From Gari tellinella (lineage: Eukaryota; Mollusca; Bivalvia; Cardiida; Psammobiidae), in the NCBI GenBank assembly GCA_922989275.2, contig OV277857.1, positions 83,569,321-83,633,320 of the forward strand: 64,000 nucleotides of DNA, in the 5' to 3' direction. The notes under the pieces are model-generated. The model was not told the DNA's origin. It did no database searches and worked only from the letters and a program-made list of their open reading frames with translations. Positions 1 through 64,000 of this stretch are shown one piece after another. Each line of letters starts with the position of its first letter. Position 1 is the stretch's first letter. Position numbers and translations under genes: made by a program.

Positions 1-35
1 TTTAAACGGGAAAGAATAACAGGTTCTCCACTGTA
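1..35. mobile_element. Right end of an Hp6 MITE cut by the window edge
   Basis: The window opens inside the right inverted repeat of an Hp6 element. The tract reads GGGAAAGAATAACAGG..CTCCACTGTA, the same end as the complete copy at 2597-2848. The rest of the element lies to the left of the window. Confidence 0.8.
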
Positions 36-123
36 TTTGGATGCAAACTGTTTCAATATTGATTTAAGTAGTCTAGGGCGACGCAATATTTAAATGGTAG
101 AAACAGTGAATGTATTCAAATAC

Positions 124-244
124 CTGTGTCACAACCTGTTATGTATATTCCCTGACCATTTACAGCAATAGATCTTGTCGTTTTACGAGTGATGTATTTC
201 AAAGATGCTGACAAGCCAAGCCAATATCGCCTTGCTCTCAACAT
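124..244 (-). CDS. SDR9C-type dehydrogenase copy 1, exon 1 only
   Basis: On the minus strand an ATG at 244 opens 121 nt ending in the dinucleotide-binding motif GIYITGCDTG, then a GT donor (GACACAG|GTATTTG). Motif and phase-1 donor match exon 1 of copies 2 and 3, so this is the first exon of another tandem copy whose remaining exons lie left of the window. It predicts only about 41 residues before the splice, against 72 in the other copies. The frame stays open about 15 codons further upstream (a hydrophobic stretch, VVIYI) to a stop. The true start may therefore lie in an unseen 5' exon, or this copy has a shorter membrane anchor. Confidence 0.75.
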
Positions 245-1100
245 GATATAAATCACAACAAAAATACCACACTCGTATATCTATACACAAGCTTTAAAGG
301 TATACACCAGCAATTCGTGAGACACCTAGTGGCTTTTAACGAGGTGCGATAACTCAAGCATCGTTACTCAACGAAATCATGCATATCGGTTACCTCCCGT
401 AGATACTTTCGGTTTCAAACAATCTCCATAAATCGCGTAATAAAGACGTTAAATGCATGAAAGTGTACTTGATAAATGAAAGAACGTGAATCTTGTTAAA
501 TGCTTTATCTAATAAGGCTAAGTTAATAACCCAAAACTTCAATCAAATTGAATATGAGCGTGAACCCGAGATCACATAGAAAAAGCCGTCGGCTTATTTA
601 GGCCATTGGTATATGTATGAAAGTGCCTATAGTTTCAAAAGAAGCCTTATAACTTATGCTTTTTTACCATTGTCTTATTATTCACACCTATAGCTTTTAT
701 TGTGAGAAGTTTCATCAATTTATTTCGGGCAGATTTTGATTGAGTTAGTGTTTTCATTGAATTGGAGCCGAACACAATTTAGAAAAATGCATATATATCG
801 GGCAACAAACCATACTCTTTGCATCATACTTTCAGTGAGCATCACTTTTTAACTGTTTTAATGTTTGTTTGTGCCAATTATTACTTTTAATCATTTTAGA
901 AATGCAAAATAGCGCATGCCGACTCTTTGCCGAGAATGGCTACATCATACATTTCAAAAACCCATAGACAAAAAAATACCATTATAAGTTTATAACCTAT
1001 ATTTTTCTTTTTGCCATTGTACTTAGATATGTTTGAAGAACCTATTCTGAAATTTTCATAGAGATCCATCGGAGATTTCATTTGGTATCGTATGTCCCTC
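245..1100. other. AT-rich 5' flank of copy 1, no gene seen
   Basis: No coding signal, RNA gene or clear repeat is recognised. It should hold the promoter of SDR copy 1, but no TATA box or initiator can be singled out. Confidence 0.4.
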
Positions 1101-1120
1101 AATGAAATCGAAAAGCGCGT

Positions 1121-1293
1121 TTGCAAACAGTTTGGGTCCTGATCAGAGGCCATGTAACGTGGCGTATCAGGACCAAAACTTTTTGACACTCTTATCGATA
1201 TTTTTTAAGTCAATCAACTTTAAATCTAACTTTGAAACGTGTCTTTCAGACAACAATACTGAAACAGACGATAATAAAGCGGTGAAGTGGTAA
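1121..1293. mobile_element. Hp1 hairpin MITE copy
   Basis: The degenerate core palindrome (CAGTTTGGGTCCTGATCAGA ... TATCAGGACCAAAACT) is followed by the family's typical right arm with CAGACGATAATAAAGCGG and terminus GGTGAAGTGGTAAA. The left end is unclear. Confidence 0.7.
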
Positions 1294-1378
1294 AAATATC
1301 CCGAATAATTTGACCATGAAAGGGTTAAAGATGGGTAACAAAGCGTCTGGTTATAAATATTCAGCTAGATACATGTAC

Positions 1379-1586
1379 ATAACCCCTTTTCCCCAAGTAC
1401 AGTCACGGTTATTTGCAAACAGTTTTGATCCTTATCAGACGCTACATAATGCGACGCCTCACCAGAATTCAATCTGTTCAACACTCACTTCGTTATTACT
1501 TTGGACAACTACTTGATAGTTACATTTGAAAAATAAAAACAGACACTTGTTTGAAGCAGTTGGCGTCAGAGCAGTGAAGGTGTTAA
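1379..1586. mobile_element. Hp1 hairpin MITE copy (diverged)
   Basis: It begins TAACCCCTTTT and ends GCAGTGAAGGTGTTAA, with a degenerate core (CAGTTTTGATCCTTATCAGA / CTCACCAGAATTCAATCTG) between. Length and termini fit the TTAA-ended Hp1 family. Confidence 0.7.
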
Positions 1587-1617
1587 CCCGTTTACGATTA
1601 AATTATTTGGAAGATTT

Positions 1618-1836
1618 TTACCCCTTCACCGTTTAGTTGTCGTCTGCTTCAACTTTGTTGTCTGCAATGTCGTTTCAAAGTTAAAAAAATAAGGCAATAT
1701 GGTTGAATACATTTCAAAACGAGTGTTAAACAGTTTGGATCCTGATCAGACGCCACGTTAAGCGGCGTCTGATCAGGATCCAAACTGTTTGCAAATTAAG
1801 CGTCATTGCGCGTGAAAGGGTTAAAACAGCATTTGA
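1618..1836. mobile_element. Hp1 hairpin MITE copy, well preserved
   Basis: Termini are TTTACCCCTTCACCG on the left and CGTGAAAGGGTTAA on the right. The core at about 1731-1792 is an almost perfect palindrome (GTTTGGATCCTGATCAGACG with its complement) around a CACGTTAAGCG tip. TTAA-type ends with CCC/GGG resemble piggyBac-like MITEs. Confidence 0.8.
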
Positions 1837-2023
1837 ACCACAGGTACTTGACACATACTTTATTATCTATTAACCTTCCCCCCCCCCCCCCTTTAAAAAA
1901 ACAAAACAAAACAAAAAACCTTGTATCTATAATAGGAGTATAGTAAAAAAAAATTTTTTTTTTTAAAGGGGGGGGGGGGGGTAATAGATAATAAAGTATG
2001 TGTCAAGTACCTGTGATTTGAAC
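1834..2023. repeat. Long inverted repeat with poly-C/poly-G arms
   Basis: A ~45-nt arm (TACTTGACACATACTTTATT...) is followed by a run of about 14 C. After ~75 nt comes a run of about 15 G and the exact complement (AATAAAGTATGTGTCAAGTA). The spacer is A/T-rich with long homopolymers. Confidence 0.9.
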
Positions 2024-2250
2024 ATGTTAACATACGACATTTTGATATAAACGCCTTTAAAGTAGTTCTCATGGGTTGATTCATATCACATTCTGTACTT
2101 ACGAATTTCACGCATGGTCTAAGGCTTCAAATGTATATTTATAGAATCTCCAGTTACACGTATATATAATTCAATACTATAGACAGTATGTTGATATTTT
2201 AAAACATCTACACTGTTTCGTAGACGCAGATGCTTAGATTGTGTTGACTG

Positions 2251-2466
2251 CTTTAACCTCATCGCTGCCTTAGTCAAAGTTCAATTGTTATTTGCAAATA
2301 TTTTGGATCCTGATAAAATGCCGTGTAACGCAGCATCTGGCCAGGATCCAATCTGTTTGACACTCATTACCGTATTACTAGAGTTATAAATTTAGAATTT
2401 AATTTAAGGTATAAAAGCAGACGACAATTGTTTAAGCAGATGGCGTCATGACAGTTAGGGGGTTAA
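2251..2466. mobile_element. Hp1 hairpin MITE copy
   Basis: Left end TAACCTCATCGCTGCC and right end ACAGTTAGGGGGTTAA bracket a core with TTTTGGATCCTGATAAAATG and CCAGGATCCAATCTGTTTG. Confidence 0.7.
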
Positions 2467-2596
2467 CTTCTCAACTTTAGACTAATTAATCATCACGTCA
2501 GCCATTGTGTATCCGGATCAGACACCAGATGAAATTCTATTTGCAAATGTTTACAAACTTAGGCCAAGGCAGTAAAGGGTTAATGGAACGTTTATA

Positions 2597-2848
2597 TACA
2601 GTGGAGAATCTGTTATTATTTCCCGTTTAAACGCAAACGTATACGCAAACGCAAAGCACTAAAACGAAGAAAATAACAACTTTTGGACAATTCTGATAAT
2701 TCATGTTTATCTTGGTAGCAAACAGTTTGGAGCCTGATCAGACGCCGGGTTACCCGGCGTCTGATCTGGGTCCAAACTGTTTGCACTGCAAATAATAGTT
2801 TTAGCGTAAACGCGTTTATTGGGAAAGAATAACAGATTCTCCACTGTA
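2597..2848. mobile_element. Complete Hp6 MITE, TA-flanked
   Basis: Perfect terminal inverted repeats begin ACAGTGGAGAATCTGTTATT on the left and end AACAGATTCTCCACTGT on the right, each next to TA. The centre (about 2717-2788) is the Hp1-type palindrome with GC tip CCGGGTTACCCGG. TA target duplication suggests a Tc1/mariner-type transposase; that is inference. Confidence 0.85.
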
Positions 2849-3299
2849 CCAATCCAATGTAGACAGTTAACAAGATATAAAGCATTTTTAGATATATTTC
2901 AGTGGTTTTCAACTCTTACCATCCTAGCACTCAGTTATGACTCTGGTTTCGTTTCAAAGACTTATCATAGCTAAGACCGTCAGTAAACAACAAACAGCTT
3001 GTTGTCGATTCTGTGTTTACTTCATGTTTCCCTGTAGCTTTTAAGGGCAATTCCATGTTTCAATTTATTGAAGTCAACTTATGAATAATTGTGGTTGTTT
3101 TCTGCAACAAATTGCAAATTGATAAACAGCACAGACTCTGGTCCTAATGGAGCCTTCCGACCGGGGTCTACACTGTATACATAGTACTAGTTTTTCGAAT
3201 AAGAGTGTACTCATCACTAGGGTTAAATGTGTTAAAGCAGAAGGGAAATGGCATCTCATTAGGGTCTACACTATTTGTCTTTTATATTCTTATCCATGG

Positions 3300-3392
3300 T
3301 CAAAAAGAGAGTTAGAGAGAGAGGGGGTCAAAGAGAGAGAGACAGAGACAGATAGACAGAGGGACAGAGACAGAGACAGAGAGCGAGAGACC
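3300..3392. repeat. GA/GACA-rich simple repeat
   Basis: Imperfect (GAGA)n and (GACA)n low-complexity tract. It gives artificial open frames. Confidence 0.9.
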
Positions 3393-3579
3393 TATTTAAG
3401 TAAACTGCCATTGTTATTTTGTCAGTTTCGTCGTTTTAGTAAACATGTTGTATTTACCTGCGTATTGTACAAATTACCTCATTTTAGATAAGCATCACAT
3501 ATGAGGGACCTTATCTGGATCTTAAATATTTATAAAATCTATCAAGTATTTCAAAATTTACCACCAGCATGTACCTCGT

Positions 3580-3745
3580 AGCCTGTTTCAAGTTTTGAAG
3601 ACAGGTGACCTTATGCCTTAGGACGCATTTTGCTTTACTTTCAGCCTACTTTTAGCTTACATCTACTACGATATAGCAAACATTTCTTATTGTACACATT
3701 CGTGTCTCTTTAAAGAAGAACACTTTTCTTCGGTGTAGGAATACA
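3580..3745. mobile_element. Hp3 remnant
   Basis: Contains CCTCGTAGCCTGTTTCAAGT, TTTTGAAGACAGGTGACC and an arm of the hairpin (TTTGCTTTACTTTCAGCCT), as in the intact Hp3 at 32739-32983. The second hairpin arm is lost. Confidence 0.6.
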
Positions 3746-3996
3746 TTAACTCTTTCCTCCCTGAAAATTCAAATGGACAATCCCAGTTTCAATTTTAGTC
3801 TAGTCCATTTCTGACTTTTAAGGGTTGTTTTTGTCAATGTTTTGCATTATGAAAAACAGTGAAAACCCAGATCAGAGGGCTCCGTAAGGAGCCCTCTGAT
3901 CTGGATATTCACTGTTTGCATAGGACAAGTTCACTTTGTACATGTATACTGTTTGAAAAGGACGCCTATATGCGGGACTAGGGCTCAAAGGGTTAA
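3746..3996. mobile_element. Complete Hp2 MITE, TTAA-flanked
   Basis: TTAA at 3746-3749 and 3993-3996 flank a 243-bp element with ends CTCTTTCCTCCCTG and GGGCTCAAAGG. A palindrome (CCAGATCAGAGGGCTCC and complement) lies in the middle. Confidence 0.85.
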
Positions 3997-4109
3997 AGGC
4001 TTAAAAGTGTTTGTACGGAGTAATGGTTTAAAGATATCATTGCAGTTGTTGTTATTATCACTTTGGCATTGAAATAAACTGAATATTTTCATTAAACTTT
4101 TCAGTATAT

Positions 4110-4220
4110 TTAATCTTTCTTCAAGTGACATATGTCAAGTGGACAATCACAGTTGGTCATTTTAGTGATGATCCAGTCTGACACACAGGTTGGCAGGTAT
4201 CCATAGTAACGAGCAAGTGT
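4110..4220 (-). CDS. SDR copy 2, exon 6 (terminal)
   Basis: 111 nt: acceptor TTTCAG|ACACTTGCTCG, encoding TLARYYGYLP..., ending HLKKD and TAA at 4110-4112. Highly conserved in the four copies of this exon in the window. Confidence 0.9.
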   Translation of the reverse strand, partial: TLARYYGYLPTCVSDWIITKMTNCDCPLDICHLKKD

Positions 4221-7200
4221 CTGAAATAAGATTGAAATATAATACGTTTCTATTAAAGACAAATCTAATTATAAATGATAAAGTAACATGTTAAGTGATA
4301 TATGATTTGCAAAGTATTATAAGAACGACATTCTGAAAAGTATTTTGAATTACTGTTATTCTTAATATATTATGCTAAGTCAAAGTGTTTTGCAACTCTC
4401 TTTTCTCTATTTCTGTAGTCTACTACTAGTACTAAACCCGTACTTATATTTGCTAACAGTTTGGATACTGATTAGACACCGCGGAACCTAGCGTCTGGTC
4501 AGGATCAAAACTGTTTGCCACATGTTTTGAAAGAACAGTAGTTATACTGCCTTAAATCTTACTTGAAATGATATTGCAGACAATAATATTGAATCAGACG
4601 ACAATATGGCGGTGAAGAGGTAAACACCTCACAATAAATTTGATAATGTAAGGGTTAACTCTTTGAGCCCTAGTCCCGCATATAGGCGTCCTTTTCAAAC
4701 AGTGTCGTGTGAATAGTACATGTGTCATATGCAAACAGTGAAGACCAAGATCAGAGGGCTCCTATCGGAGCCCTCTGATCTGGGTCTTCACTGTTTGTCA
4801 CAATGCCAAACATTGACAAAAACAACCCTTAAAAGTAAGAAATCGACTAGACTAAAATCGAAACTGGAATTGCTCATTTAAAGTTTCAGGGAGGAAAGAG
4901 TTAAGACAGTGTTTGTGTTAGACGGAGTATAAAGTCATTGTGGTATTGAAATGTTAAACCTCTTCACTGACATGACGTCATCAATTTTAAACACTTGTCC
5001 CATGCTTTTATTTCTCAACTTTAATTTTTAGGTTTTTTGATTAAAGAAATATTGAAATGAACGTCAAACAGTTTGGATCCTGATCAGACGCCGCGTGACG
5101 CGGCGTCTGATCATGATCAAAGCTGTTTGCAATAACTATCGTACTCGGGGTAGGGCAGTGAAGGGGTTAACAGCAATATCATCATGCACGTTAACAAGAA
5201 GATATTTAGAGAGAGAAATTATTGTACAAGTACAACATTGGTCATCAATAAGAATAGATTAATTCGTTCAATACCGTGTGGGAATCAAACCAGTTCTTCC
5301 CAAGTCCATCAACCAGATAAGATGTGTGTGGTTGTTCGCTCATAATGGCGTGTACCATGGCGTCTATCACCGGTTTGGTTGTTGGTGAACCAGTGTCTCG
5401 AGGAACACTTTCACTAGCTTCAACCTTACTGATCAAGTACTCCCTTCCGTACGTAGCCCTGACGTCATCAGAGAGTGTCTCCCACATCTCATGTGCCTCC
5501 GTGCGATATCGTTGGTACTAAACAATAAGCGATACAGATGTATTACATAAAAGTATCATCTAGTACTGGAATATGCGGTTATGTGCATATTTGAATTATT
5601 GCTCAATTCTCTCAACATGAAGTTGGTCATTCGCATTTTTCATGTGGGGGGGGGGGGGGGGGGGGGCTTCCAGCTAGCTCGCGGAAGATCAGTAGTTCTA
5701 CCCAGTTGCTGACTTGTGCCTGAAACAGTGCAAACAGGGCTTCTGGGGTTATCCTCTACCTGTAATTAGCTAGACATCACGATATGACTGAAATACTGTT
5801 ACAAACGACATAAAATCATAACAAATCAAATAAAATCAGCACGAAGTGGGGAAATATTATTTTCAGTTGAAATTAGACTTATCGCAAGTGCAATGTATTG
5901 CAATGTAGGAAAGATAATTCGATTTAATACGATTGGCAAACATTCGAGTCTGATCTGGTTTCAAACTGTCTGCAATAGACCTACATGTACTTTCTAGGGT
6001 AAAGGCAATTAATAAAGTATTTTCTACTTGATAAATCAAAGAGTTAGACGATCCAGATAGGGTAAAGGCAATTAATAAATTATTTTCTACTTGATAAATC
6101 AAAGAGTTAGACGATCCAGATTTTAAAATGGTATTGCAGGTATGTTGAAAATTCAAAGAAATATAAGACCAGTCTGACACTCGAAATGTGAAAGTCGTAG
6201 TTCGGATTAAGCGTGTTAATTTGAAGGTTAACCTTATCAAAGGGACCAGAATAATACTTTGGAATAACGGAAAATTTGGATAAACGAAATTCAGACAATC
6301 TTTATACCAAAATTAGTTTACTTATTCCATTCGTTAACAGTGTCAAAAGAAACAATAAAATAAATAGATAAAATATTAATTGGGTTTTTATGGAATGGAA
6401 AAAAGGAAAAGATTAAAAGAAAACACTTAAAGGTGAAAATATACATGGCGGCCTAAACATGATCGATGTAGAAAGTTTCATAAGGTCAATTAAATTAAAA
6501 TGGATAAGATCGTTATTACATGAAGATGATGCAAATATCCCCAGAAAACTACTCTACCAATTTGGCAACACTTTTCTTATATTTTACATGAACATAACAT
6601 CTCTATAATCATTGCCAAAACAGATATAAAACTAACACCATGTTACACATATATTTTAAAGACATATTTCGAGTTTAAATCACTGCAGTCAGATTATAAC
6701 ACTATGCCCTACAAGTGTTTTAATATTAGGCAACAGCTTTTGAGGGGTAATAGACATTTCCTGTTTTTTAAGGAAAAACTCTTATTTTTAAATCTTGGAT
6801 TAACTCGGATATTCTATTTGTGAATGATATTATAGGACCAACAGGGAACCTGGATGAATATATAATTCTAAAGAAACTTAAAAACAAATCTAATTGGATC
6901 TGTCAAATTAGTATACTAAAAAAGGCATTTCCAAAAATATACAAAAGCACCCTTAAATCAAGGGAACCGAAACCATCAATGGTTAAAACAGAACTGAAAA
7001 TGTATTTTAACAGGCATGACAAATTAAAGATGTCCAACAAAGAATGTTCCATAATATGTGGAACACAACATTCAAAAAAGATATACACTGGGAAAAATTC
7101 TATACACAATTAGACCAATTTCGCATTGATGATCGTGTCAAACAATTTAAATTTAAATTAGTACAAAATATATTAGCAATAAAAGTAAACTTATATAAAT

Positions 7201-10200
7201 GGAAACTTGAAAAAAATTCCAACTGTAATATTTGTAATGTGATATAAGACTATAAACATTTTTTTCTGAAATGCAAAGCTGTTTCAAGTTTATGGGAAGC
7301 TTTATTGAAAGTCTTCAAATTATGCGGTTTCAAAAATAATATATATTCTTTAAAAACGTCCATATTAGGATATAAAATTAACGACACCCGCTTTAAGGAT
7401 GTAAACATGGTTCTGAGCTTAATAGGACTTTGTATTTACAAAGGTTATTACATAGGTGACAAAAGAAGAAATCCATGCATCATAGAACACTTATTTGTTA
7501 AAGAATTCAATTCCATGTATTCTTATTTGATGTCAAGACAAAGATTGTCAATATTCTTAGTCAAACTCAACAAGCATTTGGCTAACAATATGAAATGAAT
7601 AACCTTATTGTATTGACCATGTATTATTTTGTTTGTATTTTAAGACTGTATATACTTTGTGAAAATTGATAATAAAAGAGGTTGAAAAACTTCACAAAAA
7701 AAAGAAATTCAGATTAGGCGGGTGGTTTATAAACAATTAAAAGGGAAAAATCGGGACGGCAAAATAAATTTGGTTTAACGAAAATTTCAGTTTAAGCGAG
7801 TTTGGATTAATGAGTTTGGACTGTACGTAAATTTTGTAGGTTGGAAACTCACGTTTTCAGGTCGCCTGCAACCTGTAGCGCTCCCAAAGTTTCCCGGTAA
7901 AATATTTGCGACTTTGACTCCGAACCTTTGCATCTCCAGTCTGAGACAGTCTGACATACATTCAAGGGCGTATTTTGAGGTGTGGTATGCAGAGTAACCC
8001 GGCCATGGAAACACTCCTCTTACACTGGAAACATTTACCACTCGACCTAGGGAAAATGGCAAGATTTATATTATATTTCAATACAAAAAAAGCTGATTTG
8101 CATGTACTATACTTATATTTATAGTCAATAAGCTATTGGAAATATTTACTGATGGTCACTCAAACGCTGGTTTGGACTTTGTTTAGACAATATTTCAGTC
8201 ATGTCGTAATGCGTAATATTCATGAATAAAGAACGAGCCAACTACCGCCGGTAAATGAGACTGGTGCCGTGTCACGAAGTGCGATTAGGGAACTTACTAA
8301 TGGCACGTTACGAACAGGCTCACCCCTACAAGTACTACATGTATTTAGAAAAGACCGTATGTTATGTTTAGACACATACACGTAGTCTCACATCTACAAT
8401 ATCTTCAAATGAATATGTATGTAGATATAAGGCAATAAGAAATAGCGATGTGCTGTCAGAACAATACTATCTAATTTTATAATCTACCTTTTGTTTTTCT
8501 GACAAGATACAGAAATGTCCTGATTGTTCTGAGGGCTCCGTAACAATTAACGTTCATGTTTTTATGGAACAGGTCTACCGTCAGCCACTCGACGTCCCCC
8601 ATCACACCAAACCCGGCGTTGTTCAAGATCGCCCACAAACCTTTCAGTATATAATTGAAAAATACCTTTTTTTATAGATCCTGTAACAGATTGGCTATTT
8701 CACATTTCTTGTTCAAATAGAAAGCTGCCGCTGATATAACCATTATTGTGCTTTATTATATACATATCGATGATTTACAGAGATTTCTCAGTTTGATAAA
8801 TTTGATATCGTCACTGTTGATATCATCACTACATGTAGTGATGATATCACTTTTTGTTACGTCACGTCATAATTAGTTTAGTGACGTCGCGGTAATCAAT
8901 TTTGTGTGTTTTTTCTGTAAAAACGTCATTAAAATATATATAATAAATAGAATAATCAATTCCTTTGAATAGATATGAAAAATATATCACTCGAATGGGT
9001 TGTTATCTGGTTAAAAAACGAGTCCACAGGACTCGTTTTTAAACCAGATAACAACCCATTCTCGTGATATATTTTTCATATCAATCGAAAGAAATTGATT
9101 ATCCTCTATTTATCTTTTAAAAAATGTGCATTTAGTCCGATAGAAGGAGGCGCAGAAGAAATACTTAAGTACGTGGCTCCTGGATAGTCCATGTCTAAAT
9201 AACATTGCTGTGCACTTTTGTCTGACGAATTTCTTGCTGAACAAAGCTATGTTTTCTTTATCATACATATATTAAATATATATTACCAAGTTAAAGTCTA
9301 CTTTCAGTCCGGAAGACCGCTCAGCCAACTGTACATTTACTCCCCTGATCATTGAGCCATCTTGCCTACAATACTGAGCACTGCTAACATATAGCGCGTA
9401 GGAAGCCGCAATACCGGCTCCAACCCTTCACAGGTACCCAGTTTAATCCCTGGGTATTTTGCTCAAGAACATTCATATACATCATCGGGGATTCGGAAAA
9501 AAAATCCCCTAGTCAGGCCGCTGGCCTGTCGAGGGATCGAACTCACGACCCCTGGTACAATAGTCCAACGTGTTACCACTGGACTACTACCGCCGGTTTT
9601 CACTGCCATATGCGACGAAATGAGACTTTGCAAAACGTTTTGATCCAGATCCGACGCCGTGTAACGAAGCGTCTGATCTGGGTCCAAACTCTTTGTTACC
9701 AGTATCGAGATATCGCACAACATCTAGCGGCGAAAGGATTAAAGGCATTCATTCCAACCCTTCTGAAAGATCAAAGTACGATATCAAGTCCTGTTATTCC
9801 ATTTTACACATTTTATACAGCACACTAGTCAGCTCGCACAGGTGAAAAAGAATTTTATCTTTCAGGTTGGCGGTAAAGTCATAAAAATGGTCAATGTCTA
9901 CTTAGTAAAATTTATGGGCCATAATCCCAAATTCCCTCTGGTGATTTAGCTGACCACTAGCATTAAACTTTGCAAACATCATATACCTACGAGTACAAAC
10001 ATTTTCAGAAAATTAAGTAAAGATTGCACGAGAAAGGGTTGATTTAAAGAGCGGACAAGGCAAACAATTGTCTACTTCGACTACTTTTAATGGCACAATC
10101 TTGTAGAAACTTAAGCGAATAATCCGATCATCGAATTGGCCAGGCTTTTAAACCTTAATTATTTACAACAAATTTGGTAACGATCAGGTTAGATATCTGT

Positions 10201-12848
10201 GTCCCGCTATTCTAATACACTGTATCGCCTGGGTGGTGACCAATATTGTTCACACTTCTATTTAACAAATTGCAACTAAATCCGACCAATGCAGGTCACT
10301 ATTTGCAAAGAATTCATAAGAACAGGATTTATACGTATAAGTTGCAAAGTAATAATCATATACCAGATTTGGGCAGGTGTGTAACGACATACTCATTCGC
10401 TGCATGAACGCTCTCGTCTTTACCAACATCTAGAGGTACTACATGCAAGCTTCTGGAAGAACTAGACTTCAACGTCCGTGCTCCGTCACCGTCAGGGTGT
10501 AGACAACCGGCAAACACTGTAAACCCGAGCTCATCCAAACGCCTGGCAGCATCATGCCCGAAACCTACAATACATACATAAATAGTATCATTATTTCAGT
10601 TAACCGGAACTCGTACAAGCGCCTGACAACATAATGCCTGAAACTTAAAACCAATGCTTCATAAATATCCAAATTTCAGATAAACTCGTCGAAACGCTTT
10701 GATACATCGTTTTAGAAACTTATAATCCATACTTCATAAATGTCCTTACAGTTACACACGACCTAGTCAAAACGCCCGAAACCTATGTACAGTCCAAGTA
10801 TAATTATATCTTATTCCAGAAAAACTCGACCTTGTCAAAGCGCCTGTCTACACGTGCCCGAAACCTACAATACATACATAATAAGTTTCCATATTTCTGA
10901 TAAACCCGACTCGTAAAAACGCCTGGCTATATCGTGCCTGAGTCCTACACTCCATACAATTGTAATATGAGAGATGAATGGCTCTGCATGCTAAGTTTTA
11001 ATGGGATATGAAGCTGAACCGCCTATTTATACACGGGGACATGTTTCTTACGGATATCTGTCATCTGTTATGGTTAGTGTCAGTGATCTCTTAGCATTTT
11101 CTTAGTTTTCTATGCTTTCTGTCGGCGTTACCTATCCCGTAGCCACTGGTCCAAATACAATCCTGAGAGCACAGTCTATTACCCAATTACAGTCGAACTG
11201 TAATATATCGTACTCGCTTATCTCGAACTAGCCGATATTTCGATACATGAATAACACTACTTCATACTCGGTCAAGTGGAGCATACCCGTGTTTCAAAGT
11301 TAAAACGTGGCTTAACCACAATTTAACTTTGAAATACGGGGTGTTCGACATAACCGAGTTCGAGATATCGAAGTTCGACTGTACTTGAAGTCTGTTCATT
11401 GGCATCAGGGCATACCCAAACGTCGGTGGGCCTAGCATGCTGCATGTTCTTGGACAGATCACCTCCGAAAATTTGCAGCTTGGCCTTGGGCGGCGATGTA
11501 CTCAGTATCCGTTTGTTGCCATGGGGAGTATAAATTTTGTATCCTTATTTCAGATAAATCAAAGCCCGTTCAAACACATGGCAGCATCGTGCCCAAATCC
11601 TACAGTTCAAATGTCGATAAATCTGAATTACTGTTTGGACGTCAAAGTAAAGTGATGCTAGAATATTTTCAACCGACAATCAACAGAAACATTTACAAAA
11701 AGATAAATTGTGAATAGTTTTCTAATGCAAGCATTGTAGTACAAGATTATCTTAAAAACAAAATGAATCATACATTAACTGTTTTCAAACAAAGAATAAA
11801 TGTTTTATTCACGACCAATGTTGATATGCTGGAAAATGTTTAAAGACGTACACTAATGTTAAGTGTATCCCAGTCACAGGATTGCTTTGAATTAAAGTGC
11901 TATTTCATTGGAAGAAGTTTCATTATACACTCGCGTTCAACTTGCACGAGTACTCAACCTGACATTAACCGTTGATAAAATATACGAGTATCCAATTTTG
12001 AGTCGGCAAATTAATCTTAGTTTCACCAACAATCTTAACTCTCTATTGTATACATACACCAAAGTGTATAAATGCGGCCATGCAGATAAACAAATGGCGT
12101 CTTCCGTGAAAGTCAGTTTCCAATGAATCACTGCATTGAATCACTGACATAAAAATGTTGTAAAAGCATTATTCTTAAAGTATTTGAGAAAATTGTTTTC
12201 AATTTTGGCATTTTGAATACACTGTACATAAACAAATTGCAATGATATGTCCGTTTTACTTCAATGCGAGCATCTGTGTCGATCTTAAATATAATTCGGT
12301 TCCAAAACAAGTTGAAAGCCATAATGCCAACAGACAACAGTAGTTAACGTTTTATTAATCAGGAAATGGTGCTTCGCTAATATAATTTCAAACGTGGTAT
12401 CGTCGCCTTTAAGTTTACCACATACGACCGGATACGTACCAATACATCACCATCCTTACTCATACGTGTTAAATCTCGTACAAACGTGATCGGTACTATC
12501 CAAAAACATGACTGATGACAAGCGAAGTATGTATTTTATCACTTCACCCAAACTTTCTCGTTGGTATTGACATGTTGATATGTAGAAATACAGAAATAAA
12601 TGTCATGAAAGAATAGTAAAACATGTTTACTCGCCTGTATCGCATCCTGTGATAAAAATACCTTGACCTTTGACCTCAACTGTGCCTGTATACTTTCGTC
12701 TTATAGCTTTTATGCAAACATAAAGCGCTGTAATTCCTACACAATACAGCCATTTTGAGCTGCTGAAAACAAAATATGTACCGAAACAAAATATCACAAA
12801 GTATACCAATTCAAACAGCTGTACACTTGCAAAATCGAGCAGAGCCAT
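4110..12848 (-). CDS. SDR9C-type dehydrogenase copy 2, complete, six exons
   Basis: Joining the six exons listed separately gives 1116 nt and 371 residues with no stop. Seen: two N-terminal hydrophobic stretches (about residues 11-28 and 34-46), cofactor motif TGCDTGFG at 67-74, NNAG at 145-148, catalytic-type N170, S197, Y210 and K214 (YHTSK), and the C-terminal part with PVIDAMVHAI. Known for the family: these are the Rossmann-fold and active-site motifs of classical NAD(P)-dependent SDRs. The LDELGFTVFAGCL, GLWAILNNAG and GRVVNVSS stretches and the anchored N-terminus fit SDR9C enzymes (HSD17B2, BDH1, RDH group), which oxidise steroid, retinoid or hydroxy-acid alcohols. Inferred: membrane-bound oxidoreductase; the substrate cannot be read from sequence. 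Intron 1 has a GC rather than GT donor. Introns carry a LINE, a SINE, MITEs and an exon-2-derived array. Confidence 0.9.
4435..4625. mobile_element. Hp1 MITE in intron 5 of copy 2
   Basis: Core AACAGTTTGGATACTGATTA / GGTCAGGATCAAAACTGTTT, with right terminus ATGGCGGTGAAGAGGTAA. Confidence 0.75.
4655..4904. mobile_element. Complete Hp2 MITE, TTAA-flanked, inverted relative to 3746
   Basis: TTAA at 4655-4658 and 4901-4904. It holds the same palindrome (GATCAGAGGGCTCC, loop TATC) in opposite orientation, 242 bp inside intron 5 of SDR copy 2. Confidence 0.85.
4953..5170. mobile_element. Hp1 MITE in intron 5 of copy 2
   Basis: Ends TTAAACCTCTTCACTG and GCAGTGAAGGGGTTAA. The core palindrome at about 5067-5131 has tip CCGCGTGACGCGG. 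Confidence 0.8.
5275..5517 (-). CDS. SDR copy 2, exon 5
   Basis: 243 nt, phase 0 to 0: acceptor TTTAG|TACCAACGA and donor CACACG|GTATTG. Encodes YQRYR..., MWETLSDDVRATYG, KPVIDAMVHAIMSEQP and ends WFDSHT. Confidence 0.9.
5646..5666. repeat. Poly-G run (~21 nt)
   Basis: An uninterrupted G tract in intron 4 of SDR copy 2. Confidence 0.95.
5995..6120. repeat. 63-bp direct tandem duplication
   Basis: Two nearly identical 63-bp units starting TAGGGTAAAGGCAATTAATA lie back to back in intron 4. A single diverged version is found at the equivalent place in intron 4 of copy 3 (about 15655-15730), so the unit doubled after the genes split. Confidence 0.9.
6286..7713 (+). mobile_element. 5'-truncated LINE with 10-bp target duplication
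   Basis: The direct repeat GAAATTCAGA stands at 6286-6295 and again at 7704-7713, right after an A-tail at 7696-7703. Between them, broken frames read like the end of a LINE ORF2 protein: PKLVYLF, FLWNGKK, GGLNMIDVESFIRSIKLKWI, RIDDRVKQFKFKLVQNIL, then NCNICN...DYKHFFLKC. The last matches the zinc-binding reverse-transcriptase-associated pattern (C-x2-C ... H-x4-C). Frameshifts and stops show it is dead. It sits in intron 4 of SDR copy 2 in the opposite orientation. L1/Tx1-type is likely but unproven. Confidence 0.88.
7853..8046 (-). CDS. SDR copy 2, exon 4 (active site)
   Basis: 194 nt: acceptor CCCTAG|GTCGAGTGG and donor GAAAAC|GTGAGT. Encodes RVVNVSSVRG, YSAYHTSKYALE (YxxxK) and FGVKVANILPGNF. 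Carries catalytic Ser, Tyr and Lys. Confidence 0.92.
8488..8640 (-). CDS. SDR copy 2, exon 3
   Basis: 153 nt: acceptor ATACTGAAAG|GTTTGTGG (poor pyrimidine tract) and donor AAAAG|GTAGAT. Encodes LWAILNNAGFGVMGD and NMNVNCYG, with the structural NNAG and the Asn of the catalytic tetrad. Confidence 0.9.
8818..8849. repeat. Perfect 32-bp palindrome
   Basis: The arms TGATATCATCACTACA and TGTAGTGATGATATCA are exact complements with no spacer, in intron 2 of SDR copy 2. Confidence 0.95.
8943..9113. repeat. ~170-bp near-perfect inverted repeat (foldback)
   Basis: Arms of about 80 nt (left inner end AACCAGATAAC complement, ...GAATGGGTTGTTATCTGG; right CCAGATAACAACCCATTC...) meet at ACGAGTCCACAGGACTCGT. 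It is AT-rich and has the size of a foldback MITE. No coding content. Confidence 0.9.
9415..9597 (-). mobile_element. tRNA-derived SINE
   Basis: On the minus strand an A-box-like TAGTCCAGTGGTAACACG and B-box GAGTTCGATCC are spaced as in a tRNA head, followed by a body with a GGGGATT hairpin. Related heads occur near 49270 and 57095. Confidence 0.7.
9625..9740. mobile_element. Hp1 core remnant
   Basis: TTTTGATCCAGATCCGACGC and GCGTCTGATCTGGGTCCAAA form the imperfect Hp1 hairpin. GGCGAAAGGATTAA at the right may be a decayed terminus. Confidence 0.65.
10364..10564 (-). CDS. SDR copy 2, exon 2
   Basis: 201 nt: acceptor TTGTAG|GTTTCGGGC and donor AAATCTG|GTATATG. Encodes FGHDAARRLDELGFTVFAGC and VVPLDVGKDES, the end of the cofactor motif and the second Rossmann strand. 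Confidence 0.92.
10585..10960 (-). repeat. Tandem array of exon-2 5' fragments (~80-bp period)
   Basis: Directly upstream of exon 2 in intron 1, at least five degenerate copies repeat the intron end plus the first ~45 nt of exon 2. Marks are the complement of GTAGGTTTCGGGCA, then GCCAGGCGTTT.GACGAG, then TTTATCTGAAATA. Copies are centred near 10625, 10705, 10775, 10850 and 10930. Most keep an AG-like acceptor; all have lost the rest of the exon. Confidence 0.85.
10960..11530 (-). repeat. Inverted duplicate of 33599-34178
   Basis: The sequence matches the plus strand at 33599-34178 in reverse complement. Shared marks include CAAACGGATACTG.GTACATC, TGTCCAAGAACATGCAGCA and CAGAAAGCATAGAAAACTA. 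An Hp4 element is inserted at the same point in both. No function is recognised, although one frame is open across 11400-11530 in both copies. Confidence 0.88.
11188..11383. mobile_element. Hp4 MITE, TA-flanked
   Basis: Ends TACAGTCGAACTG and its partner GATATCGAAGTTCGACTGTA, with central hairpin TTTCAAAGTTAAAACGTGG. About 196 bp; ends resemble pogo/Tigger-type elements. Confidence 0.85.
11550..11615 (-). repeat. Isolated exon-2 5' fragment
   Basis: TTTCAGATAAATCAAAGCCC followed by CACATGGCAGCATCGTGCCC and CCTACAG is one more unit of the exon-2 fragment array, on the far side of the duplicated block. Confidence 0.75.
11616..12634. other. Rest of intron 1 of copy 2, nothing recognised
   Basis: AT-rich, without a coding signal or an identifiable repeat. 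Short open frames here look like chance. Confidence 0.5.
12635..12848 (-). CDS. SDR copy 2, exon 1 (start)
   Basis: 214 nt from the ATG at 12848. Encodes MALLDFASVQ, two hydrophobic stretches, a basic IRRKY and GQGIFITGCDTG. The junction reads GATACAG|GCGAGTAAA, so the donor is GC, where copy 3 has GT. The phase is the same and the downstream exon fits, so a GC-AG intron is the simplest reading. Confidence 0.88.
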
Positions 12849-14250
12849 AACTGTGTGACGTGATGAGGGTTGTTTGATGTATTTCTAATTGACTGTGTGT
12901 ATTTGTTTGGAAAAAATAACTTGTATTAAGTAAAGACTATTGCAGTGTAACTGAATGATAACGTGAGCTCAGTGAAGTAGAACAGACTCATTTTTCAAAT
13001 ATAAAACGTAGTTTAGCTACGATTTAACGTTAAAACTAGGTAATTTGAACGTAAGCGAATTCCTGTTATTTAAATATTGAATCGCAGAAATTCGATTTTG
13101 TTCTATTTACGTGAGATCGATTTATTTAGGCTCGACCGGGAATAAACTTTTGATTGAAACTGCACATGTCATTTGTACAAATAAACTGGTTACTTGTAAA
13201 GATGCCAATTCCATACGTCCATTCAATTGTGATAAGTATTAGTTACTCAAGCCAAACGACTGCTTAAAGCAATGTGAAGTTAAGCAGAAAAGGCTTCTTT
13301 CTGTTTTACGTTCATATTTTCAGGCTTCCATCTGTATTTTATATAATCAATTTACCTTAATTTAAATGTCGTAATAGAGAGGTTTTACTGAATTTGTTTT
13401 GATGCATTTTTAATAGATTGCGATCTGTCAGGATAGTTCGGTGCGGATCTTCAGTTGACGAGAATTGTCGATCGCTGTAAGTAGAGATCCGATATTTACC
13501 GACATTGGCCCGAACTCATTAGAGGCGTACTACTGTAATTTAGAACAACGTGTTTTAAAAAGCAACATTTTGGAGCATTTTAGGCCCCTATCCCTAATTT
13601 ATGTTACACTTGAAATATGAAGTGGGAAAGAGATAATATCACACCCACACAGTCATGCACACACACGCGCGCGCACTCACTTCCACCCACACATGCCCGC
13701 ATGAGTACTCGTATGTCTGCACACCACTACTTCGGAACTATACTTATTTAGATCAAAGTTCCAAATTGTTCTCTGGTTTGAATAAGGATCCCGAAGGGAA
13801 TCACGTTTTAATCTTGATCCGTGTTAATGAGTCTAGTAAGGTGTCTTATAAAACGGTTCACAGAATATGAAGGACATTTAATTGCGAATCTGATGAAAAC
13901 TAGATTCTACCTAAACTAAAACTCATAGTTAAGCGCGATTGAAATTGAGAATATATTCGACAATGATACATTTAACCCTTTTCACTACCTTACCATGAGC
14001 ACAATTGTTATTTGCCAAAAGTTTACTCGGCGTCTGACCAGGATCAAAACTGGTTGGCGCTCATTACGATATTTTTTTAATGAATTAATCTAAATTGATG
14101 AAAAAGCCAACAAATGTTTCATGCAGACAACTTCATGGTAGCGACGAGTTTGATTGTGGAATTTAATACATATACTACATTCTTAATAAACAACAAACAT
14201 TAGGAGTTTGCATTGAAATAAAACAAACATTTCAAATCAGATGTATGCTT
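12849..14250. other. Intergenic stretch between SDR copies 2 and 3
   Basis: About 1.4 kb. It holds a decayed Hp4 hairpin (about 12990-13080), an Hp5 end (ATGTCGTAATAGAGAGGTTTT near 13366), a CA/CG-rich simple repeat (13640-13700) and an Hp1 half-core (14010-14060). It should also contain the copy 2 promoter, which I cannot locate. Confidence 0.6.
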
Positions 14251-14361
14251 TTAATCTTTCTTCATATGACACTTGTCAAGTGGACGATCACAGTTGGTCA
14301 TTTTAGTGATGATCCAGTCTGACACACATGTTGGCAAGTATCCATAGTAACGAGCAAGCGT
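14251..14361 (-). CDS. SDR copy 3, exon 6 (terminal)
   Basis: 111 nt, acceptor CTTTCAG|ACGCTTGCTCG, encoding TLARYYGYLP and ending CHMKKD then TAA. Confidence 0.9.
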   Translation of the reverse strand, partial: TLARYYGYLPTCVSDWIITKMTNCDRPLDKCHMKKD

Positions 14362-17300
14362 CTGAAAGAAGGTTGAGATAAACTGCTGTATAGAAGATTT
14401 CAGATATAGACAACTGTTAATTATGCATACTAAAGTAACATTTTAAGTCATTTTTCAAACAGTGTATATGATCTAACAAGATATACAATAAAATAAGTAT
14501 AGAGCTAGAACTATTAGTATGGCATTCTGAAAATCTATCTTTAAGTACTAGTATTCTTAATGTTTTATGCTATATCAAACTGTTTTAGTATCCCCTTTTA
14601 TATTTTCTAAGTACCAAAAGTACTATCTTAGAATTTTTCTTTTTCATGTTGGTGATAAATTAAGGGTTTTCTGATTTATGAAACACAATCATATTTTAAT
14701 TATTTCATGGAAAGTATAACAACGTTTGTGAGAAAATGATGCTCTAATAGATCTACATTTAAGAACAAGACATAGTGCCAATCAAAACGTCACATCATGT
14801 TTGGAGCAAATGTCAAAAACGTTTATGTCAAGCGTTAGCTCTCATTACAACCATGCACCGAGCCGTTTGGGTACCTGGCAATTTTGCTAAATAAAGTTTT
14901 GTATTTTACACCGTTTATTGCTAAACACATTCACTGCCAAATCTTACAAAACTTCAATTTGCAACAGTTTAAATCCTGAGTAGACGTCGCGTAAATATTT
15001 GTGAATCACTTTGCCTAACATTATAAAGTTTCTATATAAAAGCGAACGATATGTTCTAAACATGCGACAATAAGACAGCGTTTAAACTTGTGGTAGACTT
15101 CGTTCTGAAATTGAAATGGCTAACGAAAATATTATCATGCGCATTTTAAAAAAATGTATTAAGATTGAAAATATTTGGTTGAGTGCAACATTTTTCACCA
15201 ATAAGGTATGCTAAAATTATTCAATACCGTGCGGGAATCAAACCAACTATTCCTAAGACCATCAACGAGATAAGATGTGTTCGGGTGTTCGCTCATTATT
15301 GCATGTACCATGGCATCTATGACCGGTTTGCTTGTTGGTGAACCAGTGTCTCTTGGAGCAGTTTCACTAGCTTCAACCTTACTGATCAAATACTGCCTTC
15401 CGTACGTTCTTCTGACGTCATCAGACAGTGTCTCCCACATCTCTTCTGCCTCCATGCGATACCGTTGGTACTAAAACATAAGGGACACTGAAAACTTATT
15501 TAGAAACATTATCTAGTACTGGATTACGTATAAATTTGGCTATATAATCATCTGAGTCGTTGCTCAAGACATAAAGTTGGGAAAAGATTATTCTTTTCAG
15601 TTACTTTGAGGCGGATCTGATTTCAAACAGTCTGTAATTGACCTGTGTGTATTTTTTAGGATATTGGCAAGGAATAAAGTATTTCGCATCTGATAAATGA
15701 AACATCTCGGCGAGTCTGACTTTATAATGGCACTGCATGTGTTTAAAATCTAGCTATCCCAAGTTCTCGATTGTATAATAAATACGTTTTTAACATTCAT
15801 AGAAAAGGACGTAAATGTAGTTTGAAAACTAACGTTTTCAGGTCGCCTACTGCTTGTAGCGTTACCAAAGTTTCCAGGTTGAATCTTAGCGACCTTGACC
15901 CCGAATCTTTGCATCTCTAATCTTAGACAGTCTGTCATACATTCAAGGGCGTGTTTCGATGAGTGGTATGCGGAGTAATCAGGCCATGGAAACACCCCTC
16001 TTATACTGGTCACATTTACTACGCGACCTAGGGAAAATGGCAAGATTGATATAATCTATGAATACAAAAGAAGCTGACATATCTGCCATATTTAGTTTAT
16101 ATCTTTTAAGAAGTTAAATAGATATTCACCGGAAAACTGCAAATATGACAATAAACAACACCGGATTAACGTCTTTTAGACAGTATTTAAATTTTCAGTC
16201 TTGTCATATCGTGTAGATATTCAGAAATTTATGACGAGCCGAAATACTGCCTGAATATGAAACTGGTTCCGTGATTTAGGCACGTAGTAAAGTCAAGGAA
16301 CCTACCACTAGCGAGTAACGAAGCAGGCTTCTTCACAATAAAACTTTATACGTGCTCTTCAACTAACTCCAATATGCATATTAACTTCACATTTATCAAT
16401 ATATCTTCATATATGAGACCATAAGGAATAAAGGTGTGCTGACACGATTCAATTTTATAATCTACCTTTTGATTTTCTGACAAGATATAAAAATGTCCTG
16501 ATTGTTCTGATGGCACCGTAACAATTGACGTTCATGTTTTTATTGAACAGGTCCGCCGTCAGCCACTCCAGGTCTCCCATCACGCACATCCCGACGTTGT
16601 TAAGGATTGCCCACAAACCTTAAAACATAATTGTCGAAACAAATTGACTCTGAGGCAGATTGGCTAGTTCTTATTTCTTGATCAAATGGAAGGTTTATCC
16701 TTACATAAACCATCAATTTATATTTAAAAATGTGTTTAGTCCGATAGGAGTAATAGAAGTAGAAATAATATATTGCTCCGGTTAGTCCGGTTAAAACCAT
16801 TACTGTAACCATTATCAGTCAAATTGCTTGTTTAAACAAAGTCGAGTACGTGTGCTTTTTAATTTACTATACATATACTGGCTATAACCCCTTTCGCTGC
16901 TTTCGGTGACTACAGCAAACAGTTTGATAAATATTATATACTGATAACATACCTACAAACATTTTCAGAAAACAAGAAAAAATTGCATGAGAAAGGATTT
17001 CTTTAGAGAGCCGACAGGGCAAACAATTGTCAATTTCGATTAATTAAAATGCCATCATATTGAAAGTGCCATTAGCGATGTAACTGGTCATTGAATGTAT
17101 CCAAATGTTAATACCTAAACTCATATTCAGCAAGTTTGGTAAAGATCAGTAGAAAACTGTTTTTGCTCGAAGGCTGTATCCCCATATTCTCTTAATATCT
17201 AGATAATGATAAATTATGGTCCATATTGTTCACACTTACCATATGAAGATATTGCCAATCGATCTGTTTGATGCAGGCCACATTTTTGCATTTTTGGGTT

Positions 17301-20300
17301 TCACGATAAAGACATTTGTAATTATGAATTGCAAAGTGTTTATGATAAATCTCTACTTAACGTATACATGTTTCATACCAGATTTAGGCAGATGTTTGAC
17401 GACATACTCATGTGCTGTCTGTACACTCTCGTCTTTACCAACATCTAAAGGTACTACATGTAAGCTTCTGGAAGAACTGGACTTCAACTTTCGTGCTCCG
17501 TCTCCGTCAGGATACAGACAACCAGCAAACACGGTAAACCCGAGCTCGTCAAAACTCCTGGCAGCATCATGTCCGAAACCTACAATTCATACATCATACG
17601 TATACACATTTTGTAGTAAATATACTTTCAAGTGTCGTTTTGCTGATAATGCTGATAATATCTTAAGGAGTGTTTGGTGTTTCTAGATGACATACTTATC
17701 TTTTCTCATACCTTTAAGGAACATATCGAACATTTTGATTCTGTTTCCAAGCGTTTACTTTCGCACAATTCAAAGTTGATGGCTTCCAAGTGTGAATTCT
17801 TTAACACTTCTGTGAGCTACCTAAGTAATGTTATATCTGATCAAGGTATTCAGACTAACCCTGAAAAGATCAGTGCTTTGACAGATTTGCCTGAACCATC
17901 TAACATTTAGGGTTTTCGTCAGTTCTAAGAATTTGCAGGCTACTACAGCCCTTTATTAAAGGTTATGCCAATTTGGTTGAACATTTAAACAAACTCCTGG
18001 AGGGTCATGTTATTGGCAAGAAAGACTCAGGTACAAAAAGAGGCGAGGCAACGTGAGGGACGAGGCTCAAAAGGTAACTTTCAGGAACGATTGAAGAAGT
18101 TCTATCTAGTCCACCTTACTTAAAGTATGCAGACTATTCATGCTGGTTCTAGCGCGATTCATGGTATTTGCCGATAATTTTCTGTCGTTCATTTCGTTTC
18201 AACGCCGAAAATATTCAGTTCATTTCTTATATATACTCACGGAATTTAAAAACTGTGCATGGTAAAAATCTATTTTAAATGTACACGTTTTCAAAATGCT
18301 CACGTAAAAACGGTTAATACAGCTGAATAAAAAGTGTAGAAGGTATTGGTTACCCTTTTCGTGAAATTTACGTTAATTTTGCGCGTCTAAAAACATTGTC
18401 TATTTTTTAATAAATTGGTCAGAATACTCATTTGTACAGTACATGTAACACGTTTTCAATGTACACTGGTTGTTTGGGCAGTAAATCATCGAAAAAACAA
18501 GTAAGATTTGCTTTATCAACCATGACGGCCCTGCCACGGCTGTCTGAAAATGCGCGTTTATGTTCAGTCAGCATATTAGAGGTTGGAATGAAGAAAAAAT
18601 GATGTCGCATGCCGAATGTCATTATGGAGACGTATCGACAAAATGCCAATGCTCGCGAGAACTTGCGACCAAGGTTATCGCTATTAACGTAACGTCGACA
18701 AGATACGTATTTTTCCGTTACACATGTGCGTGATCGTTTTCTGTCTCCAAACTTTACGGATATAAACATTCGAGGAGTTCGTCTTATCAGCCGGAGGACA
18801 GTGGTGAAAAGATTACGCTAATTTTGAATCCGTCCGTGACGTCCTACTGTACGTCCCGTTCTGACGTCAAAACCGCCATATTGTCTTAAAGCATGGCATC
18901 GCTCACCCCACGTTGCTTACGTGCGTTGTCACGGCTTTCATACAGAACAAAACCATCGAGGTCATTGACTGGCCCGCAGTCTCATCCGATCTCACGCTAA
19001 CTGGGCACGTTTGGGATGAGATTGGGCGTCGTTTGCGACGTCTACCGAAACAGTCATTGACGTTAGAACAGCTGGCTGATTGTTCAGTCATGGTATGGAA
19101 TGGCATTCCTTAGCAGTTTTCGCAGCGTTGGCGAGATCCACTCGACGATGATGCCGTGCTTGTCTTGATGCAAACGGAAGACACATGCATTTTTATTTGT
19201 GTGACAATGGTTTTGACCCTTAATGACAAAAACGCATAGCAGTACAATCATGATTGACATCACACAATAATGACTCTTATGAAACGTTAAATCGATGTTT
19301 AAAATAAACAATAACACAGTCAATTTATATCTGGTTTGTTAATTCATATTATTTATAATGCTTTTCCCAATGCACAGTTTTTAAATTCCGTGAGTATATA
19401 TTCAATTGGCTCATTTACTGTCTCACGACGGCATTTTGTATAAGTTTAACTCTCCCGAGTGTCTGACTTATATTCCGCCTACATTAAATATACAAGCACT
19501 TGCTCGGGAGTTGTTTCATGATTGAACTCCGGTTTATAATTGTACAAAGCAGACTGCACTTGAGCAATATGAAACCCTGGTTACATACTCAATACGGTTG
19601 AAAATAAATGTTATTTTCATTGTTTTGTGTTTATATTCCGTATAATGATTTCCCATTTGTTCAAATAATATACTCCTGGAAGTATATATAAGGCGTTCCA
19701 CGAGTAAACAAGACTTCTTGTATTGCAAACAAAGTAGAATTAGACCACATTCTTTCAGATCCTTGTCTACACTTCGTGTCACTCATTAGCATGTCTAGTG
19801 AAATGTTACCTTTTGTATTTACAGTTGTAGACATTTAGAAAACGCCCTGCTTGAGCTAACGGCTAGATTAAGTGATACAGCGCTCCGTTTCTACAACGAC
19901 ACCCAACGGGAGACAAAAATATGTGCGTTGTTCGGATGGAGTCATTGAAGGGAGGGAACTTTGCTAACAACTTGAATCCAGACCAGGCGACGCGTAAGGC
20001 CGACATCTTAATTTGACAGGGATTTCAGATATTGTCAATAGTGCCGACATAATATTAGTTACACGGTATTTCGGCAGGGTGTTCGGGCTTGTATGATGGT
20101 TTTGAATTCCGTATTTCCTGAGCGCAAAGCTTTCAGGAAATACGGAATTCAAAGCCGTCATTCAAGCCCGTACACCCTGTCGGATTGCCGTGTAACGAAC
20201 TTATTACCAGTCTAGATCCAATACAAGAAAGAAAGCATACATAATCTGACAAAGTTTTACTGTCTTGACCCTTACAGTTGACACTTGAAATTGACATCAG

Positions 20301-23300
20301 TTCACTATTTGCGGGTATGGAGAGTACAAAAATCTATTCAGTTAAACTTCAATATCTGGAACTCGCATTATCAGTTGATTTTATCTACATTCTTACAGTT
20401 TAATGCAATAATTTCTTAACCCCATATTTCAAAATTTTAACAGTGGAAAAACCACCTTTTTACTTTGAAATCCGGATATGTTCGACTGAAATGAATTCAA
20501 GATAGGCCCTATCGAAGTTCGACTATTTTTAACATGGTTACGTCATCACATTGCAATATGGACATTCATTAACAGGAAATTTCAAACGAATAGCTCTAGG
20601 AGGACATTTGCGTTAAATATGAAACACTGTTACGATAAATTATAACAAATGAATGGTAATATTCAGGAGCGAACAAATAAACACGTACGTCAGTGGCTAG
20701 GCACTATATCGAGTTTTTTTTCTCTATTTTGGTTGATTTCGATAAACATATTGATCTAAATATATCTTTTTTAGTGTCAATTTGATTATAAACCAGTGAC
20801 AAGTTGTGTTGTACTTTGCATTGTCCATTTCACTTCCAGTCATTTGTTTACCATGGTGACGACGCGGATGGGGTAATCAGGGAAATCAAAGAAAGGAACT
20901 CGCATATAATCGATATCTGAGTGACATGTACGTACGCATAATGATAGATTCAATACAGTTTTTAATCAAGATTTATTTTTATTTCTTTTACAACAATTGC
21001 TTAATAAACAAAAAAGAGTGATTGTTTACGCGAATCGATTGAAGGAACAACATCTAAACAGTCACTTGATCCGTACTGTCCGGCTAAACCAATGTGTACG
21101 GTTTCGTTCACATAGGTCACATGTGCAGTTGCAGCCTATCAGAGTCCAAGAGTTTATGATGACTGGAAAAAATAACATTTATGCTATTGAGGATGAATTC
21201 CCCATGTTCCTGGTTTGTCAGTTATATAACGATATAAGAATCGAATGTTTTAAAACATGCTGGTTCTAACGACTAGTTTGCATATGAACATTTCATTGAT
21301 AATGTCAGACTCTAGTGATAGCACTATACATGCTAATGCACAATTTATATTCCGAGCATTCGAGGTCAGATAGGAATATTCGAAAGCTAACTGTAAGACA
21401 TATATATAATGTATATTTTTAGCTTCATGCATTCAATATATCTAAGGTTTGTTTCTAAACCGGATAAGTTTCAATTTTGGTATTCAAGTATTTAATCGTA
21501 AATGCCACTTGCAAATGAACATTATAGAGATCGGTACAAACTACATCATAATGTTTATGTAATGTTTCAAAATATTTAGATATTTAGAATATATGTGTCA
21601 CAGGGGGAGGAAAAGATGCAGCCTGACCGGGGCTCGAACCCGGGACCTTCGGACTACCGTTCCGACGCTCTACCGACTGAACTAGCCGGCAGACTACAAA
21701 TTAATCTCCCCAACTTTGTTAGGTTCGGTAGCGTGACATTCTAACCCTCGAAATTGAAATTTGTCCTCGAATTACCCTACATGAAAGTACATGTAGTTCA
21801 ATTGTGAGTTAGTCAATGTTATATATGCAGGCGCTGTGAAGCTAACCGTCACTGTGTATACCCGTACACAGGATATTGGTACCAGCGAGTCGAGAGAGTT
21901 AGCCGGTCGCTCTGCAGTTCAGGTATGTTTTTTCATGATTTATAGCATAAAATGTATATGATCAACATGTGTATGATACCGTTTTAAAGCGTGATGTTTC
22001 TGGGATACACTGGTGTCAAAACATTTCTGTTTTATTTAGAGAAACTCTCGTAAAACATATATATATATATGCTGCCTGGTACCGGTAAATAACGAAAATT
22101 GCTGACAAAAATTTATGATATCAACTGTTTAAAACGATCCCGCCTGCAATCTTTTCATAAAACATTCGATCCTTTTCATAATTCCTGTGACTCACTAATA
22201 CCACACTGTTGGGTCATACTTTTAAGAATAAAATTAAAACAAATTTGTGTCAAGTGTACGGCATCTTGGTTGTGAATGAAATTTCACTGCACGGCATATT
22301 GATGTGTCACTGTACGGGGGTTTGGTGCCAGGTATTTGGCCCTAAAAACGTTTTGCTCTGTTACAGCTCATCCTCTGGGTGTCACTTTCAGCCAAAGGTA
22401 GCTGAATACCGAGAACAGTCTTCCTATTTATAAATTATATACTTTTCATTGTTAATTTACTTAGAATAGATAAACTAGATCTAGAGCGAGTATACCTAAG
22501 AAGCTTAAATTGAAACGATGAATACACTTTGAACATATTCTAATAGCTATTCACGTAATGGGACACTTTTAAGCGAACGATTAACTGTTACGGACTTTAC
22601 CTAATTCGAAGATTTCTATTAAAAATCTAACACAGAGTCAATAATGATTGCGGTAAATTTATGATATCAAACTAATCCACCCACTTCTACAATATTGAAA
22701 TACACGTATACAACTATAATTTCCATTTGTGTTTTTTCAATTTTGCACGTACATATCGTGCAGTAAGATTACTGGGTTATGCGGTATCATTTACCACAGT
22801 GCAATCAGAATAAGTTGCCCACTTTAAAGTGTGCGGTATTCAATTCAACCCAGAGTTCTTTTCTTTAGAAAACTGCCACGGTCGTGTTACACTTGCTTGT
22901 TATTCCTTATCTTGCTGAATTGTCGTCTGATTCAATAATATCGTGGACGAAGAACCACTAAGTCCTTTTTTTCAATAAGAGTGCTAAACAGTTTGAATAT
23001 AGATCAGAAGTCACGTTAAGCGGCGTGAATATAGGGTTAATACACCTTTTTTCGTGCATTAACATCTGAAGAAGCCCGCGGGCTGTGGACAACGTATGCA
23101 AATAGTCGCTGTCATGGACATTTTACTGAAATGAACTATCTGGTCGTAGACCAATTGGAGTGTCAGATGGCCGATTTTGTCAATTTCAAATTTGATTGAT
23201 TTGGGTTTACGGCCACAAACTGGGACACAAATGTTGTGTCAATTTCATGTAATCTATGATAGCAAGTCGCTGCCGTCGAAAGTTCGGCATTTTAAAAATA

Positions 23301-26300
23301 TGTACATGTATGATTGTATGTTCACAATTACGGTACAATGTATACATAACTCGTATACGAAAAATGGGATTTAAGTTGTTTATTATCGCTTTTATTAATG
23401 AGTTAACTGCAAGTTTTAATAATAAATCAAAACTTACTTTACCTAGTGTGTTTACTTATATGATGTGTTCTGCTTTGTATCCTTCTTACAGTGGAGAAAA
23501 ACGTTATTCTTTCCCGTTTAAACGAAACACAAACGCAAAACACTAAAATGTAGAAAAGGACAACGTTTTGACAATTCTGACCTTTCATTTTCAGTGGAAA
23601 ACAGTTTGGAGCCTGATCAGACGCCGGCTTAACCGGCGTCTGATATGGCTCAAAACTGTTTGCAAAGGAAATAATAGTTTTAGCGTAAACGCATTTATTG
23701 GGAAAGAATAACGTTTTCTCCACTATACCTAATAATGTCACCTGTCAACAGAATTATTTAGTTGTACAAGTTTCGTTGTACTGTATACTATGGAGAAGAC
23801 GTTATTTTTCCCCAATAAATTCGTTAATGCTAAAACTATATTTGACTATAGTTTTCCATTGTAAACAGTTTTGAAACAGATCAGACGCCGGATAACTAAG
23901 CGTCTGATCAGGCTCCAAACTATTTTTCACTCAGATAAAAATGATTGGACGTAATTGCCAAAAAGTAAATGTCATTTTCTACCTGTAAATACATTGTGTT
24001 TGCGTTTTGCTTGCGTTTAAACGGGGAAAAATGTCTTCCTCACTGTCTATTTCTTGAAATAGATTTAGAAACTAATCGGACATCTATGGCTAGGCGTTAT
24101 GCTATGTATCATCATTTTATCACATAGTAATGAGTTCAAAAGGTGAAAACTGAATGGGAAACTGTTTAGATCCCGACCAGAATGCTCCCTCAGGAGCCTA
24201 CACCATTTGCTAGCTATTGTCTGTCCAAATACTTAGGGTTATTACAGTAATAACCTTTCGTATTTCGTCTTAATGACCTTTACGTGTATTTGGCGCACGG
24301 TAATTATTTTGTATTTTCAATTACAATGCATTCACCAGCATCTTTGCACTGACAGTGTAGGCTGAAGTTTGGCCAGAACGCTGTTCAAACCGTCATTGTT
24401 ATTGTTTATACTGGGCCCCGGGACAATCATAACTATAGCGGTCATTAACGGCGCGTGTGCACGTGAATCGCCTTGTTAATACACGTTAAAGTACTCGTTA
24501 ATGCACCCCCTGGGAACGGCTTTTTATGCAAGAATAGACGTTAGAGGACAGTTTTTGGATAGCTCTGCGGGGTTGGTATATCCTATAAAGACATCTCCGG
24601 TCATAACGCCTTGCGAGATAATTTCCTTGCAAAAAACATGGGTCTTGTGGACATGCCGGTAGCAAAGAACCATTGAAGCGTCTCATGTGAGACCGGACCT
24701 TTATATTTGATAATTTGGTTAGAAATAACCATTGAAAAGCCTTCTTGAGCATGAGTTTATCTGGGCCTCACGAGGTAAACTGAGATTGGTATACCCGCTG
24801 GCAGCTTATGCTGCATGCTTTTTCTCGCCTTACGAGAACAATGGAGGACTTTATCAATGAACTGAGGATATATCTTTAAACCTTTTAAGCATGTTTTAGT
24901 TTTGCAGACGGATGAGTACTTAAATACATTTCTTTCATTCGGTTGTAACACCAACCAGGTAAAAGTTTGTCCTTACTGCTATCTTGTCAATGGATACTCA
25001 TCTAAGCGTTTTATGTGAGGCCCTTACCTTAAATTTGAAAGTTTGGTTAGTAAAACCCATTGGAAGTTTGAGTATGTGAGGGCCTCTCTAGACAGCTTGA
25101 GATTGGATGCATTGGCTTTTTACACTTTACTACTGCGTTACCTGTATGTTCACACCTAGTGAGAAAAACGGGGGGGGGGGGGGGGGGGGTCCATCAATTG
25201 ACGGAGGAAATGTCTTTCAGGCAGGTTTAAAGTAAAGCCGAATGCGCCAAGGTAAGATGCATTTTGAGTTACTTTCAGTCTGCTTCCAGCAACCATCTGC
25301 TAGGATAAAGGAAAAATGTCGTATGTTACATCTTAATTACTGTATAAAATGAAATAATGTTCAACACACGGAATGAACAAGAGTTGTCAGAGAGACAACA
25401 AAGCTCGCCATTGACACACTCAAGGTCACCGAGGTCAACCACTTTTCATGCATGGAAAGGTTTTAACCATGTACACATGTACACATACAAACCAAATATG
25501 AAAGTAACACCTCAAGGGACATAGGAATTACATGTATAAGCCTTTTTTGAAACCTAAACGTAGATTTCGAAACCTAAACCCGGGACCTAAGTAGTTAAAG
25601 GTCAATGTCACTGGGCTGTTTTTTTGCATGCATTGAAATGTAGTGTCAATACACATGCATTCCAAATATTAAAGGAATATCTCAATGGATATATGAGTTA
25701 TAGGCATTTGGAGAAACCTAAACGCAGATTTCGAAACCTTAAGCTGGATCCTTAGTTGAAAGTCAAGGTCACTGGGGTCAAACTTTTTGCATACAAGAAA
25801 GGTCTTGTCTATATACACATGCACACGGAATATCTCAATGGGCGTAGGAGTTTAAAGGCATTTTTAGAAACTTAATGCCTATATACTTACATGAAAATGA
25901 GTTATTTGATATTTTGTTATGCCTGGCTTCAAGGTTATAAAGCTTTTGAGTTGAGTCTGTAATAATTCCCAAGCATTTAAGTTCACGGTCAAGGTCACAG
26001 AGATAAAAAAATTGCATGCCAGGAAATGCCATGTTGATATACACATGCACTCTGAATGTGAAAGGAATATCTCAATAGACATAGGAGTTATTGGCCATTG
26101 GGCACTTCAATGTCAAGGTCACTGGGGAAAATGATGTGTGTCCATGGACAGGGTTTGTCCATTTACACATGCATACCCAGTATAAAAGCAATATATCAAG
26201 GGACATAGAAGTTAAGGGCATTTTTTGAAACCTAAACACAGATTTCGAAATCTAAACTTAGATAGATGGATTTTTTCAGTTTCGTCTATTATAGTTATTA

Positions 26301-27972
26301 CTCTCCCCTTCTCTCTACATTGATCAGGTATATAATTTTAAAGTTGCACACTTTTGCTGAACAACCACGCTGGCGAAGGTATTTTAACTCCTGACATCCA
26401 TGCCTCTCTATCAAGTGTGATATTACCTCCCGGAACGTTGGTAGTTGTTTCTTACAGTAGGTTTATTTGTACAGGTCCATAATCTGTAAAAAACAAATGA
26501 CAATGAACAGAATGTATACTTGTACAAACCAAACTGCCGTCGATTTCGATGTAGATTTAAGCAAGATGCCGTACACTGGATTGAAAGGCTTTTGCAATAT
26601 GCCGTTCACTAGCGTATCAATTTGCCGTACACCTAGCCAAATTTCATTTCGGTTTTTTAAAGCACATACGGCAAATACAATAGTTAAAGCTTCATAAATA
26701 TTGATCAAGATAGTACAAATTACTCGTATAACATGAATAATTCTCTTATGCAGTTATAAAAAAAATATTACAATGATATTTTGTCAGCAACCGTTGTTAT
26801 TTACCGGTACCAGGCAGCATGTTTATACGTCTTACGAGAGTTTCTCTTGGTAAAACTGAAATGTTATGACATCAGCATGTTCCAGAATCATCACACTTTG
26901 ATACAGTATTATTTTCCATATTGATCTTAGACATATAATTCAGGAAATCACGAAAACATACCTGCACTGCAGAGCGATCTGCTAACAAATCCATAACTTT
27001 CTCGACTCGCTGGTACCAATATCCTGTGTACGGGTATACACAGTGACCATACAATAACAGTCAGGGTCCCTCGTTGTGGGCGCCAAATGTCACAGTGGGA
27101 GAAAAAGATGCAGCCTGACCGGGGCTCGAACCCGGGACCTTTGGACTACCGTTCCGACGTTCTACCGACTGAGCTAGCCGGCTGACTACAAATTAATCCC
27201 CTCAATTGTGTTAGGTTCCGTTCCGTGACATATGGTATAAAATGCAAAATTGCACATGTCACGTACTATCAAACTCATAGCAATAGGCTATGAATCATTT
27301 CTAGCATATGTTAAACACATGCTGAAACAAGTTTGAAATGAATAACATTTGTACAGGCTATGATGATATTCAACATGATAGAATATACGTAGATCAAATA
27401 CTTGTATCATGGACAGGAGGCCTTCTATTACAATACACCATATGTTATGTTATGTTTTGTTTTCTAATCCTGTGTTGTGACATATATTCCGAATCGTCTT
27501 CAAAAGACAGTTCCACAGAGATGTCACAAGACAGAATTAGATGGGGGGGGGGGGGGGGGAATAAGAAATTAGGTGTATTTTAAAGTTTTCACTTACAAAC
27601 AATTTTGTCGTACGACAATTCGAAAGTCGGGCCCCTCCCTGCATCATTTCGAAGAGGCGAATCTAATGTTTTGTGACACCGTAGGGTTTAGTGTAGACAT
27701 GAATAATTTAGTTAAGAAATAACCCCTTTATCTGGAGTCCTGAAATATTATAACGTACCTGTATCACATCCTGTTATGAAGATGCCTTGACCATGCACAT
27801 CTACTGTCCCTTTTAAAAGTCGCCCAATAGTATTCGCGCAAACATAAAGAACTACAAAGCTACCGTATATAGACCATGTCAAGCTGTTTAACATGGAATA
27901 CACAACACAACTTAGAGCCAAACAAATTACCAGCCTTAATAGATGTATGCTAATGCAACCAAACATAGACAT
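14251..27972 (-). CDS. SDR9C-type dehydrogenase copy 3, complete, six exons
   Basis: Six exons with exactly the same lengths and phases as copy 2 give a 371-residue open protein. Seen: hydrophobic N-terminus (about residues 9-27 and 33-46), TGCDTGFG at 67-74, catalytic-type N170, S197, Y210 and K214 (YHSSK), and conserved C-terminus. The usual NNAG at 145-148 reads NNVG here, followed by MCV instead of FGV. Intron 1 is nearly 10.2 kb and is filled by a Ty3/gypsy fragment, a Tc1-like element, two Hp6 MITEs, two tRNA-derived SINEs and an inverted repeat pair. Role as for copy 2, an NAD(P)-dependent alcohol/ketone oxidoreductase at a membrane. The NNVG change in a structural motif may alter activity. 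Confidence 0.88.
14362..15227. other. Intron 5 of copy 3, nothing notable
   Basis: Its first ~130 bp align with intron 5 of the relic exon 6 at 32518. A weak Hp1 half-core may lie near 14960. Otherwise no feature is recognised. Confidence 0.5.
15228..15470 (-). CDS. SDR copy 3, exon 5
   Basis: 243 nt: acceptor GTTTTAG|TACCAACGG and donor CGCACG|GTATTG. Encodes MWETLSDDVRRTYGRQYL and KPVIDAMVHAIMSEHP, ending WFDSRT. Confidence 0.9.
15834..16027 (-). CDS. SDR copy 3, exon 4 (active site)
   Basis: 194 nt: acceptor CCCTAG|GTCGCGTAG and donor GAAAAC|GTTAGT. Encodes RVVNVTSIRG, YSAYHSSKHALE and FGVKVAKIQPGNF. Confidence 0.92.
16466..16618 (-). CDS. SDR copy 3, exon 3
   Basis: 153 nt: acceptor GTTTTAAG|GTTTGTGG and donor AAAAG|GTAGAT. 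Encodes LWAILNNVGMCVMGDLEWLT, so the NNAG motif is changed to NNVG. Confidence 0.9.
17379..17579 (-). CDS. SDR copy 3, exon 2
   Basis: 201 nt: acceptor TTGTAG|GTTTCGGAC and donor AAATCTG|GTATG. Encodes FGHDAARSFDELGFTVFAGC. Unlike copy 2 it has no exon-fragment array next to it; retroelement sequence begins only ~85 bp upstream. Confidence 0.92.
17660..18165 (+). mobile_element. Ty3/gypsy reverse transcriptase/RNase H fragment
   Basis: The plus strand reads VFLDDILIFSHTFKEHIEHF (polymerase motif LDD), then LMASKCEF, YLSNVISDQGIQTNPEK, and after stops and frameshifts EFAGYY, GYANLVEHLNKLL and SSPPYLKYADYS. This order is the RT core running into RNase H of a Ty3/gypsy element. No LTRs are seen; it is a truncated, dead copy in intron 1 of SDR copy 3. 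Confidence 0.88.
18229..19401 (+). mobile_element. Tc1-like DNA transposon, internally decayed
   Basis: Terminal inverted repeats match over about 30 bp (left ATACTCACGGAATTTAAAAA, right the complement). Inside, the plus strand has pieces of a Tc1-type transposase. Near the N-terminal helix-turn-helix region: VRDRFLSPNFTDINIRG and SRRTVVKR. In the C-terminal DDE part: VVTAFIQNKTIEVIDWPAVS, VWDEIGRRLRRLP and MVWNGIP. Stops, shifts and a gap over the first catalytic region show it cannot make transposase. Confidence 0.88.
19402..20057. other. Intron 1 of copy 3, nothing recognised
   Basis: No coding or repeat signal identified beyond short chance frames. Confidence 0.4.
20058..20196. repeat. 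139-bp imperfect inverted repeat
   Basis: Arms of about 62 nt (GTTACACGGTATTTCGGCAG... and ...CTGTCGGATTGCCGTGTAAC) fold around CTGAGCGCAAAGCTTTCAG. The inner stem TTGAATTCCGTATTTCCTGA is exact. Confidence 0.9.
20325..20535. mobile_element. Degenerate Hp4 MITE
   Basis: CAGTTAAACTTCAATATCTG at the left, an imperfect TTTCAAAATTTTAAC hairpin and CTATCGAAGTTCGACT at the right match the 197-bp family with many changes. Confidence 0.65.
20536..21600. other. Intron 1 of copy 3, unresolved
   Basis: A 90-codon plus-strand frame (20997-21269) is open but resembles nothing I recognise, and no splice or repeat context supports it. Confidence 0.4.
21605..21765 (-). mobile_element. tRNA-derived SINE, copy a
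   Basis: On the minus strand GCCGGCTAGTTCAGTCGGTA carries an A box and GGTTCGAGCCCCGG a B box with a closed TPsiC stem. The anticodon stem TCGGA/TCCGA closes, but the acceptor stem has mismatches. The flanking tail is shared with 27085-27235, so it is a repeat and not a single tRNA gene. Confidence 0.75.
21836..22130 (+). repeat. Left arm of an inverted repeat pair around a 4.6-kb interior
   Basis: CACTGTGTATACCCGTACAC, ATATTGGTACCAGCGAGTCG and GCTGCCTGGTACCGGTAAAT recur in reverse complement at 26770-27060. Each arm sits beside a copy of the same tRNA-derived SINE. Confidence 0.8.
22131..23486. other. Interior of the inverted pair, mostly unrecognised
   Basis: Contains one decayed Hp1 core (about 22985-23030, AACAGTTTGAATATAGATCA). 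No coding region is recognised. Confidence 0.4.
23487..23727. mobile_element. Complete Hp6 MITE, TA-flanked
   Basis: Ends TACAGTGGAGAAAAACGTTA and AACGTTTTCTCCACTATA. Core GTTTGGAGCCTGATCAGACG with tip CCGGCTTAACCGG. Confidence 0.85.
23786..24048. mobile_element. Second Hp6 MITE, opposite orientation
   Basis: Starts TATGGAGAAGACGTTATT and ends GCGTTTAAACGGGGAAAAAT..CACTGT. Core with ACAGATCAGACGCCGG and GCGTCTGATCAGGCTCC. It lies only ~60 bp from the previous copy. Confidence 0.75.
24050..25165. other. Intron 1 of copy 3, unresolved
   Basis: Several short minus-strand frames (24498-24954) exist, but no family is recognised. An incomplete Hp1/Hp2-like core lies near 24165-24210. Confidence 0.35.
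25165..25345. mobile_element. Hp3 remnant with poly-G run
   Basis: A G run of about 20 nt is followed by GCAGGTTTAAAGTAAAGCCG and GAGTTACTTTCAGTCTGCTT, the two hairpin arms of Hp3 in degraded form. Confidence 0.6.
25385..26280. repeat. Degenerate tandem units (~150-230 bp)
   Basis: About five loose units repeat ACATGCATNCCAAATATNAA, GGAATATCTCAATGG.CATAGGAGTTA and TTTCGAAACCTAAAC, with AAGGTCACNGGGGT between. A non-coding repeat family. Confidence 0.7.
26281..26765. other. Intron 1 of copy 3, unresolved
   Basis: Open frames overlap on both strands (26463-26708). The minus reading is hydrophobic at one end but matches nothing I recognise. TGCCGT.CACT.G motifs recur three times. Confidence 0.3.
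26770..27060 (-). repeat. Right arm of the inverted repeat pair
   Basis: Reverse complement of 21836-22130, with CTCGACTCGCTGGTACCAAT and ACGGGTATACACAGTGACC. Confidence 0.8.
27085..27235 (-). mobile_element. tRNA-derived SINE, copy b
   Basis: Nearly identical to 21605-21765, including AGCCTGACCGGGGCTCGAAC on the plus strand and the tail GACTACAAATTAATC. It has the same orientation as copy a although the neighbouring arms are inverted. Confidence 0.75.
27540..27560. repeat. Poly-G run
   Basis: G tract of about 17 nt, about 200 bp from exon 1 of SDR copy 3. Confidence 0.95.
27759..27972 (-). CDS. SDR copy 3, exon 1 (start)
   Basis: 214 nt from the ATG at 27972 (a second in-frame ATG is two codons on). 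Encodes MSMFGCISIHLLRLVICLAL, a second hydrophobic stretch and GQGIFITGCDTG. Donor GATACAG|GTACGT is canonical. Confidence 0.9.
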
Positions 27973-28185
27973 GTTTAGGTGGCGAATAATCTGTGTGATT
28001 ATTCCTTATCATTGTATAAATCACTATGTGTATGTGCAGTGCAAGTCGACAAATGTTATCTGTCAGGTAAAGAGTCTCATATTAACTGAAGAAATTTGGC
28101 ATGCCAACTTGTTATCACAATCTATTTTGCAGTTTTTTAACTGAATTTATTTTTGTTGTGTCGGAAACCAAGACTCTTTGTTTCA

Positions 28186-28480
28186 TAAATATCCTTATAA
28201 CTCGCCTAAATGCTTAGTTACATCGTTTCCCCCGTACAATCCATAAAGATATATATAAGATGATATCCTTATTTTAGATTATCCGAGTTCGATCAAACAC
28301 CTTACTTATTCGTCCTCGAAATTTATAATACATTTAATATAATTAAAATTCTAATTGCGCTTGGCTACATCGTGCCCGAAATCCTGTTTTCAGTATATAT
28401 TAAGTATCCTGATTTCAGATAAACCCAAACTCGTCAAAAGGCATGGCTACATCATGTCCGAAACCTACAAACAGGCAATA
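28186..28480 (-). repeat. Orphan array of exon-2 5' fragments
   Basis: Four degenerate units of the ~80-bp exon-2 fragment lie upstream of exon 1 of copy 3, with no exon 2 beside them. The best unit (28415-28475) has TTTCAGATAAACCCAAACTC, GGCATGGCTACATCATGTCC and CGAAACCTAC. Confidence 0.8.
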
Positions 28481-28559
28481 CCTTTGAGGCAATAATTAGT
28501 TCAAGTAAACAATTTCCATAATATGTCATTATCTACATTGGAAAACCTTAAGTTTGGTT

Positions 28560-28750
28560 TAACCTTTACACTCCCAGGGACGCTTAAAAGCAGGACCCAC
28601 ACTGTTTGACACTCGTATCGATATTTATTAAGCCTTACAGTCTTAAATCTAATTTTGAAACGAGTCTTGCAGACAACAATACGGAAGCAGACAAGCGGTG
28701 AGGGGGTACAATTCTCCCGAATAATATGATCTTGAAAGGGATAACAAGAA
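28560..28750. mobile_element. Half Hp1 element
   Basis: AGGACCCACACTGTTTGACA and the right arm CAGACAACAATACGGAAGC, ending GCGGTGAGGGGGTA. The left half is missing. Confidence 0.6.
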
Positions 28751-28899
28751 AAACTACGTATTTTAAATGTATTAAAGAATGACACGTCGACAGGTCTGGA
28801 CGACTGGCTTCAAGGCTGCTTGCAAGATACAATATTGCATGGGCTTTGAATTTGGAAATTATATATTTTTCCTTTACTATAAGCATGTGTATGTATGTG

Positions 28900-29130
28900 C
28901 TTCCTCAGCACCATAGAAATCACTTGCACTGTAAAAGTCAATGAAGGATAGTATTCAGACTATCAAATAATTTGGATTCCGATCCCGAAGCCGAGTAACG
29001 TAGAATCAGGGCAGGATTCAAACTGCTTAACACGCATTAAGATAATTCTTCAGTCTGCCACCGAGAATAAAATTTGGGAAATAAAAGCATATAGCAGCTG
29101 TTCAAAGGAGATGACGTCATGACAACGGCT
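28900..29130. mobile_element. Diverged Hp1 MITE
   Basis: Core AATTTGGATTCCGATCCCGA / GGGCAGGATTCAAACTGCTT. The family right arm follows with ATGACGTCATGACAACGGCTTAA. Confidence 0.6.
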
Positions 29131-29439
29131 TAATTCCTCACATTTAAACTCGGGAAACTTTGCATCAACCAATTTGAATCCACATCAGACGCCAGATCCA
29201 ATTGTATTTATAAATGCTTATATACACCAGCAAAGGCAGGAAAGGGGGTAATGGAGCATTTATATATTACTGTAATGTGACCAGTCAAACAGCACATAGT
29301 ATACTTAGTGATGGATTCAAGCATATTTAGATATATTTCAGTGGTTCTCAGCTCTGGCCATCCTTGCGCTTAGTTCCAGTTCTAGTTCCGTTTCAACGAC
29401 ATATTGCTAAGATCGTGACTAATCAATAAACAGACGGTT

Positions 29440-29655
29440 CGGTGTTAAATTCATCTACCCCTGCAACGTTCAATGACAATTGCAGTTTCCGAATAACTCT
29501 AGTCCATTTATGACTATTTAGGGTTGTTTTCTGCTTTATTGGAAAATGACAAACAATGCAGACCCTGGTCACAGGGGGTCCATAACAACTCTCTGTGCTG
29601 GGTCTACACTGTTTGCATAGAACAGTTCTCCTCTATACAGGTGCACTGTTTCTCA
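29440..29655. mobile_element. Degenerate Hp2 MITE
   Basis: CTAGTCCATTTATGACT, AGGGTTGTTTTC and a core AGACCCTGGTCACAGGGGGT / GTGCTGGGTCTACACTGTTT match Hp2 with a decayed stem. Confidence 0.65.
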
Positions 29656-29664
29656 AAGACTAGT

Positions 29665-29880
29665 TTGCAACGAGTTTATTCTTTACCCTAAAACCTATTT
29701 TAAAAATTTGAAGACAGGTATGACCACTTAAAGCAGGTTGAAAGTAAAGCAAAATGCACAGTCTGTTTCACTTTCAGCCTATATTTTGCGACCATCGGCT
29801 TGGATATAGCAAATATTTCTCTTAGTACACATTCATGGCTGTATAATGTAGAATAATATTCTTTGGTGGGGGGATGAAGG
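29665..29880. mobile_element. Degenerate Hp3 MITE
   Basis: TGAAGACAGGTATGACCACT, AAAGCAGGTTGAAAGTAAAG and GTTTCACTTTCAGCCT are the two Hp3 arms, followed by the AAATATTTCTCTTAGTACA tail. Confidence 0.65.
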
Positions 29881-30149
29881 CGTGTTTAAAGAAATAATTT
29901 CAATAATTTCTATTGTACTCAAACACAATGACAACGCATCAGCCGAAAAATGTACGTTAATTTGTTTTTGTGAAAGGGATTTTGATTTTTTTAATAAGAC
30001 AATGGTGAAGCATTTTAACACAGATAGTCACAACAGTAGGCCTACCTGTGAAATTCATGATATGTTCTACAAAGCAATATTTTAAACAAGATCTGTAGAA
30101 TTTCAAAAGTTACAAATTTCAGTTTCTGGTAAGCCTATCCACTGCATTA

Positions 30150-30330
30150 ACCACAGCATGGAAATATCCGTGCGTGTACGGTGGACTACACGCTGTATTC
30201 GATATTGTGGAATGCCATTCCACGCCTATACTAGTGCGTCAATCAGATCATGACGGCTCTGAATTAGCTGGAATCTGTTGTACACACGGCGTCCAAACCA
30301 CTGGAACCAGAGTCATAGACTTATCATTTC
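30150..30330 (-). mobile_element. Tc1-like transposase fragment
   Basis: The minus strand reads WFGRRVYNRFQ, SRHDLIDAL, a stop, then AWNGIPQYRIQRVV. This is the C-terminal region after the last catalytic residue of Tc1-type transposases. Broken and without visible inverted repeats. Confidence 0.65.
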
Positions 30331-30399
30331 TGTGTGTTTACTGTATATATACCTCTGCTGGTATAGATCTACATGGGATAGAAATGTATATAGATCTAT

Positions 30400-32100
30400 A
30401 GACCCTCTGCCTCTACCGTACCGGTCTGTAGAGTATTTATTATAAATAAAGTTATCTATGTCTCTACCGGTCTGTAATGTCTTATCATTTTATGAAGGGA
30501 CGGGGGATCTAGATGTGCATACTCTATTTGTTCAATTTCTAGCTTTATATAGATCTATTAGATTCTAGATCTATAAATAAGACTCCCCTACCGGTTAGCA
30601 ATGTCTATTGTATGGGAATAGATTACAAGGGGAAGGGCCGAATCTAATGTGAGAACTTGTGGCCCAACCATATTTTCTATGTATATTTGTGGAATAAAAT
30701 ACGTTTAAATTTATAGATTACAAAAATAAAAAAGACTCTATGCCTCAATATACCGGTCTGCTATCTATTAGTATAAGACCATGGTGAACGACCGATTCTA
30801 CACCGTGTCACTCCGACAACACGAATTACTAACTTAAACACATTCAATCGAAACCAAATAGTTTGCAGTCCATAGATATATAATTTAAATCATAGAATCA
30901 ATATTGAATTCAGTAATTTGCAAACAAGTGTTTTTCTCCATCCAACAACTTCCGGTTTAGAAATGAAAGTAAAGTTTGCGACGTGCGATTTTATTGGCTG
31001 ATTGAAAATAGAATGCATATACCGGAAATATATGTAAATATATATAGTTCTAATGATTTTTGTTGAAGTTGTTAATCATGCAGTGATTAAAGTCTTGCAT
31101 TAACCCAAGTTCAGCACAAGCGAGACAATGTGAAACTGTTATCAGTAACTTATTTAGTTTGACAGAAGCTCGGGAACGCCCTCGCGCGAATGACTTACAT
31201 CAGAGCAGACGTTTAAATTAACGCGTTTACGCTAAACCTTTATTTCATTTGCAAACCAATTGGAGCCTGATCAGACGCCGGGTATTCCCGCGTTTGACCA
31301 GGCTCCAAAGTGTTGCCACTCAGATTAAAATGAATAGGCAGAGTTATCAAAAGGTTGACATTCTATACATTTGAGTGATTTGCGTTTGCATTTCGTTTGC
31401 GTTTAAACGGGAAAGAATTCTCCACTGTACGGGAGTACACTCGCGTGAATTATTCAGCCAATGAAATTTGTGCTTACAAACGCTCTAACTTGACCTGAGG
31501 CCAACCGGAAGTTAGGGGGTGGAGATAATGTGAGGCCGAAGATATTTATTTTGATAGAAAATATCATATCTATGGACTGCAAAATATTTGGTTTCGATTA
31601 AATGCGTTTTAGTTAGTAATTCGTGTGGTAGAAGTGACACGGTGTAGACTTGTTGTACACCATGGTCTTATAATAATAGATAACAGACCGGTAGATGCCT
31701 CGCGCAAACCCACGTAGATCTTTTTCTCTTTTTTTAATTTCATTCCCTAACAAAAGACACTGCTAACCGGTTGCGGAAAAATCTAATAGATATAGATCTA
31801 GAGTCTACATCTAATAGATCTTATACTTATATAAAGCAGACCGGTATAGAGGCATAGGGTCAACTCACATATATTTATCTATTTTTTTAAAAAAGATGTT
31901 TTGGTTTATTCCATTCTAATACAATAGACATTTTAACAGGTCGTAAAAATAGGGTCTAGATCTAGAAACTTATAAATCTAGACTTTGACTACAATCTATA
32001 TATAAATTTAGTAAAAAACCAACACCTTATTAAAGTCTTCAGACCTGCAGAGACTTAGATTCTATATAATAGTTCTATTATCTTTTTATCGGTAGAGTTA
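30400..32100. mobile_element. Foldback element with ~600-bp arms and ACCGGT sub-repeats
   Basis: The left half (30400-31190) and right half (31440-32100) are inverted copies. Examples are AAGACCATGGTGAACG against TGTACACCATGGTCTT, CACCGTGTCACTCC against its complement at 31640, and GTTTGCAGTCCATAGATATA against its complement at 31565. Each arm repeats TACCGGTCTG..ATCTATTA and TACCGGTTAGCAATGTCTAT. An Hp6 MITE sits near the centre. No transposase is seen. Confidence 0.8.
31200..31430. mobile_element. Hp6 MITE at the centre of the foldback element
   Basis: Right terminus GTTTAAACGGGAAAGAATTC..CCACTGTA and core ATTGGAGCCTGATCAGACGC / GACCAGGCTCCAAAGTG. The left terminus is degraded. Confidence 0.75.
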
Positions 32101-32406
32101 TAGATAGAGTAAACACATGCACATAATCAGTCGATAACTATGGTGCCTGTGATTTAAATGTCCCATAACTGTGACGTTGGTATTCAATTTTCGCGTACTT
32201 TTATTCATGTATAGACAGAAGTTTTTTCTAGGGCAAACAGAATCAATACACATGTACATAATCATTACACTGATGTGTAGGCTTTTGCACGTGTACCTAT
32301 GCAAGTTATAATCTTGTTTACGAGTAGTGCGTTCTCATTGCGTTTGAGTGTATCTATTTGGCATTGAAGAGAAAAGAACCCATTCATTTGCAACGTTTTC
32401 GTAAGT

Positions 32407-32517
32407 TTAATCTTTCTTCAAGTGGCACTTGTCAAGTGTACAATCACAGTTGGTCATTTTAGTGATGATCCAGTCCGATACACATGTTGGTAGGTACCCA
32501 TAGTAACGAGCAAGTGT
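32407..32517 (-). pseudogene. SDR copy 4 relic: isolated exon 6
   Basis: All 111 nt are open and keep acceptor, stop and the TLARYYGYLP...CHLKKD protein end. About 130 bp of intron 5 homology follows upstream. No exon 5, 4, 3 or 1 in the right orientation is found nearby. The exon is intact, so it is either a recent relic or a usable stray exon. Confidence 0.8.
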
Positions 32518-32628
32518 CTGAAACAATGTTCGTATAGTAGCCTTGTGTTATAGAGAAAACGTAAAGTATGCATACTAACGAAACATTTTACGTCATTTTC
32601 AAACAAGTGTGTATGACCTGCAAAGTAA

Positions 32629-33017
32629 TACAGTCGCACTTTGATATCTCGAACTCGGTTTTGTCGAACATACCCGTAGTTCAAAGTTAAAACGTGGCTA
32701 ACCAATTCATGTGGTGAACTATCGGTTAGTCGAGTTAACCCTTTACCTCATAGCCTGTTTCTAGTTTTGAAGACAGGTGACCACTAAAAGCAGGTTGAAA
32801 GTAAAGCAGAATGTGCCTTAAGGCACATTCTGCTTTACTTTCAACTTGCTTTAAGCTAAATTCTGCTAGGATATATAAATAATTTGTAATGGTTATTGTT
32901 CATGAGGGTATAAACTGGAACTATTTTCTTCAGCGGGACGTATAAATCAAATATGCTAAAAGTCGCTTCTATAAGGGAAAGGGTTAAGCGAGTTCGATAT
33001 ATCGAAGTTTAACTGTA
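32629..33017. mobile_element. Hp4 MITE interrupted by an Hp3 MITE
   Basis: Left part TACAGTCGCACTTTGATATC... and right part GCGAGTTCGATATATCGAAG..ACTGTA belong to one Hp4 copy split at a TTAA. The host copy has also lost about 57 bp of its central hairpin. Confidence 0.88.
32739..32983. mobile_element. Complete Hp3 MITE nested in Hp4, TTAA duplicated
   Basis: 245 bp with ends CCCTTTACC and GGAAAGGG between TTAA (32735-32738) and TTAA (32984-32987). Hairpin AAAGCAGGTTGAAAGTAAAG ... with tip TGTGCCTTAAGGCACA. Confidence 0.9.
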
Positions 33018-33235
33018 CGTTTAACACTTTCACTCTAAATGACGCCAACAAGCGCCCTTGCAAATAGTTTGGATCCTGATTAGACGCCGCATAACGCGGT
33101 GTCTGATCAGGATCCAAACTGTTTGACATTCGAATCGATATGTTCAAGTCATACTAAATTGAATCTTACTTTGAAAAGATCTTGAAAACAACAAAGTTGA
33201 AGCAGACGACAATAAAACGGTGAAAGGGTAAAATT
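33018..33235. mobile_element. Hp1 MITE copy
   Basis: TTTAACACTTTCACT at the left and ACGGTGAAAGGGTAAA at the right. Core GTTTGGATCCTGATTAGACG with tip CCGCATAACGCGG. Confidence 0.8.
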
Positions 33236-33399
33236 CTAGCGATTGATTTGGCAAATAAAGAGTTAAAACATCGATAAATAAGCAATACGCATGACAATTA
33301 CACTAACGAGTGTTTGAAATGGCCATACTCTGAATGGCTTCTCTTTATCAGTATTGTGAAATCAAATTTGAGTCTGAAAGTTTTGTACTTCAAAGCATC

Positions 33400-33595
33400 A
33401 ATTTGAAACTTTCTCCAAAGCCATAAATGTATTCCTCGATAAAATACAACAGTACCACTTTATACAGTCACGAATATGCACTATTAGAGATATTTGCTAT
33501 ATCTTATCGGATGGTAGCTTAGAACAGAGTGAAGATAAAACAAAATGCGCCTTCAGTCACATTCTGCTTTACGTTCTGGGATGTGGGATGTGGGA
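33400..33595. mobile_element. Hp3 remnant
   Basis: ATAAAATACAACAGTACCAC, ATGGTAGCTTAGAACAG and GCACATTCTGCTTTACGTTC-like arm segments indicate a truncated Hp3. Confidence 0.5.
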
Positions 33596-33598
33596 TGT

Positions 33599-34178
33599 TC
33601 TACTCCCCATGGCGACAAACGGATACTGGGTACATCGCCGCCCAAGGCCAAGCTGCAAAAAATCGGAGGTGATCTGTCCAAGAACATGCAGCACGCTAGG
33701 CCCACCGACATTTGGGTCTGCCCTGATGCCAATGGACAGACTTCAAGTACAGTCGAACTTCGATATCTCGAACTCGGTTATGTCGAAAAAATCAGTATTT
33801 CAAAGTTAAAACGTGGCTCAGCCACGTTTTAACTTTGAAACACGGGTATGTTCCACTTAACCGAGCAGGAAGTAATGTTATTCATGTATCGAAATATCGG
33901 CTAGTTCGTGATAAGCGAGTTCGAGATATCACAGTTTGACTGTAATTTGTTAATAGACTCTGTGCTCCCAGGGTATGTATTTGAACCAGTCGCTTCGGTA
34001 TATGTAACCCCGACAGAAAGCATAGAAAACTAGAAAAGGCTAAAAGATCACTGACACTAACCATAATAGATGGCAGATACCCGTAAGGAACATGGTCCCG
34101 TGTGTAAATAGGCGGTTCAGCTTCATCTCCCATTCAACTTAGCATGCAGAGCTATTCATCTCTCATATTGCAGTCTAC
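33599..34178 (+). repeat. Inverted duplicate of 10960-11530
   Basis: Plus-strand counterpart of the block upstream of the exon-2 array in SDR copy 2, with the same Hp4 insertion at 33748. A frame reading PPKAKLQKIGGDLSKNMQHA is open here and in the sister copy, but is not recognised. Confidence 0.88.
33748..33944. mobile_element. Complete Hp4 MITE, 197 bp
   Basis: TACAGTCGAACTTCGATATC at the left is complemented at the right (GATATCACAGTTTGACTGTA). Central hairpin AAAGTTAAAACGTGGC / GCCACGTTTTAACTTT. Confidence 0.88.
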
Positions 34179-34794
34179 ATTTCAACAGACAAGCACTACA
34201 TACACTACATAACTGATATCGAAGCCATATTTAAGTGGCCATAAAGACTGGTAAAAGATTGTCAGAGAAGTGCTCTTATGAGGTCATCTTATCAAATGAT
34301 CTACTAGTTGTAAGCTTTTTGAAACTCCAAGCTGCCACTCACGTCTATGGCACTCTACAATGTAGAAAAAGACGGATTTGTGTGGATTCTGGAAATAAGA
34401 AAGTAGATGTTCTTGCTAGATTTGGCAATAACTGAAGTCGCACAAGAGGAGAAATCAATAGCCATACAGACACTGATGGAGCAAAGCTCTCTCAGAGATG
34501 ACGTCTGTCTACTCGACAGATAGAAACAAGTATTTATCGTCAGGTTATGCAACGGGCAACCGATTCAATATCCATATAAACATCAAGTTTAAGCCGTCTC
34601 CATTTCCGGTATTTTCCCACAGAGCATATTTTAGAACAATATACACATTTTGAGGAGAAAGGGAAAATGGTAGCCAGTATCTACCTCGCTACAGACTAAA
34701 CTTTACGGACAGATGGAAAAGCTTAGGAAGAAGTCATTCTTCATCGCTGGATCTGGTGTTACCATGTAGCTAGGAAACGCCGGTAAGTAAGTAG
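34179..34794. other. Insertion inside the duplicated block, unrecognised
   Basis: This stretch separates the duplicated flank from the exon-2 array and has no counterpart in copy 2. A 66-codon plus frame at 34235 is not recognised. Confidence 0.4.
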
Positions 34795-34854
34795 GTATTG
34801 GTTGTAGGTTTTAGGTAAGATGTAGCCATGCGTTTGAGCGATGGGTGGATAATT

Positions 34855-35085
34855 AGGGTTGCACGGCTCTGCGACACAAAAACCGTCATATAGCGCCAAT
34901 GAATGGCGAATGTTGGTGAGATGAGATGATGATATCAAGCAGATGATTTCGGCTAATCTTAATCGCTGGAAAGCATCGCATTTGATCTAAATCATCGACC
35001 TACTTTCCAATTAGTTCGTGGCAGAGGGAATAATCTCGGTATAATAAACAGAAACAACTCTCTATGACAATTTAGCACCAGAACC
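34855..35085. repeat. Dispersed repeat shared with 47520-47725
   Basis: Shared marks: GTCATATAGCG, AGATGATTTCGGCTAAT against AGATGATGTTGGCTAAT, and TTCGTGGCAGAGGGAATAATC against TTCTTAGCAGGGGGGATAATC. Confidence 0.7.
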
Positions 35086-35484
35086 ACGACACAGTATCGA
35101 ACTCGGGCCTATCTGAAAAAAGAATACTTATCATATATGAATCGTAGATTTCGGGCATGACGCTGCCAGGTATTAGGGTGAGCTCGGGTTTCTCTTAAAG
35201 CGACTCGCAGCCAGATGGTGAATTTGCAAAAATAAAAGAAAATACTCAAATAAAACAAAATGTGTAGCATTATCGTGCATCTGGCATTAGAAAAATATGA
35301 TCAGTCTAAAACATCCTTAAGAAAAGTCTTCTCAAGCCTGATTTTTTTAGATATTTTCCATCGCTTCATCCGTTGCGTCGAAAGACGCAACATAAATTGA
35401 TCCAGGGCTCAGACATAAACCCGAGCCGAATTATGTACTCTCCATCGCTACACACTGAAGTACGTGAAAAGGATCCTAAATATA

Positions 35485-35600
35485 TGAATAGCCCGGTGGT
35501 CGAATAGGCTAAGAATTTTACTTATTTTGCTGTATGTCCCCACATGCCGGGTCCCGGGTGCGAATCCCACTAGAGCTCAATATTATTTATTATGGAAATG
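35485..35600 (+). mobile_element. tRNA(Leu/Ser)-like SINE head
   Basis: TGGTCGAATAGGC (A-box-like) and GGTGCGAATCCC (B box) with a long variable region, then an AT-rich tail. Acceptor pairing is poor, so it is not a functional tRNA. Confidence 0.6.
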
Positions 35601-36309
35601 CTTTTGTTAAACAGAATTTCTTATCCTAAACTAATTCTTACCCGTTTATACAAGCGTTTGACATATATATTTACAAATTACTATTTTAGATGCTAAATCT
35701 GGTTGCGAACCTCTTTAAATAAGGATAGCAATTATATATGGATTGTAAGTATTGGACACGATGTAGATTGGTTTGGACGAGCTCGGGTTAATCTGAAACT
35801 TGAAATATTTATCATATATGAATTATAGGTTTCGGGCACGGTGTTGCTAGGCGCATTGACGTGCTCTGGTTTATCTGAAATAAGGAAACTTATTATTTTA
35901 TATGGAGTGTAGGATTCAGGCAAGATGTAGCCAGGCATTTTGACGAGTCGGGTTTTTCAGAAATTAAGAAACTTATTATGTATGTATTGTAGATTTCGGG
36001 CACGGTGTAGACAGTCGCTTGGACGAGGTCGAGTTTTTCTTGAATGAGAATACAAATTATACATGGACTGTACATAGGTTTCGGGCACTATGTAGCCTGG
36101 CGTTTTAACTAGGTTGTGTGTAACTGTAAGGACATTTATGAAGTATGGATTTTAAGTTTAGAACACGATGTATCCAAGCGTTTAGATGAGTTTATCTGAA
36201 ATAAGAATATTTATGAGCAGTGATTTTAAGTTTCGGGCATTATGTTGTCAGGCGCTTGTACGAGTTCGGGTAAACTGAAATAATGATACTATTTATGTAT
36301 GAATTGTAG

Positions 36310-36510
36310 GTTTCGGACATGATGCTGCCAGGCGTTTGGATGAGCTCGGGTTTACAGTGTTTGCCGGTTGTCTATACCCTGACGGTGACGGAGCACGGAA
36401 GTTGAAGTCCAGTTCTTCCAGAAGCTTGCATGTAGTACCTCTAGATGTTTGCAAAGACGAAAGTATTCAGGCAGCGCATGAGTATGTCGTCAAACATCTG
36501 CCTAAATATG
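36310..36510 (+). pseudogene. SDR copy 4 relic: isolated, inverted exon 2
   Basis: 201 nt open, encoding FGHDAARRLDELGFTVFAGC and VVPLDVCKDES, preceded by the normal TTGTAG acceptor. The donor site reads AAATATG|GCACAG instead of GTATG, so splicing is probably lost. It lies opposite to every other SDR exon, and no exon 3 follows on the plus strand. Confidence 0.82.
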
Positions 36511-36689
36511 GCACAGTTCAAAATTCCCCTTGTCTGGAGTTCTGACATAGGATGTGCATGTACAATTTGTCACACAATTTTCATCTAGATAAGATAAGAG
36601 TTACTTGACAACTCATAACAATTTGCAAAAATCATCAAAACCATTTTTACATGATTAGCTCTTAGCAAGCACGCCTTGTAACCATAGTA

Positions 36690-36970
36690 ACCAATTCAAA
36701 CAGTTTGGATCCTAATGGGATGCCAGGTAATGTGGTGTCTTATTAGAATCCAAACTGTGGAACACACTGACCATGTTTTGAAAAGAAATTAAGAAAAGTC
36801 TATTTTTAGAATAGTAGCAGACCGATAGTTTCAGAGCTAGGAGGGTTGGGATTAACCTAGCTTTACTGGTTCTAGCAAAAAATACCAATATGAAAAACGT
36901 TTGCAAACAGCTTGGATCCAGACCAGGCCCCACTGAACTTGAGACCTGATCAGAATCCAAACTATGTCAC
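36690..36970. mobile_element. Two adjacent diverged Hp1 cores
   Basis: First core CAAACAGTTTGGATCCTAAT / TTATTAGAATCCAAACTGTG (36697-36757); second GCAAACAGCTTGGATCCAGA / CTGATCAGAATCCAAACT (36902-36963). Confidence 0.7.
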
Positions 36971-37079
36971 AAAGTTCCTGTTTCTATAAAATAAGGGTTG
37001 AAACAAGTTTTAGAAGTTTACCACGCATCATTTTCATATGGCAGTTATTCAGTGTTGAATAAGATAAATACACCTCTTA

Positions 37080-37290
37080 ACGCCTTTACTTTATTCTTCC
37101 AATAAAGAAAATAGTTCCACTTAAAACAGTCCTGAATACAGTATCAATATAAGAAATACATGTATTTCTATATTCTATAAGGTTGTTGCTTAAAGCAGGT
37201 TGAAGGTAAAGCAGAATGTGCATTAAGGTGCATTCTGCTTATTTTCAGCCTGCTTTAAGTGGTCACCTATTTTCAAAAGTAGAACAGCTA
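37080..37290. mobile_element. Hp3 MITE copy
   Basis: Arms AAAGCAGGTTGAAGGTAAAG and TTATTTTCAGCCTGCTTTAA with tip TGCATTAAGGTGCA, then TGGTCACCTATTTTCAAAAG. Confidence 0.75.
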
Positions 37291-37369
37291 ATACTAAAGG
37301 TGATACATACCCCCACTATAAAGCACTCTGTCACACTCTGCAGACGTTTTCAATAAGGTTTTACAATAA

Positions 37370-38480
37370 GGTCAAAGGTGTAAGCCAAGGTCAAAATGAC
37401 TTAAAAATGGTATATGACACTCTGCAACTCCTGAGTAACATTTATGCCAAGTATCAAGTAAATGAGGTTGAAAGTGAAGGAGGAGTCCACCGTACAAGAG
37501 TTTGCCTGCCAATTTTAGACCAATTTCAAGACCAAAGGTCAAGGTTACAGAGATTTACTACTCATGAGTAACATTTATGCCAAGTATCAAGTGAATCAGG
37601 TTGAAAGTGAAGGAGGAGTTCAAAGTACAAGATTTTGCCTGCCAATTTCAAGGCCAAAGGTCAAGGTCAAGGTCACAGAGACCTGAAATTTGTGTCTTGC
37701 ACATATACTACTCCTGAGTAACATTTATGCCAAGTATCATGTGAATCAGGTTGAAATTGAAAGAGTTCAAAGTACAAGATTTTGCCTGCCAATTTCAAGA
37801 CAAATTTCAAGGTCACAGAGATTTGAAATTTGTGTCTTGCACATCTACTACTCCTGAGTAACATTTATGCCAAGTATCAAGTGAATCAGGTTGAAAGTGA
37901 AGGAGGAGTTCAAAGTACAAGATTTTGCCTGCCAATTTCAAGACCAATTGCAAGGAAAAAGGTCAAGGTCAAGGTAACATAGACCTGAAATGTGTGTCTT
38001 GCACATATACTACTCCTGAGTAACATTTATACCAAGTATCAAGTGAATCAGGTTGAAATTGAAAGAGTTCAAAGTACAAGATTTTGCCTGCCAATTTCAA
38101 AACCAAAGGTCAAGGTCAAGGTCACAGAGACCTGAAATTTGTGTCTTACACATCTACTACTCCTGAGTAACATTTATGCCAAGTACCAAGTGAATCAGGT
38201 TGAACGTGAAGGAGGAGTTCAAAGTACAAGATTTTGAATGCCGATTTCAAGACCAATGTCAAGGCCATAGGCCAAGGTCACAGAGACCTAATATATGTGT
38301 CTTGCACATCTACTACACCTGAGTAACATTTATGCCAAGTATCAAATGAATCAGGTTGAAACTGAAGGAGGAGTTGAAAGTACAAGATTTTGCAGACAGA
38401 CCGACTGAACGACGGCCGACCGACCAACCGACAGGCTGATTCCAGTATACCCCCCTCAAACTCTGTTTGTTGGGGTATAA
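37370..38480. repeat. Tandem repeat, seven units of ~130-160 bp
   Basis: CTCCTGAGTAACATTTATGC begins each unit (37430, 37561, 37713, 37853, 38013, 38161, 38315). CAAGTATCAAGTGAATCAGG and TACAAGATTTTGCCTGCCAA follow. It ends in GACAGACCGAC-type sequence. Confidence 0.9.
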
Positions 38481-38519
38481 CTACAAACTGGCTATGTTTT
38501 TTTAACGCATCACCTTTAA

Positions 38520-38710
38520 TTTATTCCTACACTGAAATTAAGAATACATTGTATAAGTTCTATTTTATACAGTCTTGCATACGCATCATTAGAAATATGT
38601 TCTATATAGATGGTAGCTTTAAGCTGGCTGAATAGAAGGTAAAGCAGAATGTACCTTACGGCCTATTTTTCAGTACTAGAAACAGGCTATGGAGTAAAGG
38701 GTTAAACAAC
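38520..38710. mobile_element. Hp3 remnant
   Basis: GATGGTAGCTTTAAGCTGGC, GGTAAAGCAGAATGTACCTT and CAGGCTATGGAGTAAAGGGT give one arm and the terminus. Confidence 0.6.
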
Positions 38711-38829
38711 TTTTCAAGTGCCTTTACTTGGTCCCTTAATGAGTAAACTGTGTCAACCAGAGTCCTGAAAAACATATTCACATTAATTCGTTTTTATTTA
38801 TAACAAACGGTATACTGTTCTCTACAAAG

Positions 38830-39330
38830 TTCAAACAAGAGGGCCTGAAGGCCCTGATATCGATCACCTGTTGTACTGAAGCCTGATAGCTTTACTTTCT
38901 GTTTCACTAGCTGTTTTAATCTAAATCCATTCAAATTTGTAGTATAGCAAGTAAACAATTTTGGAAAACAACCTCATAAGTCTAGTATAGTAGAGTACAT
39001 CAAGGGTAGTTAACTAGAGCCTAATACTGAAATGAAGCCTTTTCTAGCATTTCAAAGTATATCAAGGGCAGATAACTATGGCCACACTGATTAGATTTCA
39101 ACAATATTTGCACTCCTTCAAAAACTGATAGCATTTTCAGCAATTCAAAGGTAGATAACTCTCGACCTATTGGTCCGATTTCAACCATAATCAAAAGTAT
39201 CTGAACTCTTACGGTCATATACAATCTGAGCAAGTTTGAGAAAGATTGGATAAAAATTGTGACCTCTAGCCTGTAAACACCCTTAAATATGGCATTAAAA
39301 ATTTCAGCAAATTTTCGATCAAATAGATAG
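38830..39330. repeat. Degenerate repeats shared with 48000-49000
   Basis: ACATCAAGGGTAGTTAACTA, AGTATATCAAGGGCAGATAA and ACCTATTGGTCCGATTTCAA recur here and in the 48-kb region in loose order. No coding sequence. Confidence 0.6.
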
Positions 39331-40188
39331 ATGCAATTTTAATGCCAATGTATACAACATGGCCGCCGTGTAGTAAGGTTTCCTTATACGGCATGAATGA
39401 AATACCTAAATATGGAAAAACGAGATCTCGCGAGACATGTCATGGCGTCGAAAATCACAATAAAAGACGGGCGGGATTGAAAATATTTTCCAATGTCCAC
39501 AAGGAAGTTATCAGATAGCGTAAGCTGTGAATAAAAAAAAAAGTTTTAAAGCATTATAAATTAGCTTTTTTGAATCTCGTGCTATTTAATAACCACTTTA
39601 GATTTGTGTAGAGATGCTAGCGAATGGTAGCTCTATTTGGCTGCCAATAGAGCTACGTTATCGTATCGAAGTAGATCGCACACATCATAAACTTCTTGAA
39701 AGAACAATATAAAGAGCAGGAAAAATGATTTAAGGTAGTCAACACATACTGAGTCATTTTGAAAAAAAAGCTTATAGCATCATGCGAAGTTGGAGCCTTT
39801 GGATATTTTCAAGGATAACGATTGGTCGACATCAACCAACTTTTATCCAAAAAAATATATAAAGGTTCCATCGCTCAGTTTGGACCTCAAACAATGCCTT
39901 CAACTTGGCATTTTTAAAATGGCACATAATTGGTTGGATCACCTTAACTCATGTTCACACCACCACTGTCCTTGTATCACCAAATAGAATTTTTTTATCA
40001 GGAAGAATGTTGCATACTGACTGGACCGAAAATCGGTCTCCAAGGCCGATTACTGATCACTGCAGATTTTACATGTGACTCAAAATACACAAGACTCATA
40101 CAACATATAGGCCTACCTGTCATGAAAATAAAATGAAAATTACTTAGATCTGTCCTGTTTGAACTTACACTTATCAATATGAACTTAC
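39331..40188. other. Unresolved stretch 3' of the SWIM-like gene
   Basis: Contains a short hairpin at 39620-39655 (GTAGCTCTAT.TGGC) and a 65-codon plus frame (39790) I do not recognise. Later exons of the gene at 42.7 kb should lie here or further left; none can be identified. Confidence 0.35.
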
Positions 40189-40271
40189 ATGCAAAGTATG
40201 TGGTGTTTCATTTTTCTTTTGGGACCTCCAGCTCTTGGCTCTCACATTACATCCGCGTTCTGTCAATTTCA
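40189..40271 (-). CDS. Exon 2 of the SWIM-like gene
   Basis: 83 nt between acceptor TTCTTTTTCAG|TGAAATTG and donor TTTGCAT|GTAAGTT. Encodes KLTERGCNVRAKSWRSQKKN and ends in phase 0. Both splice sites are strong. Confidence 0.5.
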
Positions 40272-42794
40272 CTGAAAAAGAAGTAAAATAATAATATTTC
40301 ATTTTGATAAAACAATTTTTTATAACTGTGTGTAGTAATAGGGGGCCTGGGTTGACATTACATGATAAAACCCAGACCCCATATTACTACATGTCATGTG
40401 CAAACTTTAAATAAAATTTAGTCTTCAACTGAGTGAAAGAAGAAAACGGAAAAAACAACAGTAACAATTTGTTGCGTCCCTTTGTTTTGACAACTAAGCT
40501 CTGTACCGAACTCGATCGGGTGATGGACAATTCGTCAAAAGTGCAAACTCGTCAAAAAGGAATTATTGTACAAAAGGGGTAGTCAACTCGTCAAAAAGGT
40601 TTTTGTATACTGATTTAATTATACAATAAATATAACGATGTTCCAGATAGGGAATTAAAAATAGTATTAATAATAATTTAATATACAATCTGCTCTTTTC
40701 TAATATTTTCGATCTCTAAGGACAAACTTTCATTTAAAACAGTGTAGACCCTGATCATAAGGCTTCGGCGCTATCAGATAATTATAAGGTAACACACGAA
40801 TGAAGAACCCTCATTCGTGGTACACAGTAAAGTCGTGCAAAATGACAAACAATGTATGAATCTATAGAGAAATCAAAAACTGTCGGGAGCCCTTTGGTCC
40901 GGGTCTACACTGTTAACAAATTAAATGTTTATCATCTACATATTTACATTATGGTGTAAACTGTCAAACAGTGTAGATAATTATCATAAGGCTTCGCGCT
41001 ATCACATAAGTTCTTATCTGTATCCAAACTGCTCGACACATGTTGGATCACTGAGCAACACATTCCAGTGTACTTTTGCCTATGATGATTAGGGTGATGG
41101 ACAATTCGTCAAAGTGCAAACTAGTCAAAAAGGAATTATTGTACAAAAGGGGTAGTCAACTCGTCAAAAAGGAATTATAGTACAAAAGGGTAGTCAACTC
41201 GTCAAAAAGGTTTTTGTATATTGATTTAATTATACAATAAATATAACGATATTCCAGATAGGGATAGTATTAATATATAAACTGATCTTTTCTAATATTT
41301 TCGATCAGTAAGGGCAGACTTTCATTTAAAACAATGTAGATCCCAGGAACGTAGATTATATCTATAATATACGTTCCTGGTAGATCCTGAACATAAGGCT
41401 TCGGCGCTATCATGCAGTTATAAGGTACACAGTAAAATCGTGCAAAATGACAAACAATGTATTAATCTATAGAGAAATCAAACACTGTCGTGAGCCATTT
41501 GGTCCGGGTCTTCACTGTTAACAAATTAAATGTTTATAATCTACATATTAATATTGTGGTGCAAATTAACTGTCAAACAGCGTAGGCCATGAGCATAAGG
41601 CTTCGCGCTTTCATATAAGTTTTTATCAGTATCCAAACTGTTCGACAAATGTTTGATCACTGAGCAAATTACATTCCAGTGTACGTATGCCTATGATGAT
41701 TGCATCAATCGGTTTTTTGTTTTAACAGTTTAATACCAGTGCAGATATAACAGGTCGAGTAATTGCCAATCAACTTTTCGCACCAGATAATCAACAATGC
41801 CCAGCCAATTAAAGTGATTTGCACGTGGGGCTAGAGATCTACCGTTTCTTATTAAAGCATTGCTTGTGTGTTAATTTTAGCATTAGATCGGTGTCTAAAC
41901 CATATATACCCATACTCAATTTTTAAATGATTTTAAATAACACATTCTATCAAGGATACGTCACGGAATATTCTAATAGAAGTTACTATTGCTTAATGTA
42001 TGGGCGAGGGCATAGCTGATTTCTGCATTACTTTTGTACTGTCTGATTTAAGCTAAACCTTTCTCTTGTAAATCAATTATGCTTAAACACTAAATAAAAT
42101 GTACACTCAATATAATACATTGAAAACTCTCCCTATTATGGTAAAGTGTAATTTTATTTGGACAAATCGGCATCAATATTTATCTTACATATATTTAAAT
42201 TAGATCTAGTAATTTATATGTTACAACTTTAAATGCTAGAAAATCCCCTCAACGTCTTGATAATTGTAAATTTTACCAATATAAACCTATTCGTTTAACA
42301 AAAAAGTATTATTTTATATATATTTAAACAGGTTAGTATATACCCCGAACACAAAATCCTTTTTGACGAATCGTCTTTCGCCATTACTATATATTGCCTT
42401 TTTGACGAGTTTACACTTTGACGAATCGTCCGTAATTCACTCGATCGATACTTCCGATTTAACTTAAATGTCAACAAAATGTTGACATGTTATCGTAAAA
42501 AACATTCTTTTCTGAATCCAACGGTATTGAAAAAAATATCATACGCTTGTTTTAGATCTCAGAACGAGCGTCGAGAAATGTGATCAGCCAAAAAAAACTT
42601 TTGACCTCTGACGCTCTGAAATTACCTTCAACTTTGTGGACGTAAATTCCGTAAAAGAGGGAGTAGCCTCTCTCAAGGTGTTTTCCGGGAACCTTTGAAT
42701 GGATTGCAATGTTTGAATCTACGTCTTGCATTGAAATGTCTGGAACAGGGCCTAAACTTTTTGTCCATCCCGGCTCACTGATGCCTATCGCCAT
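40189..42794 (-). CDS. Unnamed gene fragment, two in-phase exons; SWIM-type family candidate
   Basis: Exon 1 (42626-42794) and exon 2 (40189-40271) join in phase 1 across a canonical GT-AG intron to give 84 residues: MAIGISEPGWTKSLGPVPDI ... HLERGYSLFYGIYVHKVE then VKLTERGCNVRAKSWRSQKK. The RGY-aromatic-GYV and RA.SW.SQKK pattern recalls the N-terminal part of a multicopy metazoan family that continues into a SWIM zinc finger. That link is from memory and unverified. The predicted later exons are not found, so the gene may continue left in unrecognised exons or be a relic. The intron is filled by a ~1.9-kb DNA element. Confidence 0.5.
40519..42439. mobile_element. ~1.9-kb DNA element with inverted ends and 8-bp direct repeat
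   Basis: CTCGATCG stands at 40511-40518 and 42440-42447. Ends are inverted: ATGGACAATTCGTCAAAAGT on the left and the complement of GACGATTCGTCAAAGTGTAA on the right, with sub-terminal CTCGTCAAAAAGG repeats. The left part is tandemly doubled (about 40519-41080 and 41090-41660). An 8-bp target duplication fits hAT-like elements. No transposase frame is seen. Confidence 0.75.
42626..42794 (-). CDS. Exon 1 of the SWIM-like gene
   Basis: 169 nt from an ATG in good context (ACAACAATGG) to donor GTTGAAG|GTAATT. Encodes 56 residues plus one base. Confidence 0.5.
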
Positions 42795-42849
42795 TGTTGT
42801 TGTTTACTGTGGGCGTGTTCACCTGAATCTCGCGAATCCAGTAGAGTTC

Positions 42850-44879
42850 ATCAAATGACGTAAAGTGGCGCTAAATTCTGAATGCGCACGCATATTTCAG
42901 CAGAACGACAAATCCTTCAGACGAGTAAGTAATGTGTCAAATGACGGCCTAAAACAAAATGGGAACCACGCCAAGCCGGACCAAAAATGTCAATTTTATT
43001 ATTATAATGTCGAAGAGTGAAACCCTAGGCTAACTATTTGTTAATTTATAGCACAGTTACAGGACTGTTTATTAAAACACTCTTATACCTGCGTACATTA
43101 TACGGTATTTAGCTTTTTACAATTGGGATTTTGTGTTGTCATTTTCGGATGCCATTTTGAAACTCGACTAACCCTGCGCAGGGACTGGGTTAGCCTAGCG
43201 TTCGGTTCAGAGGTTATATGACGTCATTCGAGTACGAACGCGGTTTGTTCACCTGTTACCCGAGAAACTCGGGTCGATTCGAGAGTCTCAGGTGAACACG
43301 CTCTGTGTGTAAAGAGCCTCGTTTTGGATTTTATCAGAACGAGGCGTGAATAGAGAGTATTGCGTTTCGCTCGCCTGTTGTGTATTGCTCCGCGCACGAG
43401 TTTTTCTTGTAATTGCTTTTATTACAAATACAAATTTATAATTTTAAGCGTACCTGAGTGGATATATGCTCCAGACCTACTTTCTACGTTTTATGTGATA
43501 AATTAGTTAAGCAATCGCCCATATATTGAGGGTCTATTTGTTATTACGTCATGCTCGGAATATTGGCTGTTATAAGGTATCAAACTCGACAACAGTATTA
43601 CCTGTTTTAAGCGAGCATGCAATGAGGAAGTAAAGTGCACATTAAAGACAGATGGCTTTTTATTCAGGTCAGATGTACTGAATAACGGTCTTATAGGAGC
43701 GGTCTGCATTTTTTTCCAACCTGCAGTAAGCAGTAACCTGTCTTTGAGACCTAGATAACCTCATTTTGATGGTCGTTAAAGACCGACTGTAGCATGTGAT
43801 ACGATTGTTGAAATTCAGTACTGACATTGTGGCGTTGTCTGACGACAAACGCCACAAAAATGAGCATACGGACGGCGGTCACAACAGCTTATCCTAAGCC
43901 TTCGGCTTACGTGAACTCATAACACAGTATACATGATACATGTCCATATCTTATAATAGAGTGTGTATATGTAAATTGTTTTTGGATATGAAAAACAATT
44001 AAGACAAGAGTAAATTAACTCAATATATTTAATAAGTTCTCTTTGCCATAATATTCATATTTTATTACAAACAGTATTTTAACATTGAGTTAATTACAGG
44101 CACATAGAACAGTTCCGCAGTTTTATCGTAAGTTTAGACATTGTGTCGAGGGAATCCAAACACATATACGTGTCTTGAAAATAGGAATAACATTTTCCCT
44201 GCCGAAGATTACATTATGTTCTATAGGATGATTCTAATCTACTTTCTTTCGGTAAAATTACTTCCCTAACTCAAACTTAAAATCGAGCCTGAATACGTTG
44301 AAATGTGTTCCAATTGTAACACGTGGTGTGTATCCTGATATCTTGTAGTAAGTCAGATAAAGATGACATTTTCAGATAAACAATGCTATATTTTAATCCA
44401 GGCTTGAAGGGATTATATGTATTAAGACAATTACTACACCAAACTGCGATCTGCACATTACTTGTGATCAGAAACGTAATACACACGTCAACACATAGTC
44501 CACATGTAGATCCATGCAGTTAAATGATATGGAGCTATTTGTCGTATTAGCCATATCCTGAGGGTCGACAACTGTCACAACAGTAGCATGTCGTCCAAGG
44601 GGTTCATTTAAGAGACTAGTCAACACAAGGCTTGACTTAAAAGGAAACATGTGGTAACAAAGCTTACAACTATCCGCACTTTACAAACAGCTTATGACCG
44701 AAATATTGACGTTTAGCAAACATTTTTTGAGAAAACTGCAAATAAGAAATAACGTATTTAACGGTGCAGCGCACATCCGCCTCTTGGTGTTTTCTGCAAG
44801 AAAATACAGAGAAATCAACGATGTGACTAATCAAAGTCGACCGTTCATACAGACAACATTTAATTTGCTTGCTGGTAAA
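42850..44879. other. About 2 kb without recognised feature
   Basis: GC is higher near 42850-43400, with a TGACGTCA motif and short inverted repeats (CTAACCCTGCGCAGG.. region). This may be the 5' flank of the gene at 42.8 kb. The rest is AT-rich with no support for genes. Confidence 0.35.
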
Positions 44880-45130
44880 TTAACCCTTTAAACCCTAGTC
44901 CCGCATATAGGCGTCCTTTTCAAACAGTGTACATGTGACTAGTACACTTGTCCTGTGCAAACAGTGAAGACCCAGATCAGAGGGCTCCAAAAGGAGCCCT
45001 CTGATCAGGGTCTTCACTGTTTGTCATAATGCCAAACATTGACAAAAACAGTCCTTAAAAGTCAGAAATTGACTAGACTTAAATGGAAACTGGAAATGTC
45101 CATTTAAAGTTTCAGGGAGGAAAGAGTTAA
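44880..45130. mobile_element. Complete Hp2 MITE, TTAA-flanked
   Basis: TTAA at 44880-44883 and 45127-45130 around 243 bp. Core CCCAGATCAGAGGGCTCCAA / GGAGCCCTCTGATCAGGGTC. Confidence 0.88.
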
Positions 45131-45464
45131 CCCATGCACTGATAAGGTCGACAATATTACATTTGCCAACATTTTGTATCCTGATCAAACGCCTATTTTA
45201 CACTCATACCTATGTTTCTTAAGTATAATAACACAAAAAGTCAAACTTTAATCAATAAAAGCAGACGGAACATTTATGCAGACGACATTATGGCGGTGAC
45301 TTTGTTCGACGGTTTATTACGTCATCATGGCAGTGAAAGTGTTAACAAGTTTTAAACTAAGATAATATGACAATGTGTGTATATACCATTATATGTTTCC
45401 ATGTGTCTCCGGTATGTCCAATATGAAAAACAATCGAACATGAATCTTTGACAATGATATATTG

Positions 45465-45560
45465 AACCCCTTCCACTGTCTCTCCCTAAGTGCAATGAAA
45501 ATGTTGCAAATAGTTTACTCGGTGTCTGATCAAGGTCCGAACTGTTTGACACTTATTGCG
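45465..45560. mobile_element. Hp1 half-core
   Basis: GCAAATAGTTTACTCGGTGT and CTGATCAAGGTCCGAACTGT. The left arm of the palindrome is deleted, as at 14010 and 47255. Confidence 0.6.
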
Positions 45561-45612
45561 ATATTTTTCTTATAAATTGAACAATAATCTAAATTCAAGG
45601 AAAAGCAGGAGA

Positions 45613-45822
45613 TACAGTAATACCTTGCTATTACGACCACTAAAACGAATGCTAATTAATTATATAATAGACAGGTGACAGCTTAAAGCAAGGTGACAGT
45701 GAAACAGAAAGCTCCTAAAGGAGCTTTCTGTTTAACTGTCACCTTGCTTTAAGCGGTCACCTACCGTAAACACTCTAATAATTAACATAATTTAGTGGTC
45801 GTAATAGCGAGGTTTTACTGTA
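45613..45822. mobile_element. Complete Hp5 MITE, TA-flanked, 210 bp
   Basis: 32-nt terminal inverted repeats begin ACAGTAATACCTTGCTATTA and end AATAGCGAGGTTTTACTGT. The internal palindrome GACAGTGAAACAGAAAGCTC has complement around CTAAAG. Confidence 0.88.
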
Positions 45823-45942
45823 ATTGTTTTTTGCAGACGACATCATTGAAACGATCGGGTTGATAATGGAATTTATATTATATATTATATCCTTGATAAA
45901 TAACAATTTACAATGAAATAAAAAGAGCACTTTCAAATTGGA

Positions 45943-45963
45943 TGTGTGTGTGTGTGTGTGTGT
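45943..45963. repeat. (GT)n microsatellite
   Basis: About ten GT units, immediately before the stop-codon side of SDR copy 5. Confidence 0.95.
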
Positions 45964-45964
45964 T

Positions 45965-46075
45965 TTAACCTTTCTTCATATGACACGTGTCCAGTGGAAG
46001 ATCACAGTTGGTCATTCTAGTGATGATCCAGTCTGATACAAATGTTGGCAGGTATCCATAGTAACGAGCAAGTAT
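45965..46075 (-). CDS. SDR copy 5, exon 6 (terminal)
   Basis: 111 nt: acceptor GTTTCAG|ATACTTGCTCG. Encodes ILARYYGYLPTFVSDWIITR, ending HMKKG and TAA. Confidence 0.9.
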   Translation of the reverse strand: MLARYYGYLPTFVSDWIITRMTNCDLPLDTCHMKKG

Positions 46076-49000
46076 CTGAAACAAGGTTGAGATAAACTGC
46101 TGTATCCTACATTTCTGTTTGAGACAAATGTGTATAATGTAAAGTAAATATACAAACAGTGTAGATATGTGTAGAGTAATGCTTAAAAACAAATATTTAG
46201 ATAAGCAATTAGTATAGCACCCTCATAGTTACTAGTATAGCACCCTCATAGATACTTTAAAGTACTATTATTATTAACGTACTATTCTATATCACACTGT
46301 TTTGGTATCCCCCTCTATTTAACACCGTTTATTGTTTATCCCTATATTGCCAAACCGTTCAATACTTACAATTGAAAACACTTTTGATCCCGATTAAACG
46401 TTGCGTAACGCAGCAGCTTATAAGGATCCAAACTGTTTGAAACGCACATGAAGATTTTTTAAATTAAACTGCTTAAAATTTTAAATTTTCTATGTAAATG
46501 CAGATGACAAATTTGCAAGCAGACGATTTTAAGGCAGCGAGTGGGTTAACGAGTATAAAGTCACACTCGTTTACAAGAAATACATTTCGATTGATAAAAA
46601 GCTGTCCGAGTTTGAACTTCCTTTCGTTAGAAGTGCTAAAATCGTTAAATACCGTGTGGGAATCAAACCAGTTCTTCCCAACTCCATCAACTAGATAAGA
46701 TGTGTGTGGTTGTTCGCTCATAATGGCGTGTACCATGGCATCTATCACCGGTTTGCTTGTAAGTGAACCAACATCTTCAGGAGCATTGTCTTCAGTCTCA
46801 ACTTTACTAATCAAGTACTCTTTACCATATGTACTTCTGACGTCATCAGAGAGAAGCTTTAACATCTCCTCTGCCTCAAGTCGGCATCGGTTGAACTAAA
46901 TTTGATATTAATATTTTTAGTTTGGTTATGTATTATTTTATGTGACCTTAACTCTTTCCTCCCTGAAACTTTAAATGGACAATTCCAGTTTTCAGTTTAG
47001 TGTTGTCCATTTCTGACTTTTAAGGGTTGTTTTTGTCAATTTTTGGCACTATGACAAACAGTGAAAACCCTGATCAGAGGGCTCCTTTCGGAGCCCTCTG
47101 ATCTTGGTCTTCACTGTTAGCATAGGACAAGTGTACTATTCACATGCACACTTTTTTTGCACGCCTATATGTGGGACTAGGGTTCAAAGGGTTAAATACA
47201 AGCTAATAGAAAAATATTAACCCCTTTACAGCATTGCCCTTGGAATTTGCAAATAGCTTCACGCGGCGCCTGATCAGGATCCCTAAGTGTTTGCAACTTA
47301 TTTTAATATTTTTTAAGTCAAAATGTTTAGAATTTGAATTTTAGAGGTAAAAGCAGGCGACAATTGCTTAAAGCAGATGATGATGTCATTCAGTGGAAGG
47401 TTTAAACGCATCAAACATGTCTACCAGGCATCCAAGTTATTCAACAGGCCTTCTTCAGTTAAAGCACCTACTTTGAAACGGTCGTCTGCAATGAATGACA
47501 GTCATTTAGGTGAGTAAGGTTTTACGGCACTGCGAAACAGAATAGGTCATATAGCGTCGGTGAAGTATAAGGGGTGATAAAATGTGATGATGATTTCAGG
47601 AAGATGATGTTGGCTAATAATATTCGTTGCGAAGCCTAGGATCAAAACCGTCGACCTGCCTTCCCTATAGTTCTTAGCAGGGGGGATAATCTCTGTCAAA
47701 ATAACACAAACATCCCCTACCAGGTTTCGAGTTTATAAAGCTTTTGACTTGAGTCTAAACTTGTTCCCAAGCATTTGATTGGTCAGATTTGAGCCTAGGC
47801 TCAAATCTGACCAATCAAATGCTTGGGAACACACTCAGCCTCAACTAAAACGCGTTATAACCTCGGAGCCTGGAAAAATAAGTCCAAGAACCCCAGCAAG
47901 GTAAATATTGATGTATCTTAATTTCAAGAAATCTAAGGATGAGTATCAAACAGTCACGAATAATATCAGACATAAAGTTCTACGGTATTTTTGTTTAACA
48001 AACAGAAAACATTGACGGTCCTGATATCACTGTTGTAATTGTATCTTTGAGTACAAGTTTAATTCAAATGCATTCACATGTGTTGGGAATAGAGTGTAAA
48101 AATACTGGAATATGACATATTGTAGTATAGCTGAGTAGATATACATAAAGAACATGTAACTCTTAACACTATGGTCTGATTTTACCAACATTACCAAATT
48201 ATCAATCTGTAGTTGCTTAAGTTTAAAGAATGTTAAATATTGCATTGTCAACCATGCAGAGCAGATGATTCTCGACAAATAATCCCGATTTCAAATCTAA
48301 TCAAAGTCGTTCAAGAACTTAGAGCCTCAGCCATATTAAGTTTCACGAAAATTTATCAAAATCTATTCAAATTTATGCGCGTAAACAATACGGGAATAAA
48401 ACAGTTTCTAGCATATCTGAGTACATCCAGGACAGATAACTTTTGACACACTGATCCGATATCAACAGCAATCGTACTCTTTCAAAAACTTTAACTTATA
48501 CACATTGAGTGCATGTGTAATCAAAATCCATTCAAAATGTAGTTTGTAGAGTGTAAACACTGGCAAATATGGCATCTTTAACACCTCAATAATTCTTTAA
48601 TTTGTAGATAGTAGAGCGTAAACAATACTGAAATTAAGCCTTTTCCAGCATTTCGACGTACATCAAGCACAGATAATTCTTCATTTCACTCCTTCAAGAG
48701 CGTATAAACATTGTATGCAGGTAAATTCAAAAACTGATCATACACTATATTTGCTATAGTGTAAAAGCTGTTAATGTGGCATGTTTAACATATCAACGGC
48801 TCTTAACACTTGACTTATTATACCGATTTCAACCATCATAAAACTCATCTGAAGGCTTATGACAGCTTACAACCATAAAAACCAGTGTCCAATATGAGCA
48901 AATTTGAGAACGATTGGATCACAAAACCTCATCTTGAGCTTTGCCGTGCAGACAAAAGTAGATAGTGTCAAGTTATGGTCTTCTTTCATCCCGAATTACC

Positions 49001-52000
49001 ATTCAATCGACGGTACAGTGCATAAGCTCCCCTGGTTATGAGCTATCTTACCTTAAATATTAAACAATGCTAACATATGGCGCAAAAGGCAGCTGCAGTA
49101 CAGGATCATATCCTTCAAAGGTACCCATTGTAACCCCTGAGTAGGGAGGAACAATTTCTCAAGACTACCACTGTACCACGTCCCCTAGTCAGGTCGATTA
49201 TCCTACGGGGGATCGAACTCACGACCCCTGGTACCGTAGAAGAGTGCGTTAACACTGTCCTACCTCTGCAAACCCTGATTCTGATCTACACTATCTGCAT
49301 AGGACAAAATTACTGTTTACAAGTACAAGGTTTTTTAACCAATTTACTACCAAATCCAAAGCGCAGTGTTGATTTGCAAACATATTTGAACTTGGTCAGA
49401 TTCCGCGTAATGCGACTTTTGATCAGGATCCCAACTGTCAGACACTCATGAATTCTAGAGTTAAACGCGGATGATCATTGTTTAAAGCAGATAACATCAT
49501 GGCGGTGAAGGGTTTAACACATATTATGTTAAAATGTAACTATCATTTTTTGAATTTTTCTATTTTTTAAAATTTGTTTTAAAAATGTTTATTGTAAAAC
49601 CGGTCTAGTCTTAGTCATCCGAACTCGCTTGGACGAGACTTAGTCATAGGTCTCTATGACTGGAAGTCACTTAAGTCTTACAAACAATACTTCAAAGTTA
49701 AAACATGGCAACATAATGTTTTAACTTTAAAATACCGGTACCTTTGCTGCTGAAAGTGTGTTCTTGTTTCTGTAAAATAAATAACATTTTGGGGGATTTC
49801 CACGGCACTCTTTTTGCTCTCACAGATATGACCATATAAACCACCATTCGATTCATCGAAATTAATCAAATGGTACAATGTGTTTTATAATCGATATAGA
49901 ATAAACTTTAAAACTATTTTTGGACACGTATTGAAAATGTAGTTCAGCAACTAACATTGTCTGGTCGTCTGCAGCCTGTAGCGTTTGCAAAATATCCCGG
50001 TAAAATCTTGGCGACCTTGACCCCGAACCTCTGCATCTCCAATCTTAGGCAGTCCGACATACATTCAAGGGCGTGTTTCGAGGCGTGGTATGCGGAGTAA
50101 CCTGGCCATGGAAACGTTCCCCTTACACTGGAAACATGTACCACACGACCTAGTGAACGTGTCAAACTTTTACATGTATCATCTAACACTAAACACACAC
50201 AAAAAAGTGTATGCAACATTATAGTGGTGATTTTTAAAAAAAAAACATATCGAAATATTTACTGAAAGGACTTTAAACATGACAATACCAAAAACGGCGT
50301 CATGGTAAGGGACAATTGCCCAAGAGGTGATTTGTCAGTTAAATATATTCAGTTGGCAAGATCTCCTGTAGTTATATACACATGCTACTAACTACGAAGT
50401 ATCTATCACACGTAGTTCCGAATTAAGTCTAAGTAAAATTCAACCTATTTGACCTCTTAGTGACCTGTAAATTGCCTTGACCTTGGCCGGGGTATGACCC
50501 AAGCTGTACTGCACTGAAGAGGTTTTTTAAGTTGAGCATGTCTGTATCACTAGTTTTGAAGTTCTGGTCAAATAATAAATTGGACCATTTTACCTCTAAA
50601 TGACATTGACCTTTGGCAGGCATAATCCAAGTTATACTAAGCTGAAGAACTTCTTGAGTTGAGCACACCTGCCAATTATGAAGTCTCTATCACAAGTAAT
50701 TTCGAAGTAAAAGGCAAAATCAAAATAAAAAAGGTAGCCCATTTGACCTCTAAATGACCTTTACCTTTTCCGGGCATGGCCCAAGTTGTACTGAGCTAAA
50801 GAACACACTGAGTTAAGCACACATGCAAATTATGAAGTCCCTATCACACATGGTTCCGAAGTACTGGCAAAATTTAAAATCGGCCACTTTGTCCTCTAAA
50901 TAACATTGCTCTTGTCCTGGCATGACCCAAATTGTACTGATTTGAAGTGATTTTTAAGTTGAGTACACATGCCAAATATGAAGTGTCTACCATGTGTAGT
51001 TCTGAAGTTATGGACAAGGTTAAAGTTGTGGACAGACGGACAAACAAACAGACAAACAGTCAAAAAACAGACAGACCAAAACCAATATGCCCCCGACTAA
51101 GCCGTGCGAGGGCAAAAACACTGGTTTAACTTGGTTTGGACAGTATTTCAGCCAAGTCGTATGGTGGTATAACAACAAAGAGGAGTCCTCGCTGTTTTAA
51201 AATCCCTGCAGAGTATGGAATGATTTAGGGTTCAATCATGTTTATTTTATTTCAATTAAAATTGTAGATCTAAATATATTGCTGTACCGGTATGTGAAAC
51301 TTCCAAATGAAAATTGTTTAAAACTTCTTGAAATGTGACTATGATTATACTATCATGATTAAGTTGGTGTTATAAGAAACTCTATATGTTCACATTAACT
51401 GAATTTCTTGAATCTTGAATCTAGTGTAAGATTTTCTCATTGTTGTCTCTATTTTACGCTGGTATATCAATAAAGAGGGTTCCTCGGTACTGTGTAGATA
51501 TTCAGAAATTGATGACGAACGCTAGAACCCGCCTGTAAATGAAACTGGTACCGTGATTTAGGCTCGTAGTAAGGTCAGACAACCTATACTCCATTAGCAA
51601 ATAACGAAGTAGGCCTCCGCATAAGAACAATATCGAACGTGAACGTCCACTCCTCAACTATAAGAGCATACGTGTATTCACGTATCTAATATAATTATAT
51701 TGAAAATCAATATACAGTCGAACTTCGATATTTCGAACTCGGTTATGTCGAAAATACCCGTATTTCAAAGTTAAAACGTGGCTAAGCCACGTTTTAACTT
51801 TGAAACAAGGGAATGATCGACTTAACCGAGCGTGAAGTAATGAAATTCATGTAACGAAATATCGGCTAGTTCGAGGTTAGCGAGTTTGAGATATCGAAGT
51901 TCGACTGTATATGAGACTAAAGAGAATATAACAATACTATTTAATTTGATAATCTACCTTTTGTTGCTCTGACAAGATACAGAAAGGTCCTGATTGTTCT

Positions 52001-52110
52001 GATGGCGCCGTAACAATTAACGTTCATGTTTTTATTGAACAGGTCTGCCGTCAGCCATTCCACGTCCCCAAACACACCAAACCCGGCGTTGTTCAAGACC
52101 GCCCACAAAC
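45965..52110 (-). CDS. SDR9C-type dehydrogenase copy 5, exons 3-6
   Basis: Four exons with the family lengths (153, 194, 243, 111 nt), intact splice sites and open frames encode about 233 residues. Seen: LNNAGFGVFGD, NMNVNCYG, VSSVRG, YHASK and a C-terminus ending CHMKKG. Exons 1 and 2 are not found. Intron 2 sequence homologous to copies 2 and 3 continues to about 53235; then it is broken by unrelated sequence and the 84-bp satellite. The 5' exons either lie beyond the satellite and outside the window or are lost. The visible exons show no sign of decay. Confidence 0.82.
46376..46560. mobile_element. Hp1 MITE in intron 5 of copy 5
   Basis: Core CACTTTTGATCCCGATTAAA / TATAAGGATCCAAACTGTTT, with right end GGCAGCGAGTGGGTTAA. 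Confidence 0.65.
46653..46895 (-). CDS. SDR copy 5, exon 5
   Basis: 243 nt: acceptor AATTTAG|TTCAACCGA and donor CACACG|GTATTT. Encodes FNRCRLEAEEM, LLSDDVRSTYGKEYLISKVE and KPVIDAMVHAIMSEQP. Confidence 0.9.
46948..47195. mobile_element. Complete Hp2 MITE, TTAA-flanked
   Basis: TTAA at 46948-46951 and 47192-47195 around 240 bp. Core CTGATCAGAGGGCTCC, tip TTTC, in intron 4 of SDR copy 5. Confidence 0.88.
47217..47405. mobile_element. Hp1 MITE, core arm deleted
   Basis: TTAACCCCTTTACAGC at the left. GCAAATAGCTTCACGCGGCG and CCTGATCAGGATCC form the shortened core. ATGATGTCATTCAGTGGAAG lies at the right. Confidence 0.65.
47520..47725. repeat. Dispersed repeat shared with 34855-35085
   Basis: Second copy of the same interspersed sequence, in the same orientation, with GTCGACCTGCCTTCCCTATAG. 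Confidence 0.7.
47763..47830. repeat. Perfect 68-bp palindrome
   Basis: The arm GTTCCCAAGCATTTGATTGG continues to a GCCTAGGC centre and is followed by its exact complement without mismatch. Flanks (TTTATAAAGCTTTTGACTTG...) resemble 25930-25975, so it is part of an element. Confidence 0.95.
47880..49010. repeat. Degenerate repeats in intron 4 of copy 5
   Basis: Loose units around GAGTACATCCAGGACAGATA, ATTTGTAGATAGTAGAGCGT and GAGCAAATTTGAGAACGATTG recur, as at 38830-39330. Nothing coding. Confidence 0.55.
49120..49270 (-). mobile_element. tRNA-derived SINE
   Basis: The minus strand has a B-box-like GTGAGTTCGATCCCC and an A-box-like region. The plus strand reads CCCCTAGTCAGGTCG and GGGGATCGAACTCACGACCC, as at 9500-9560. 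Confidence 0.7.
49330..49520. mobile_element. Hp1 MITE, diverged
   Basis: Core ACATATTTGAACTTGGTCAG / TTTTGATCAGGATCCCAACT, with right end ATCATGGCGGTGAAGGGTTTAA. Confidence 0.7.
49687..49745. mobile_element. Hp4 hairpin fragment
   Basis: Only the central hairpin TTCAAAGTTAAAACATGG ... ATGTTTTAACTTTAAAATAC remains. Confidence 0.65.
49956..50149 (-). CDS. SDR copy 5, exon 4 (active site)
   Basis: 194 nt: acceptor TTCACTAG|GTCGTGTGG and donor GACAAT|GTTAGT. Encodes RVVHVSSVRGTFPWPGYSAY and HASKHALECMSDCLRLEMQR. Confidence 0.92.
50430..51120. repeat. Degenerate tandem units in intron 3 of copy 5
   Basis: About four units of roughly 145-190 bp repeat GACCTCTAAATGACNTTNACC, AAGTTGTACTGAGCT and ATTATGAAGTCTCTATCACA. 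They end in a GACAGACGGACAAAC tail and ATATGCCCCCGACT. Confidence 0.75.
51713..51909. mobile_element. Complete Hp4 MITE, 197 bp
   Basis: TACAGTCGAACTTCGATATT and GATATCGAAGTTCGACTGTA ends, hairpin AAAACGTGGCTAAGCCACGTTTT. It lies 49 bp from exon 3 of SDR copy 5. Confidence 0.9.
51958..52110 (-). CDS. SDR copy 5, exon 3
   Basis: 153 nt: acceptor GTTGAAAG|GTTTGTGG and donor AAAAG|GTAGAT. Encodes LWAVLNNAGFGVFGDVEWLT and LYLVRATKG. Confidence 0.9.
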
Positions 52111-52199
52111 CTTTCAACACATAATTGACGAATAAAATTAATTATTTAGATCATGAAGCAAATTTGCATTTTTTTAAACATGTCTTAAGTCAGATTAAA

Positions 52200-52440
52200 G
52201 TAGTAAAAGAAGAAAACATTCCGCTTACGACGTCAGGGTTTGCAAGTTCGATCCCCCGCCGGACCAAGTTCTTCGGATGAGACTTTATAAACCGAGTTCC
52301 GATGTATGAGTATACTTTACCCTTGGCATCTAACAGAACCAGAGAACTCTTTCGATAATAAGAGTAGGACATCGCGCCCGGGTTCTCTGTATCCGCTCCC
52401 ATCTTTCTGGGGGCGTCCAGTTAGCCCATATATGGCAGAA
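52200..52440 (+). mobile_element. SINE with tRNA-like head and shared body
   Basis: B box CAAGTTCGATCC, then body GATGAGACTTTATAAACCGA, CATCTAACAGAACCAGAGA and CATCGCGCCCGGGTTCTCTG. The body matches 56840-57095 in reverse complement. Confidence 0.8.
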
Positions 52441-53436
52441 GAAACAAAACAGTTCATGGCTCTCGCATAGTTAAGACTAAACAGCATTGCTGTGAAACTT
52501 TGTCAGATAACTCGTCTGCGAATCTTATTTACCTCACCTATAAAGACATACAAACAATTATTTAACCCCTTCGATAAGATCACAGCGTGATTTCAAGTAC
52601 TTTCAGTTCAGTTCATGTGATTTTAAACTGCTACCTATCAGCTGGTTCGGCGCCATTGGAACATTTTAGGTGTCGAGTTAATTATGTACGTTGAGTGAAA
52701 ACGATAATAAAATATGACAAACTTTGACTACTTAAATGTCCCGTTTTCCTCCAAATCCGCAAGGTGATTTAGCTGGTTATCATATTTTATTTCGAATTTT
52801 TACAGAAATGGGGTCGGGCTACAAGTGCTCACCACTTAGTTACAGCACTCCCCCTAATGTTTGAATACACAAAGAATGGACAATAATGGTGGTTATATAC
52901 CTATAAGCACTTTTATAAAATCAGGTGAAAATTGCACGATAATTATTTGATTTAGGGAATGGACAATGTAAACATGGTCAATTTTGACGAATTAAAATGC
53001 CATAATATTGAAGTATCTTATTTGGTAAAGTTTTCATACCTACAATCACTTTTAGCAAACTTGATGAGAAAAAATCAGATGACAACTGTTTGTGCTTGAC
53101 AGTTGCATCCAAATATTTTATTAACACCTACATGATGATAAACTATGACTTATTTTGATCACAATACCATATGAAGAAGTTTTCACTAAATCCGTCCCGT
53201 GCATGCCAGTATTCGCACAAGATCCATAACAAAACATTAATAACTGTGTCTTTTTTAAATGAGGATTTTTCCAAAGAATCCTAGTTACTGGGGGGTTGAT
53301 TTAAGGGAAAAGAGGGGGTTGATTCCTATATTTGAGAGGTATGGAAGACAACAAATAGTCATATTTTATCATTTATTTCAGCATTATATATAAATGATAG
53401 GAGAACAGTCTAAAAAAACTGTAACATTATGACACA
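52441..53436. other. Intron 2 remnant of copy 5 and junction to satellite
   Basis: AATTGCACGATAA, ATTAAAATGCCATAATATTG and ACAATACCATATGAAGAAGT align with intron 2 of copies 2 and 3 up to about 53235. In copy 3 exon 2 follows ~110 bp later; here it does not. Confidence 0.75.
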
Positions 53437-55490
53437 GATAGGGAGTAACATTACTCCCTAGCACTAGCGATCACTAGTCTAATTGAGAAATGTTCCTCTC
53501 TCTTATAACATTCTGATACAGATAGGGAGTAACATTACTCCCTAGCACTAAGTGATCACTAGTCTAATTGAGAAATGTTCCTCTCTCTTATAACATTCTG
53601 ATACAGAGAGGGAGTAACATTACTCCCTCACACCACTGACCACTAGTCTAATTGAGAAATGTTCCTCTGTCTTATAACATTCTGACACAGATAGGGAGTA
53701 ACATTACTCCCTAGCACTAGTGACCACTAGTCTAACAGAGAAACGTTCCTCTCTCTTATAACATTCTGATACAGATAGGGAGTAACATTACTCCCTAGCA
53801 CTAGCGATCAATAGTCTAATTGAGAAATGTTCCTCTCTCTTATAACATTCTGATACAGAGAGGGAGTAACATTACTCCCTAGCACCACTGACCACTAGTC
53901 TAATTGAGAAATGTTCCTCTCTCTTATAACATTCTGATACAGAGAGGGAGTAACATTACTCCCTCACACCACTGACCACTAGTCTAATTGAGAAATGTTC
54001 CTCTCTCTTATAACATTCTGATACAGATAGGGAGTAACATTACTCCCTAGCACTAGCGATCACTAGTCTAATTGAGAAATGTTCCTCTCCCTTATAACAT
54101 TCTGATACAGAGAGGGAGTAACATTACTCCCTAGCACTAGTGATCACTAGTCTTATTGAGAAATGTTCCTCTCTCTTATAACATTCTGATACAGAGAGGG
54201 AGTAACATTACTCCCTAGCACTAGTGATCACTAGTCTAATTGAGAAATGTTCCTCTCTCTTATAACATTCTGACACAGATAGGGAGTAACATTACTCCCT
54301 AGCACCTATGACCGCTAGTCTAATTGAGAAATGTTCCTCTCCCTTATAACATTCTGACACAGATAGGGAGTAACATTACTCCCATGCACTAGCGATCACT
54401 AGTCTAATTGAGAAATGTTCCTCTCCCTTATAACATTCTGATACAGAGAGGAAGTAACATTACTCCCATGCACTAGCGATCACTAGACTTATTGAGAAAT
54501 GTTCCTCTCTCTTATAACATTCTGACACAGATAGGGAGTAACATTACTCCCTAGCACTAGTGATCACTAGTCTAATTGAGAAATGTTCCTCTCTCTTATA
54601 ACATTCTGATACAGAGAGGGAGTAACATTACTCCCTAGCACTAGTGATCACTAGTCTTATTGAGAAATGTTCCTCTCTCTTATAACATTCTGATACAGAG
54701 AGGGAGTAACATTACTCCCTAGCACTAGTGATCACTAGTCTAATTGAGAAATGTTCCTCTCTCTTATAACATTCTGACACAGATAGGGAGTAACATTACT
54801 CCCTAGCACTAGTGACCACTAGTCTAATTGAGAAATGTTCCTCTCCCTTATATCATTCTGACACAGATAGGGAGTAACATTACTCCCATGCACTAGCGAT
54901 CACTAGTCTAATTGAAAAATGTTCCTCTCTCTTATAACATTCTGATACAGAGAGGGAGTAACATTACTCCCTAGCACTAGTGATCACTAGTCTAATTGAG
55001 AAATGTTCCTCTCTCTTATAACATTCTGATACAGAGAGGGAGTAACATTACTCCCTAGCACTAGCGATCACTAGTCTAATTGAGAAATGTTCCTCTCTCT
55101 TATAACATTCTGATACAGAGAGGGAGTAACATTACTCCCTAGCACTAGTGATCACTAGTCTTATTGAGAAATGTTCCTCTCTCTTATAACATTCTGATAC
55201 AGAGAGGGAGTAACATTACTCCCTAGCACTAGCGATCACTAGTCTAATTGAGAAATGTTCCTCTCTCTTATAACATTCTGACACAGATAGGGAGTAACAT
55301 TACTCCCTAGCACTAGTGACCACTAGTCTAATTGAGAAATGTTCCTCTCTCTTATAACATTCTGACACAGATAGGGAGTAACATTACTCCCATGCACCAG
55401 TGACCACTAGTTTTAACAGAGAAATGTTCCTCTCTCTTCTAACATTCTGACACAGAGAGAGAGTAACATTACTCCCTAGCACTAGTGAGA
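53437..55490. repeat. 84-bp satellite array, about 25 units
   Basis: Units start at 53437, 53521, 53606, 53690 and so on every 84 bp to about 55454. Each holds GGGAGTAACATTACTCCC (inverted repeat) and ACTAGTGATCACTAGT (perfect palindrome, or a one-base variant), then ATTGAGAAATGTTCCTCTCT. Shared variants recur every six units, for example TCTTATTG in units 9, 15 and 21 (54110, 54614, 55118). Confidence 0.97.
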
Positions 55491-55688
55491 CCTTTTAGTT
55501 GTTTCCCAGCATACGATAAGTTTTCTTTCATGGCATCATTCATTCATTGCCTAGTCTGGAAAGGTGGGTCTGTATTTTTCCTGCACTGTGTTGACATAAT
55601 CTAAAAGAAAATCAAGAGACTCTAAATTGAAAATAATGACTTCAAATATTGATGACAAAAGAATTGAGTCTCATTAGAGAATTAATTA
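55491..55688. other. Short stretch after satellite, nothing recognised
   Basis: The satellite breaks off inside a unit (ACTAGTGAGACC) and AT-rich sequence follows. Confidence 0.4.
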
Positions 55689-55874
55689 TACAGTAACACC
55701 TCTCTAATACGACCATGTAATTGTGTTTATTATTAGTTTTATACGACAGGTGATTGCTTTAAACAATGTGACATTAAAACTGTTTTACTGTCACCTTGCG
55801 TTTAGCTGTCATCTGTCATTTATACAATCAATTATCCTTCGTTTTAGTGGGCGTAATATAGAGGTTTTACTGTA
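55689..55874. mobile_element. Hp5 MITE, diverged
   Basis: TACAGTAACACCTCTCTAAT and ATATAGAGGTTTTACTGTA ends. The inner hairpin is degraded (AATGTGACATTAAAACTG / CAGTCACCTTGCGTTTA-like). Confidence 0.8.
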
Positions 55875-56839
55875 TATGGCCTGAAGTGAAAATAGACCTT
55901 AAAGATTTAGGATCCCTAATGAGATCGAGCAATGTCGGTCACTATTGGAAACTCTACGGTGAGTGATCGGTCATTCTTCTCAACCGCCGACATATTCCGA
56001 AAATGATTCATAACAGTCTAGCAGTTGAAAAGAATAGTAGAAACTGCAGAATATTTCAAAGCAGTAACAGTATTAACTGCAGGATAAAAGTTTTACATCC
56101 AAACATATCTGACAGCTACACCAGCTGTCTAATCTATGTCTACTCTGTCTGAAAAATGGATGACTAAATAAGTTCAACAATGTAGGTATAGTTTTAAAAT
56201 ATATACTGTTTGCTTGTAAACTGTATGTTTCTTTTTTGAGGGGGTTGTTGTTTTTTTTAAAAAGAGAAAAATCTTCATCATTTTTTATGCTTTTTCTTCA
56301 TTTTGCATTATCTTGTTATTTTTTAAGTGAACTAAGAATTAAGTTTGTTTCGTACCCTCAGTATATGGATTCCTGTGGTTTCAGTTTCCCAAAGTCCAGT
56401 CCCCTTTAACTTCCTCCAACCTGAATACCTGGCTCAAGGGGACCATGCATCAGATGGAAAGCAGTCCCTTTCTATGTACAAAGTTTGACATGTTTTCCTC
56501 AAGACCTCTGTTGACAGTTTAGTCCACTGACGGCAGCTGAGTTTACCTATAAATAAGATATAAACATGCATCTAAAAATCTACTTGTGAAGTTTTGGGGC
56601 TATGTTCCAAATGGCAAAAAGTGTCAGGGATCTAGATAAGAAGGTAAACTGAACGAATCCAACATTTGCTCACTCATTTATACACAAAATCCTATGGTGT
56701 TACTACTTATTAGAATTGTCTCGAAGATATTATTCTAATGAGTAGTGACATCATAGGGTATAATGCAGAAATAAAGAATTCAATTTTTGAAATACTCCCC
56801 TAACTGGAGCTCTGAAGTGTGTTTGTTTGTTTGTCATTT
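55875..56839. other. About 1 kb, no gene seen
   Basis: One imperfect inverted repeat at 56690-56760 (CCTATGGTGTTACTACTTAT and complement). Otherwise nothing recognised. Confidence 0.4.
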
Positions 56840-57095
56840 CTGCCATCTACACGCATGGGCTAATTGGACTCCCCAGAGAGAGTGAGACGTGTACAGAAAA
56901 CCGGGACGCGATACCCTACTCTCATTAGCGACAGAGGTCTCTGGTTCTGTTAGAAGCCCAGTGTAAAACACTAATACATCGGACCCCGGTTTTCATAAAG
57001 TCTCATCGGAAGGACTTGGCTCAGCGTTGGATCTAACTCGCGACCCCTGGCACCATAGTCGAGTGTGCTACAACTGGACCACGTCCGCCGATGGC
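56840..57095 (-). mobile_element. SINE with tRNA-like head, second copy
   Basis: On the minus strand a head GTGGTCCAGTTGTAGCACAC with B box GCGAGTTAGATCC leads into the same body as 52200-52440 (GATGAGACTTTATGAAAACC, GAGTAGGGTATCGCGTCCCG). Confidence 0.8.
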
Positions 57096-57219
57096 CTTCT
57101 TTTTTTTCTAATTTTCAGCCAAAAAATTCCAATTGCTCAAAGAAAAAATGTTCTACATATATTTGCAAAGCAGGACACACATCACCATGGAATAGTCAAG
57201 TCGGTAACACTGTACAGGT

Positions 57220-57450
57220 TCGCAGTTATGCAACCTTTACGCACATACTGCTTTACTTTCAGTCTGCTTTAAGCTACCATCAGGTATAATATACGAAATA
57301 ATAAACTTATTCCTTATGGTACATGGTCACTACCATATAAATTGGAACTATGTTTTCAATGGGGGGGATTAAAGGCGTAAATGGGGTATTTATGGTGTTT
57401 TGGCTTAAAGCAAGATTGAAGTAAAGCAGAGAATTGTAACAATTCAGTGT
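57220..57450. mobile_element. Hp3 remnants
   Basis: CATACTGCTTTACTTTCAGT, CTGCTTTAAGCTACCATCAG and TTAAAGCAAGATTGAAGTAA are Hp3 arms in disrupted order. Confidence 0.55.
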
Positions 57451-57589
57451 TGGTTCTCACCCGATCTGTATCATCAGCAGAAGCTGTGGAAGATATGGCC
57501 TGGAGTACTCAAGGTCTGCTTTCTACGAGTCTCAGCCTAGAAACAGAAAAGAAAAGTCAGTGAATAATTATAAATCAAATACTAAGAGA

Positions 57590-58015
57590 CAGCTTAACCC
57601 ATTACCCGACAGCCTGTTTCTAGTTTTAAAGACAGGCGTCCACTTAAAGCAGGTAGAATTATAGTGCCTGGCCGGAGTCATTTCGTACCAATATGTTTGG
57701 TCATTTCGTACCCATCCCATAAAAGATAAAATAATAACTTTTACCACTTTTATGTGAAACCTATTCAATGAAATACCAAAAACACACACAAATCTATTTA
57801 TAGAAGTAAAGTACATGTATATTAAATTGACTGTTAATTGCTATAGACATGCACAATACAGAAATACCTCTCTATTACGACCACTGAAACGAAGGCTAAT
57901 TGGTTTTATGAAAGACAGGTAACAGTTTAAAGCAGTGTGACAATAAAACAGAAAGCTCCTACAATTTCCATTTATCACAATACTATAATCAGTAAACCCC
58001 ATCTATTGGCATCAT
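57590..58015. mobile_element. Hp3 and Hp5 fragments
   Basis: An Hp3 left end (TTAACCCATTACCCGACAGC..TCCACTTAAAGCAGG, 57594-57657) is followed by an Hp5 left half (TACAGAAATACCTCTCTATT, 57857-57970) cut in its hairpin at AGAAAGCTCCT. Confidence 0.65.
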
Positions 58016-58019
58016 TTCA

Positions 58020-58220
58020 CGAGTTTAAGTAATTAACATATTCAACCCTAGAGTACATGTATACTCGTCATTTACGAAGGAGCCCTCTAATCAGGGTCTA
58101 CACTGTTTGTCATTGGAATATATTGTTAAAATCAACCCTAAATAGTCAGAAATGGACTAGACTTATTATGAAATTGGAATTGTCCATTAAAATTGTTAGG
58201 GGTAAAAAATGAGTTAAAGC
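58020..58220. mobile_element. Degenerate Hp2 MITE
   Basis: One core arm (AGGAGCCCTCTAATCAGGGT) and the tail AATGGACTAGACTTATTATG..GGAATTGTCCATTAAA remain. Confidence 0.7.
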
Positions 58221-58304
58221 AGGTGGCTGCATCACGTAAGATGAAAGCTAAGCAGAAATATCCTCTAGAAGCTTTCTAGTATTTAACTTAAATCTTTCTT
58301 TAAC

Positions 58305-58560
58305 CCTTAAACTCATGGATTATTTTTCTAGGTTTGAAGACAGGTGACCACTTAAAGCAGATTGAACGTCAAACAGGGGCATTCTGCTTTACTTTCAGCC
58401 TGCTTTAAGCTGCCATCTGCTTGTATTTTGAAACTCTGTATTATGGTGCATGTTCACGACTTATAGTTTTAGAACTACATTTGTATTTTCTTCTGAGGAA
58501 GAGTGAATTTAAATGCGCTAAAAGGTTCATATACATGTATATAAATGCTGTATTCATCAT
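58305..58560. mobile_element. Hp3 MITE copy
   Basis: TTAACCCTTAAACTCATGG, GAAGACAGGTGACCACTTAA, imperfect arms AAAGCAGATTGAACGTCAAA / CTTTACTTTCAGCCTGCTTT. Confidence 0.75.
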
Positions 58561-59490
58561 GGCTTTAAATATGAATAACCCTTGCCTCCCTGAAACTCCA
58601 AATAGAAAAACCTAGTTACCAATCTCATAAACTTAATCAAATAATTTATTTGAAAATGTTAAACATTAACTTGCCAAACATTAAATTGTCAAACATACAC
58701 ACTAACACCTACCTTATTTAAAATTTAGTACAGTGCATGTACAATATGATTTAAATGTAGCATGTTTTAACTCTTATTCCTCATAGTCATTTGATTTACG
58801 TTTTTATGCCTTTACTGTTCCCATGAGGTTAAAGAAATTATTTTTTTGTATTCTATCGAGAAAATTTCACTGCATCCCGGCAAGTGGATGTCTAATGGAG
58901 GACTCATTTTTACTTTAAGTCTGCTCTAAACAACGATCCATCATAAAAACAGAAAACACATTTTAACTCTGTGACAACATCAATCAACAGTTAATCTCGC
59001 TCAAAATGGAACGAGTCCCTGTCAATCACCGTTTAGATAAGGAAATTCGGCTCGTGATTGGTTGATGAAGCTAAGCACAGGCCCGACACGCATGACGGCG
59101 TTTGGCATATGAAACAATTAATCGAGTACACAACATAGAGCACTAATTTAAGGCTAGTCGCTCAACAGATTAAGGCATGTCGGCCAGATCATGTCGCGAA
59201 GAGACCGCCGGGAAGGAAGGCATGTCGCCCGCGACAGGTCCCTGTCAGTCTATTCTAAGTCAGGTTGAAGCAGGCAGTATGAAAATGCAGATGATAGTAT
59301 ACAGCAAAGGTTACTTCATAAAGCAGTGTGAAAATCACTTTGAAGGCCCATAAAGCAATGTTTAGCTTTACTGTCATATTTCTTTTAGCAGTCACTTGCA
59401 TTATTATTTTGATACAGACTGTTAGCTTTTGCATTGATGCCTATATATAGAGGAGAATGTTTGGTATGTAAAGTAGACTTAACTTATTTA
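58561..59490. other. Intergenic stretch with Hp3 scraps
   Basis: Weak Hp3-like pieces (AAGTCAGGTTGAAGCAGGC, 59258) occur. Nothing coding is recognised. Confidence 0.4.
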
Positions 59491-59499
59491 TACGTGAAG

Positions 59500-59612
59500 A
59501 GATGGAGAGACAGACAGACATACACAGACAGAACGAGACAAATACAGAGACAGTTACAGAGAGTCAAAGAGACACATAGAGAGGAACCACAGAGGGGAGG
59601 TGAGAGACATAC
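59500..59612. repeat. GACA/GAGA-rich simple repeat
   Basis: Imperfect (GACA)n/(GAGA)n tract; open frames over it are artefacts of composition. Confidence 0.9.
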
Positions 59613-59934
59613 CGGCATTTTTATCAAATTCATGGTGAATATGAACCCAAATCTGTTTGTATAATGTTCTCTGTATAATGTTCTCTGTGACACCTCATTA
59701 TTTTCGAATGACTTTTCCATATGAAGCAATTTTTTAATCAAAATCAGAAGAGAAAAAAATGGAACTGATCTTGATCCCATAATACGGAGTACTTTTTACA
59801 TCTTTACACCGGGTCTAAGTACTCCGTGCCCATAAACACACCTTTTTACACCTTTCAAATATTTATCCACTGAAGAAAATAATCCCACATTATACATTCA
59901 TAAATAGTATGCACCATAAGATTAAGAATAGGTC

Positions 59935-60070
59935 CCATATCCTAGAAGCAGGTTAAAAATAAAGCATGATGCACTTTCTCTTAAAGGTCCATTATGCTTT
60001 ACTTCCCACCTGCTTTTAAGTGCATGCACACTTATCTTTAAACTAGAAACAGACTATATGGAAATGGATT
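59935..60070. mobile_element. Hp3 core copy
   Basis: AAGCAGGTTAAAAATAAAGC and GCTTTACTTCCCACCTGCTT bracket a tip TGCACTTTCTCTTAAAGGTCCA. Confidence 0.65.
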
Positions 60071-60319
60071 AAGTGAAGCTCAAAACTGAATAAGAGTAGC
60101 AAACAGTTTGGATTTCAGTTTTTTTTTTAAGTTATAGCTGTCATTTTGATTCAAACATTCCATATAAAGACAGATCTCTTATCTAACTGCCTAGTACCCA
60201 GAGAGACTGTGAGCACATGGTGTCTTGATGAATTATGTAGCAACAGTCATTGATATGTGGGGACAATAAACAACCGAAATTGGTATCCCGCTGAGTCAAA
60301 ACTACTAGTGTGGCTCCTG

Positions 60320-60537
60320 GATCACTTAAAGCAAGTTAAAAATTAAAGCAGAAAGCGTCTTAAAACGCATTTTGCTAAAGTAAATACTTTCAACCTGCTT
60401 TAAGCTACCATCTGATAGGATAAAAAAATTATTTCTTATGATACAAATTAATGACAGAATAAATTGGAAATATTTTCTTTACAGCGGAAGAAAAGATTAG
60501 AGGAGTACAAATGTGTATTAATGGGGTAATGGGTTAA
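60320..60537. mobile_element. Hp3 MITE copy
   Basis: TCACTTAAAGCAAGTTAAAA / TACTTTCAACCTGCTTTAAG hairpin, typical tail AAATTGGAAATATTTTCTTT, right end GGGGTAATGGGTTAA. Confidence 0.75.
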
Positions 60538-60774
60538 GTAAAAAACATAATGTATAAGCCATAATAGCCATCAGAAAACCAAACTGTCTTCACAAATTGT
60601 GCAGATACACATTACACCATGTCACAAACGCAGCGTTGTGTCTTGGTTTAGCCAATAAGTTCGAGCTCAGATCACACATCGATTCGAACATATCAGTTTA
60701 ATATTAACCAGTACAAATGAAAAAGATGTAGCCGGGTTGATAACGGTTAAATGGTTATACATGTATATCTGTGT

Positions 60775-60850
60775 AAACGGTCCAGATGACTCAGTCGGAG
60801 AGCACTGTAAGCAAGAAGTCCCGGGTTCGAGTCCCGGTCTGGCTGCATAT
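60775..60850 (+). mobile_element. tRNA-like sequence (probable SINE head)
   Basis: A-box-like TGACTCAGTCGGAGAGC and B box GGTTCGAGTCCCGG with intact TPsiC stem. The D arm and acceptor stem are irregular (GTCCAGA against TCTGGC), so a working tRNA is unlikely. Confidence 0.55.
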
Positions 60851-60901
60851 TTTTCTCACCATGTTAAATTTCTAAATGACTTTGCCCCCAACGTAAATAG
60901 C

Positions 60902-61384
60902 CTGGGCCCGGGTGCATGACACATAGTTAGAGCTTACCTGTATACTAAATCCCTCGCTGAGAGATAAATATCGATTTTTAACTACAAGTTAAACTAACTG
61001 TGTTGCATGACACACCGCTAAATTCTAGTAACATACTAAAGTTTTAGTTGATAGTTAAATATTGATTTTAGTAGACAGGTAAGATAATTAGTGTTGCACG
61101 AGCGCAAAATTGACTATTTCACCGCTAAATTTAGAGGTACTCAGTGCAGCGATAAATCCTCTAGTAGCCAGTTAAGTCAGCTTACATAGCCGCGTTAAAG
61201 AAACATTTGGGATCCAGATCAGAAACTTAGCACCTCCGGTTTCTTATCAAGGTCAAAATTGTTTTATTATTTTTGATATTTTATTTCAATTTTCATTTTC
61301 TCTGTTTGAGATTTACATATTACTAAACGCCAACACAATGCATTAAAATATTTTAATTGACAACGGAATATGATTTATATTATT
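60902..61384. repeat. 483-bp repeat, copy 1 (GGGCCCGGG-headed)
   Basis: Begins CTGGGCCCGGGTGCATGACA. Contains TTACCTGTATACTAAAT and the inverted TTTTAGTAGACAGGTAAG about 150 bp later, then an Hp1-like half-core TTGGGATCCAGATCAGA. A 15-bp segment present in copies 2 and 3 is missing. Confidence 0.95.
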
Positions 61385-61882
61385 CTGGGCCCGGGTGCAT
61401 GACACATAGTTAGAGCTTACCTGTATACTAAATCCCTCGCTGAGAGATAAATATCGATTTTTAACTACAAGATAAACTAACTGTGGTGCATGACACACCG
61501 CTAAATTCTAGTAACAAACTAAAGTTTTAGTTGATAGTTAAATATTGATTTTAGTAGACAGGTAAGATAACTAGTGTTGCACGAGCGCAAAATTGACTAA
61601 CTACAAGTTAAGTTTCACCGCTAAATTTAGAGGTACTCAGTGCAGCGATAAATCCTCTAGTAGCCAGTTAAGTCAGCTTACATAGCCGCGTTAAAGAAAC
61701 ATTTGGGATCCAGATCAGAAACTTAGCACCTCGGTGTCTTATCAAGGTCAAAATTGTTTTATTATTTTTGTTATTTTATTTCATTTTTCATTTTCTCTGT
61801 TTGAGATTTACATATTACTAAACGCCAACACAATGCATTAAAATATTTTAATTGACAACGGAATATGATTTATATTAATCTG
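61385..61882. repeat. 483-bp repeat, copy 2 (tandem)
   Basis: Directly adjacent to copy 1 and nearly identical; about 15 bp longer through CTAACTACAAGTTAAG. Confidence 0.95.
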
Positions 61883-62115
61883 AGAGGCAAACAGTTTGGA
61901 GTTTGATCAGACTCCGGGTCACCCGTTAGCTGATATGGCTCAAACATTGTAAGCAAAGAAAATAAAACAATTTAGCTTAAGCGGAATGGAAAGACACACG
62001 TATTGTCCACTGTATGGATGTAATACGCCTTAAATATGTCAACCAATTCCACGCTTGAAACCTGTATTTTGGAAAAGCGGGTCCTGATCAGGGTCCAAAC
62101 TGTTTTTACCGAGAT
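61883..62115. mobile_element. Hp6 remnant plus Hp1 half-core
   Basis: GCAAACAGTTTGGAGTTTGA / GCTGATATGGCTCAAACATT core and right end GTATTGTCCACTGTA, then GGGTCCTGATCAGGGTCCAA at 62080. Confidence 0.7.
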
Positions 62116-62269
62116 CCTGTTTTCTGTAACATAAAGAAGTACGAACCAATTTCAGAATACAAATATGAATCTACAATACATAATAATAATTGGTACATTA
62201 TCGCAGAAAGATCTGTTACATGTAGTAACAACGAAACAGTTTAGTGTGTGTTGCCATAATGTTTTCTTT

Positions 62270-62513
62270 TAGCCCTTTCGGCGCCAATTAATCGTGAGTG
62301 TTTATCCCTACACCGTTTTATTGTCGTCTGCTTTAATATTCTTATTTGTAATATCGTTTTAAAGAAAGATCCAATGTAGAATGACTTAGGAAATGTCGAT
62401 ACGACTGTAAAACAGTTTGGACCCTAATCAGGCGTCACGTTACTCGGCGTCTGATCTGGATCCAAACTGTTTGCGAAGCCGACTTTATGCGACTCCGGTG
62501 GTGAAAGAGTTTT
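62270..62513. mobile_element. Hp1 MITE copy
   Basis: TTTATCCCTACACCG left, GGTGGTGAAAGAGTTT right, core ACAGTTTGGACCCTAATCAG / GTCTGATCTGGATCCAAACT. Confidence 0.75.
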
Positions 62514-62764
62514 TAAAACATGTCTATCAAACAAGATTTTCCCATAAAGCTCATCTTTAAAGAAGAATACACTAATAACTCTATAACGGATTAATCTTCA
62601 GAACTGAATATCGATACGATCATTTAGGATCTTGATCAACTACGGGTCAGAACAAGAATATTTAAAATGTACCAACCTTTTAGCGTTAGGTGTAATGCGT
62701 AGTAACAGCTTAGGAACCGTCTGTCCGCACGTCTGTCTTTCTGTTTGTCACTGTCTACCATCCA

Positions 62765-63060
62765 ATTTTCTCTCCTTCCTCTCTCTCTATTTCTCTCTCT
62801 CTCTCTCTCTCTAGTCTGCGATACGTCTGTATGTGTGTATGTATACATGTTTAAATACCTCTCTTTCACACACTCTCTCTCTCTCTCTCTCGCCCGTTTA
62901 CCTCTCACTGTATCTCAGTCTCTGCCTGTCCGTATGTACATGTATATCTACCTCTCTATCTCGTTCTCTCTCTCTCTCTCTCGTTCTCTCATTCTCCCAA
63001 CCTCTCAAGTTTGATTCCTCTCTCATTCCTTTCTCTTTATGTCAAAATTCCCTGCCTGTC
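62765..63060. repeat. (CT)n-rich microsatellite cluster
   Basis: Several CT/TCTC tracts with short gaps. Frames over it on both strands are low-complexity artefacts. Confidence 0.95.
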
Positions 63061-63657
63061 TTCTTTCTGTCCCTCTTTTTTACTGTTTTTTTTAAATCTG
63101 AATAGAATCTACTTTCATATGATAGTTTTGTTTCTACTCACCTTTTCAACCCATAATTTCGTCTGATTTTTACTGCATGGTTTAGATCTAATGAAACATG
63201 AGTGCCAAATAGTTTTGATCATGACCCGCTGCCATGTCTAGCTGTCATATCATGATCCAAAATGATTAAATTGTTAAAACTAAACTCAGCAATTAAGGTT
63301 TATGATTTGCTTGATGCGTCACAGATCCTAAATGTTGGAATTAAAGTGAACAAGAAAACGGGTTCGGATCACAAGTACTTTCAACATTAGATCCCCCCCC
63401 CTTTTGGTTACCCCCCCCCCCCCCCCCCACCCCACCCCATTTTCAATATACAAATGTATAAACACAATGGAGAACAAAGTATGAAGTGCATTTTAGCCGA
63501 AAAAGCTGATGTTCATTCATGTTCAATGCATGCACCAAATTTAACCCGACTTTAGCTTGCTACTAAGTGCACTAGCTCCAAGGTAACTACCTACAAGGTA
63601 AATTCGACATGTGCACGCCAGTTAGTGGGTCGCTGTAGCTGACAGGTAACTAACGGA
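63061..63657. other. Stretch with poly-C run, no gene
   Basis: A decayed Hp1 core (about 63205-63270, AAATAGTTTTGATCATGACC / ATATCATGATCCAAAATGAT) and a C-rich run at 63390-63437. Confidence 0.6.
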
Positions 63658-64000
63658 CAGGGCCCGGGTGCATGACACATAGTTAGAGCTTACCTGTATA
63701 CTAAATCCCTCGCTGAGAGATAAATATCGATTTTTAACTACAAGATAAACTAACTGTGTTGCATGACACACCGCTAAATTCTAGTAACATACTAAAGTTT
63801 TAGTTGATAGTTAAAAATCGATTTTAGTAGACAGGTAAGATAACTAGTGTTGCACGAGCGCAAAATTGACTAACTACAAGTTAAGTTTTACCGCTAAATT
63901 TAGAGGTACTCAGTGCAGCGATAAATCCGCTAGTAGCCAGCTAAGTCAGCTTGCATAGCCGCGTTAAAGAAACATTTGGGATCCAGATCAGAAACATAGC
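63658..64000. repeat. 483-bp repeat, copy 3, cut by the window edge
   Basis: Starts AGGGCCCGGGTGCATGACAC and runs to the window end. Close to copy 2, including the 15-bp segment absent from copy 1. Confidence 0.95.

Follow-up and report, generated by a model that had tools for sequence, protein, structure and literature searches.

The question raised by this locus is why the first intron of an SDR gene in the bivalve Gari tellinella contains a series of sequences resembling the acceptor and the beginning of the exon that follows, and whether these sequences take part in splicing. The window, i.e., the entire 64,000-nt stretch of DNA that was analyzed, holds three copies of SDR exon 2, denoted A, B and C. 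The array in front of exon 2 of copy A most likely is an old, decaying by-product of tandem duplication and not a working device. Specifically, it can be interpreted as a minisatellite that was seeded on the intron/exon boundary, amplified, copied together with the gene and is now drifting as a near-neutral passenger, a reading to which we assign a probability of about 0.78. The preliminary description of this DNA had offered two readings, an effect on splicing and an exon-seeded minisatellite, and the latter is the better supported one. The SDR exons relevant here are the following:

12635 to 12848, minus strand: exon 1 of SDR copy A (tblastn map and boundary sequence)
10364 to 10564, minus strand: true exon 2 of copy A, with the acceptor AG at 10566-10565
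17379 to 17579, minus strand: exon 2 of SDR copy B, a paralogue (tblastn map)
36310 to 36510, plus strand: exon 2 of copy C (tblastn map and boundary alignment)

Intron 1 of copy A starts with a GC donor (CAG/GCGAGT in the boundary sequence). Exon 2 of copy C is in the orientation opposite to that of the other SDR exons, and exons 3-5 do not adjoin it. Three tRNA matches were reported by Rfam and one by ARAGORN, none of them inside the array.

Upstream of exon 2 of copy A, there are six units of ~80 bp, all located within intron 1 on the minus strand. Each combines ~32 nt from the end of intron 1 with the acceptor place and ~45 nt from the start of exon 2, in agreement with the earlier claim that the acceptor and the exon start were amplified together.

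10597 to 10675, minus strand: decoy u1, acceptor dinucleotide AA
10683 to 10746, minus strand: decoy u2, acceptor dinucleotide AA
10772 to 10810, minus strand: decoy u3, truncated, AG kept, under the profile threshold (E = 0.078)
10820 to 10895, minus strand: decoy u4, AG kept
10897 to 10975, minus strand: decoy u5, AG kept
11554 to 11629, minus strand: decoy u6, set apart from the other units, AG kept

The repeats that had been noted as at least five at 10585-10960 are indeed present, but their extent is 10597-10975 for five units, one of them truncated, with the sixth at 11554-11629. Similarly, the portrayal of the array as a ladder of decoy acceptors holds for the four of six units in which the AG is intact, and not for the two that have lost it. 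The latter, u1 and u2, are the units nearest to the real acceptor and carry AA in both A and C. A 4-nt insertion ahead of the AG of u3 is common to array C and, in u5, flanking sequence has taken the place of part of the intron half (junction at 10960/10961). The unit adjoining the exon, u1, is less exon-like (66%) than u4 (73%) so that, as far as unit similarity can tell, the growth of the array is not that of a simple ladder. With head-to-tail units of ~80 bp, the array falls within the usual definition of a minisatellite (units of roughly 10-100 bp). Tandem Repeats Finder at a score of 50 did not report array A, probably because the copies have diverged.

As had been proposed, the units derive from exon 2 and do not resemble it by chance. 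A self-comparison, suggested in the preliminary description and run on 10300-11700, recovered the unit in five places, namely the exon and four decoys that align with it without gaps at 71, 61, 71, and 69% identity and are spaced by 80, 220, 80, and 655. A profile trained on these five sequences yielded 19 rows over the inclusion threshold in the window, which comprise the three true exon 2 starts and 16 decoys (five from array A, four of these in the training set, nine from a second array and two from a third one). The seven rows under the threshold are the truncated unit of array A (10810-10772), three units of the third array (E = 0.81-7.2) and three matches elsewhere that look like chance. 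With the exon 2 acceptor of copy A as a single query (E <= 1e-3), 15 matches were obtained (3 exons and 12 decoys), whereas 200 dinucleotide-shuffled versions of the exon 2 query all gave none. The acceptor of copy B gave 12 matches, and 16 other exon-boundary queries retrieved one to three apiece, that is, themselves and paralogous exons. The alignment of units with exon 2, also suggested previously, shows that the likeness ends at +42 to +46 of the exon in 11 of 14 cases and at +25 to +29 in the other three. The exon 2 donor end matches only paralogous exons, and nothing in the three array regions matches the remainder of exon 2 at E <= 1, which upholds the statement that the rest of the exon is never repeated. 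The repeated coding part aligns without gaps with SDR proteins of nine other mollusks, where 5 of the 15 residues in this stretch are invariant and two more nearly so. Because the repeated part codes for a stretch conserved in mollusk SDR proteins, the direction was from the exon to the repeat. The decoy consensus, GFGHDVARRLDEFGFI, retains much of the exon reading.

Beyond the array originally described, there are two further ones in the window:

34788 to 36277, plus strand: second array (C), nine decoys before exon 2 of copy C (profile search)
28158 to 28470, minus strand: third array, decayed, two units over the profile threshold and three under it

The third array (28470-28158) has no exon 2 downstream. 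Thus, the number of units differs between the paralogous arrays, six in A and nine in C, and all 16 over-threshold decoys in the 64-kb window either precede an SDR exon 2 or belong to the 28-kb remnant, inside the SDR cluster. In copy B, the profile search of the window found no unit from exon 2 up to the exon 1 located at 27972, which we infer to be part of this copy; this exon 1 shares only 42% identity with its counterpart in A. The lack of units in this interval of copy B was counted for the passenger reading.

The relationship between arrays A and C is informative with regard to age. The best matches of A_u1-A_u5 are C_u1-C_u5, i.e., five of the nine C units, in the same order, at 90, 91, 87, 91, and 75% identity, compared to 64, 67, 75, 82, and 65% for the next-best matches. 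Because four unit pairs match at 87-91% unit by unit, the array is older than the duplication that produced A and C and, judging from the units themselves, at least five of them already existed when the array, exon 2 and the neighboring intron were copied together. In the unit tree, support for the A-C pairs is 98-99 for u1, u3, and u4 and 84 for u2, the node uniting exon 2 of A with that of C is supported at 95, and no other node exceeds 62. A_u5 and C_u5 are not paired in this tree; A_u5 joins F_u1 (56) and C_u5 joins C_u9 (51). Between A and C, 34 of 360 decoy sites and 51 of 571 sites of the flanking intron have changed (Fisher p = 0.82), so that, in this comparison, decoys and flanking intron drift at the same pace. 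The real acceptor with the exon start has changed at 2 of 78 sites (p = 0.04 against the decoys), the slower change being dependent on this single count. The rest of exon 2, with 16 changes in 156 sites, is no slower than the decoys.

The array was probably founded by a single tandem duplication across the exon 2 acceptor and then enlarged by slippage or unequal exchange, after which the units presumably drifted. Because the remainder of exon 2, with its donor, follows the last copy alone, exon definition would be expected to favor that copy, and the decoys would be left inside the intron, for which human CBS 844ins68 provides a precedent. A decoy, if used, would lead to an early stop, as would most intron positions here.

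Boundary-spanning repeats are found in other genes. In CBS, a 31-bp VNTR forms a tandem repeat across the exon 13/intron 13 boundary; this repeat is on the donor side and consists of 31-bp units whereas the SDR array is on the acceptor side with units of ~80 bp. Contrary to the earlier remark that no described family of this kind was known, 844ins68 represents the same event with a single copy and is the closest known case: a single 68-bp duplication of the intron 7/exon 8 junction (PMC2630376), in which the duplicated sites are in competition and splicing strongly prefers the site that leads into the complete exon (PMC2630376; PMC1334203). As in that duplication, the clam unit holds an intron end, the acceptor place and an exon start. 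The CBS insertion is one extra copy, a human polymorphism with splicing tested, whereas the SDR arrays contain six and nine copies, are old, diverged and shared by paralogues in a mollusk, and are known from sequence. An 8-bp duplication that also spans an exon/intron boundary is described as creating a second splice site and an alternative transcript that codes for a truncated protein (PMC8137991); it differs in being on the donor side, 8 bp long and a single extra copy. Among the matches listed in the open-licence PMC literature (titles and abstract starts), there was no multi-copy array of an acceptor with an exon start. The SDR array can be considered a natural multi-copy version of the CBS event, in which several similar acceptors precede a single true exon and a paralogous exon 2, seemingly without decoys, provides a built-in comparison. 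Two questions that it opens are how exon definition separates the true acceptor from a copy identical in 20 of 22 positions, and by what means boundary-spanning arrays arise and persist. Neutrality of the array would imply that numerous boundary-like decoys are tolerated in splicing for a long time.

In an unlikely alternative, the array would function as a ladder of decoy acceptors, to which splicing factors would bind, slowing or diverting the removal of intron 1 and lowering the enzyme yield, or splicing in a small stop-containing exon. The AG retained in 4/6 decoys of A and the identity of u4 with the real copy A acceptor at 20/22 nt up to the AG are compatible with such a role, as are the GC start of intron 1 and the motif GTAAGG behind the AG-bearing u3 of A (at 10749) and likewise of C (at 36126), the only pair with a donor-like site behind it in both arrays. 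This motif scores 4/7, equal to the true exon 2 donor, and together with u3 would delimit a cryptic exon, 33 nt long in A (10782-10750) and 48 nt long in C, with an in-frame stop inside. No GT site in array A scores 5/7 or more; the use of this observation as an argument against cryptic exons was dropped considering that the true donor is no better than several sites in the array. In human OGT and other genes, including ARGLU1 and SF3B1, intron retention is known to be promoted by decoy exons, whose intronic splice sites draw the spliceosome away from the true exon; the one in OGT contains a stop (PMC12017769). Those decoys comprise an acceptor as well as a donor, and activity is reported for them, whereas, in the SDR arrays, a donor-like site accompanies only the u3 pair. 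The drift of the decoys at the pace of the flanking intron, the AA at the two decoys nearest to the real acceptor in both A and C, and the lack of units in the intron 1 assigned to paralogue B all speak against this role. A stop follows the decoy in all 15 units of A and C (10 of them with the AG), but 1839 of the 2067 positions of intron 1 likewise lead to a stop within 114 nt; thus, the stops are no sign of design and were discarded as a functional signal. A specific form of this proposal appears quite improbable: the decoys would compete with the real acceptor of a GC-donor intron, u3 with GTAAGG would be a small poison exon, and the proportion of productive exon 1-exon 2 splicing would depend, among the SDR paralogues, on the number and state of the units.

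The origin of the units allows two other explanations. That they are decayed duplicates of the whole exon 2, once alternative (mutually exclusive) exons, would fit the acceptor place and the exon reading that they preserve, but it is very improbable given that mutually exclusive exons are complete copies with an acceptor and a donor, whereas the remainder of exon 2 is unmatched in the three array regions, 11/14 alignments end at the same exon position, and the donor end matches paralogous exons only. The least probable reading is a dispersed repeat or transposon family that entered this locus and from which the exon start arose; other repeats are indeed close by, but the confinement of all 16 over-threshold decoys of the window to the SDR cluster and the presence of the exon start in SDR proteins of other mollusks argue against it.

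The distribution of changes among codon positions deserves a separate mention. In the four A-C decoy pairs, the changes at positions 1, 2, and 3 number 9, 3, and 7, i.e., show no bias (p = 0.19). When all 19 decoys are compared to the decoy consensus, 82/284 third, 52/287 second and 66/280 first positions differ (p = 0.01) and, without CpG columns, 60/209, 48/268, and 46/192, respectively (p = 0.02). This excess at third positions among all 19 decoys is a point against the passenger reading. With orthologous decoys counted once (14 non-redundant), the values are 60/214, 46/218, and 53/212 and are not significant (p = 0.25), nor is the excess in array C alone (p = 0.34). Compared to their own exon, the decoys also differ most at third positions (121/284), which is what the evolution of the exon alone would yield. 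In the dN/dS comparison of A and C, the 204 nt include the acceptor G and two bases of the exon 2 donor, and one of the nine synonymous differences is actually located at the donor.

Several short-chain dehydrogenase (SDR) genes, designated copies A to D, lie clustered in the window. The features to which the analysis refers are as follows.

Copy A and its array
12848-12635, minus strand: SDR copy A, exon 1
11554-11629, minus strand: sixth unit of array A, upstream of copy A exon 2
10597-10975, minus strand: units 1-5 of array A, one truncated, upstream of copy A exon 2
10564-10364, minus strand: SDR copy A, exon 2
near 8640-8488, minus strand: SDR copy A, exon 3
near 8046-7853, minus strand: SDR copy A, exon 4
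near 5517-5275, minus strand: SDR copy A, exon 5
near 4220-4113, minus strand: SDR copy A, an exon 6

Other copies and arrays
17580, 16616, 16028, 15470, 14358: SDR copy B, exons
27757-27972: exon 1 assigned to copy B by position
28470-28158: third, decayed array; lies before the exon 1 at 27972, with no exon 2 after it
34788-36277, plus strand: second array (array C), nine units, before the inverted exon 2 of copy C
36310-36510: SDR copy C, lone exon 2, inverted
inside the window: SDR copy D, exons 3-6

The joined, translated exons 1-5 of copy A match Pfam adh_short, and their best solved relative is DHRS9 (9b2f, E 1.9e-49). The top three of 1520 protein matches, at 60-62% identity, comprise one from Ruditapes, an unnamed protein and one from Mercenaria, the Ruditapes and Mercenaria proteins both being labelled D-beta-hydroxybutyrate dehydrogenase-like; these matches point to a bivalve as the most likely source. 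The exon 1 at 27972 shows just 42% identity to exon 1 of copy A, compared to 84-88% for exons 2-5; this first exon may have been exchanged or may evolve fast. Copy C is probably a gene fragment because the donor place of its exon 2 is GC (ATG/GCACAG, 36510-36516) and exons 3-5 are absent beside it. An additional SDR exon 6 copy (32410-32514), without its own exons 3-5 nearby, indicates that a gene copy has been broken up.

Units of array A combine ~32 nt of intron with the acceptor place and ~45 nt of exon; the units of all three arrays are called decoys below. As a single boundary query, the acceptor of copy A exon 2 yielded 15 matches at E <= 1e-3, namely 3 true exons and 12 decoys, and that of copy B yielded 12; the 16 other exon-boundary queries gave 1-3 matches apiece, all self or paralogues. 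None of 200 shuffles of the exon 2 boundary query gave any match. The decoy-exon alignments stop at exon position +42 to +46 in 11 of 14 cases and at +25 to +29 in the other three, and the remainder of exon 2 has no match at E <= 1 within the array regions. The preliminary description was right that the acceptor and the exon 2 start multiplied together, without the rest of the exon. The ~80-bp repeats that it reported, at least five in number, are present, along with a sixth unit set apart and two further arrays; the finding is true and exceeds the original report.

Arrays A and C are paralogous in register. Units 1-5 of A, numbered away from exon 2, find their best matches in units 1-5 of C (90, 91, 87, 91 and 75%; next best 64-82%), and the sixth units match weakly (67%, next 62). 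Alignments of A 10959-10363 with C 35898-36511 (88.5% over 615) and of A 10961-11533 with C 34172-33598 (90.1% over 577) imply that ~1.7 kb with four units was either lost from A or added in C. The third array loosely follows the same order: its unit 1 is closest to unit 5 of A and C and its unit 4 to unit 2 of both, whereas unit 2 best matches unit 4 in A but unit 5 in C, and unit 3 lacks a clear partner. Outside the A-C pairs, identity between decoys is 45-81%, far below that of most orthologous pairs; the array therefore predates the A-C duplication, and no homogenisation has followed it.

The exon 2 start encodes GFGHDAARRLDELGF, a 15-residue stretch within the end of SDR proteins that binds the cofactor. 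When it is aligned with nine of the mollusc relatives, 5 residues prove invariant and 2 almost invariant; the exon therefore gave rise to the repeat. Between A and C, 34 of 360 aligned decoy sites differ, compared to 51 of 571 in the flanking intron (p 0.82), which is partly a repeat present elsewhere in the window. For the real acceptor and exon start the figure is 2 of 78 (p 0.04 in comparison with decoys). The remainder of exon 2 (16/156) is thus, at the DNA level, no slower than the decoys; A-C divergence across the entire exon amounts to dS 0.21 and dN 0.05, with one of the nine synonymous differences at the donor. By codon position 1, 2 and 3, A-C changes in four decoy pairs number 9/61, 3/61 and 7/62 (p 0.19). 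A third-position excess over all 19 decoys (p 0.01; 0.02 without CpG columns) is not significant in the 14 non-redundant ones (p 0.25), and could also be explained by decoys copied at different times from an exon changing mainly at third positions.

AG persists at the homologous place in 4/6 decoys in A, 6/9 in C and 1/4 in the third array, where another decoy carries it one base upstream; in A and C alike, the two units closest to the real acceptor read AA. Unit 4 of A shares 20 of 22 positions, and the following 10 exon bases, with the real acceptor of A; for unit 4 of C and the real acceptor of C the figure is 19 of 22. Exon 1 joined to the decoys of A and C runs into a stop after 6-114 nt in 15 of 15 cases. 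However, 1839 of 2067 intron 1 positions also give one within 114 nt, and the stops after decoys are therefore no sign of design. Scored against a seven-position consensus, the true donor of exon 2 in A reaches 4. Twelve other GTs in 11640-10364 reach the same score, among them GTAAGG at 10749 behind unit 3 (counterpart in C at 36126), so that a small, stop-containing exon built from unit 3 is possible. Intron 1 of copy A itself starts with GC (12633-12634, CAG/GCGAGT), the rest fully matching the donor consensus used; GT is present there in two further copies of exon 1 (27972 and 292-122).

The array was most likely founded by a single duplication across the acceptor and enlarged through slippage or unequal exchange. 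Every new copy would have landed on the intron side because just the last copy connects to the rest of the exon, and exon definition, pairing the acceptor with the donor ~200 nt downstream, would pick that copy. The claim that nothing similar has been described does not hold: in human CBS 844ins68, according to PMC2630376, a 68-bp duplication of the intron 7/exon 8 junction created two like splice sites, the distal one strongly favoured, which is the precedent for such a choice. The duplicated sites are termed donor sites there, whereas the title of a 2002 paper among its references says 3' splice site. The present array is an old, multi-copy form of an already known kind of event. This sequence analysis demonstrates no function for it; a regulatory role may exist. 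Copy B suggests that the exon is maintained without decoys, provided that the exon 1 at 27972 belongs to this copy. Directly upstream of copy B exon 2, a plus-strand open frame (17659-17910) resembles, by eye, the reverse transcriptase of a retroelement, whose insertion could have deleted units at this place.

Other repeats in the window include an 84-bp satellite (53422-55488; 24.6 copies, 93% matches), a tandem repeat of period 147/302 (37427-38393) and a long palindrome (8943-9113; 171 nt, 88% match to its own reverse complement). Two elements (21596-21739 and 27088-27231), 91% identical and each with an Rfam tRNA match within, look like a tRNA-derived SINE. Near-identical direct repeats (60902-61882 and 63660-64000; 93.5-97.4%) represent a recent duplication, which reaches the window's end.
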